A stretch of DNA of 35,103 bases, taken from Puniceicoccaceae bacterium. GTDB lineage: Bacteria > Verrucomicrobiota > Verrucomicrobiia > Opitutales > Opitutaceae. Position 1 is the first letter of the stretch. Every line of letters begins with the position of its first letter. Below the pieces are notes generated by a model. That model was given only the letters and a program-made list of their open reading frames with translations. It did not search any database and was not told where the DNA came from. Shown one piece after another: positions 1 to 35,103 of this stretch. The position numbers and the translations under genes were made by a program. The stretch is from the NCBI GenBank assembly GCA_007695295.1, contig REEB01000120.1, forward strand, positions 1-35,103, given 5' to 3'.

Positions 1-14
1 TAGGCTGCGGCGGC

Positions 15-2273
15 ATGGCGGAGGATGCATCGATCGAGAAGGTGGCGGCTGTCCGGCTGTTGACGGGCTTGGACCGGCCGCTCCACTACCGGATTCCGAA
101 AGCGTGGTCGGATTCGCTGGAGACGGGCCACCTGGTGCGCATTCCCCTGCGCAACCGCCATCCGCTGGGCGTAGTGCTGGAGGTGGATGTGGTTCCGGAA
201 GTGCCCCGGGATAAACTCCGCCTGATCACGGAGGTTCTCTACCCTCGTCCCGTTCTCACCGCGGATCTGCTGCAACTGACGGATTGGATGAGCCGCTACT
301 ACGGCTCCCGGTGGGAAACCATCCTCGAGACGATGATCCCGGCGCCGGCCCGAAAAGGCATGCGTCCAAAAACCAGCCTAACCCTTCATCTTGCCCGACC
401 CGTGTCCGATGCGGAATTGGCCGCCCTCGCCCAACGGGCTCCGAAGCAGGCCAAGCTCCTGAGCTTCCTCCGCGACCAACCCCTCCCGCCGACGAAATCC
501 GATGTTTTAAAACGGTTGGGCATCGCCTCCACGACCTGCGAAAGCCTGATCAAAAAGGGCTTGCTCGCACAAGGATGCCTCGCCGCGGAGCGGGTTGCGT
601 ATGCGGATGACCTCGGCGCAAGCGAGCAGGTGGGGGAAATCCCGCCTGAACTCACGACCGAGCAGAAGGCTGCCGTCGAGGCCCTGAGCAACCAGTTCGA
701 TACCGGCGATTTCGTCTGCACCTTGCTCCAAGGCGTAACCGGCTCGGGCAAAACGGAAGTCTACCTTCACCTTATGCAACGCGCCCTCGAAGCCGGCGGC
801 GGCATCATCTTTCTGGTGCCCGAGGTGGCGCTCACTCCGCAGACGATCGGCCGATTGAGGGCCCGGCTGGCCCGCCTGCCGGGGGTGAAAGCCGTTGTCT
901 GGCACAGTCACCTTTCAGACGGCGAGCGCCTGGACGCCTGGCTGGCCCTGGCCCGGGGGGAAGCCCGAGTGGTCGTGGGCGCCCGCTCGGCCATCTTCGC
1001 ACCTCTGAAAAACTTGCGCCTCATCATCGTGGACGAAGAGCACGAGCCCGCTTACAAACAGGAGGAAAGCCCCCGCTACCAAGGCCGGGATGTCGCGGTC
1101 TACCGGGCTCGTCTCGTCGGTGGGCTTTGTATTCTCGGATCCGCTACACCATCGCTGGAAACCGTGCGCAACGCCCTGACCGGTCGTTACCAGCGACTGC
1201 AGCTGACCCAGCGCATTGACAACCGGAGAATGCCGACGATGCAGCTCGTCGACATGCGGGGCGAGGTTCTTTCCCGCCGCGGTCCGGTAACGCTTTCCCG
1301 GATACTGGAAGACAAACTCAAGGCTCGTTACTCTGCCCGGGAGCAGGCGATCCTCTTCATCAACCGGCGCGGCTTCGCCCCCCACCTGCTCTGCCGGGAC
1401 TGCGGACACGTGGAAGGATGCACTGACTGCAGCATCACCCTGACCTACCACCGCACCGATGAAACCCTGAAGTGCCACCTCTGTGGGGCCATGCGCCCGG
1501 CCCCCAAACGGTGCCCCGCCTGCGGATCCATCAAAATCCAGATGCAAGGCCACGGCACCCAACGCGTCGAGGCCGTCGTGCAGCGGATCCTGCCCACGGC
1601 CAAAATCGTCCGCATCGATGCCGACACGATGGCCCGCCGCCACCAGTTCCGGCAAATCCTGACCGCCTTCCGCCAGGGCCGCATCGATGTGCTCATCGGC
1701 ACGCAGATGATCGCCAAAGGGCTGGACTTCCCCAACGTCACCCTGGTGGGTCTGGTCGAGGCGGATCTCTCGCTGCACCAGCCCGATTTCCGCAGTGCCG
1801 AGCGGACCTTTCAACTGCTGGTGCAAGTCGCGGGCCGGGCCGGGCGGGGCGATCGCGCGGGCGAGGTGATCGTGCAAACCTACACGCCACATGCGGGTCC
1901 GATCCAGTTCGCCCGGCGCAATGACGTTGACGGCTTTCTGCAAGCGGAGCTGGAGACCCGTGAGGCCTTCGGATATCCGCCCTTCCGCCACCTGGTGCAG
2001 CATCTCTTCCGCGGCCCCAATCCGGAAAAGCTGGCTTTCGTCGCCGAGCAATGGGTCCGGCGGATCGAAGGCAAGACCGGCCCATCGGTGGAAATCCGCG
2101 GCCCTGCGCCCTGCGCAACCGAAAAGATCAAGGGCCACTACCGCTTCCAGGTCTGGTATTTCACCAATCAGGTGAGCCGGCTGGTGACGCTGCTCAAACG
2201 CGAGCAGGAGGATTTCCTCGTGCCCGAGGACGTCATCCAGGCCATCGACGTGGATCCGGCCAGCCCGGGTTGA
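15..2273 (+). CDS. priA: Primosomal protein N' (PriA), replication-restart helicase
   Basis: Superfamily 2 DNA helicase that recognises stalled forks and reloads the replicative helicase in the cytoplasm. The 752-residue length is usual for PriA. The N-terminal 3'-end-binding domain (about 1-105) is followed by Walker A GVTGSGKT (240-247) and DEEH (340-343). Eight zinc-binding cysteines lie at 460, 463, 469, 472, 487, 490, 500 and 503, in the pattern typical of PriA. Helicase motifs V and VI appear as IGTQMIAKGLDFP and QVAGRAGRG. The ATG at 15 gives an N-terminus that fits the family, but no in-frame stop separates it from the window edge, so an earlier start cannot be excluded. The gene converges with cimA, 45 bases away. 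Confidence 0.96.
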   Translation: MAEDASIEKVAAVRLLTGLDRPLHYRIPKAWSDSLETGHLVRIPLRNRHPLGVVLEVDVVPEVPRDKLRLITEVLYPRPVLTADLLQLTDWMSRYYGSRWETILETMIPAPARKGMRPKTSLTLHLARPVSDAELAALAQRAPKQAKLLSFLRDQPLPPTKSDVLKRLGIASTTCESLIKKGLLAQGCLAAERVAYADDLGASEQVGEIPPELTTEQKAAVEALSNQFDTGDFVCTLLQGVTGSGKTEVYLHLMQRALEAGGGIIFLVPEVALTPQTIGRLRARLARLPGVKAVVWHSHLSDGERLDAWLALARGEARVVVGARSAIFAPLKNLRLIIVDEEHEPAYKQEESPRYQGRDVAVYRARLVGGLCILGSATPSLETVRNALTGRYQRLQLTQRIDNRRMPTMQLVDMRGEVLSRRGPVTLSRILEDKLKARYSAREQAILFINRRGFAPHLLCRDCGHVEGCTDCSITLTYHRTDETLKCHLCGAMRPAPKRCPACGSIKIQMQGHGTQRVEAVVQRILPTAKIVRIDADTMARRHQFRQILTAFRQGRIDVLIGTQMIAKGLDFPNVTLVGLVEADLSLHQPDFRSAERTFQLLVQVAGRAGRGDRAGEVIVQTYTPHAGPIQFARRNDVDGFLQAELETREAFGYPPFRHLVQHLFRGPNPEKLAFVAEQWVRRIEGKTGPSVEIRGPAPCATEKIKGHYRFQVWYFTNQVSRLVTLLKREQEDFLVPEDVIQAIDVDPASPG

Positions 2274-2307
2274 AGAACCACCACCGGCGGGCAGCCGCGC
2301 CCTGATC

Positions 2308-2357
2308 GAAGAGCGGGTTCAGCCCGGTTTGCGGGGCGGGCGGGCGGCCCGCTCTTC
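2308..2357. terminator. Possible bidirectional hairpin between priA and cimA
   Basis: GAAGAGCGGG (2308-2317) and its exact reverse complement CCCGCTCTTC (2348-2357) flank a 30-base GC-rich loop. The element lies between the convergent 3' ends and runs into the last codons of cimA. There is no strong T tract, so termination is an inference from position. Confidence 0.35.
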
Positions 2358-3926
2358 GCCACGGAGGAGTTTGTATTCGACGGAATCCAGAATGGCCTGC
2401 CAGCTCGCTTCGATGAGATTGGGGCTCACCCCCACTGTGCCCCAGAGGCGGGCGCCGTCGCCGGACTCGATCAAAACACGGGTTGGCGCATCAGCGCCCC
2501 GGCGGCTGTCGAGGATGCGGACCTTGTAGTCCATCAGTTTCAAGTCGGTGATTTGTGGATACACTTTTTCGAGGCCAAGCCGGAGCGCATGATCGAGGGC
2601 GCCGACCGGACCGCTGCTCTCGGCGACGGTATAGGAGGCCTCGCCGTTGATCCGGATCTTGACGGTTGCCTCGGCCATGGGAGGGGCATCCGGGCCGCGT
2701 TTCTCGACGATGACGCGGTAGCCTTCGAACTCGAAATGGGGATTATACTTGTTGAGCAAACGGGCCAGAAGCAGGTGGAGGGAGCCATCGGCAGCCTCGA
2801 ACTCATAGCCCTCGAACTCAAGCTGCTTGAGCTGGGCGATGATTTCCTTGGTCTGCGAAGAATCCCGCTCCAGCTCGATGCCGAGTTCGCGGGCCTTGAG
2901 GAAGAGGCTGCTGCGGCCGGCCATGTCGGAGACAAGCACACGCTGGCGGTTGCCAACCGCCCCGGGGTCGATGTGCTCATAGCTGTGGCGGACCTTTTTG
3001 GTGGCATCGGCGTGGGCTCCGCCCTTGTGGGTGAAGGCGGACTGACCGACAAACGGCGCCTTGGGATCCGGGCGAAGGTTGGCCAGTTCGTCGACGAAGA
3101 GGGAAAGCTCGCGCAGCCCGGCCAAGTGGGGCTGGCTCGCGCCGGTGCGGCCCATTTTGAGGTAGAGATTCGGCAGGATGGAAGTGAGGTTGGCATTGCC
3201 GATGCGTTCGCCGAAACCGTTCATGGTGCCCTGGATCATGACCGCGCCCGCCTCGACGCCGGCGAGGGAGACAGCGACCCCCAGGCCACTGTCGTTGTGG
3301 CAGTGGACACCGAGCTTCGTATCCGGAAATCGGGCACAAACGGTGGCGGTGGCGGCGGTGATTTCGCCGACCAGGCGGCCGCCGTTGGTATCGCAGAGGA
3401 CAAGAAAGTCCGCCCCCCCGCGGACAGCGGCCTCGAGGGTGGCGATGGCATAGTCCGCGTCGTCGGCATGGCCGTCGAAGAAGTGTTCGGCATCGTAGAC
3501 GACCTCGCGGTCGTGGTTCTTGAGCAGGCGGACGGAGTCCTCGATCATGGCGAGGTTTTCCTCCGGGGTGGTCCGGAGCACCTCGGTGACATGCAGCAGC
3601 CAAGATTTGCCAAAGATGGTAACGACCGGAGTTTCCGCTTCGAGGAGGAGCTTGAGCTGGCCATCTTTTTCCGCGGTAATGCCGGAACGACGGGTGGAGC
3701 CGAAAGCGGCGACCCGGGCATGCTCCAGCTTGAGTTTGCGGGCCTCGCGGAAGTAGGCCATGTCGCGCGGATTGGAGCCCGGCCAGCCGCCTTCGATGTA
3801 ATCGATCCCGAACTGATCCAGCTTTTCCGTGATGAGCAGTTTGTCGGTCACGGAAAAAGAAATGCCTTCGCCCTGGGTGCCGTCGCGCAGGGTGGTGTCG
3901 TAGATGAGAACGCGGTCGCTATTCAT
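2319..3926 (-). CDS. cimA: (R)-citramalate synthase
   Basis: Condenses acetyl-CoA with pyruvate to citramalate, the first step of the threonine-independent route to 2-oxobutyrate and isoleucine. The 535-residue product belongs to the HMGL/LeuA family: YDTTLRDGTQ near residues 9-18, the metal-binding HCHND at 208-212, and a C-terminal allosteric dimerisation domain from about residue 400. The extended CimA type is favoured over 2-isopropylmalate synthase by the early sequence RDGTQGEGISFSVTDK, which lacks the usual RDGEQ..G of LeuA; this is a family judgement. The open frame continues upstream over the antisense adenylate kinase gene, but the ATG at 3926 gives the conserved N-terminus. It is divergent from the adenylate kinase. 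Confidence 0.9.
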   Translation of the reverse strand: MNSDRVLIYDTTLRDGTQGEGISFSVTDKLLITEKLDQFGIDYIEGGWPGSNPRDMAYFREARKLKLEHARVAAFGSTRRSGITAEKDGQLKLLLEAETPVVTIFGKSWLLHVTEVLRTTPEENLAMIEDSVRLLKNHDREVVYDAEHFFDGHADDADYAIATLEAAVRGGADFLVLCDTNGGRLVGEITAATATVCARFPDTKLGVHCHNDSGLGVAVSLAGVEAGAVMIQGTMNGFGERIGNANLTSILPNLYLKMGRTGASQPHLAGLRELSLFVDELANLRPDPKAPFVGQSAFTHKGGAHADATKKVRHSYEHIDPGAVGNRQRVLVSDMAGRSSLFLKARELGIELERDSSQTKEIIAQLKQLEFEGYEFEAADGSLHLLLARLLNKYNPHFEFEGYRVIVEKRGPDAPPMAEATVKIRINGEASYTVAESSGPVGALDHALRLGLEKVYPQITDLKLMDYKVRILDSRRGADAPTRVLIESGDGARLWGTVGVSPNLIEASWQAILDSVEYKLLRGEERAARPPRKPG

Positions 3927-4086
3927 GGCAAAAGGCCTGCCTAGCACACGGCCGGGGCACGGACCAGAAAGAAAGCAGGGGAGGAAAAGCGGCCACCCGA
4001 AGAGCCAACCAATGGGTGACCAATGCCAAAATCCGGTCAGCAGCGGGTCAGCTCCTGTGCGATCCTTCTTCAACACCACTGCAATC
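3927..4086. promoter_or_regulatory. Divergent intergenic region, cimA / adenylate kinase
   Basis: These 160 bases separate the two divergent start codons and must hold both promoters if the starts are right. I see no convincing -35/-10 pair, operator palindrome or riboswitch fold. Confidence 0.4.
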
Positions 4087-4890
4087 ATGACTGAAAAGCC
4101 CATCATCGCCCCCCCTGCCGACCGCAGCGCCTGGCTGGAAGCCCGGCCGGCCTGCCTGGAGCCGCCGGGAGCGACACCGCGGCACCCATTCCGTTTGGTG
4201 CTGCTGGGGCCGCCGGGTGTCGGCAAAGGCACCCAGGCGGCCCGGATCTCGGCCTGGCTGGGGGCCTGTCCGCTTTCGACCGGCGACGTCTTCCGCCATG
4301 CCAAAGCCACTGAAACCACCTGCTGCTCGCCGGCCATGACCAAAGCCTTGGAGAAAATGAGCCGCGGCGAACTCGTGGACGACGCCATCGTGCTCGACCT
4401 GATTCGTGAGCGGACGACTTGCCTTCGCTGCGGCTTTGGTTTCTGCCTCGATGGCTTCCCGCGCACGGTGGAGCAAGCCCGTCGACTGGACGTCCTCCTT
4501 GCCGAACTCAACCGACCTCTGCATGCCGCGGTGGACTTCACCCTCCCGCGGGAAAAACTCCTTCGACGTCTGTCCGGGCGGCGGACCTGCCCGAAATGTC
4601 GTCGCGGCTACCACCTCGAAACCTCGCCGCCGCGCCGGGAGGATCATTGTGACGACTGTGGAGAAGTGCTCCAAATCCGCGAGGATGACCGGCCCGAGGC
4701 GGTCGCGGTGCGGCTCGAAGCCTATGCCGCCACCGCCGATCCATTGCTCGCCTATTATGAAGCGTCGGGACGTTTGATCCGGATCGAAGCCGAGAAATCG
4801 CCGGAGGCGGTGTTCCGCCGAACCGTGCGGACGCTGCGGGCCCGGTTTAAGGAAGCGCCTCCTGAGCCCTGGAAACAGTCCGAAACCTGA
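4087..4890 (+). CDS. Adenylate kinase family protein with zinc-type LID and N-terminal extension
   Basis: Nucleoside monophosphate kinase, most likely catalysing ATP + AMP to 2 ADP in the cytoplasm. The 267-residue product carries the P-loop GPPGVGKGTQ, the NMP-binding STGDVFR, GFCLDGFPRT, and a LID with CPKC...CDDC, the four-cysteine zinc site seen in many Gram-positive adenylate kinases. REDDRPEAVAVRLEAY closes the LID. It is longer than a typical long-form enzyme (about 215-220) because of roughly 35 extra N-terminal residues before the first strand and a Cys-containing stretch (ETTCCSPAM) in the NMP domain. The ATG at 4087 was chosen because upstream in-frame sequence is not family-like. 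It could be a paralogue beside a canonical adk elsewhere, so no symbol is given. Confidence 0.85.
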   Translation: MTEKPIIAPPADRSAWLEARPACLEPPGATPRHPFRLVLLGPPGVGKGTQAARISAWLGACPLSTGDVFRHAKATETTCCSPAMTKALEKMSRGELVDDAIVLDLIRERTTCLRCGFGFCLDGFPRTVEQARRLDVLLAELNRPLHAAVDFTLPREKLLRRLSGRRTCPKCRRGYHLETSPPRREDHCDDCGEVLQIREDDRPEAVAVRLEAYAATADPLLAYYEASGRLIRIEAEKSPEAVFRRTVRTLRARFKEAPPEPWKQSET

Positions 4891-4902
4891 CCGAGACCGC
4901 GG

Positions 4903-4918
4903 GAGCGCACCTGCGCTC
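4903..4918. terminator. Perfect hairpin between convergent genes
   Basis: GAGCGC-ACCT-GCGCTC is a perfect 6-bp stem (7 if the A-T pair is counted) midway between the adenylate kinase stop and the aldo/keto reductase stop on the other strand. A bidirectional terminator is likely by position, although no T tract follows on either strand. Confidence 0.4.
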
Positions 4919-4939
4919 ACGAATCCGGGCGAGCGGCCC

Positions 4940-5848
4940 TCAGCCTCCGGCGAGCAGATTGGCCGCGGCGGCGTTGGAGCGCACCTGCTCGACCGATTTG
5001 CAGCCGGGAATGACGGATGTGACCGCGGGGTTTCGCAGGCACCAAGCGAGCGCCCATTGCGCCATGTCGACGCCTTCTGGCACTTCCTCGCAGGCAATGC
5101 GTTCGACTTCCCGCAGGGTTTCATCGCGCCGGTTTTTCATCCAAACCTCGCGGACGTCATTGGCGGGAAAAGAGGCTCCGGGACGGTATTTGCCGGAGAG
5201 AAACCCGCTGGCCAGCGGCACCCGCGCGAGCACGCCCAGCCGCAGCTGGCGGCAGGCCGGCAAGACCTCCTCCTCCGGCTTGCGGTCGAGCCGGTTGTAA
5301 ACGACCTGGATGACCTCCGCACCGACTTCGGGAGCGGCGCGGGTCTGGGTGATATTGCCGTTCCAGCCGATGGAGATGCCGAGGTGGCGCACCTTGCCCT
5401 TGGCTTTTTCCTGCGCCAGCGTTTCCCACAACCCCTCGGTACGAAACTGTTCGTCGCCGAGGGAGTGAAACTGGAGCAGATCGACATAGTCGGTGCGGAG
5501 GGCGCGGAGTGAATCCTCAAGCTGCTCCACCACCTGCGTCGGGGTGATCCGCTCCTCGCGCTTGAAGGGCTCGAAAAACTTGTGACCGAACTTCGTCGCC
5601 ACGATCCATTTCTCGCGGTCGCGGGCGATGGCCCCGCCGATGAGGCGCTCGGAGGTGTGGTCGCCATAGCATTCCGCTGTATCGATTAAATTAATACCAC
5701 AGGCACGGGCCTCGTCGAACATCGCATCGACCGTGGGCTGGTCAAACTCCATGCCCCACTCGCCGCCAAACTGCCAGGTGCCAAACCCGACCACGGATAC
5801 TTCCAAACCGGTGCTGCCAAGAGTTCTGTAGTGCATACGACCGATCAC
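4940..5848 (-). CDS. Aldo/keto reductase
   Basis: NAD(P)H-dependent oxidoreductase of the AKR superfamily (TIM barrel, cytoplasmic), 302 residues from the GTG start. The catalytic tetrad is visible: Asp56 and Tyr61 in DTAECYGDHTSE, Lys86 in VATKFGHK and His128 in LLQFHSLGD. The GTG at 5848 overlaps the TGA of the upstream dehydrogenase as GTGA, which argues for translational coupling. An ATG at 5836 (N-terminus MHYRTLGSTG) gives the more usual AKR start and is an equally good candidate; neither has a Shine-Dalgarno. Its partner is a Gfo/Idh/MocA dehydrogenase, so a sugar or keto-sugar substrate is plausible but not shown. Confidence 0.9.
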   Translation of the reverse strand: MIGRMHYRTLGSTGLEVSVVGFGTWQFGGEWGMEFDQPTVDAMFDEARACGINLIDTAECYGDHTSERLIGGAIARDREKWIVATKFGHKFFEPFKREERITPTQVVEQLEDSLRALRTDYVDLLQFHSLGDEQFRTEGLWETLAQEKAKGKVRHLGISIGWNGNITQTRAAPEVGAEVIQVVYNRLDRKPEEEVLPACRQLRLGVLARVPLASGFLSGKYRPGASFPANDVREVWMKNRRDETLREVERIACEEVPEGVDMAQWALAWCLRNPAVTSVIPGCKSVEQVRSNAAAANLLAGG

Positions 5849-6846
5849 ACTTCGCCGGCCAGGCGGCCAGGTCCAGCCTCATCGGCCGCGGCCGCGAGAA
5901 GCCGGTCGATGACCTCCAGATTGCCGATGGCCTCCTCGGCGGGAAAACGCGGCGGGCGGCCCTCCAGGAGAGCGGCGGCGAAATCCTCCACCATGAGGCG
6001 GTAGTGATTGGTTCCGGGGAGGCGGATTTCCTCGCAGCGGTGGTTGCGGTGCAGCTCGATGACGGCCTCGCCGGTGCCCGGCACGGTGCCCTGGGGGATG
6101 TGCAGGCGGCCTTCGGGGCCGGAGATCTCGTAGTGGCAGGCAAAGGCGGTCTCGAGGCCGCAGCTGATACAGCCCAAGGCTCCGGAAGGAAAGGCGAGCG
6201 TGCCAACCAGGCTGGTGTCGACCCCCTCGGCATTGAAGCGCGCCCGGGCGGTCACTTCGACGGGCTCCTCGCCCAGCAAGTGGCGCATCACGCCGACACA
6301 GTAGGCCCCCACATCACGGAGGCCGCTGCCGGCAGTCTCGCGGCGCAGGCGAATATTGGCCGGATCCTCGACCCGCACGTGAAAGGTGGCCTGGAGGAGG
6401 TTGGGCCGGCCGACCACACCTTCAGCGAGCAAAGAGCGGACCTTCTCGGTCAGAGGATGAAACCGGTACATGAACCCCTCGGCAAGCGGCAGCCCGGCGT
6501 TGGCGAAAGCATCAATCATGCGGCGGGCCTCGGAGGAATTGGCGGCGAGGGGTTTTTCGCAGAGGAGGGGTTTGCCCGCTGCGGCACAACGCAGGGCCCA
6601 CTCGCAGTGCAGGCTCACCGGCAGCGGAAGGTAAACCGCATCGACCTCAGGATCGGCCAGCAGCTCCGCATAGCTGGCGCAAACACGCGGGATGTCGAAG
6701 TCAGCCGCGACCTCGCGGGCCCGCTCCGCCTTGCGGCTGGCAATCGCGGCAACGGTGCCATTGGACGATTCCCGAATCGCCGGGATGACGTGCGCACGCG
6801 CGATCTTCGCCGTCGAAAGGATGCCCCAGCGGATGCCATCAGCCAT
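5845..6846 (-). CDS. Gfo/Idh/MocA family oxidoreductase
   Basis: NAD(P)-dependent dehydrogenase of 333 residues with an N-terminal Rossmann fold (WGILSTAKIARAHVIPAI, residues 7-23) and the family's catalytic CEKPLA (Lys98). A C-terminal alpha/beta domain contains RDVGAYCVGVMRHLLGEEP. This resembles the branch that includes dihydrodiol dehydrogenases and glucose-fructose oxidoreductase-like enzymes, which oxidise cyclic polyols or sugars. It overlaps the aldo/keto reductase by 4 bases and follows the AbgT transporter gene by 57 bases, so all three may be co-transcribed. The substrate cannot be read from sequence. Confidence 0.92.
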   Translation of the reverse strand: MADGIRWGILSTAKIARAHVIPAIRESSNGTVAAIASRKAERAREVAADFDIPRVCASYAELLADPEVDAVYLPLPVSLHCEWALRCAAAGKPLLCEKPLAANSSEARRMIDAFANAGLPLAEGFMYRFHPLTEKVRSLLAEGVVGRPNLLQATFHVRVEDPANIRLRRETAGSGLRDVGAYCVGVMRHLLGEEPVEVTARARFNAEGVDTSLVGTLAFPSGALGCISCGLETAFACHYEISGPEGRLHIPQGTVPGTGEAVIELHRNHRCEEIRLPGTNHYRLMVEDFAAALLEGRPPRFPAEEAIGNLEVIDRLLAAAADEAGPGRLAGEV

Positions 6847-6903
6847 GATGGCCAGCGAAACCGAGACCGCACTGAGGGCAAGGCCAAAGCCCGTCGCGGA
6901 GCC

Positions 6904-8487
6904 TCAGGAACCGTAGGTCAGCGGCGCGCCCGGCCCCAGGGGCAGCCCGAGCAGATACCATCCGAAAAGCAGCACGCTCCAGCAGAAGAAGAACACGATT
7001 GAGTACGGCAGCATGGCGGCGATGACCGTGCCGAGCCGGATGCCGGGGACGTATTTCGACGCAAAGGCGAGGATGATCGGGAAGTAGGTGGAGAGCGGTG
7101 TGATCATGTTCGTCACCGAGTCGCCGACCCGGAAAAGCGCCTGGCTCAGCTCGGGGCTGTAGCCGAGGTTCATCATCATCGGCACGAGGACGGTGCCGAG
7201 GATGGCCCACTTGGCGGAGGCCGAGCCGATGAAAAGGTTGATCGTGCCGGAGATCAAAATGATGCCGATGAGCAGGGGGATGCCGGTCAACTGCAGTCCG
7301 CGGAGGAGATCGGCCCCGGAGATGGCGAGGACAAAGCCGAGGTTGGACCAGTTGAAGTATTCGATGAACTGCGCCGCCATGAAGGCGAGGGCGATGTAGG
7401 TGCCCATGGTCGCGAGGGTGTCACCGGTCATGCGGGCCACGTCGTGGTCGCTTCGTATCGATCCTGTCATGACACCGAAGACCAGCCCGGGCACGAAGAG
7501 CAGCACGGCGAAGATTGGAACAAGGGCGTCGAAGAAAGGCCAAGGCTCGCCGTCCTCATCGCGCAGCAGGGCGCCTTCGGGCAGGACCAGCAGCAGGGCG
7601 CCCGCCAGCAGGACCAGAAAGCAGGCGGCGGCGGCGAGGAGGGCCCGCCGCTCGGCGGTCTCGGGTCCGCCGGATTTCCCCGAGGCGAGGGCCTCCTCCG
7701 CGAAGCCTTCCGGCCGCTGCCAAGTGCCAAGCCGCGGCTCGACGAGTTTTTCCGAAACCAGCCAGCCCAGGCCGGTGAGCATGACCGTCGAGGCCACCAT
7801 GAAGTAGTAGTTGGCCAGGGCGTTGACCCGGTAGGTCGGGTCGTAGAGTTGGGCGGCGGACTCGGTCAATCCGGAGAGGAGCGGGTCGAGCACGGTGATG
7901 AAAAGGTTGGCGCTGAAACCGCCCGAGACGCCGGCCAGCACGGCAAACATGCCGGCGAGCGGGTGCCGGCCAAGCCCGAGAAAAACCAGCGCCCCCAGAG
8001 GGGGAAGGATGATGAAGCCCGAGTCCGCCGCGAGCGAACTCATGATGCCGGCGAAGACCAGCGCCGGCGTGATCCAGCGCCGCCCCACCCCGGCCACCAG
8101 CAACCGCAGCCCCGCCGCAAACAGCCCCGAGCGCTCTGCAACTCCAATCCCGATCATGGCCACCAGCACCGTGCCCAGGGGCGCGAAACCGGTGAAGTTG
8201 CTCACCGCCTCGGTCAGCATGCGTTTGAGTTGCTCGGCTTGGAAGAGATTGACGACCTCGACCTTCGCTCCGCTAACCGGGTGGGTCACGCCGGTCCCCG
8301 CGAGGGAAAGAATCCAGCTCATCACCGGCACCAGCAGGGCCATGAGAAAAAAGAGCGTGAAGGGATGCGGCAGCCGGTTGCCCACCCGCTCCACGAAGCC
8401 GAGAAAACGAAAGAAAAGCCGCATCATCAAACCATGCCCCCGCTGCCGGGGCGTGGAGCCGTTGGATTCTGCCTCGTCTTCAGTCAT
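6904..8487 (-). CDS. AbgT family transporter
   Basis: Inner-membrane secondary transporter of 527 residues with about a dozen hydrophobic segments. The family signature is clear from the N-terminus on (FVERVGNRLPHPFTLFFLM, then LGTVLVAMIGIGVAERSGL) and near the C-terminus (GDSVTNMITPLSTYFPIIL). Characterised members import p-aminobenzoyl-glutamate, a folate breakdown product (AbgT), or export sulfonamides (MtrF, YdaH). Import of a dipeptide-like compound or antimetabolite efflux are both possible. The ATG at 8487 adds a hydrophilic lead before the first helix; an internal Met pair in GLMMRLFF is an alternative start. It is the first gene of the minus-strand set with the dehydrogenase and aldo/keto reductase. 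Confidence 0.93.
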   Translation of the reverse strand: MTEDEAESNGSTPRQRGHGLMMRLFFRFLGFVERVGNRLPHPFTLFFLMALLVPVMSWILSLAGTGVTHPVSGAKVEVVNLFQAEQLKRMLTEAVSNFTGFAPLGTVLVAMIGIGVAERSGLFAAGLRLLVAGVGRRWITPALVFAGIMSSLAADSGFIILPPLGALVFLGLGRHPLAGMFAVLAGVSGGFSANLFITVLDPLLSGLTESAAQLYDPTYRVNALANYYFMVASTVMLTGLGWLVSEKLVEPRLGTWQRPEGFAEEALASGKSGGPETAERRALLAAAACFLVLLAGALLLVLPEGALLRDEDGEPWPFFDALVPIFAVLLFVPGLVFGVMTGSIRSDHDVARMTGDTLATMGTYIALAFMAAQFIEYFNWSNLGFVLAISGADLLRGLQLTGIPLLIGIILISGTINLFIGSASAKWAILGTVLVPMMMNLGYSPELSQALFRVGDSVTNMITPLSTYFPIILAFASKYVPGIRLGTVIAAMLPYSIVFFFCWSVLLFGWYLLGLPLGPGAPLTYGS

Positions 8488-8620
8488 GGTAGTGTCGTGG
8501 GGATTCGGTTACAGGGATTCCACCCCCATGTCACCCGAAAAGCCCGGGGCGGCGCAACCGACCCGCGCGGATGCGGCCCCGCTTTACAGAAGCGGAGTCG
8601 CCATCCAAGCTGGCAACCCG

Positions 8621-9925
8621 ATGAACCCTGCCCCCAGCGGCAAGCGTCGCGCGACCTCCGGCCGGCGGGTGATCCGCCTCTCAAGAGCGGAAGCACGCCG
8701 CTTGCTGGTGCGTTACCATTTCGCACCCACGACGCTGGCGGGCGTTTTCGAGCGCCACACCTGCGTGCAGGCCGATCCGCTCAACCCCGTCGGCCGCAAT
8801 CACGACCTCGTTCTGCAGGCTCGGGTGCCGGAGTACCGGGTCGGCGACTGGGAGCACCACGCCTACACGGAACGCCGCATTTACGACGGTTGGGACAAGC
8901 AGGCCTGCCTGGTGCGGATGGAGGATTGGCCGGTGCGCCGAATCTACCACCGCTGGAGGGGAACGCACTGGAAGCCGCTTTTTAAAACCCACGCGAAGGC
9001 CAGGAAAGCCGTGCTGGCGGAGTTGGAGCGGCGCGGCCCCCTGACATCGGCGGCCTTCGAGCATCAAGTCCGCGTGGATCGGCTCAAAGGGAGCTGGTAC
9101 GGGCCGCAGTTGACGAAAAACATCCTCCGAGCGCTCTGGGACTCCGGTGTGGTGGTGACGCACCACCGGGAAAACGGCCACCATGCCTACGACCTCGCCG
9201 AGCGGGTGATTCCTCCGCAAATCCACGGGGCGGCCCGCGTGCCGCCGGCGGAGAGTGTGCGGCGGCTGATTCGGTTTCGCCACCAAGCCATGGGCCTGCT
9301 CCGGCCGGCCGGTGCTCCGCTGGAGATTTGGAGCATGCCGTTGACAGCGGCGGAGCGCAACCGGCGGATCGACGAACTGCTGGCGGCCGGCGATCTGGTG
9401 GCGGTCGAAGTGGAGGGGCGCCGGTTTCACGCCCCACCCGCAGCACTCGCCCAACTGGAGCAGGAGGAGGCGGGCGATCCCCGGGTGGTCTTTCTCGCCC
9501 CGCTCGATCCACTGCTCTGGGACCGCCGGATGGTGGCGGAGTTGTTTGGTTTCGACTATGTGTGGGAGGTCTACAAACCGGAGCCACAGCGGCGCTGGGG
9601 CTACTATGTTTTGCCGGTCCTTTATGGGGACCAGTTTGTGGCCCGGTTTGAAGCGCGGTTGGAGCGGGCGCCCCGCAGCGGCAAGTCGAAGGCGACCGCA
9701 GGCCGCCCCACAACGCAGGCCCGCAAGACCAATGAAAACTCAGAAACCAGCGCTCGAACGCTCTGCCTGAAAGGCTGGTGGTGGGAGGACGGGGTCATAC
9801 GGGATGCAGCGCTCCACCACGCCCTGGCGCATGCTGTCAGCCGCTTTTGCGACTATTTGGCCAGCAGCGGTATCCGACTGGAGTGTCGGATCGACGTTGA
9901 CCTGAAAAAATCCTGGCAGGGGTAG
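8621..9925 (+). CDS. YcaQ-like winged-helix protein (crosslink-repair glycosylase family)
   Basis: Member of the winged-helix family that includes E. coli YcaQ and Streptomyces AlkX/AZL-type glycosylases, which unhook DNA interstrand crosslinks. From the ATG at 8621 the product has 434 residues. Family marks are CVQADPLNPVGRNHDLVL (about 48-65; YcaQ has a Q-x-D motif here), FLAPLDPLLWDRRM, and WEVYKPEPQRRWGYYVLPVLYGD. A polar stretch of about 35 residues rich in Ser, Thr, Lys and Arg (starting APRSGKSKATAGR) interrupts the usual short turn between FEARLER and LKGWWWE. An ATG at 8528 would add 31 residues with no family resemblance. It is divergent from the AbgT gene. Glycosylase activity is inferred from the family. 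Confidence 0.8.
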   Translation: MNPAPSGKRRATSGRRVIRLSRAEARRLLVRYHFAPTTLAGVFERHTCVQADPLNPVGRNHDLVLQARVPEYRVGDWEHHAYTERRIYDGWDKQACLVRMEDWPVRRIYHRWRGTHWKPLFKTHAKARKAVLAELERRGPLTSAAFEHQVRVDRLKGSWYGPQLTKNILRALWDSGVVVTHHRENGHHAYDLAERVIPPQIHGAARVPPAESVRRLIRFRHQAMGLLRPAGAPLEIWSMPLTAAERNRRIDELLAAGDLVAVEVEGRRFHAPPAALAQLEQEEAGDPRVVFLAPLDPLLWDRRMVAELFGFDYVWEVYKPEPQRRWGYYVLPVLYGDQFVARFEARLERAPRSGKSKATAGRPTTQARKTNENSETSARTLCLKGWWWEDGVIRDAALHHALAHAVSRFCDYLASSGIRLECRIDVDLKKSWQG

Positions 9926-10239
9926 AACAAAACGTTGCTACTCTGAGAAGCAGTCCGAGTAGGTTGGCCGACCGGCGCAACCCGGAAGGGGACCGTTGGT
10001 TAGTGAGGTGAATCCCGGCCCCGGACACCCTTCCATCGCAATCGTTGATCTTCGAGGAGAAGGCTCAGTTGGTTTCGCTCTCGGCGGATGAGGCTGGCCT
10101 TCATCTGGGCGCCCAAGACCACCTGTGAGAGCCGCCGTTCCAGTTCGGATTGGGCGGGCTTGGCCGAAAATCACCCGGTCGTGTCTACAATCCAACAGGT
10201 CCCGGTCGATCAGCTCGTCCATGGCCGCCTCCCGGAGCT
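9926..10239. other. Gap without an intact gene
   Basis: This stretch holds most of a frame-disrupted small gene on the minus strand (described separately at 10000-10222). The remaining 9926-9999 shows no gene, hairpin terminator or repeat that I can support. Confidence 0.5.
10000..10222 (-). pseudogene. Small coiled-coil protein gene with an apparent one-base frameshift
   Basis: An ATG at 10222 is preceded by a strong Shine-Dalgarno (GGGAGG, 10228-10233 on the plus strand, 5-base spacing), 17 bases after the stop of the upstream gene. It begins MDELIDRDLLDCRHDRVI. A little downstream the credible coding frame switches: the other frame reads AKPAQSELERRLSQVVLGAQ, then MKASLIRRERNQLSLLLEDQ, and ends at TAA (10000-10002). 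Removing one T from the TTTT run (10167-10170) joins the two halves into about 73 residues, charged and probably helical. The uninterrupted frame instead gives a Pro/Arg/Gly-rich tail typical of out-of-frame sequence. This is a real frameshift or a homopolymer error; I do not recognise the family. Confidence 0.45.
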
Positions 10240-10662
10240 TTACTCAACCGGTCCCATCGCCTTTCCCTCGAAATTCAACTCGGTCTGCTTTCCCTCTTGG
10301 TCGGTCCAGACCATGGATCCGGTGATGACACCGTTTTTGATCCGCCCTTTCCAGAGGTGGTTTTCCGTCTCGTGGTCGAGACTCCGGATTTCGGAGGTGA
10401 AAGCGATGGCACCATCTCCGGCGGTGGAAGCCACGTAGGGGCCGGCGCCGAAGCCATGGGGCATGCATTCGACGGCCAGCAGGGCTCCCTGCCGAAAAAG
10501 CAGGTGCAGCGGTTCGGGTTCTTTTTTCCCTGCATCGGTGGCCAAAGCCTCGAAGGCCTGTCCATCCAAGGGTCCGGAACGCGACGCCATGCGGTCAAAA
10601 CACGCATCGATCGCTGCCGGGCTCATGGTTGGGTTGCCGGGATTGTCATGTTTGGCATTCAT
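10240..10662 (-). CDS. Small protein of unknown function (YGFGAGPY/TGSMVW-type family)
   Basis: A 140-residue protein. From about residue 33 it resembles a family of small secreted or lipid-anchored proteins I recall from Planctomycetes and Verrucomicrobia, with the order LxGxxFxA...CMPHGFGAGPY...ITFTxE...W.G.IKxGxITGSMVWT..G....F.GK. That pattern suggests an antiparallel beta-sheet fold. No function is known to me, and no signal peptide is visible here. The ATG at 10662 has AGGAG about 10 bases upstream. MSPAAIDACF, a few codons in, could be the real start. It is followed closely by the frame-disrupted small gene. Confidence 0.7.
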   Translation of the reverse strand: MNAKHDNPGNPTMSPAAIDACFDRMASRSGPLDGQAFEALATDAGKKEPEPLHLLFRQGALLAVECMPHGFGAGPYVASTAGDGAIAFTSEIRSLDHETENHLWKGRIKNGVITGSMVWTDQEGKQTELNFEGKAMGPVE

Positions 10663-10708
10663 GGTATGGGGTCTCCTATGGTTGCGTGGAGGGCGTGATG
10701 GCAGAGGG

Positions 10709-11539
10709 TTATCCGTGCGCCTGAAGGCGGGCGGCCAGCGTCAGCAGGTAGGTGTTTTCGATGACGGCGGTGCCATCCCGGGCACGGTTGTAGCGATTAA
10801 AAACCGTCTTGAGATCATCACCGACACGTTCTTTCGAACCTGCCTCCTGGGTCGCCCGGATCGCAGGGCCGAACCAAGTGAGAAAAACTTCAGTCGCGTG
10901 ATTAATAGAGCGGTAATACTGCAGGGCGGTCCGCCGCTCGTTGTGAAGTGAGGTGACTCCGGGACCAAGCAACGCCTCCACCCCCGCCTCGGTGCCCCAC
11001 TGCAACGGGGATGGCACTCCGGCCGGGGGCGAGGCATGCTTTGCGATGGCGGCAAAGAAATCGGCGCTCCAGCCTTCCGGACAGGGTGAAGCCAAGGCGA
11101 TCCGTCCGCCGGGACGGCAGACTCGCAACAACTCCGCCGCTGCAGTTTTTTGGTCAGGTGCGAATTGCATCCCATAGACCGAGAGCACCACATCGAAGGC
11201 GGCATCAGGAAAGGGAAGGGATTGCGCGTCGCCGACGACAAACTCCGCTTCGACTCCGTCCGCCGCGGCCCGTTTTCGTGCGCACTCAATCAACTCGGGA
11301 ACGTAGTCGATTCCCGTGACCTCGCAGTAACGCCTAGCCGCCACCAGTGCGGCCGTTCCGCTTCCACAGGCCAGATCCAGAACGCGTTCTCCGCCATGAG
11401 GATCGGCGGACTCGCAGAGCGCCTCGGCCATGCCCACGTTTTGGCGGGCGATCTGGTTGAAATCGCCGGAGGACCAGGTCGCCTGCTGGCGTTTCGTGAT
11501 CCCGGCAATGTCCACCGATGGCGTCGGCTTCTGCATCAT
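10709..11539 (-). CDS. Class I SAM-dependent methyltransferase
   Basis: A 276-residue cytoplasmic methyltransferase of the UbiE/Coq5-like Methyltransf_11 type. Motif I is VLDLACGSGTAAL (53-65), followed by the acidic residue in TGIDYVPEL. GDAQSLPFPDAAFDVVLSVY forms the next conserved block and LLRVCRPGGRIAL the motif before the last strands. The acceptor substrate cannot be predicted. Two ATG codons in tandem at the start (11539 and 11536) are both possible. It lies 46 bases upstream of the gene for the small unknown protein on the same strand, but each has its own start region, so an operon is uncertain. Confidence 0.9.
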   Translation of the reverse strand: MMQKPTPSVDIAGITKRQQATWSSGDFNQIARQNVGMAEALCESADPHGGERVLDLACGSGTAALVAARRYCEVTGIDYVPELIECARKRAAADGVEAEFVVGDAQSLPFPDAAFDVVLSVYGMQFAPDQKTAAAELLRVCRPGGRIALASPCPEGWSADFFAAIAKHASPPAGVPSPLQWGTEAGVEALLGPGVTSLHNERRTALQYYRSINHATEVFLTWFGPAIRATQEAGSKERVGDDLKTVFNRYNRARDGTAVIENTYLLTLAARLQAHG

Positions 11540-11549
11540 CTTCCGCAGA

Positions 11550-11654
11550 TCAGGTCATGCAACCGCGACAGACGTAAACAGGCGTCCTCGGGAGTGGGTA
11601 TGATCCCTTCCTGGCGGGTTGCCGGCAGCGGTCGCACGTCTTGTCATCGCCCAC
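11550..11654 (-). CDS. Possible mini zinc-ribbon frame
   Basis: In the gap between the TPR lipoprotein gene and the methyltransferase gene, a 34-residue frame from a GTG (11654) reads KTCDRCRQPARKGSYPLP and ends VYVCRGCMT. The pair of CxxC knuckles 19 residues apart is the spacing of a small zinc ribbon. It overlaps the end of the TPR gene by 11 bases and has no ATG or Shine-Dalgarno. It could be a real microprotein, the displaced C-terminus of the TPR protein after a frameshift, or chance. Confidence 0.3.
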   Translation of the reverse strand: MGDDKTCDRCRQPARKGSYPLPRTPVYVCRGCMT

Positions 11655-13221
11655 CGGGGGTGGCCGGCTGAGCGCGGGCCAACTCGAGGCCGGCCAAGGC
11701 TTGACGGCGGTTGGGGGTTCGTTCCAGCGATGCCTCGAAGGCCACTCTCGCTTCCTCCATGCGACCCTCCCTGGCCAGCAGATCCCCGTAGAGTTCGCGG
11801 ATGGGCAGGACCTCGCCCGGGGTGGTCGGGTGCTTGTCCATCGAATCCTCGAGGTCGGCGGCTTCACGCATCAGCGCCAAGCCTTCTTCGGTCCGGCCGC
11901 GCTCGAAAAGCAGCGAGGCCTCGACGGCTTTGCCGAGGGCCTCGGTCATGTAGGCCCAGTAGGCGTCATCAACATCGCGCAGGGCCTGCACCCGCTGCCG
12001 GATTTCATCACGATCGCTTTCAGCCTGATCGAAATCACCACTCCGGGCGGCTCCGATGCCTCGGGCGAAATAAAACAGGGCTTCGGCTTGGGGGAAATTT
12101 TCCCAAGGGAGGACATCGGGCATACCCGGCTCCAGGGCCGCCGCGCCATCCCAATTTCGCTGTTCGAGGTAGTAGCGGGCCTGGGCCGCGGCGATGTTGT
12201 AGGCGGCAAAGGGGGCGCCCCACATATCCTCGACTTCCTGGACCTGCCGAAGTGTTTCCTTCGCCTTCGCGTCGTCACCCATCTGGAGATACGCGAACAT
12301 CATGTAATCCAGTGCGTGCACGTAGTGGGCGGTGGCGTGAAAGTCGTCGTCCATTTCCCGGACGGCGGCCTCCGCCGAGCGTTCGTTCCATTCGGCCGTT
12401 TCCTCCCAATACCCGAGACGAACAAAGATGTGGCTTGGCATGTGAAGGGCGTGAACGGATTCCGGGGCGAGCTTGTCGTACTCGCGGGCCGTCTCCAAAG
12501 CGCGTTCCGCCAGTTGCGGGCTGTCGTAGGCATGGATGAGATAATGAAAGAGACCGGGATGCTCGGGGTGATCCTCGAAATAGGATTCGATGATTTCGCC
12601 TGCCCGCTTTTCACGGGTGAAGTCGCGCTCTTGGTGGGGAGAGAACTGGGTCATGGCATAACAGACCTCGGCCAAGGCGTAAAATGCCGCGGCGTCCACG
12701 TCCTCAGGGTAGGCTTCGTGGACCTTCTGTTGGGCGTCCAGCCAGGCGCGCACCCGGGCCTCGTGGTCCCTGGAACGGCTCTCCCTGGCCGGAACAGGAT
12801 CGGTGAAAAACGCCTCCACGGCCGCGATGTAAGCCTCCTCGCGGTCCGTTGCCGCCCCGAGTTCCCGCGCCTTCTCCACTGCGGCTTTCCCGCGTTCCAA
12901 ATCCTCGGGAGGTGTGGGATGCCACAAGGGCTGGAAACGTGTCATGGCAATCCCCCAGTGTGCCATCGCACAAGCCGGATCCGCCATTGCCGCCGCCTCG
13001 AAATGCGGGCGGGCCTGCTCATACATCATGTGATGCAGGTGAGCCAATCCAGTTTCGATTTCCTGCTGCGCCACCGCATTGCAGGATGTCGGGAAGTCCA
13101 CCACGCCATGCTGGTGTTTCTCTGCGTGCATGCCTTGTTCACCGGCCATGTGCATGTGGTCATCGCCGGCACATCCTGACAGTCCCCAAGCCAGGCCAAC
13201 TAATGCGGCCGCTGTCGCCAA
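11644..13221 (-). CDS. TPR-repeat lipoprotein
   Basis: A 525-residue helical-repeat protein as drawn, with lipobox LSGC at its N-terminus, then a His/Met-rich stretch (DDHMHMAGEQGMHAEKHQH) that could bind metal. Its tetratricopeptide-like repeats begin CNAVAQQEIETGLAHLHHM and ADPACAMAHWGIAM. The pattern matches a widespread family of secreted TPR proteins of unknown function. The start is unresolved: the coordinates use a TTG at 13221 that lacks the basic n-region of a signal peptide. Just upstream in the same frame the codons read GKRRPAAG, exactly such an n-region, but there is no start codon before a stop at 13252-13254. A one-base change in the G run at 13243-13247 would connect this frame to an upstream ATG. 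Confidence 0.82.
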   Translation of the reverse strand: MATAAALVGLAWGLSGCAGDDHMHMAGEQGMHAEKHQHGVVDFPTSCNAVAQQEIETGLAHLHHMMYEQARPHFEAAAMADPACAMAHWGIAMTRFQPLWHPTPPEDLERGKAAVEKARELGAATDREEAYIAAVEAFFTDPVPARESRSRDHEARVRAWLDAQQKVHEAYPEDVDAAAFYALAEVCYAMTQFSPHQERDFTREKRAGEIIESYFEDHPEHPGLFHYLIHAYDSPQLAERALETAREYDKLAPESVHALHMPSHIFVRLGYWEETAEWNERSAEAAVREMDDDFHATAHYVHALDYMMFAYLQMGDDAKAKETLRQVQEVEDMWGAPFAAYNIAAAQARYYLEQRNWDGAAALEPGMPDVLPWENFPQAEALFYFARGIGAARSGDFDQAESDRDEIRQRVQALRDVDDAYWAYMTEALGKAVEASLLFERGRTEEGLALMREAADLEDSMDKHPTTPGEVLPIRELYGDLLAREGRMEEARVAFEASLERTPNRRQALAGLELARAQPATPGGR

Positions 13222-13361
13222 ACCGGCGGCAGGGCGGCGTTTCCCCCAATGTTACCTTCTGCATGAGGTTGGGTTCGTTCCCGGACGGCAGGGGCGGACA
13301 GTGGCTTTTCGTTCAAACATTCTCTCTGGATTGAGTTAAAGATTCCATATGTGGTTGGTGT

Positions 13362-13376
13362 CATGGTTTTCTCCTT
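13362..13376 (-). promoter_or_regulatory. Strong ribosome binding site and ATG upstream of the TPR lipoprotein
   Basis: AAGGAG (13371-13376 on the plus strand) sits six bases before an ATG (13362-13364). This is one of only a few clear Shine-Dalgarno sequences in the window and matches that of the neighbouring hydrolase gene. The frame it opens runs to a TAG near 13200 and is one base out of register with the TPR lipoprotein frame. Adding one G to the G5 run at 13243-13247 would fuse them, which suggests this is the gene's true start. Confidence 0.5.
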
Positions 13377-13393
13377 CTGAGCCGTGTGGTTTT

Positions 13394-13531
13394 GGTGCTT
13401 TGGTTTATTCTCATGCTATCCAAGCTACGGAGACAGAGCCCGCAGAAGGAGGGGGTCGATCCTGTTCAAGGATTCGTGCGGAATCGCACTTCAGACGCTC
13501 CGGGGCGCTGGATCTCATAGACCCGGATCAT
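13394..13531 (-). pseudogene. Decayed N-terminus of a zinc-type alcohol dehydrogenase/quinone reductase
   Basis: From an ATG at 13531 the minus strand reads IRVYEIQRPGASEVRFR before a stop. Shifting one base gives RILEQDRPPPSAGSVSVAW, and shifting again gives SMRINQS. Read in order, these follow the N-terminal pattern of medium-chain dehydrogenases/reductases (VxxHExGGPEVLRxEE..P.PGPGEVxVxVxAIGLNR). No downstream catalytic or Rossmann part follows. Two frame changes in under 140 bases and the missing body indicate a decayed remnant. The match is my reading by eye of a short, diverged stretch. Confidence 0.4.
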
Positions 13532-13631
13532 GATAGCCCGGTTCTTGGATTAGAGTTGTGCCGCTTATCAGCAACCTAGTCAGTCCAGGCAATCCGGGTC
13601 AAGGGATTGTTCCGGATTTCTCCCCGCGCGC

Positions 13632-13649
13632 TCACCGCGATGGCGGTGA
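13632..13649. terminator. Perfect 7-bp hairpin downstream of the hydrolase gene
   Basis: TCACCGC-GATG-GCGGTGA forms a perfect stem-loop about 90 bases beyond the stop of the alpha/beta hydrolase gene. No T tract follows on the minus strand, so a terminator role is only suggested by position. Confidence 0.3.
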
Positions 13650-13739
13650 TTCCTCAATGAGCATTGCTTCCGGAGCCTCCTGTCCGGTGTCCAGTGCCTA
13701 CCCCAATGTGATTCAAGGTGGCTCTGGCGTGGGCGATCG

Positions 13740-14513
13740 TCATCGCAGGAAACGGAGAACCGACGCCACGTAGAGATTGGGCGCGGTGGTCATGGCGTCA
13801 TGGCCTTGACCGGAGAGCGCTTCGATGCGGCTGTCCGGCAACACCTCGGCAAGGGCGTCGGTAACGTATGAAGTGCGCGGGGATTCGGTCCCGATCTGGA
13901 GCAAGACCGGTAGACAAAGGTTGCTAAATCGCTCGGGTTCAAACCGATGCCGGAGCAAGGCATGGAGATCCCCCAAAGTCGCCTCCGCGTCGTCCAGGAT
14001 CGCGCTCCAGGTTTCGCTCTCCCGAAAGACTTCGATCTCCGTGGCGGGCATCCGGAGGACTTCCCGCAGGAATGCAGTGGCAAACCCATTCCAGTCCCCC
14101 GCCTCGGCCGATGCCTCGAAGCGCTTCATCTGTTCCTCGCGCAGCAGGTGCGGCCAGGGCGGCTCGTAAAGCACCAGCCTGTGGATCCGCTCGGGACAGT
14201 TGGCGGCCGCGGCCAGTGCCACTTGGGCGCCATAGGAGTGACCGAGCAAATCACACGGCTTATCAAGTGATTCGATCAGGGCGGCCACGTCCTCGGCTTC
14301 ATCCGCAACGTCATGACCGGTCGTCGGGGTGGTTTCTCCGCGGCCGCGGCGAGCCATGGCGCAGACTTCAAAGCGCTGAGCCAGGGTTGCTTTGATCTGC
14401 TCCCAGTTCGTGCGATGGTCGCTGAAGCTGCCATGCACCAACACCAGGGGCGGGCCGCTTCCTTCCCGATCATAAGAAACGGTAACTCCTGACGGTGTAT
14501 TCAGTATTAGCAT
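13740..14513 (-). CDS. Alpha/beta hydrolase
   Basis: A 257-residue cytoplasmic alpha/beta-hydrolase-fold protein. The oxyanion-hole region is LVLVHGSFSDHR, the nucleophile elbow GHSYG places Ser93, and the C-terminal GQGHDAM supplies the catalytic His238. RRGRGETTP matches the loop after strand 4 in esterase/C-C hydrolase relatives. The ATG at 14513 is well supported by AAGGAG (14521-14526 on the plus strand) seven bases upstream; the open frame beyond it is not family-like. The substrate is unknown. It stands alone, with the decayed dehydrogenase fragment next downstream. Confidence 0.92.
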   Translation of the reverse strand: MLILNTPSGVTVSYDREGSGPPLVLVHGSFSDHRTNWEQIKATLAQRFEVCAMARRGRGETTPTTGHDVADEAEDVAALIESLDKPCDLLGHSYGAQVALAAAANCPERIHRLVLYEPPWPHLLREEQMKRFEASAEAGDWNGFATAFLREVLRMPATEIEVFRESETWSAILDDAEATLGDLHALLRHRFEPERFSNLCLPVLLQIGTESPRTSYVTDALAEVLPDSRIEALSGQGHDAMTTAPNLYVASVLRFLR

Positions 14514-14723
14514 ACTAGGTCTCCTTGTGTTTTCGTCGCCGACATGGCCTTCCTGGGCGGTTCCGGCTCTTGATGCGAGCTGGACAGGCGCAAAGAAGCA
14601 TTTCCCAAGAACAAGCCGCGGCGAGCGTCGGATCATTTTGCGCACCTTGGATCTCTGTCGTAAACTACTCTGATTTGCGTCACGATCCAGTCCAAGAGAC
14701 AAAACCGGCCACCGGATCAGGCC

Positions 14724-17700
14724 TCAGAGGCGTTCGAGCAGGAAACGCGGTGTGTCCACAGAGCCGAGGTCGATCCAGCCTTCCGCATCGGCCTCAAGGG
14801 GTTCGCCTGGCTGGAGTTCGTCATCGATGGGACGCACGAGGAGCGGCTCCGCGGGCCGGAAGCGCACCGGCACCCGCTCCAACAGGGTCGGGGATTCTCC
14901 CCACTGGGTGCCGACCGAGGTGCGGTCGGCGTTCCACTCCTGCCCGGTGTTCTCCACTCCCGCGACCACAGCCAGGTGCAGCCGGTCGCCCACGGGACCG
15001 AGCATGAGAGCGGCAAAGTCGCGCCCGAAGCGGCCGAAGGTGAAGCTGCCGTAGGCGGTTTCGATGCATTCTCCGCCGACTCGGCCCGCCACCGCAACCG
15101 CCTCCCCGCTTTCGAAGTGAACCCAGTCCCCGCGCAGCCCCTCCTCGCGCCGGGCCGGGGAGTCCACCGCGCCCGCGACGATCTTGCGGGCCGCCTCACC
15201 ATCACCAATTCGCACAGCAAGCCGGTGGCGGAGCGGATCGGGCGGCGAACCGACTTGGCGCCAGGCGCCCTCGAAACTCAGGCCGGCCCGGAGCGGATCG
15301 GCTGGCAGATCCAGCACGGTGGTCGCGGGCAGGGCGGCCACCCGCGCCTCCCGGAAAAGCGTCGCCGCCTGCGGCAGGAAGGTCAGCTTGGCGGGGTTGC
15401 TGCTGACATCGAACCAGCCCGATATGCGCCGCGCCTCCGGACCGGTCGCATGGGCGTTCCAAGAAAAGAGGTACAGGGCATCCCAATCCTGCAGCGAAGC
15501 CACCCAGGCGAGCAACGGCAGCATCTCCGCCTGGTAGTCGGATGGCGCGGGATGATCGTATTCTGAAATCGAATACGGAAGCCCCTCGGGCCGGCCGCGG
15601 GCCAGCGAACCGAGAAGAGCGCCGCCCCCGGACAGCGGGCTCATGGGAGAGTTCTGGATGGACCAGCGCTCGGGATCCCAGTCCACTCCGGCCTCGAAAG
15701 CGGGGTGCTGCCAGTAGCCGTGGTTGTCGGCAAACTCCATCCCGGCCTCCCGGGTGAAGGCGGTCACGCCGCCGTAGGCAAACTGGGTGTCGATGATCAT
15801 GGTGTCGGCGAAGCCCAAGTCCTCGCGCAGGAAAGCGCGCATGCCTTGGGCATATGCCGTCTCAACGTCGGCCAGGAAGCGGGCATAGTCGCGGAAGGCC
15901 GCGGCCGGGCCGCTCGAGAGCAGCCCGATGGAGCGGCCGTCGAGCGTCCCTCCAAGAACGGCCTCCGGATTGGCACCGGGGCGCAGGCGGACATCATCGA
16001 TCTCGACCCGGCCCCGCAGCCCTCCGACAACAAAGGCCACCCGCACATGCCCGGCCAGGACATCGGAGGCGGTGAAAACAAACGAGTGGCTGCCCCACCC
16101 CGTCTCCACCGGTACCACCGCATCGACCCCGTGGTTGCGCCAGTCCGGGATGTCGCGGTTGACGGTGACCCGCGCCAAACCAGGCTCTTCGCCGCGGATG
16201 CAGAAGCTGAGCGTGTAGAGTCCGCCTTCCCGCAGGGTGAGCCCGGGCAGGTGGGCCTGCACAAACCAGTCCGGCCCGGGATTGCTCTCGATGCTGACCA
16301 CGATGGCGGGCTCGGGCTGGCCGAGGGAGGGTGCGAAGTGGACGTTGCCTTCACCGATGTTGGCGTTGCTCCAGGGGTGGCCGCCGGGAAGGAGGCTTGC
16401 GCCCAGGCCGGCCTCAGCGCCGAACCAGGCCGCCACCAAGTCCTCGTGGGAAGCGTGGCGCTCCGCCAGCCAGTCGTTCCAGCGCTCCCGCAACTCGCCG
16501 CGCCAAGGCTCGGGCAGCTCGTGGAGACGGTGACCCGCCGGCTCCCCCGGCCAGCCCACGAGGGAGTTCTCGTTGTTGATCTCGATTTTGACCAAGGCGG
16601 GTTCGTCGCGGTAGTGGTTTCCCGTATACGGATTGACGCGGTCGAGCAGCTCCCGGGCGTAGTCGCGCTGCAGCTCGATCATGCGTTGATCAAACTTGTC
16701 GACCTTCTTCATGAAGGCGAAGGTCATCCCCAGATCCTCGATGGCGTAGACGGACTCGGGGAAGCCCATGTCCGGGTGGTAGCGGCGGGCGGTGGTGAGG
16801 TTGAGGTTCGAATAAATCCCCCGGGCCTTGAGGGCGGCGATGAAGTAGTCGAGCTTGTCGAGCTGGTCGGGGTCGATTTCCCGGTCGATCGCATCAGGCT
16901 TCCAGATGAAGCCTCCGGGAGGCTCCCACATGTTCTGCAAGTGATGGAAGCGGACGAGGTTGATGCCGTAGGAGGCGAGGATGCCGGCGGCCCGATCCGC
17001 TTCCTCCGGGCTGAGAAAAGCGGCTCTCCCTCCCACGTTGGTGCCGAAAAAGCGAATCCGCTCACCGGTGCCGCTGGCCAGGAAACGCCCGTCTTGGGCC
17101 ACGATCCGCCCATCCGCCCCGGCCGGAGCAGCATTGAGGTGGGCCGCCGACCACGCCGAGCCTTCCAGGGCCTGATCCGCAGGAGTGACGTAGGGGTAAA
17201 AAGCAGTTGGGCGCTCGAGCGCGGTGCCGTCGCAGGGATCGGCCTCCAGCGCTTCCAGCTCCACCCCATCGATCCAGAAACTGCCCCGGGCGCGGCCGAA
17301 CTGGAAGTTGGGCAGGCGCGTGCGGCCGGGAATCGGATCGACGGCCCGGAACGGGATCTCCACCTCGCGCCAACCCCGGCGCGCCTCCCCATCATGCCAG
17401 AGCCCCACCCCGCGGTGGTCTTCGCCGTCGGCGGTGGCACCCACGCTGTAGAAGCGCCCCGGGCCGCTGCGGATCCGGTAGCGCAGCAGGTAACAGTCGC
17501 CGGCCTCCAGGCCGACATCGCGCCGGTAAAGCTGGACATGCCAGTCCGCGGTACCGGGGCGGCGCACCGAGAGCCGCAGGCCGCGGTCGGTCTCCAGCAC
17601 CACTGCCCGGGCACCCGCGTGCTCCTCGAGGATCCAGGTGCCGTGGCGCTCGGTCTCAATCTCGGTGAGATTGGCCCAGAGCGGCATGGGGGTGCACAAT

Positions 17701-17729
17701 AGGAGGGGCAGGAGGCGGCGCGGGTTCAT
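14724..17729 (-). CDS. Secreted clan GH-A glycoside hydrolase with an inserted carbohydrate-binding-like domain
   Basis: About 1001 residues from the ATG at 17729, which yields a clean signal peptide (MNPRRLLPLLLCTPMPLWA); an ATG 18 bases upstream would add MPDLRS. After a jelly-roll domain of the CBM4/9/16/22 type (about 25-165) comes a TIM barrel beginning FFGTNVGGRAAF and INLVRFHH. KIEINNENS gives the acid/base Glu387 and YSISEYDH the nucleophile Glu723. The 336 residues between them far exceed the usual 100-150, because a second jelly-roll domain (roughly 455-590, with LYTLSFCIRGEE and GRVEIDDVRL) is inserted. A C-terminal beta-rich domain follows. The relation to GH5-like enzymes is clear at clan level; family and substrate are not. 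Divergent from the GH10 gene. Confidence 0.85.
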   Translation of the reverse strand: MNPRRLLPLLLCTPMPLWANLTEIETERHGTWILEEHAGARAVVLETDRGLRLSVRRPGTADWHVQLYRRDVGLEAGDCYLLRYRIRSGPGRFYSVGATADGEDHRGVGLWHDGEARRGWREVEIPFRAVDPIPGRTRLPNFQFGRARGSFWIDGVELEALEADPCDGTALERPTAFYPYVTPADQALEGSAWSAAHLNAAPAGADGRIVAQDGRFLASGTGERIRFFGTNVGGRAAFLSPEEADRAAGILASYGINLVRFHHLQNMWEPPGGFIWKPDAIDREIDPDQLDKLDYFIAALKARGIYSNLNLTTARRYHPDMGFPESVYAIEDLGMTFAFMKKVDKFDQRMIELQRDYARELLDRVNPYTGNHYRDEPALVKIEINNENSLVGWPGEPAGHRLHELPEPWRGELRERWNDWLAERHASHEDLVAAWFGAEAGLGASLLPGGHPWSNANIGEGNVHFAPSLGQPEPAIVVSIESNPGPDWFVQAHLPGLTLREGGLYTLSFCIRGEEPGLARVTVNRDIPDWRNHGVDAVVPVETGWGSHSFVFTASDVLAGHVRVAFVVGGLRGRVEIDDVRLRPGANPEAVLGGTLDGRSIGLLSSGPAAAFRDYARFLADVETAYAQGMRAFLREDLGFADTMIIDTQFAYGGVTAFTREAGMEFADNHGYWQHPAFEAGVDWDPERWSIQNSPMSPLSGGGALLGSLARGRPEGLPYSISEYDHPAPSDYQAEMLPLLAWVASLQDWDALYLFSWNAHATGPEARRISGWFDVSSNPAKLTFLPQAATLFREARVAALPATTVLDLPADPLRAGLSFEGAWRQVGSPPDPLRHRLAVRIGDGEAARKIVAGAVDSPARREEGLRGDWVHFESGEAVAVAGRVGGECIETAYGSFTFGRFGRDFAALMLGPVGDRLHLAVVAGVENTGQEWNADRTSVGTQWGESPTLLERVPVRFRPAEPLLVRPIDDELQPGEPLEADAEGWIDLGSVDTPRFLLERL

Positions 17730-17862
17730 GGAGCGCAAGTCTGGCACCGGCGGCAGGCGGGATCAATCCAACCCCGCGGGTCCGATCCGCGGAGGGACGG
17801 GCAAGCTGCTGTATCCGTAAAGTTGCCTTCCGCTTCCGGCCCCGCGGGGTAAATTTGGCTCC
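17730..17862. promoter_or_regulatory. Divergent promoter region of the two glycoside hydrolases
   Basis: These 133 bases separate two divergently transcribed secreted hydrolases. They contain two copies of the palindrome CCGCGG separated by seven bases (within CCGCGGGTCCGATCCGCGG). That could be an operator shared by both genes; no convincing -35/-10 pair is visible. Confidence 0.35.
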
Positions 17863-19674
17863 ATGTCACCCCGCTCCCTTCGCTTTCTCGTCACGCCCGT
17901 TCTTCTGCTTGCCCTCACCGCGGCCGGGTGCGCAGCCAATGAACCCCCGCCACCCGGCGGCACCGCCCTTTGGGACGGCAGCTCGCTGCCCAACATCACC
18001 GTGAGCGGCAGCGCCCACGGCTCGGGTGAAGTCGTTGCACTGGAGGGAGAGCCCTTCGCCGAAGCCCTTCGCATCACCACCCGCTCGCAGCCCGCCACCA
18101 ACTGGGGCCTCGAGGCCGGCGCGCACGTGCCCGGCGAGATCCGGCCGGGCGATGTGGTTTTTCTGCGGCTCTGGGTGCGGGCGCTGGATTTCCCGCCTGA
18201 GACCGGGGAGGCGCGGATGGTGGTCAACTTCCAGATCGGGCCGCCTTCCTTCTCGAAATCCCTCGCCCAGCAGATCGGCTTCGGGCGGGAATGGCGGCGC
18301 TTCGACTTTCCCTTCCAGGTCCGGCACGACGACGCCGGCGGAGGCTACCGGCTCGCGCTCCATCTCGGCTTCCCGCCCCAAGTCATCGAAATCGGCAGGG
18401 TGGAGGTCTTCAACTACCGCGACCGTGTCGCCGTCGAAGACCTGCCCACGACCCGCCTCACCTACCCCGGCCGGGAGGCGGACGCACCTTGGAGAGCTGC
18501 GGCGGAGGCCCGCATCCGCGAGATCCGCCAAGGCGATGTCCGCTTGCGGGTGCTCGACGCGGACGGACAAGCGGTATCCGGACACCGACTACGCATCGAA
18601 CAGCAGCGCCACCACTTCGGCTTCGGCACCGCCGTCGCCGCCGATCATCTTGTGGAGCAAGGGGCGGACAACGACCGCTACCGCAGCGAGGTCCTGCGGC
18701 TCTTCAACACCACCGTGATCGAAAACCACCTCAAGTGGCCCTTCTACGAAACTTGGGGCCGCGAGGCCGCCCACGCCGCCGTGGAGTGGCTCAACCGCCA
18801 CGAACTCCCGGTCCGGGGGCATGTGCTCGTCTGGCCCGGCTTCCGCAATCTCCCGGCCGACTTGCGCGACCTCGCCGACGATCACCCGGCCCTCCGCCGC
18901 CGCATCGACACGCACATCCGGTACATGACGACCACCTTCCGCGGCAAACTCTACGAGTGGGACGCCGTCAACGAACCCTTCGACAACCATGACCTCCTCG
19001 ACATCCTCGGACGCGAGGAAATGGTCCGCTGGTTTCGCATCGCCCGGGATGGGGACCCCGATGCCCTCCTCTACCTCAACGACTACCCGCAGATGGACCA
19101 TAGCAGCATCGGCATCGGCCACCTCGGACACTTTGAGGAGACAATCGCCTTTCTCCTCGAGCACGGCGCGCCGCTGGACGGCATCGGCTTCCAGGGCCAC
19201 ATCCGCAGCAACGGCATCCCCCCCGCCAGTGTGCTCGCGGTGCTCGACCATTTCAGCCGCTTCGGCCTCCCCATCTCCATCACCGAATACGACATGGCCA
19301 CCCAGGACGAAGAGCTGCAGGCCGACCACCTCCGCGATTTCTACACCGCCTGCTTCAGTCACCCGAGCGTCAACCAGATCATGATGTGGGGCTTCTGGGA
19401 AGGCCGGCACTGGCGGCCGGAGGCGGCCCTCTTCCGCCGCGACTGGTCGCGCAAACCGATCCTGGACCGCTACGAGAAGCTCATCTTCGAGCACTGGTGG
19501 AGCCGCGAAAGCGGCCGCTCCGGCGCCGACGGGGGTTTCACCGCCCGCCTCTTCCACGGGGACCACCGGGTCACCGTGTATCCGGAAGATGGCGACAGAC
19601 CGCTGGCGAGCAGCGACTTTGCGGTTCGCCCCGGCGAGGCGGAGACGGTCGTGGAAATCCGCCTGCCGCATTGA
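17863..19674 (+). CDS. GH10 endo-1,4-beta-xylanase, lipoprotein
   Basis: Family 10 glycoside hydrolase that cleaves internal beta-1,4 bonds of xylan by a retaining mechanism, 603 residues. A lipoprotein signal peptide ends at LTAAGC, so it is probably anchored in an outer membrane or on the surface. A CBM22/CBM4-9-like jelly roll spans about 30-190, with a short linker domain before the GH10 barrel (from about HFGFGTAV). WDAVNEPF carries the acid/base Glu371 and ISITEYDM the nucleophile Glu475; MMWGFWEG is the typical last-strand signature. A small beta domain closes the protein. Start ATG at 17863. The adjacent divergent GH-A enzyme suggests joint action on a hemicellulose. Confidence 0.95.
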   Translation: MSPRSLRFLVTPVLLLALTAAGCAANEPPPPGGTALWDGSSLPNITVSGSAHGSGEVVALEGEPFAEALRITTRSQPATNWGLEAGAHVPGEIRPGDVVFLRLWVRALDFPPETGEARMVVNFQIGPPSFSKSLAQQIGFGREWRRFDFPFQVRHDDAGGGYRLALHLGFPPQVIEIGRVEVFNYRDRVAVEDLPTTRLTYPGREADAPWRAAAEARIREIRQGDVRLRVLDADGQAVSGHRLRIEQQRHHFGFGTAVAADHLVEQGADNDRYRSEVLRLFNTTVIENHLKWPFYETWGREAAHAAVEWLNRHELPVRGHVLVWPGFRNLPADLRDLADDHPALRRRIDTHIRYMTTTFRGKLYEWDAVNEPFDNHDLLDILGREEMVRWFRIARDGDPDALLYLNDYPQMDHSSIGIGHLGHFEETIAFLLEHGAPLDGIGFQGHIRSNGIPPASVLAVLDHFSRFGLPISITEYDMATQDEELQADHLRDFYTACFSHPSVNQIMMWGFWEGRHWRPEAALFRRDWSRKPILDRYEKLIFEHWWSRESGRSGADGGFTARLFHGDHRVTVYPEDGDRPLASSDFAVRPGEAETVVEIRLPH

Positions 19675-19694
19675 GCCCCCGCCTTCCGGGGGGC
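19675..19694 (+). terminator. Terminator-like hairpin after the GH10 gene
   Basis: GCCCCC (19675-19680) pairs with GGGGGC (19689-19694) directly after the GH10 stop codon and is followed by AATTTCCC. Position and stem strength fit an intrinsic terminator with a weak T tract. Confidence 0.5.
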
Positions 19695-19754
19695 AATTTC
19701 CCTTCGCCTTAGGCTTGCGCATCCGGCCGGGTCGCAAAACCTCTTGCTCCGACC

Positions 19755-20135
19755 ATGAGCCCCGATCACCTACTCCGGGAATGGATGGCGCGGATCCGCG
19801 AACGCGCCCTGGAGCCCCTGCTCGGCTTGTACCAGCCGGACGCCATCCTCATCCCCACTTTTTCCAACCGGTTCCTCCGCACCGCCGAAGACCGGCGGGC
19901 CTACTTCCAGCGCCTCTTTGACCGCGAGGAGCTGGGCATCGCACTGCACGAGAAGACGATCACCACCCAAGCCATCGGGGACTCGATGCACTGCCTCTCC
20001 GGCGTCTACCGTTGGGAAACGGGCATCGTGGGCAATGCCTTCGCCTTCGAAGCCCGTTTCACCTTCGTGGCGGATCTTTCCGGACCCGACCCCATCCTCC
20101 ACCACCACTCATCGCGGATCCCGCGCTCCAACTGA
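19755..20135 (+). CDS. NTF2-like / CaMKII-association-domain protein
   Basis: A 126-residue protein with the cone-shaped NTF2-like fold, of the SnoaL/CaMKII-association branch. WMARIRERALEPLLGLYQPDAILIPTFSN is the opening helix and strand, FVADLSGPDPILHHHSSRIP the ending. Related bacterial proteins bind small molecules or assemble as oligomers; no catalytic function can be assigned. It starts at ATG 19755, 80 bases after the GH10 gene and past the hairpin. The next gene begins 20 bases after its stop, so those two are probably co-transcribed. Confidence 0.85.
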   Translation: MSPDHLLREWMARIRERALEPLLGLYQPDAILIPTFSNRFLRTAEDRRAYFQRLFDREELGIALHEKTITTQAIGDSMHCLSGVYRWETGIVGNAFAFEARFTFVADLSGPDPILHHHSSRIPRSN

Positions 20136-20155
20136 ACCCCACCGCACCCATCACC

Positions 20156-21025
20156 ATGAATTTTCCCAAATACTGGGCCAAAGGCAGCCATACCGGGACC
20201 GGACCGGACGGACGGGAAATGACCCTCGAAGCCTACGGCTGGTCCGAGCAGAGCGTGGATGAGGCGAAAGCGCTGGGCGGGGAACGGGCCCGGCGGGCCA
20301 TCGAACGCGGCTTCCTCTTCCAAAAACGGCGCGAATACGACTACGGGGACGCACCCCTGCGCGAGGAAGTGGTCGACCGCATCCAACTCGAAGGCCGCAC
20401 CATCGCTCTCATCACCCGCAACCGCTACGGGGCGCTCGTCCTCAACACCGCGCGGGTGATGTTCGTGGATGTGGACTTTCCCCGCCCGCCCCGCCCGCCC
20501 CCGGTCGGCATCCTCCAGAGCCTGCTCCTGCTCCTCGGCCGCGGCGAACCACCGCCCAAGCCACCATCAGCCGCCGAGCTGGGCATGCAGCGGCTCACCG
20601 CATGGGCCGCCGCCCACCCGGACAAAAGCCTCCGCATCTACCGCACCCGCGCCGGCCTGCGCCTCCTCTTCACAGACGCCCTCTACCAGGCCCGGAGCCC
20701 CGAAGTCGCCGGCCTGCTCGAAAGCCTCGGCTCGGATCCGCTCTACCGCCGCCTGACCGAGCGCCAGGACTGCTTTCGCGCCCGCCTCACCCCCAAGCCC
20801 TGGCGCTGCGGTCAACGCCGTCCGCCGGCACCGTATCCGCTTCTCGACGACACGGAACGGGCCGCCCACCGCCAGTGGGAGACCACCTACCATGAGACCA
20901 TCAAGGCGTTCGCAGTCTGCCGGCTCCTGGAAACGGTCGGTTCTCCCGCCGGACATCCGGAAGTGGAGAAAGTCATCGCCGTCCACGACGCCCTCACCCT
21001 CGACGGCGACAAACCCTTGGCCTGA
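20156..21025 (+). CDS. Conserved protein of unknown function
   Basis: A 289-residue protein without signal peptide or clear membrane span. It begins MNFPKYWAKG and has a charged N-terminal region with YDYGDAPLREEVV, which I believe recurs in uncharacterised bacterial proteins. VMFVDVDF is followed some 65 residues later by IYRTRAGLRLLFTD. That order resembles, weakly, the hhDhD and TxxGGxH motifs of archaeo-eukaryotic primase-like domains, but the histidine is absent and the match may be chance. Cysteines and an aromatic-rich C-terminal half follow. ATG at 20156 was chosen because upstream codons overlap the previous gene. Likely in an operon with the NTF2-like gene. Confidence 0.75.
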   Translation: MNFPKYWAKGSHTGTGPDGREMTLEAYGWSEQSVDEAKALGGERARRAIERGFLFQKRREYDYGDAPLREEVVDRIQLEGRTIALITRNRYGALVLNTARVMFVDVDFPRPPRPPPVGILQSLLLLLGRGEPPPKPPSAAELGMQRLTAWAAAHPDKSLRIYRTRAGLRLLFTDALYQARSPEVAGLLESLGSDPLYRRLTERQDCFRARLTPKPWRCGQRRPPAPYPLLDDTERAAHRQWETTYHETIKAFAVCRLLETVGSPAGHPEVEKVIAVHDALTLDGDKPLA

Positions 21026-21070
21026 CTCCGCCGGGCAGTCAGAACGGCACCTCCCGATCGCCCCGCATCC

Positions 21071-21262
21071 GTAGCGGAGCCGCGGAGCGGCTTCGTCTCC
21101 CAACGGCAACGGCCGGACCCTCCCCACGAAAGCGCATCCGCGCTTCCGCTACGCCCGGGCCACCTGCGCCCATAACAGGGCGCGGTCAACACGCGCCCCC
21201 TTAGTCTCCCAACGGCAACGCCGGACCCTCCCCAAGAAAGCGCTTCCACGCTCCCGCTGCGC
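21071..21262. repeat. Palindromic intergenic repeat with a duplicated half
   Basis: Bases 21071-21096 and 21126-21152 form an imperfect inverted repeat whose outer ends are GTAGCGGA and TCCGCTAC, enclosing a loop of about 30 bases. The loop plus right arm (21095-21154) recurs directly at 21204-21262 with about six differences in 60. The element lies between convergent genes and looks like a REP-type repeat present as one and a half copies. Confidence 0.65.
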
Positions 21263-21278
21263 GCAAAGGTGAACGCGG

Positions 21279-21695
21279 TCAGGCGAAGAGTTCGCCGTCG
21301 CGGAAAAAGCGCTTCAGCTCGGCCCGGGCGGTCTCCGGACTGTCGGAGGCGTGGACGACGTTTTTCATCACGTCGGTGCCGAAATCACCACGGATGGTGC
21401 CCTTGGCGGCCTTGGTGGAGTCGGTCGGACCGAGGAGTTCGCGGATTTTCTCGACAGCATTTTCACCGCGCAGGGCGAGAAAAATGACGGGGCGTGAACT
21501 CATGAAGGCCTCGATTTCGGGGAAGAAAGGTTTGTCCGCCACGTGAGCGTAATGCTCACGGAGGATCCGGCTGTCCAGGCGGGCCATCTTGCAGCCGACA
21601 ATCGCAAAACCGGCCTTTTCAAAGCGGTCGATCACCGTGCCGGCGATGCCCTTTTCGAGGCAGTCGGGCTTGAGAATGATAAAGGAGGTTTCCAT
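21279..21695 (-). CDS. ndk: Nucleoside diphosphate kinase
   Basis: Transfers the terminal phosphate from ATP to (d)NDPs through a phosphohistidine. The 138-residue product has the normal family length. SFIILKPD supplies Lys9, and NVVHASDSPETA contains the phosphorylated His115. It begins at ATG 21695, 17 bases after fabF on the same strand, so it is likely the last gene of the fatty-acid synthesis run. Some residues differ from typical Ndk (for example FMSSRPVIFLALRGENAV for the usual SGPVVAMVWEGENAV), but all the active-site elements I can check are present. Confidence 0.95.
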   Translation of the reverse strand: METSFIILKPDCLEKGIAGTVIDRFEKAGFAIVGCKMARLDSRILREHYAHVADKPFFPEIEAFMSSRPVIFLALRGENAVEKIRELLGPTDSTKAAKGTIRGDFGTDVMKNVVHASDSPETARAELKRFFRDGELFA

Positions 21696-21712
21696 GTAAA
21701 AGGCGGGCCGGA

Positions 21713-22966
21713 TCAGTCGATCGCCCGGAAGACCAGGCTGGCGTTCTGCCCGCCGAAGCCGAGATTATTGGTCAGGACGGCGCGCACCTTCGCCTGCCGG
21801 GCCTCGTTGGGAACGTAGTCGAGATCGCAGTCCGGATCAGGCTCCTCGTAATTGATCGTGGGAGGCACCGCTCCTTCGGCGATGACCTTGGCGCAGGCGG
21901 CGGACTCGATGCCACCGGCGGCGCCGAGGAGGTGGCCGGTCATCGACTTGGTCGAACTCATCATGAGCCGCCGGGCATGGTCGCCGAAGACGGATTTCAC
22001 CGCGAGGGTTTCAAACTTGTCGTTGTAAGGGGTGGAGGTGCCGTGCGCGTTGAGGTAACCGATCTCTTCGGGCCGGCACCCGGCGTCGGCGAGAGCCCGG
22101 CCCATGGCCAGGGAGAGCCCGCGGCCCTCGGGGTCGGGCTGGGTGATGTGATAGGCGTCGCAGGAGGCGGCATAGCCGGACAGCTCACAGTAGATGCGGG
22201 CGCCGCGGGCGCGGGCGTGCTCGAGGTCTTCGAGGATGAGAATGCCGGCGCCTTCGCCCATGACAAAGCCGTCGCGCCCGCGGTCGAAGGGCCGGCTGGC
22301 GCGGGTGGGCTCGTCGTTGCGCGTGCTCATGGCCTTCATGGAGCAGAAGCCGGCATAGCCGAGCGCGGTGATGGCAGCCTCGCTGCCGCCGGCGATCATG
22401 ACCTTGGCCTCGCCGGTGCGGATGGTCTTGAGGGCTTCGCCAATGCAATGGGCGGCGGTGGCGCAGGCGCTGACAATGGAGTAGTTGGGGCCGCGGGCGC
22501 CGAGATCGATGGCGACGATCCCGCTCGCCATGTTGGCGATGAGGGACGGGATCATGAAGGGGCTGATCTTGCGCGGTCCGCGCTCGAAAAGCACCCGGGC
22601 TTGGCTCTCGATGGTGTACATTCCGCCGATGCCGGAGCCGATGTAAACCCCGACCTGCTCGGGATTCTCGGTCGCGAGCTCAAGCCCCGAATCCTCCACC
22701 GCAAGCCGGCTGGCGGCGACGGCGAGGTGGGTGTAGCGATCGTTGCGGCGGACCTCTTTGGGATCCATCCAAGCGGTGGCGTCGAACTCGCGGACTTCGC
22801 CGCCGATTTTGCTGGTAAACTCCGCGGTGTCGAAAGCGGTCACGCGGTCGATGCCGCTGCGGCCGGCGAGCAGCGCATCCCAGAAGGGATCGATGCCAAT
22901 GCCGAGGGAGGTGACCACACCCAGCCCGGTGACCGCTACCCGAGTCTGGGAAGGGTTAGATGCCAT
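21713..22966 (-). CDS. fabF: 3-oxoacyl-[acyl-carrier-protein] synthase II (FabF)
   Basis: Condensing enzyme that elongates acyl-ACP with malonyl-ACP in type II fatty acid synthesis. The 417-residue thiolase-fold protein has the full triad: Cys168 in VSACATAAH, His308 in [11 protein letters not shown] and His345 in [12 protein letters not shown]. This is the Cys-His-His arrangement and spacing of E. coli FabF, shifted by five. The N-terminus [13 protein letters not shown] and the C-terminal [14 protein letters not shown] are typical. It lies between acpP (57 bases upstream) and ndk (17 bases downstream) on the minus strand. Confidence 0.97.
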
Positions 22967-23023
22967 GTCAGCAGGTGGCCGAAGAGCGCGAGCCGGCGCA
23001 ACGGTGCGAGATGCCGCGGTGGC

Positions 23024-23284
23024 TCAGGCGCCGGACTTTTGCTCGATGTATTTGATCACATCGCCGACGGTCTGGAGCTTCTCCGCATCGGTCTCGGGGA
23101 TCTCCCCGGCGATTTCGTCTTTGAACTCCTCTTCGAAGGCCATGATCAGCTCGACCGTATCGAGAGAATCGGCACCGAGATCATCCAGGAAGGAAGCTTC
23201 GGGCGTAATCTGCTCCTCGTTAACACTCAACTGGTTAACGATGATCTCTTTGACGCGTTGTTCGATGGATTTGGTGTCGGCCAT
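23024..23284 (-). CDS. acpP: Acyl carrier protein
   Basis: Carries growing acyl chains on a 4'-phosphopantetheine arm. The 86-residue acidic four-helix protein has the attachment site [10 protein letters not shown] with Ser40. The ATG at 23284 (MADTKSIEQ) gives the standard N-terminus; an in-frame ATG farther upstream would add 14 unlike residues. It lies between fabG (38 bases upstream) and fabF, the classic fabG-acpP-fabF order. Confidence 0.97.
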
Positions 23285-23322
23285 GGTGGTGGAAATTCGT
23301 GGGAGTAAGGAGCAATGGGACA

Positions 23323-24069
23323 TCACATCACCATGCCCCCGTCAACGGTAAAAACCTGACCCGTAATATAATTGGCCTCCTCAGAACAGAGGTAGGTGAC
23401 GAGGCCCGCGACGTCGGCCGGGGTGCCGTAGCGTTTGAGGGGGATGTTGGCCAGGATGGCGTCGGCGGCGGTCTCGGCGAGGGCGGCGGTCATATCGGTC
23501 TCGATGAAGCCGGGGGCGAGGGCGTTGCAGGTGATTTTGCGGGCGGCGAACTCCCGGGCGACGCTCTTGGTGAGGCCGATCATGCCGGCCTTGGCGGCGG
23601 CGTAGTTGGCCTGGCCGGCGTTGCCGCGCAGGCCGATGACGGAGGAGATGTTCACGATCCGGCCCCAGCGTTTCTGGGTCATGGGGCGGCCGAGGTGCTT
23701 GATCCAGTGAAAGCAGGCAGTGAGGTTGGTGGCCAGAACGCTCTCCCAGTCCTCGCTGCTCATGCGAAAGAGAAGTCCGTCCCGGGTAATGCCGGCGTTG
23801 TTGACGAGGATGTCCACATGGCCGATCTCGGCCTGGATTTTTTCGCAGGCGGCGGCGACCGCGGCGCCATCGGCCACATCGACGGCGAGGGACTCGGCCG
23901 CCCCCCCCGCGGAGCGGATGGCTTCGGCGGCGGAGCCGCAGCTCCCGGCGGATTTGCTGACGCAGATCACGCGCACGCCCTGGGCGGCCAAGTCGGCGGC
24001 AATGGCCCGGCCAATGCCGCGCCCGGCGCCGGTGACGAGCGCGGTTCGGTTTTCAAAGGTTAACTTCAT
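23323..24069 (-). CDS. fabG: 3-oxoacyl-[acyl-carrier-protein] reductase (FabG)
   Basis: NADPH-dependent short-chain dehydrogenase that reduces 3-ketoacyl-ACP. The 248 residues carry the cofactor motif TGAGRGIG (13-20), NNAG (90-93), Asn115 and the catalytic Ser143, Tyr156 and Lys160 in [28 protein letters not shown] and the C-terminal [11 protein letters not shown] are typical of FabG. It directly precedes acpP and follows the diflavin reductase by 36 bases. Confidence 0.96.
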
Positions 24070-24105
24070 GCAGCGGTGGGTCGGTGAATCAGGTGTGGGC
24101 TCGTT

Positions 24106-25272
24106 TCAGTAGACGTCGCGCTGGTAGCGTCGATCTTTTTTCATCTGCTTGACGTAGTCGGCGGCTCCGGCGGCGTCGAGCCCGGCGCCCTGGGCGATGA
24201 TGTCATGGAGGGCGGCATCCACATCCTTGGCCATGCGCTTGGCGTCGCCGCAGACGTAGAAGATCGCCCCACCGTCGAGCCACTTCCAAATCTCGGAGGC
24301 GTGCTCGAGCATGCGGTTTTGGACGTAGATTTTGTGTTCTTGGTCGCGGGACCAGGCGAGGTCGAGGCGGTGGAGCTTGCCGTCGCGGTGCCAGGCATCG
24401 AACTCCTCGCCGTAGAGGTAATCGGTGGCGTGGTGCTGGTCGCCGAAGAAGAGCCAGTTGCGGCCGGTGGCCCCGGTGGCGATGCGCTCCTGGAGAAAGG
24501 CCCGGAAGGGAGCGACCCCGGTGCCGGGGCCGACCATGATGATGTCGCGCTCGGGATCCTCGGGCAGGCCGAAGTGGGCGGAGGCGACGAAGACCGGCAC
24601 GGTTTGCTGGTGTGGCTGGACGCGGTCAGCCACAAAAGTCGAGCAAACCCCGAGCCGCTGGCGGTTGTTCGTCTGATACCGGACCACCGCGATGGTGAGG
24701 TGGACTTCATCGGGGTGGCAGACCGGGGAAGAGGCGATGGAGTAGAGCCGGGGCACGAGCTTGCGCAACTCGGGGACAAGTTCCTTGGGGTCGATCCGGG
24801 CGCCGGGAAACTCTTCCAGCAGGTCGATGATCTCGCGCTGGGAAAGGTAGTCCTGCAGCCGCTCGGCAAACTCCGGCATGAGGAGCTTTTCGAGCTGCTC
24901 GCGGGAGTGGGGGTTCTCCAGCCGCGGAAGGAGAAACTGGAGGGTCTTCTTTGTGGGCGTGGCGAGGGAAACCCGGCTGAGGAGTGCTTCGCACAGGGGA
25001 AGCACTTCATCCGAGCGCGGCGGGGAGACCGGCTCCTCGCCGGTGGCGCCGAGCAGCCGGATGACCTCCTCGACCAGTTCGGGGGGGTTCTGCGGAAAAA
25101 TCCCGAGGGAATCCCCGCACTTGTACGCGAGGCCGCTGCCCTTGATGTCGACCACGAAGTGGCGGGTTTCCTTGGCCGAGCCGGAGCCGCTGAGGAGGCG
25201 GTTTTCCCGGATGAGCGCGGGGAAGGGGTTGTCTTTATTATAGAGGGCCTGGGTAGCGGGGGTTGGATCCAT
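24106..25272 (-). CDS. Sulfite reductase flavoprotein-like NADPH:FAD reductase without flavodoxin domain
   Basis: A 388-residue FAD- and NADPH-binding reductase of the CysJ / cytochrome P450 reductase type. It contains the connecting domain and FAD site (PRLYSIASS, 174-182; GVCS, 208-211), the NADPH site (GPGTGVAPFRAFLQER, 248-263) and FYVCGDAKRMAKDV. It ends DVY, close to the C-terminal aromatic that stacks on FAD. The FMN-binding flavodoxin domain of CysJ is absent, so electrons must pass to a separate carrier or directly to a partner. Start ATG 25272 (MDPTPATQAL); the open frame continues upstream but reads as Pro/Gly-rich non-family sequence. No sulfite reductase beta gene lies nearby; the next gene is fabG. 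Confidence 0.88.
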   Translation of the reverse strand: MDPTPATQALYNKDNPFPALIRENRLLSGSGSAKETRHFVVDIKGSGLAYKCGDSLGIFPQNPPELVEEVIRLLGATGEEPVSPPRSDEVLPLCEALLSRVSLATPTKKTLQFLLPRLENPHSREQLEKLLMPEFAERLQDYLSQREIIDLLEEFPGARIDPKELVPELRKLVPRLYSIASSPVCHPDEVHLTIAVVRYQTNNRQRLGVCSTFVADRVQPHQQTVPVFVASAHFGLPEDPERDIIMVGPGTGVAPFRAFLQERIATGATGRNWLFFGDQHHATDYLYGEEFDAWHRDGKLHRLDLAWSRDQEHKIYVQNRMLEHASEIWKWLDGGAIFYVCGDAKRMAKDVDAALHDIIAQGAGLDAAGAADYVKQMKKDRRYQRDVY

Positions 25273-25420
25273 GTCGGCAGACGTGGAGAGTAGGCCACCC
25301 CCGGACGGCGGGGCAAGCGCGGACGGACCGCGCGGGAGTGGATTGCGCAGCGGGCGGGGGCCGGCCAAGCGGAGTGCCATCACGAAGAATGCGAGTCCAC
25401 CGAGACCATGCCGGGATGCC

Positions 25421-25554
25421 CTCCGCCCCGGCAGGGGCGGCGCACATCCGCAGAGGCCCCCTCAGCCCCGGCAGGGGCGACGGGAAATTAGCCGGTGGCG
25501 CCAGCCACCGGGAACCGGCCCACCCAAACCCTCCGCCGCAGCAGGAGCGGCGCA
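25421..25554. repeat. Cluster of short palindromic repeats
   Basis: Three perfect palindromes lie in series: CCGCCCC-GGCA-GGGGCGG (25423-25440), GCCCC-GGCA-GGGGC (25465-25478) and CCGGTGG-CGCCAG-CCACCGG (25492-25511). A 24-base unit at 25421-25444 recurs at 25531-25554 with about three differences. They sit after the stop of the sugar isomerase gene and upstream of the diflavin reductase on the same strand. They look like REP/BIME-type intergenic elements and could form transcript-stabilising or terminating hairpins. Confidence 0.65.
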
Positions 25555-25592
25555 TCGCTTCCCTACCAACCCGCTCTTTCACCGCGCCGGCC

Positions 25593-26378
25593 TCAGCCGA
25601 CTTTCAGGCCGGCGTCGAGCACCTGTTTCTCCAAGGCCTCGTAGGCGGCGGCATGCTCGGCGGCAAGGTCGCCCCAACCGCATTCAATCGAGAGGTCACC
25701 GCTGTAGCCGGTCTTGGCGAGGTTGTAGAGAAAGGGGCGGAAATCATCGCCGGCCACGCCGGGGGCGGTCCGCTTCTCCTTCTCCGCCAAATGCACGTGG
25801 GCGAGGAGGTCACCGGTCTCGAGCAGGATTTCCGGTCCCTCGCCATCACGCAGCATGTGGAAAAAGTCGGCCAGCAGACGGATGTTGGGGTGGCCGACTT
25901 CGCGAATGTAGCCGGCGCCTTCGGCCACGGTGTTGATGAAATTGCACTCGCCGGTGTTGAGGGGTTCGAGCACCACGGTGACGCCGTTGGCCTCGGCGGC
26001 GGGGGCGACCAGACGGAGGGCCTGCAAAAACTGCGCCCGCCCTTCATCGGGTGAAAATCCCTCGGGCAACCCGCGGGCGCCACCGCTGCCGAAGACGATC
26101 GAGCGGATCCCGGTGCGCTTGGCCCGCCGAAAGGCTGACTCCGCCCAGGCGACCAGCCGGGCCTCGTCGACTTTCGGACCCGTCACCTTGAGGTCGCCGG
26201 GCAGGAAGCAGTTGGCGGCGCGAACGGCAAGTCCGCCGGTTTTCGCAAGGTTGGCCTCGAAGTCGGCCTCAGGCTTTTCCGGAACGAGAAAGGACTGGAC
26301 ATTGGCTTCGACGTAGTGGAAGCGGAAGCCATTGAGGGAGGCGGCGGTTTCGGGGGCGGTGCAGATGCCGAGTTTCAT
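25593..26378 (-). CDS. Sugar phosphate isomerase/epimerase (hydroxypyruvate-isomerase-like)
   Basis: A 261-residue TIM-barrel protein of the AP-endonuclease-2 / xylose-isomerase-like superfamily. The metal-site residues are Glu138 in VVLEPLN, Asp171 in LLADFFHM, His197 in HVHLAEKEKRTAPG and Glu232 in LSIECGW. That HL.E...R..PG stretch is the pattern of hydroxypyruvate isomerase, tagatose epimerase and related ketose-metabolising enzymes. Activity could be isomerisation or epimerisation of a (keto-)sugar. It is the last gene of the minus-strand sugar unit, 22 bases after the uronate-isomerase-like gene. Confidence 0.85.
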   Translation of the reverse strand: MKLGICTAPETAASLNGFRFHYVEANVQSFLVPEKPEADFEANLAKTGGLAVRAANCFLPGDLKVTGPKVDEARLVAWAESAFRRAKRTGIRSIVFGSGGARGLPEGFSPDEGRAQFLQALRLVAPAAEANGVTVVLEPLNTGECNFINTVAEGAGYIREVGHPNIRLLADFFHMLRDGEGPEILLETGDLLAHVHLAEKEKRTAPGVAGDDFRPFLYNLAKTGYSGDLSIECGWGDLAAEHAAAYEALEKQVLDAGLKVG

Positions 26379-26400
26379 GGGTGCGGGGGTTGGTGGTGGA

Positions 26401-27651
26401 TCAGCGGGCGAGAAAGGCTTCGAAGGCGCCGCCGAAGAGGAGCCGGATGTCGCGCTCCAACTCTTTTTCGGTCACCTCCCAGCCGGTGGCGGCAAGGTCG
26501 CGGTATTTGTCCTTGAGGACGCGGGCGATGATCTCGCGGGAGTGCGTCCATTTATAAACGATCTGGTCGAGTACGCGTGCGTCGGAGTGCTGGGGGGTGA
26601 CGCTGAGGCCGAGCAGCTCCAGGCGCATCCGGGTCATGTCCTCGATGATGACCGGGTTGTTGAGAAACCACCAGCAGCCGAAGATGTGCAGGTTGCGGAA
26701 TTTCCGCGCCATCACGCAGAGCTGGTACTGGTTTTCGCGGGAGAGCACGGTGAGGAGAAACTTCACGTCGTCGTTCGCGGCGATCATCCGCTCAAAGCAC
26801 TCCAGATCGGAGCGGCCGACGGCGTCGCCGGCGAGTTGGAGGCCGGGGTTAAGACCGCGCTTCACCCCCGGCATCATGGCAAAGGGCAGGCCGCGCTCGC
26901 GGCAGAAGGGCAGCACGACTTTGTCGATGAGCTTCGCGGTGTCGGAGGAATCCGGATACTTGAAATCCCAGGGCAGGGAAACCATCAGGAAAAGCGGCTC
27001 CATCACCCCGGCCCAGTGATCGAGAAACCGCCGCAGCTCGGAGATGGTCTTGGCGTTGAGCGCGGGGGTGACGGCGTAGCCCTGCTCGCGCAGAAACGGC
27101 ACCGTGCCCTTCCAGTCGACCAAGAGGGGATCAACCCGCAGTGCGGCGGTGAAGCGCGGATCGCGCGCGAAGCCTTTTTCCCAGACCGGGTACTCGAGCG
27201 GGTCGAAGGGCGAGTTGGTCATGCAGATGGTGCGGACGTTGGCCGCCTCCATGCAGCGGGTGACGTGCTCGGCGGGCTTCTGCCGGGCGAACCACTTGCG
27301 CAGCTTGGGCAAGTCGCGCTTGCGCACGTCGAGCCCGAAGCGGTTGAGGGTCGTGAGAACCCCGCGGCAGGCCTCCGAGACCGGCGAATGCTTGAGAAAG
27401 AGTTCCTCCCAAACGAGGTCGGCCTGCTCGGTCTTGGAAAGCTTCCAAAAGTCTTTGTAGCTGAGATCGTGATACCGGAAGACCTCCGCCACGAGGTAGT
27501 GGTAGACGAGCAGATCGTCGATCCCCCAGAGCAGCAATTCGCCAAAGGCCGGGTCGTAAAGGTGGGTGTGGATGTCGTAGACCGGGGTCTTTTCGACCAG
27601 CCGGTCGATGGCCTTTTCGAGGCGGGCGGGCTTGAGGGCTTTGGCTTTCAT
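26401..27651 (-). CDS. Uronate isomerase (UxaC)-like protein, amidohydrolase superfamily
   Basis: A 416-residue metal-dependent TIM-barrel protein related to glucuronate isomerase (PF02614 type), which converts glucuronate to fructuronate. VYDIHTHLYDP gives the metal-binding HxH (His28, His30). VFRYHDLSYKDFW, TNSPFDPLEYPVW, RVDPLLVDW and the ending QHSDARVLDQIVYKWTHSR follow the family order. Length is near the lower end for UxaC (about 430-470), and identity to canonical UxaC looks low, so the substrate may differ from glucuronate. The ATG at 27651 was chosen over earlier in-frame starts that lie inside the neighbour. It lies 10 bases after the preceding isomerase gene, so they are tightly linked. 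Confidence 0.8.
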   Translation of the reverse strand: MKAKALKPARLEKAIDRLVEKTPVYDIHTHLYDPAFGELLLWGIDDLLVYHYLVAEVFRYHDLSYKDFWKLSKTEQADLVWEELFLKHSPVSEACRGVLTTLNRFGLDVRKRDLPKLRKWFARQKPAEHVTRCMEAANVRTICMTNSPFDPLEYPVWEKGFARDPRFTAALRVDPLLVDWKGTVPFLREQGYAVTPALNAKTISELRRFLDHWAGVMEPLFLMVSLPWDFKYPDSSDTAKLIDKVVLPFCRERGLPFAMMPGVKRGLNPGLQLAGDAVGRSDLECFERMIAANDDVKFLLTVLSRENQYQLCVMARKFRNLHIFGCWWFLNNPVIIEDMTRMRLELLGLSVTPQHSDARVLDQIVYKWTHSREIIARVLKDKYRDLAATGWEVTEKELERDIRLLFGGAFEAFLAR

Positions 27652-27661
27652 GGCGGAGATC

Positions 27662-28435
27662 TCAGGGGGCGACGAGGTGGTCGCGGATGTAGTCGAAGCT
27701 CTGCCGGATGGAGTCGAAGGGATCTCCGGGGCAGGTGTCCTGCTCGACGATGAACCATTCGCAGCCGGCCTTCTCCGCGGCCGCCACGATGCGGCGGAAG
27801 TCGAGGTTGCCGTTGCCGATTTCGCAGAAGGTGGGCTTGTTTTCCGTGGTGAAGGTGTAGTCCTTGAGATGGATGAGTGGCATGCGGCCGGCCATCTTTT
27901 CGCACCAGGCGACGGGATCGCCGCCGCCATACTGCACCCAATAGGTGTCGAGCTCGGCCTTGAGGTGGGCGGGCTTGGTGCCGGCGTAAATGGCGTCGAG
28001 CACGGTGGCGTCGCCGTGGCGGACGAATTCGATCCCGTGGTTGTGGTAGGAGAGGGTCTGCCCGGCGGCGGCGAGCACGGCTCCGGCCTGGTCGAGCCCC
28101 TCGATGAGCGCGGCCACGCTCTTCGGGTCGCCGAAGTCCACCCCCCGGGGGAAGGGGTAGGCGGTGTGGGGGCAACCGAGCTTCTTCAACCGGTCGACCA
28201 CCTTTGCCGGCTCCTGCAGGATGGTGTCCGACCCCTCATGGGTGGCGCAGCAGACGAGGCCTTCGCCCTTGAGGATGCGCACGATCTCCTCCTCGGGGAT
28301 GGGGCCGATGGCGCTGAGCTGGACCGCGGTGTATCCGATTTCCCTTACTTTCTTGCAGGCAGCGGTGAAGTCCGCGGCGGTTTTCGCATGTTCGCGGAGG
28401 GTGTAAAACTGGAGGGCGACTTGTTCGAGTTTCAT
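27662..28435 (-). CDS. Sugar phosphate isomerase/epimerase (IolE/IolI-like fold)
   Basis: A 257-residue AP-endonuclease-2-fold TIM barrel. LEQVALQFYTLREH opens the barrel. YHNHGIEF (130-137), ELDTYWVQYGGGDPV (161-175), IHLKD (188-192), EIGNGNLDF (205-213) and FIVEQD (228-233) are the metal and substrate signatures of this branch. Relatives include myo-inosose-processing enzymes and many uncharacterised proteins paired with Gfo/Idh/MocA dehydrogenases. It is 27 bases after such a dehydrogenase here, so it probably acts on that enzyme's keto-sugar product; this is inference from context. Confidence 0.88.
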   Translation of the reverse strand: MKLEQVALQFYTLREHAKTAADFTAACKKVREIGYTAVQLSAIGPIPEEEIVRILKGEGLVCCATHEGSDTILQEPAKVVDRLKKLGCPHTAYPFPRGVDFGDPKSVAALIEGLDQAGAVLAAAGQTLSYHNHGIEFVRHGDATVLDAIYAGTKPAHLKAELDTYWVQYGGGDPVAWCEKMAGRMPLIHLKDYTFTTENKPTFCEIGNGNLDFRRIVAAAEKAGCEWFIVEQDTCPGDPFDSIRQSFDYIRDHLVAP

Positions 28436-28462
28436 GGATGCGGGGGGGGCGGAGCTTGAGGA

Positions 28463-29626
28463 TTAGAAGGATTTGGAGAAATCCTCGGCCGGGGCGGCTT
28501 TGGCGGACTTTTTCACCTTCTCCTGATAGCGGGAGCCGGCGATGAGCTTTTTCAGGTGCCGCTCGTAGGCCTTGGCGTCGAGTGGCAGCTCCACGGTTTT
28601 GCCGAGGAAGGAGGAGAAGAGCATGGCGTTGCCCAGCTCTACGGAGTGGATGCCTTCGACGGCCGGCGAGATCAGCGTCGCCTTGTCGAGGATGGCGTCG
28701 ACAAAGTTGGTCAGGATGCCGTTGTGCTGGCTACCATGGTTGGGGGCGGGGATGGTCACGTCCCAAGTCTCCGGGCGGGCGAAGGAGCCGGGATGGGTGC
28801 GGGAAAATTCGCTCATCGGCTGCACGTTGCGCCGGTAGGTGATGCGGTCGTCCTCGTAGACGACCCGCCCCTGCTCGGCGGTGATTTCGAGGCGGTTGGT
28901 GCCGGGCGCCTCGCCGGTGGAGGTGATGAAAACCGCATGGGATCCATCGGCGTATTCCATGTAGGCGGTGACGTCGTCCTCGACTTCGATGTCGTGGTAA
29001 CGCCCGATGGCGCAGGTCGCCCGAACCCGCACCGGCATGCCGAACATCCATTGGAAGAGGTCGAGGTTGTGGGGGCACTGGTTGAGCAGCACGCCGCCGC
29101 CCTCGCCCCCCCAGGTGGCGCGCCAGCCGCCCGAGGCGTAGTAGGCTTCGGTCCGGAACCAGTTCGTGATGATCCAGTTGATCCGCCGGATGGTGCCCAG
29201 CTCGCCGCTGCGGATGAGGTTGCGGATCTTGATGTAGTAAGGATCGGTGCGCTGGTTGAACATGGCCGCGAAGACCTGCTTTTTCTCCCGGCCTTTGTAG
29301 GCGGCGATGAGCTTCTCGGCATCCGCCTTGTGCACCGAGACCGGCTTCTCGACCATCACATGCAGGCCCTGCTTGAGCGCCTCGATCCCGAGGGTGGTGT
29401 GAGCGTAGTGCGGGGTCGCAATGATGACGGCGTCGACTTTCCCGGACGCCAGAAAAGCCTTCGGATCCTCGTAGCGGGCCAAGTCCTCAAAGGGCTGGAG
29501 GCGCTGGGGGTTGAGATCGCAGACGGCGGCAAGGGTGGCCCGGGGCACTTTGCCGGCCTTGAGGCTGGCGGCGTGGGCGCTGCCCATGTTGCCCAATCCG
29601 ATGATTCCGAAGCGTAGTGATTTCAT
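28463..29626 (-). CDS. Gfo/Idh/MocA family oxidoreductase
   Basis: A 387-residue NAD(P)-dependent sugar or polyol dehydrogenase. The Rossmann motif is FGIIGLGNMGSAHA (6-19), the family motif VEKPVS (92-97) supplies Lys94, and NQCPHNLDLFQWMFG gives the C-terminal domain signature. The extra C-terminal tail is rich in Lys and Ala (ends KSAKAAPAEDFSKSF). The ATG at 29626 was chosen for the family N-terminus; the upstream open frame is antisense to the divergent gene. It leads a tightly packed minus-strand unit of four genes. Confidence 0.93.
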   Translation of the reverse strand: MKSLRFGIIGLGNMGSAHAASLKAGKVPRATLAAVCDLNPQRLQPFEDLARYEDPKAFLASGKVDAVIIATPHYAHTTLGIEALKQGLHVMVEKPVSVHKADAEKLIAAYKGREKKQVFAAMFNQRTDPYYIKIRNLIRSGELGTIRRINWIITNWFRTEAYYASGGWRATWGGEGGGVLLNQCPHNLDLFQWMFGMPVRVRATCAIGRYHDIEVEDDVTAYMEYADGSHAVFITSTGEAPGTNRLEITAEQGRVVYEDDRITYRRNVQPMSEFSRTHPGSFARPETWDVTIPAPNHGSQHNGILTNFVDAILDKATLISPAVEGIHSVELGNAMLFSSFLGKTVELPLDAKAYERHLKKLIAGSRYQEKVKKSAKAAPAEDFSKSF

Positions 29627-29801
29627 AAAACGGGGGGGTTGAGGGTGACCCGGGAAGCGCCCGGAGCGACTGATCCAACAGGTGTAGGATCGGGGCGGCG
29701 GATCTGTCAAACCTTTCACCCCGCCGCTGGCGAAAACAACCCCGCCGGATGGGATTTTCTTGCCCCCGACGGGCCGCAAAGTCAGACCGACGGGCTTTCC
29801 C
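29627..29801. promoter_or_regulatory. Divergent control region of the sugar island
   Basis: These 175 bases separate the two divergent sugar-oxidation units. They contain an inverted repeat, GATCC-N10-GGATC (29672-29691), and a 9-base direct repeat CCGACGGGC at 29766-29774 and 29787-29795, 21 bases apart and just upstream of the ATG at 29802. Either could bind a regulator; the 21-base phasing is two helical turns. No regulator gene is present in the window. Confidence 0.4.
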
Positions 29802-30866
29802 ATGAGCTCCACCAAACCCCTTCGTATTGGTTTCATTGGTACAGGCGGCATCGCCCTCAACGCCCACCTCCCGGCCTGGCAGGCCTGCCCCGACACCGAG
29901 ATTGTCGCCGTCGCCGATGTCTCCGAAGAAGCCGCCCGGAAGTTCGTCATCGCCACCGGCGGCCAGGCGCAGGTCTTCGCGGACTACCGCGACCTCCTCA
30001 GACTCGACCTCGACGCGGTCGACGTCTGCACCCCGAACAAGGTTCACACACCCGCCGTGGTGGCCGCCCTCGAAGCCGGCAAGCACGTGCTCTGCGAAAA
30101 ACCCCTCGCCGTTTCCACCGGCGAGATCGAGGCCATCGGTGCGGCGGTGAAAAGCTCCGGCAAGGTGCTGATGAGCGCCCAGCACCTGCGCTTCACGCCC
30201 GCCGCCCGCGCCATCCGCGATTGGGCCGACCAAGGCAACCTCGGCGAGGTCTACTACGCCCGCGTCCAGGCCCTGCGCCGCAACTTGCTCCCGGCCCGCC
30301 CGGGTTTCACCGATGTCAGCCTCTCCGGCGGCGGGCCGTGCTTTGACATCGGCGTGCACGCCCTCGACCTCGCGCTCTGGCTGATGGATTTCCCCACGCC
30401 GGTCCGCGTCACCGGCACCACCCGGGTCAACTTCGCCAAAGGCCACAAGATCCCCGGTCTCTGGGGCAACTGGAGCCGGGAGGCGTTTTCCGTGGAGGAC
30501 TTCGCGAGCGGCTTTATCCACTTTGACAACGGCGCCACCATGGCCATCGAGACCTCCTGGCTCGGCCACCAGCAGGAAAACGAGGTCATGGCCTGCCAGC
30601 TCTACGGCCTCGAAGGCGGCGTCAAGTGGCCGTCGACCGAGTTCGCCTCCACCACCGGCACCACCTTCACCCAAGGCAGCCTCACCTCCTCCGCCAATGC
30701 CGGCAAGCCCCACCACGAGGTCGTCAAGGCCTTCGTCGCCTCCATCCGCGAAGGCATCCCGCCGGCGGTGCCCTGGACGGAAACCCTCAAGGTCATCGCC
30801 ATCCTCGAAGCCATCTATCGCTCCGCCCGCGAGGGCCGGGAGATCGCGATCGACGCCACCCCGTAA
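29802..30866 (+). CDS. Gfo/Idh/MocA family oxidoreductase
   Basis: A 354-residue NAD(P)-dependent dehydrogenase. IGFIGTGGIALNAHLPAW (9-26) is the nucleotide-binding motif, LCEKPLAV (97-104) holds the conserved Lys100, and GGGPCFDIGVHALDLALWLMDF is the C-terminal domain signature with the usual Asp and His. The C-terminus GIPPAVPWTETLKVIAILEAIYRSAREGREI is the typical closing helix. The ATG at 29802 was preferred because an earlier in-frame start lies in the control region. The next gene on this strand, another Gfo/Idh/MocA dehydrogenase, begins 36 bases after its stop. Confidence 0.94.
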   Translation: MSSTKPLRIGFIGTGGIALNAHLPAWQACPDTEIVAVADVSEEAARKFVIATGGQAQVFADYRDLLRLDLDAVDVCTPNKVHTPAVVAALEAGKHVLCEKPLAVSTGEIEAIGAAVKSSGKVLMSAQHLRFTPAARAIRDWADQGNLGEVYYARVQALRRNLLPARPGFTDVSLSGGGPCFDIGVHALDLALWLMDFPTPVRVTGTTRVNFAKGHKIPGLWGNWSREAFSVEDFASGFIHFDNGATMAIETSWLGHQQENEVMACQLYGLEGGVKWPSTEFASTTGTTFTQGSLTSSANAGKPHHEVVKAFVASIREGIPPAVPWTETLKVIAILEAIYRSAREGREIAIDATP

Positions 30867-30902
30867 CAGCACTCCCACTACATCCACCCCACCGCCCCCG
30901 CC

Positions 30903-31907
30903 ATGGCCCGCCTCGCCTTTCTCTCCACCGCCCACATCCACACCCGCGGCTTCATCGAAAACGTGCTCAAGGCCGGCGACGGCCGCACCATCGCCGGCAT
31001 CTGGGACGACGCGGCCGACCGCGGCCGGCGCTATGCGGAAAAGGCCGACGCCCACTTCGAGCCCGATCTCGACCGCCTGCTGCACAACCCCGAGGTGGAC
31101 GGCTTCGTCATCTGCGCGGAAAACACCCGCCACCTCGACCTGCTCCGCCGGGCGCTCCCGATCGGCAAACCCGTTTTCTGCGAAAAACCACTCGTGACCA
31201 CGGTCGATGACCTGGCCGAACTCCGCCGCCTGCTCGCCGTCCACCCCACCCCTCTCTGCAGCGGCTACTTCCAGCCCTTCAGCCCCGCCCTCCGCAGCGC
31301 GGCCGGGTTGATCGCGGCAGATGCTTTCGGCGCCATCACCCGCATCCGCTACCGCAACGCCCACCACGCCGCCTACGGCCGGTGGTTCGACTCGCCCGAC
31401 CTCGCCTGGTTCACCGACCCCGCTTTATCCGGCGGCGGCGGCTTCATGGACATGGGCACCCACGCCCTCCACCTCGTCCGCACGCTCTTCGGCCCCGCCA
31501 CCGAAGCCTGGGCCGAGATCGCCAACCACTCCGGCCAATATCCGGCCTGCGACGACTACGGCATTGCCCACCTACGCTTCGCCAACGGCATCCTCGGCAC
31601 CATCGAAGCCGGCTGGACCCAGACGGGCGGACTCCAGGGCCTCGAAATCACCGGCGCCAAGGCCTGCCTCTGGAACACGCCCGACGGCTACGTGCTCGGC
31701 GCCCCCGGCGAGCCGCCCGCCCCGCTCGCCATCACCGCCCAGGCCCGGCCCAGCACCATCGACCGGCTCGTCGCGATCATCCGCGGCAGCCTCACCGAAG
31801 AGGAGTGGCGCGCCGATCTCGAAGCCGCCCTCGACACCGTCGCCCTCATGGCCGCCTGCTACCAGTCCGCGGAAACGAAAAACTGGACCGGCGTCGCCCG
31901 TCCCTAA
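30903..31907 (+). CDS. Gfo/Idh/MocA family oxidoreductase, divergent N-terminus
   Basis: A 334-residue member of the same superfamily, with FCEKPLVT (92-99, Lys95) and GGGGFMDMGTHALHLVRTLFG in the C-terminal domain. Its first strand reads LAFLSTAHIHTRGF rather than the glycine-rich GxGxxG of its neighbours, a variant seen in a subgroup of this family, so cofactor binding may differ. It is probably co-transcribed with the upstream dehydrogenase, and the two are too different to be recent duplicates. Substrate unknown. It converges with the paralogous envelope-protein genes, 40 bases away. Confidence 0.9.
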   Translation: MARLAFLSTAHIHTRGFIENVLKAGDGRTIAGIWDDAADRGRRYAEKADAHFEPDLDRLLHNPEVDGFVICAENTRHLDLLRRALPIGKPVFCEKPLVTTVDDLAELRRLLAVHPTPLCSGYFQPFSPALRSAAGLIAADAFGAITRIRYRNAHHAAYGRWFDSPDLAWFTDPALSGGGGFMDMGTHALHLVRTLFGPATEAWAEIANHSGQYPACDDYGIAHLRFANGILGTIEAGWTQTGGLQGLEITGAKACLWNTPDGYVLGAPGEPPAPLAITAQARPSTIDRLVAIIRGSLTEEEWRADLEAALDTVALMAACYQSAETKNWTGVARP

Positions 31908-31947
31908 AAAGCAGAGCCTGCCAAAGGCTGTTACACCCGGCCGGTCC

Positions 31948-33138
31948 TCAATCGTCCGGCCGCGTCCAGCGGCCCAATCCACTCCGGCGGTAGTTGTCCC
32001 AGACCTCCGCGCCTCCGAGGCGGATGATCTCCCTTTCTCCTCGCCGCAGCAGTTCCACGTAGGCCTCTGCATAAGCCTCGGGCTGCTCCACCAACGTGCC
32101 ATACAAGCGGGTATGCTCCTTCGCGATGCCAAGCATCGCCTCCAGCAGGTCCAATTGCTGTGGGAGCGGGGTTTCCTCAGGATGCGGCAACACTTCCTCA
32201 CGAAACTGCCGGTACCGCCGGTCGGTGCTGGCCAACAACTGGGCCATGCGCTCATCGCCGAGAACGGCCCGCTCCGCGCGCAACAGATTGAGCTCCGCCC
32301 CCTGCCGCGCCCCCGCCACAGGTTCATTTTGAGCCCTGAGAAAATCCTCGTAGGCTTCGAGCAAAAGCAATCGCTCATCCCGGCTGGCCTCGACCACCGC
32401 CAACCGGTTGCGCTGCAAGCTGCCGCCCGTGGTTTGCCGGAGACGGAATTCATCAAATTCCGGCGGCGTCAAAAAGGTCTCCACCGCCGCAGCGAGATCA
32501 GACGCTTCACTCCGGGAGCGGTCTCCGGCTGCCTGCTGCGCTGTGGCCCGGCGGGCGGTCAACAATTCGAGACGTTCCCGCTCGATGCGCCTCAACTGCG
32601 GGGATGGCATCGACCCATAGGCAGCCTGCAGGTGCCGCTGGCGAACCGAAGACATCGCCCCGGAACCCCCGGTCATCAGCGCGTCGATTGCTTCCTGGCG
32701 TTCAATGAAGCGGGCATTCGCCAACAAGCGGGCTTCTTCCGACAAGCGGGGGTCTTCCGACGGCGTTTCCTCCTCCGCCAGGGGCAGCAGCCCGGGTGGG
32801 GCATGGGATTGCAGCAGAGCGTTGAGCCCCATCCAGATGGCCTCATCCGGCAAACCCAACACCCTCAAAGCCGGGGGCAGGGCTTCCAGGTCGGCTTGCT
32901 GCACCCGGTCCCAGTCAATCCCCCGCATCCGGTCGGCCGCCCGGGAAACGTCCTCCATGCGGGGATCCGGCGCAACGGCCGGCGCGGACGGCGGCGCCCC
33001 CTTTTCCTCGCGGCTGGCCCCGGCCGCCTCAGTCGCCTCCGGCTCCACCGGCGGTTCCGGTTGGACGAGGCGAAGGGTCAGCAGGAGCGCCACCAGCAGG
33101 GAAACCGCCAACAATGCACTTGGGATCCCGTGCTTCAT
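31948..33138 (-). CDS. Membrane-anchored protein of unknown function (paralogue B)
   Basis: A 396-residue protein with one N-terminal hydrophobic segment (about residues 6-24, SALLAVSLLVALLLTLRLV) without a clear cleavage site, then a Pro/Glu/Ala-rich linker and a charged, helical body. No known domain is recognised. It is paralogous to the gene immediately upstream: LGLPDEAIWMGL matches LGLPDTLIRGMV there, AVLGDERMAQLLASTDRRY matches ELLGDERFHEMAGRSATYF, and LGGAEVWDNYRRSGLGR matches IGGEEAWNRYRNSPTGR. It begins 18 bases after that gene's stop, so the two are almost certainly one operon. A periplasmic or envelope role is inferred from the anchor. Confidence 0.75.
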   Translation of the reverse strand: MKHGIPSALLAVSLLVALLLTLRLVQPEPPVEPEATEAAGASREEKGAPPSAPAVAPDPRMEDVSRAADRMRGIDWDRVQQADLEALPPALRVLGLPDEAIWMGLNALLQSHAPPGLLPLAEEETPSEDPRLSEEARLLANARFIERQEAIDALMTGGSGAMSSVRQRHLQAAYGSMPSPQLRRIERERLELLTARRATAQQAAGDRSRSEASDLAAAVETFLTPPEFDEFRLRQTTGGSLQRNRLAVVEASRDERLLLLEAYEDFLRAQNEPVAGARQGAELNLLRAERAVLGDERMAQLLASTDRRYRQFREEVLPHPEETPLPQQLDLLEAMLGIAKEHTRLYGTLVEQPEAYAEAYVELLRRGEREIIRLGGAEVWDNYRRSGLGRWTRPDD

Positions 33139-33156
33139 TTCCGGCTCACCTCTGCT

Positions 33157-34410
33157 TCAGGGCTCATCGTCCGGGGCGGTGGAGGAACGCGGAGCATGCG
33201 CCCCTTCGCGGTTGAACCATCCTTGTAAGCGAGGATTGTCGACCTCTTCATGAATGAAAAAGAGTCGGCCGGTCGGCGAGTTTCGGTAGCGGTTCCATGC
33301 CTCTTCACCCCCGATGGCCGTGAGGCGCTCTTCGACTTCGCCGGCAAATGCCGACATGACGCGGTCGCGGTCTTCGGGTCTGGCTCGATATTGCCCCCAA
33401 AGTTCGGAGTGCGCTTTGCCAAGGTCAACGATCTCGAACCAAAAATCCAACTGGGCGGAAGGCGGCATGGTCTGGGGCAGGATCCGCTGCAGGCCAGGGA
33501 AATAGGTCGCTGAGCGTCCCGCCATTTCATGAAAACGCTCGTCACCCAGCAGCTCGCGCCGCGAGCGCATCATTTCGACCTCCAAGGCGCCGAAATCCGG
33601 GTCCCTTGCAATGCTGGCTGAAGTTAAGTTCCGCTGCCATTTCAGCAACTTCGAGAGCTCCTGGGGCGTCACGTCCAGGTCTCCCAGTTCCCGCCTCACC
33701 TCCGACCCGGATACAGTCGCGTGCAGCGCGTAGCTGTCCCACTCTTCGTCGGTGAGAAGAGGCCGGATTTCCTCGAGGAAATCCCGCTCCATGGCCAGCA
33801 TTCGCCGCCGGAAACCCTCTGCCGGTGAGGAAGACTCCGTATCCCAAGCCCAATATTGCCGAGCTGCGATCGTCTCGATCTCGAGGAGCTTGTCGGGCGG
33901 CACCTTGCCGTAGCGGCGGCGAAGTTCCTCCCCCTCGGCATCGGTCATTCCCACCGTCCGGCCTCCCATCGCCTGGTCGATCATGGCCTGCATCTCGAGC
34001 CGGAGCTGACTCTGGGCGCGCATCTGTCCCTGGGTGGCGTGAACGGAAGGTTCGCCCCCAAAAAGGCGCGCCGTGCGGTTCTGCAACCACTCCCGCGCAA
34101 GAGTGACCACCATGCCGCGGATCAAGGTGTCGGGAAGTCCGAGGGACCGCAGGTGCCGGACCAGCTCGTCGAGTTCAGGGTCCTGCTCCGGGTGCCACGT
34201 CCAGTGCGAAAAGTAGGCCACGGCGGCGTCCGGAACCCAATGTTCAGGGTTCGCCTGCGTCGCGATGGTTTCAACACCATGCACCGCCCGGGCCTCACCC
34301 GGTCCCGGGTCGGCCGGCGCCGAACCCGCATGCCCCTTGCCCGCACGCCATAAAAAAGCGTTCAGGAGGATAGAAAAGGCGAGCAGTGTCCAAAGCATCC
34401 CTGCGCGCAT
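33157..34410 (-). CDS. Membrane-anchored protein of unknown function (paralogue A)
   Basis: A 417-residue protein from the ATG at 34410, with an N-terminal hydrophobic segment (MLWTLLAFSILLNAFLW) followed by a helical, charged body. Residues around LDFWFEIVDLGKAHSELWGQ and IGGEEAWNRYRNSPTGRLF align with the downstream paralogue. No recognised domain is present. The upstream in-frame extension was rejected because it overlaps non-coding sequence. It is first of the pair; the small secreted-protein gene ends 46 bases upstream on the same strand. The function is unknown, but the shared layout (single anchor, long helical ectodomain) suggests two subunits of one envelope assembly. Confidence 0.75.
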   Translation of the reverse strand: MRAGMLWTLLAFSILLNAFLWRAGKGHAGSAPADPGPGEARAVHGVETIATQANPEHWVPDAAVAYFSHWTWHPEQDPELDELVRHLRSLGLPDTLIRGMVVTLAREWLQNRTARLFGGEPSVHATQGQMRAQSQLRLEMQAMIDQAMGGRTVGMTDAEGEELRRRYGKVPPDKLLEIETIAARQYWAWDTESSSPAEGFRRRMLAMERDFLEEIRPLLTDEEWDSYALHATVSGSEVRRELGDLDVTPQELSKLLKWQRNLTSASIARDPDFGALEVEMMRSRRELLGDERFHEMAGRSATYFPGLQRILPQTMPPSAQLDFWFEIVDLGKAHSELWGQYRARPEDRDRVMSAFAGEVEERLTAIGGEEAWNRYRNSPTGRLFFIHEEVDNPRLQGWFNREGAHAPRSSTAPDDEP

Positions 34411-34456
34411 GACACGCCCTTTCTGGGCTCTCGCGGCCACGGGGTCAATCCGGCAG

Positions 34457-34927
34457 TCATTCAAACAAAACGTGGTCCATGCCGGGCCAAACCACGGCTG
34501 ATAGTGGCCAGCCACTAGCATTAAGGGAAGCCCATAAGGTGGCAGAAATTACTCCCAACCCTGGAGGATACCAACCCCAATCATTCAATGGATCCATGCT
34601 TCCCCATATCATAACTAAGTCATTAAAGTGAGGACCTTGAGTGCTGCCAAGGAGGGTTTCCGGCACATACTCAATCCAATCGGTCATTTGACCAATCGGG
34701 TAAGTCGGAAGTCTATACTGCATTTCCCCACGGTGATAATGGGTTGCAAAGTCCAGAGTTTGAAATCCGGCTTGTGCCGAAGTAAACTGAGGACCAGCTT
34801 GCCAGGGGAAGGGGTCAGGAGCATCCATTTCTTCTTGAAAGTAATAGGTATCCCCAGAGACCACAAGACGGCCAAAGGCTAGCAAAAACAGAATAAATAC
34901 TGTGGTGGAAAATAATTTATGTGTCAT
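34457..34927 (-). CDS. Small secreted protein of unknown function in AT-rich DNA
   Basis: From the ATG at 34927 the product has 156 residues: a signal peptide-like start (THKLFSTTVFILFLLAFGRL, cleavage probably near VVSG) and a mature part unusually rich in Trp, Tyr, Pro and Phe (DTYYFQEEMDAPDPFPW, NDWGWYPPGLG). No family is recognised. In-frame ATGs at 34948 (MFFRKIV) and 34978 are alternatives; the former adds a basic n-region. A TTGACA lies at 34961-34966 on the minus strand without a matching -10. The DNA is far more AT-rich than the rest of the window, and the frame enters GC-rich sequence only near its 3' end, so the C-terminus may be a fusion or truncation. Confidence 0.6.
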   Translation of the reverse strand: MTHKLFSTTVFILFLLAFGRLVVSGDTYYFQEEMDAPDPFPWQAGPQFTSAQAGFQTLDFATHYHRGEMQYRLPTYPIGQMTDWIEYVPETLLGSTQGPHFNDLVMIWGSMDPLNDWGWYPPGLGVISATLWASLNASGWPLSAVVWPGMDHVLFE

Positions 34928-34978
34928 AACAATTTTTCTAAAAAACATATTGCGTGATTGTGTCAAAAAAAAACCCAT

Positions 34979-35103
34979 TCGAACATGCTTTATAAGGCCA
35001 GTATTGCGTAATCGACCTTTGTATTAGCACTTCTTACATGACCCGTTAAGGTGGACCCCATGGGTTGGACAGGGGCCGGGTTCGAATTGTATATAACGGT
35101 GCG
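34979..35103. other. AT-rich window edge without a gene
   Basis: No gene is visible here. The last 60 bases contain AAGGTGGACCCC and GGGTTGGACAGG close together, which resemble transposon-end sequences, and GGGTTCGAATTG, which recalls a tRNA T-loop but lacks a matching acceptor stem in the window. Neither can be called. Confidence 0.3.

Follow-up and report, generated by a model that had tools for sequence, protein, structure and literature searches.

A candidate keto-intermediate uronide-cleavage operon with a BH0493-type uronate isomerase in a Puniceicoccaceae bacterium

The window analysed here is a stretch of 35,103 nucleotides from a Puniceicoccaceae bacterium, and it carries an island of six genes for sugar-modifying enzymes. 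The locus raises two questions: what these enzymes process, and whether all six of them serve one pathway. The original prediction described a single unit that turns a sugar, uronate or glycoside into its keto form by oxidation and processes the product further, possibly by a new route.

Arrangement of the island

We observed the six open frames at 25593–31907, in the two divergent, tightly packed units that had been described (Table 1). The gaps are 22 (A/B), 10 (B/C), 27 (C/D) and 36 (E/F) bases. As relatives of A to F at about 40–68% identity over most of their length exist in other genomes, the frames were taken as genes. The island has no transporter, as stated earlier, and no regulator.

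Scanning of 25300–32100 revealed no sigma-70-like promoter, no regulatory site beyond chance and no more terminator-like sites than in shuffled sequences, and the 175 bases separating D from E had no good palindrome or promoter match. As the scan gave no signal, the earlier idea of one control region is left with the divergent layout as its basis.

Table 1. Positions and assignments of the features of the island
Feature	Position	Strand	Assignment or length
Gene A	25593-26378	minus	AP_endonuc_2 (Pfam)
Gene B	26401-27651	minus	Putative BH0493-type uronate isomerase; no Pfam match
Gene C	27662-28435	minus	AP_endonuc_2 (Pfam)
Gene D	28463-29626	minus	Gfo/Idh/MocA (Pfam)
D/E divergent intergenic region	29627-29801		175 bases
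Gene E	29802-30866	plus	Gfo/Idh/MocA (Pfam); DgpA-like
Gene F	30903-31907	plus	Gfo/Idh/MocA (Pfam), diverged

Assignment of the enzymes

The families had been named correctly for the three dehydrogenases and the two AP2-fold proteins. Gene B, regarded earlier as a diverged UxaC, matched the uronate isomerase BH0493 of Bacillus halodurans with 468 bits over B residues 13–415, which is nearly full-length, and its HxH, Arg, Asp and Arg residues were invariant in 72 of 72 sequences. Full-length homology and the conserved metal and substrate residues of the BH0493 type were both found. In NCBIfam, B matched glucuronate isomerase alone, with 22.6 bits against a cut-off of 387. As a canonical UxaC (PF02614 / NF002794) it fell below the curated cut-off, UxaC of relatives scoring 600–603. 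Judged from these matches, B is a uronate isomerase of the characterised BH0493 type; its description as UxaC-like stood, that as just a diverged UxaC did not.

For gene D, the closest solved relative was 8tdi, 'P2B11 Glucuronide-3-dehydrogenase', with 287 bits, which is 170 bits ahead of the runner-up (117 bits). Lys95 and His187 (P0002 numbering) were invariant in all 41 orthologs, a pattern that fits, by sequence, a glycoside 3-dehydrogenase of the Gfo/Idh type, in which Lys and His are catalytic. D remained below the cut-offs of the IolG equivalog (111 of 355 bits) and of the levoglucosan dehydrogenase LgdA (54 of 650 bits). We propose that D is a uronide (glucuronide/galacturonide) 3-dehydrogenase. 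The entries 8tdi, 8tcd, 8tcs and 8tct are presumably linked with a Nature 2024 paper on a broad-specificity keto pathway.

The best solved relative of C was 8bvk, the 3-keto-glycoside β-eliminase AtOGE (94 bits), and the positions matching His132, His134, Glu161, Asp163, His189 and Glu233 of AtOGE were invariant in 16 of 16 orthologs. This is the AtOGE-type HxH, Asp, His, Glu pattern of an AP2-fold metal eliminase. The best family of C, inosose dehydratase IolE, was matched below its cut-off (56 of 290 bits). C is thus proposed to be an AP2-fold metal enzyme acting as 3-keto-uronide β-eliminase, and perhaps also as hydratase.

The second AP2-fold protein, A, had the epimerases TM_0416 (70 bits) and 3kws as its best solved relatives, and its metal site, Glu-Asp-His-Glu, resembles that of keto-sugar epimerases. 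Its best family, the 5-keto-L-gluconate epimerase IolO, was also matched below the cut-off (83 of 300 bits), and a single-sequence structure model (mean pLDDT 46) was too poor for a fold search. The step of A is left unassigned, with hydratase and epimerase as candidates. No DgpBC chains appeared among the solved matches of C or A at E 0.001.

Gene E was nearest to DgpA (7xr9, 205 bits) among solved structures, with Lys99 and His185 kept, and is a DgpA-like Gfo/Idh/MocA oxidoreductase, DgpA being a glycoside 3-oxidising type. In F, the GxGxxG stretch is replaced by S-T-A-H-x-H; in 8 of 8 sequences, the two histidines of this motif were invariant, as were Lys95 and His187 of the catalytic type. 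A structure model of F made from its alignment with E and D (mean pLDDT 51) was too poor for a fold search. E and F scored below the cut-offs of IolG (106 and 75 of 355 bits, respectively) and levoglucosan dehydrogenase (95 and 48 of 650 bits).

Conservation of gene neighbourhoods

We compared the neighbourhoods of D in 40 loci from 39 relatives, 18 further D matches being left out. C, A or canonical UxaC was found nearby in 26 of the 40 loci. In relatives, C or A comes after D, frequently together with canonical UxaC, in the orders D-C-UxaC and D-UxaC-A. UxaC was near D in 14 loci (8 with C, 3 with A and 3 with neither), and A orthologs in 8 of the 40. A and C exclude each other in this set, and where A replaces C, no C-type eliminase candidate lies beside D. 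Fourteen of the 40 loci had no C, A or UxaC near D, nine of which were also without G4. In the window, B takes the position that UxaC occupies in the orders of relatives.

The plus-strand pair behaved as a unit of its own. E was followed by F in 7 of the 12 fetched E/F loci, and none of the 12 had UxaC, C, A, B or D beside E or F; likewise, no E, F or B was observed beside D in the 40 D loci. In the two relatives holding both D and E-F, these lie on different contigs. The loci of B relatives, 77 from other genomes with only 44 holding >3 kb on both sides, had no UxaC, C, A, E or F beside B at the set thresholds (for UxaC, C and A the same as for the E/F control loci), and 76 were without a nearby D relative; the remaining locus, L069 from another phylum, has a D relative (42%) next to its B-type gene. 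Several B-type loci carry weaker Gfo/Idh and AP2 matches of 43–83 bits, which we took as family background.

A six-gene pathway conserved in order was looked for in the 77 B, 40 D and 12 E/F loci, and the order was found only in this window, though each half recurs in other genomes. The island, predicted as one unit, is two separately conserved modules: D-C-B-A on the minus strand, with D-C/A-UxaC as its recurring counterpart, and E-F on the plus strand. In none of the loci from other genomes did the two occur together. Within one open-licence library, we recognised no paper describing this gene combination.

Hexuronate enzymes elsewhere in the genome

The earlier statement that no classical follow-on enzymes accompany the island holds genome-wide for the four Pfam families searched: UxaC (PF02614), the mannitol-dehydrogenase-type reductase (PF08125), UxuA (PF03786) and the UxaA family (PF04295) had no match in the whole genome. 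We take the usual Pfam families of altronate oxidoreductase and altronate dehydratase to be among these. As a control, matches were obtained in 5 (PF03786), 5 (PF04295) and 7 (PF08125) of 14 genomes.

KDPG aldolase is present in the genome. Nine enolase-superfamily proteins were over the cut-off; of the seven scanned, one of them cut by its contig end, none reached a dehydratase cut-off. The nearest were L191 (galactonate dehydratase, 299.5 of 311 bits) and L194 (ManD, 369 of 550 bits), and no evident uronate operon was seen by eye around either.

A proposed keto-intermediate route and its alternatives

Gene identities, kept catalytic residues, recurring slots, B in the UxaC slot and four missing families, all of them read from the DNA, are best fitted by a keto-intermediate uronide-cleavage operon, for which we infer the substrate, every reaction and the step of A. 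In this proposal, to which we give a probability of roughly 0.55, D-C-B-A would split a hexuronide by a keto-intermediate route instead of a hydrolase. With NAD+, D would oxidise the uronic acid residue at its 3-OH; C would use a divalent metal, and its histidine matching AtOGE His134 would take the C2 proton, so that the aglycone is expelled by β-elimination. D would then reduce the 3-keto uronate to the free hexuronate, and the cycle would be redox-neutral because D reuses the NADH of its own oxidation step. B, in the place of the UxaC of related operons, would isomerise this to tagaturonate or fructuronate, a 2-keto acid. The original idea that a uronate or glycoside is first oxidised to its keto form and then processed is retained as the best-supported reading. 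Besides the matches of D, C and B and the recurring slots, the proposal is favoured by the lack of UxaC, C and A in the control loci around E, F and B relatives, by the D relative in L069 and by the sugar-acid-like neighbours in the Bacilli locus L061. Against it weigh the low score of C with AtOGE (94 bits), the unassigned step of A and the lack of a C-type eliminase candidate where A replaces C, the 14 D loci with neither C, A nor UxaC nearby, the missing classical consumers of the product of B, and the 76 B-type loci without a D relative.

The nearest precedents for D and C are the P2B11 glucuronide-3-dehydrogenase 8tdi and O-glycoside β-elimination in Agrobacterium with AtOGE, which offer the same combination of an oxidoreductase and a Mn-dependent AP2-fold eliminase; in the Agrobacterium study (PMC10628242), the first oxidation is made by a flavoenzyme. 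The island differs in having a uronate isomerase within the operon and a second AP2-fold protein of epimerase type. In the levoglucosan pathway LgdA-LgdB1-LgdB2/B3-LgdC (PMC10066097), two Gfo/Idh and two AP2-fold proteins share oxidation, elimination, hydration and reduction, and types of the second AP2-fold protein exclude each other, like A and C in the D loci; D and E, however, are far from levoglucosan dehydrogenase (54 and 95 of 650 bits), and here the isomerase is added. BH0493 stands alone in its genome setting, whereas B adjoins a dehydrogenase and an eliminase. DgpA and D3DgpA, C-/O-glycoside 3-oxidoreductases, resemble E, but the conserved partner of E is F, and the island showed no pair of the DgpBC type. 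With the Ashwell pathway (UxaC, UxuB/UxaB, UxuA/UxaA, KDG kinase and KDPG aldolase), the genome shares a hexuronate isomerase, B, and KDPG aldolase, but not the four families above. The predicted novelty of the route applies to the gene set; the cleavage chemistry would be of a kind known from AtOGE, levoglucosan and C-glycoside pathways.

Possibly no glycosidic bond is cut at all: the substrate oxidised by D would be a free hexuronate or sugar acid, the resulting keto acid would be epimerised or dehydrated by C and A, and B would interconvert uronate and 2-keto acid, in a route of the IolO/LguG kind. The best families of A and C, IolO and IolE, favour this, as does an IolO-like enzyme of Luteolibacter (Verrucomicrobiota) that, according to PMC12632266, epimerises 5-keto-L-gluconate to D-tagaturonate; tagaturonate is a product of BH0493. 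We nevertheless consider it doubtful, with D and C nearest to glycoside-cleavage enzymes, the IolG, IolO and IolE scores of D, A and C far under the curated cut-offs, and the Luteolibacter route continuing through enzymes that bear the annotations altronate oxidoreductase and altronate dehydratase, whose usual Pfam families are without a match in this genome. That all six enzymes form one pathway, with E and F sharing its substrate and, for instance, supplying C with oxidised glycoside or serving as reductases for the product of B, appears unlikely: the close divergent layout over 175 shared bases, the DgpA-like nature of E and the room left by the missing classical reductases speak for it, but E-F is a module without C, A, B or D in its 12 loci, the 40 D loci are free of E, F and B, and D and E-F are on different contigs in both relatives that have them. 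A share of E-F in the D-C-B-A pathway is hypothetical. A bolder version is a self-contained uronide catabolism with neither glucuronidase nor Ashwell enzymes. Oxidation and elimination by D, C and A would set a hexuronate free, B, a transplanted BH0493-type isomerase, would form the 2-keto uronate, and E-F would replace the missing UxuB/UxaB reductases to feed an enolase-superfamily dehydratase and KDPG aldolase; we regard this version as rather improbable. Least credible is a chance meeting of common paralogous families, in which B has nothing to do with D and C. Gfo/Idh proteins are indeed many (in this genome, a first look gave 55 candidate matches for E and 47 for F), the six-gene order came up only here and B is alone among relatives, but same-strand gaps of 10–27 bases, the 26 D loci with C, A or UxaC, and the placing of B where D-C-UxaC and D-UxaC-A have UxaC all argue against it.

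If the uronide-cleavage proposal is right, the D loci with UxaC, 11 of which also have C or A, predict glucuronidase-independent release of uronic acids in many bacteria of this order. Such release would be missed by annotation through glycoside-hydrolase families. The window is a natural experiment, as an isomerase of another type in the same slot argues that the job of the slot is to isomerise the freed uronate. It also poses the question of how the product of the isomerase is consumed in a genome without the classical enzymes.

Origin and neighbours of the B gene

B was not found in any of 114 further genomes from this family and order (E 1e-50), an absence that suggests its horizontal gain. 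A tree of 71 of the 77 loci, six fragmentary ones being dropped, assigned B to a branch (100/99) whose 46 rows almost all carry the label Verrucomicrobiota; B has no close kin there. A uronate neighbourhood shared by BH0493-type genes was not seen in Verrucomicrobiota loci. The commonest neighbour of B-type genes (11 loci) gave no match to Pfam or NCBIfam when one member was scanned, and other scanned neighbours were DUF2851, EamA, TPR and sigma-70 proteins. One locus from Bacilli, L061, does have neighbours of a sugar-acid-like kind: after the B-type gene come a LarA-like protein, an FGGY kinase and an SDR that lies close to the D-mannonate oxidoreductase model. As for a foreign origin, beside the absence of B from relatives we note that the GC content is even over 21,000–33,000, at 0.63–0.70.

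Gene content of the island and structural relatives of its enzymes

The six genes were found as open frames where the original prediction had placed them (see table), and for five of them Pfam confirmed the enzyme families it had named: Gfo/Idh/MocA for D, E and F, and AP_endonuc_2 for A and C. The gaps between genes on the same strand are 22, 10, 27 and 36 bases. The window is the complete contig C17 (35103 bases) of a 4.6 Mb genome in 278 contigs with a listed completeness of 98.55%. No transporter or regulator lies within the A–F island, and one flank holds, as judged by eye, an apparent nucleoside diphosphate kinase, FabF, acyl carrier protein and FabG. Two adjoining genes beyond E-F (396 and 454 aa), perhaps tandem duplicates, have C-terminal ends that look alike by eye.

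Features of the window and of the loci compared with it (L, loci from other genomes; C271 and C51, contigs of the window's genome)
Feature	Location	Strand	Remark
Genes A, B, C, D	25593-29626	-	open frames
Genes E, F	29802-31907	+	open frames
Two adjoining genes	31948-34521	-	
D relative divergent from B relative	L069:56-2791		Phycisphaerales
B relative, LarA-like protein, FGGY kinase, SDR	L061:8823-13714		Bacilli
EamA-type transporter	L056:7281-8180		directly 3' of BH0493-type gene
~480-residue divergent neighbour of BH0493-type gene	L013, L078, L017, L037, L035, L002, L053, L024, L046, L073, L047		
G4 (diverged Gfo/Idh protein)	L141:1106-2176		beside D
F gene split across two frames	L183:6834-7825		genome G021
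E paralog	C271:30249-31286		40%
E paralog	C51:26959-28005		34%

Among solved structures, D matched 8tdi, 'P2B11 Glucuronide-3-dehydrogenase', with 287 bits, the second-best score being 117. The Lys and His that we take to be the catalytic residues of Gfo/Idh enzymes (Lys95 and His187 of D) are invariant in 41/41 aligned orthologs. The best match of C was 8bvk (94 bits), followed by 8tcs, 8tcd, 3l23 and 8tct at 46–57 bits. PMC10628242 describes 8bvk as AtOGE, an O-glycoside beta-eliminase with the metal ligands His132, Asp163, His189 and, weakly, Glu233, and with His134 as catalytic base; six AtOGE positions are kept in C and are invariant in 16/16 aligned orthologs. For A, TM_0416 was nearest (70 bits), followed by other sugar isomerases and keto-sugar epimerases, and Glu138, Asp171, His174, His196 and Glu232 are invariant in all nine aligned orthologs. 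The sole strong structural relative of B was BH0493 (468 bits across residues 13–415), a uronate isomerase converting D-galacturonate to D-tagaturonate according to PMC2684587, which cites Nguyen 2008. The HxH motif, Arg171, Asp356 and Arg358 of B are invariant in 72/72 aligned orthologs.

Most likely, judging each reaction step by homology, D, C, A and B form a route on a uronide. D would oxidise the uronide at C3, C would eliminate the aglycone, C or A would carry out the hydration, D would then act in reduction, and B would isomerise the freed hexuronate. The levoglucosan pathway, as set out in PMC10066097, has a comparable division of labour, split among LgdA, LgdB1, LgdB2 or LgdB3, and LgdC; its second AP2-fold types are mutually exclusive, like C and A in relatives of the window. 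The chief alternative would be a pathway acting on free sugar acids, with A as an IolO-like enzyme; the metal site of A does not conflict with it, but the family cut-offs count against it.

Conserved company of D and the position of B

D relatives (E up to 1e-40) occur in 51/115 genomes of the family and order, the window's own included. The other genomes hold 58 of the matches, of which we analysed 40, from 39 genomes; two of the remaining 18 outscore the last one taken. At the bit thresholds used, C was near D in 15 loci, canonical UxaC in 14, G4 in 12, A in eight and a LacI regulator in seven (six divergent and adjoining D, one 3.8 kb off on the same strand), counts that come from related, not independent, genomes and cannot be read as probabilities. 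C, A or UxaC accompanied D in 26 loci and G4 alone in five more; the remaining nine had none of these, among them L120, with a C fragment below threshold at the contig end, and L121, which starts near a contig end. C and A were never found together (0/40). The 14 UxaC-bearing loci comprised eight with C, three with A and three with neither, and the eight UxaC genes scanned were all PF02614 (627–657 bits). The genes share a strand and mostly run D-C-UxaC or D-UxaC-A; L130 has UxaC upstream of D. Order and partners differ from locus to locus but the association persists, which argues that these genes are functionally linked. In control loci, at the same thresholds except for D (200 instead of 300 bits), UxaC, C and A were found in 0/12 loci around E or F and 0/77 around B relatives, G4 in one of the 12 and a D relative in one of the 77. 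In the window, the order is D-C-B-A, and B occupies the UxaC position of the relatives.

G4 stands with C in six of its 12 loci; it has a weak Rossmann-domain score, and its N-terminal H-x-H-like stretch recalls F.

B-type genes were found in only one of the 115 genomes, the window's own (E up to 1e-50). A scan of named genomes, which may leave out records very near the window's genome, gave 77 loci, mostly from Verrucomicrobiota, with a best identity of 67%. In a tree of 72 proteins, B belongs to a 46-row branch (100/99) made up almost entirely of Verrucomicrobiota, in which it has no close kin. The surroundings of B relatives, which are widespread in Verrucomicrobiota, are mostly unrelated genes, with two exceptions that bear on function. 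In L069, the only such pairing outside the window, a D relative (42%) is divergent from a B relative (49%), and in L061 a LarA-like protein, an FGGY kinase and an SDR lie downstream of the B relative, the best model of the SDR being D-mannonate oxidoreductase (259 of 281 bits).

The ~480-residue neighbour recurs in 11 of the 77 loci (L002–L078), and the single member scanned had no Pfam or NCBIfam match. The EamA-type transporter sits immediately after the BH0493-type gene in L056 and six other loci, mainly of the Chthoniobacter group.

Enzymes downstream of the isomerase

A profile search of the window's genome gave no match for PF02614 (UxaC), PF03786 (UxuA), PF08125 (Mannitol_dh_C) or PF04295 (GD_AH_second); control genomes were positive in 7/14, 5/14, 7/14 and 5/14 cases, respectively. 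The UxuB/UxaB and UxaA enzymes of the E. coli type belong to these families. KDPG aldolase is present. UxuA exceeded the cut-off in 17 of 20 chosen D-bearing relatives, including 12 of the 14 with UxaC, many matches being partial, which makes the window's genome, with no UxuA match, unusual. This genome has nine enolase-superfamily proteins above the cut-off, and none of the seven scanned reached a dehydratase cut-off.

The chemistry and every enzyme type of the island are already known. What is new is the uronate isomerase in the operon, of BH0493 type in the UxaC slot, with the classical continuation missing. The open-licence literature searched, which does not include a key Nature 2024 paper, yielded no description of this gene combination; some of the D-C arrangement may already be covered in that paper.

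E-F as a second module

DgpA was the nearest solved structure to E (205 bits), and F had no near relative (best 59 bits). Lys99 and His185 of E are invariant in 12/12 aligned orthologs, as are Lys95 and His187 of F in 8/8; F carries S-T-A-H-x-H in place of GxGxxG. E relatives at 50–62% identity occur in 11/114 other genomes. Among 12 E/F loci, seven have E then F, four E alone and one F alone, and D, C, A and B were absent from all 12 at the thresholds used. In G033 and G112, D lies on one contig and E-F on another, with neither E nor F near D at these thresholds. The modules were therefore seen together only in the window. The proposal that the island is one unit is not supported: the six-gene order was found only here, and D with C, A or UxaC and E-F recur apart elsewhere.

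In G021, the F gene is split across two frames, and the window's genome has two E paralogs elsewhere, at 40% and 34% identity (see table).
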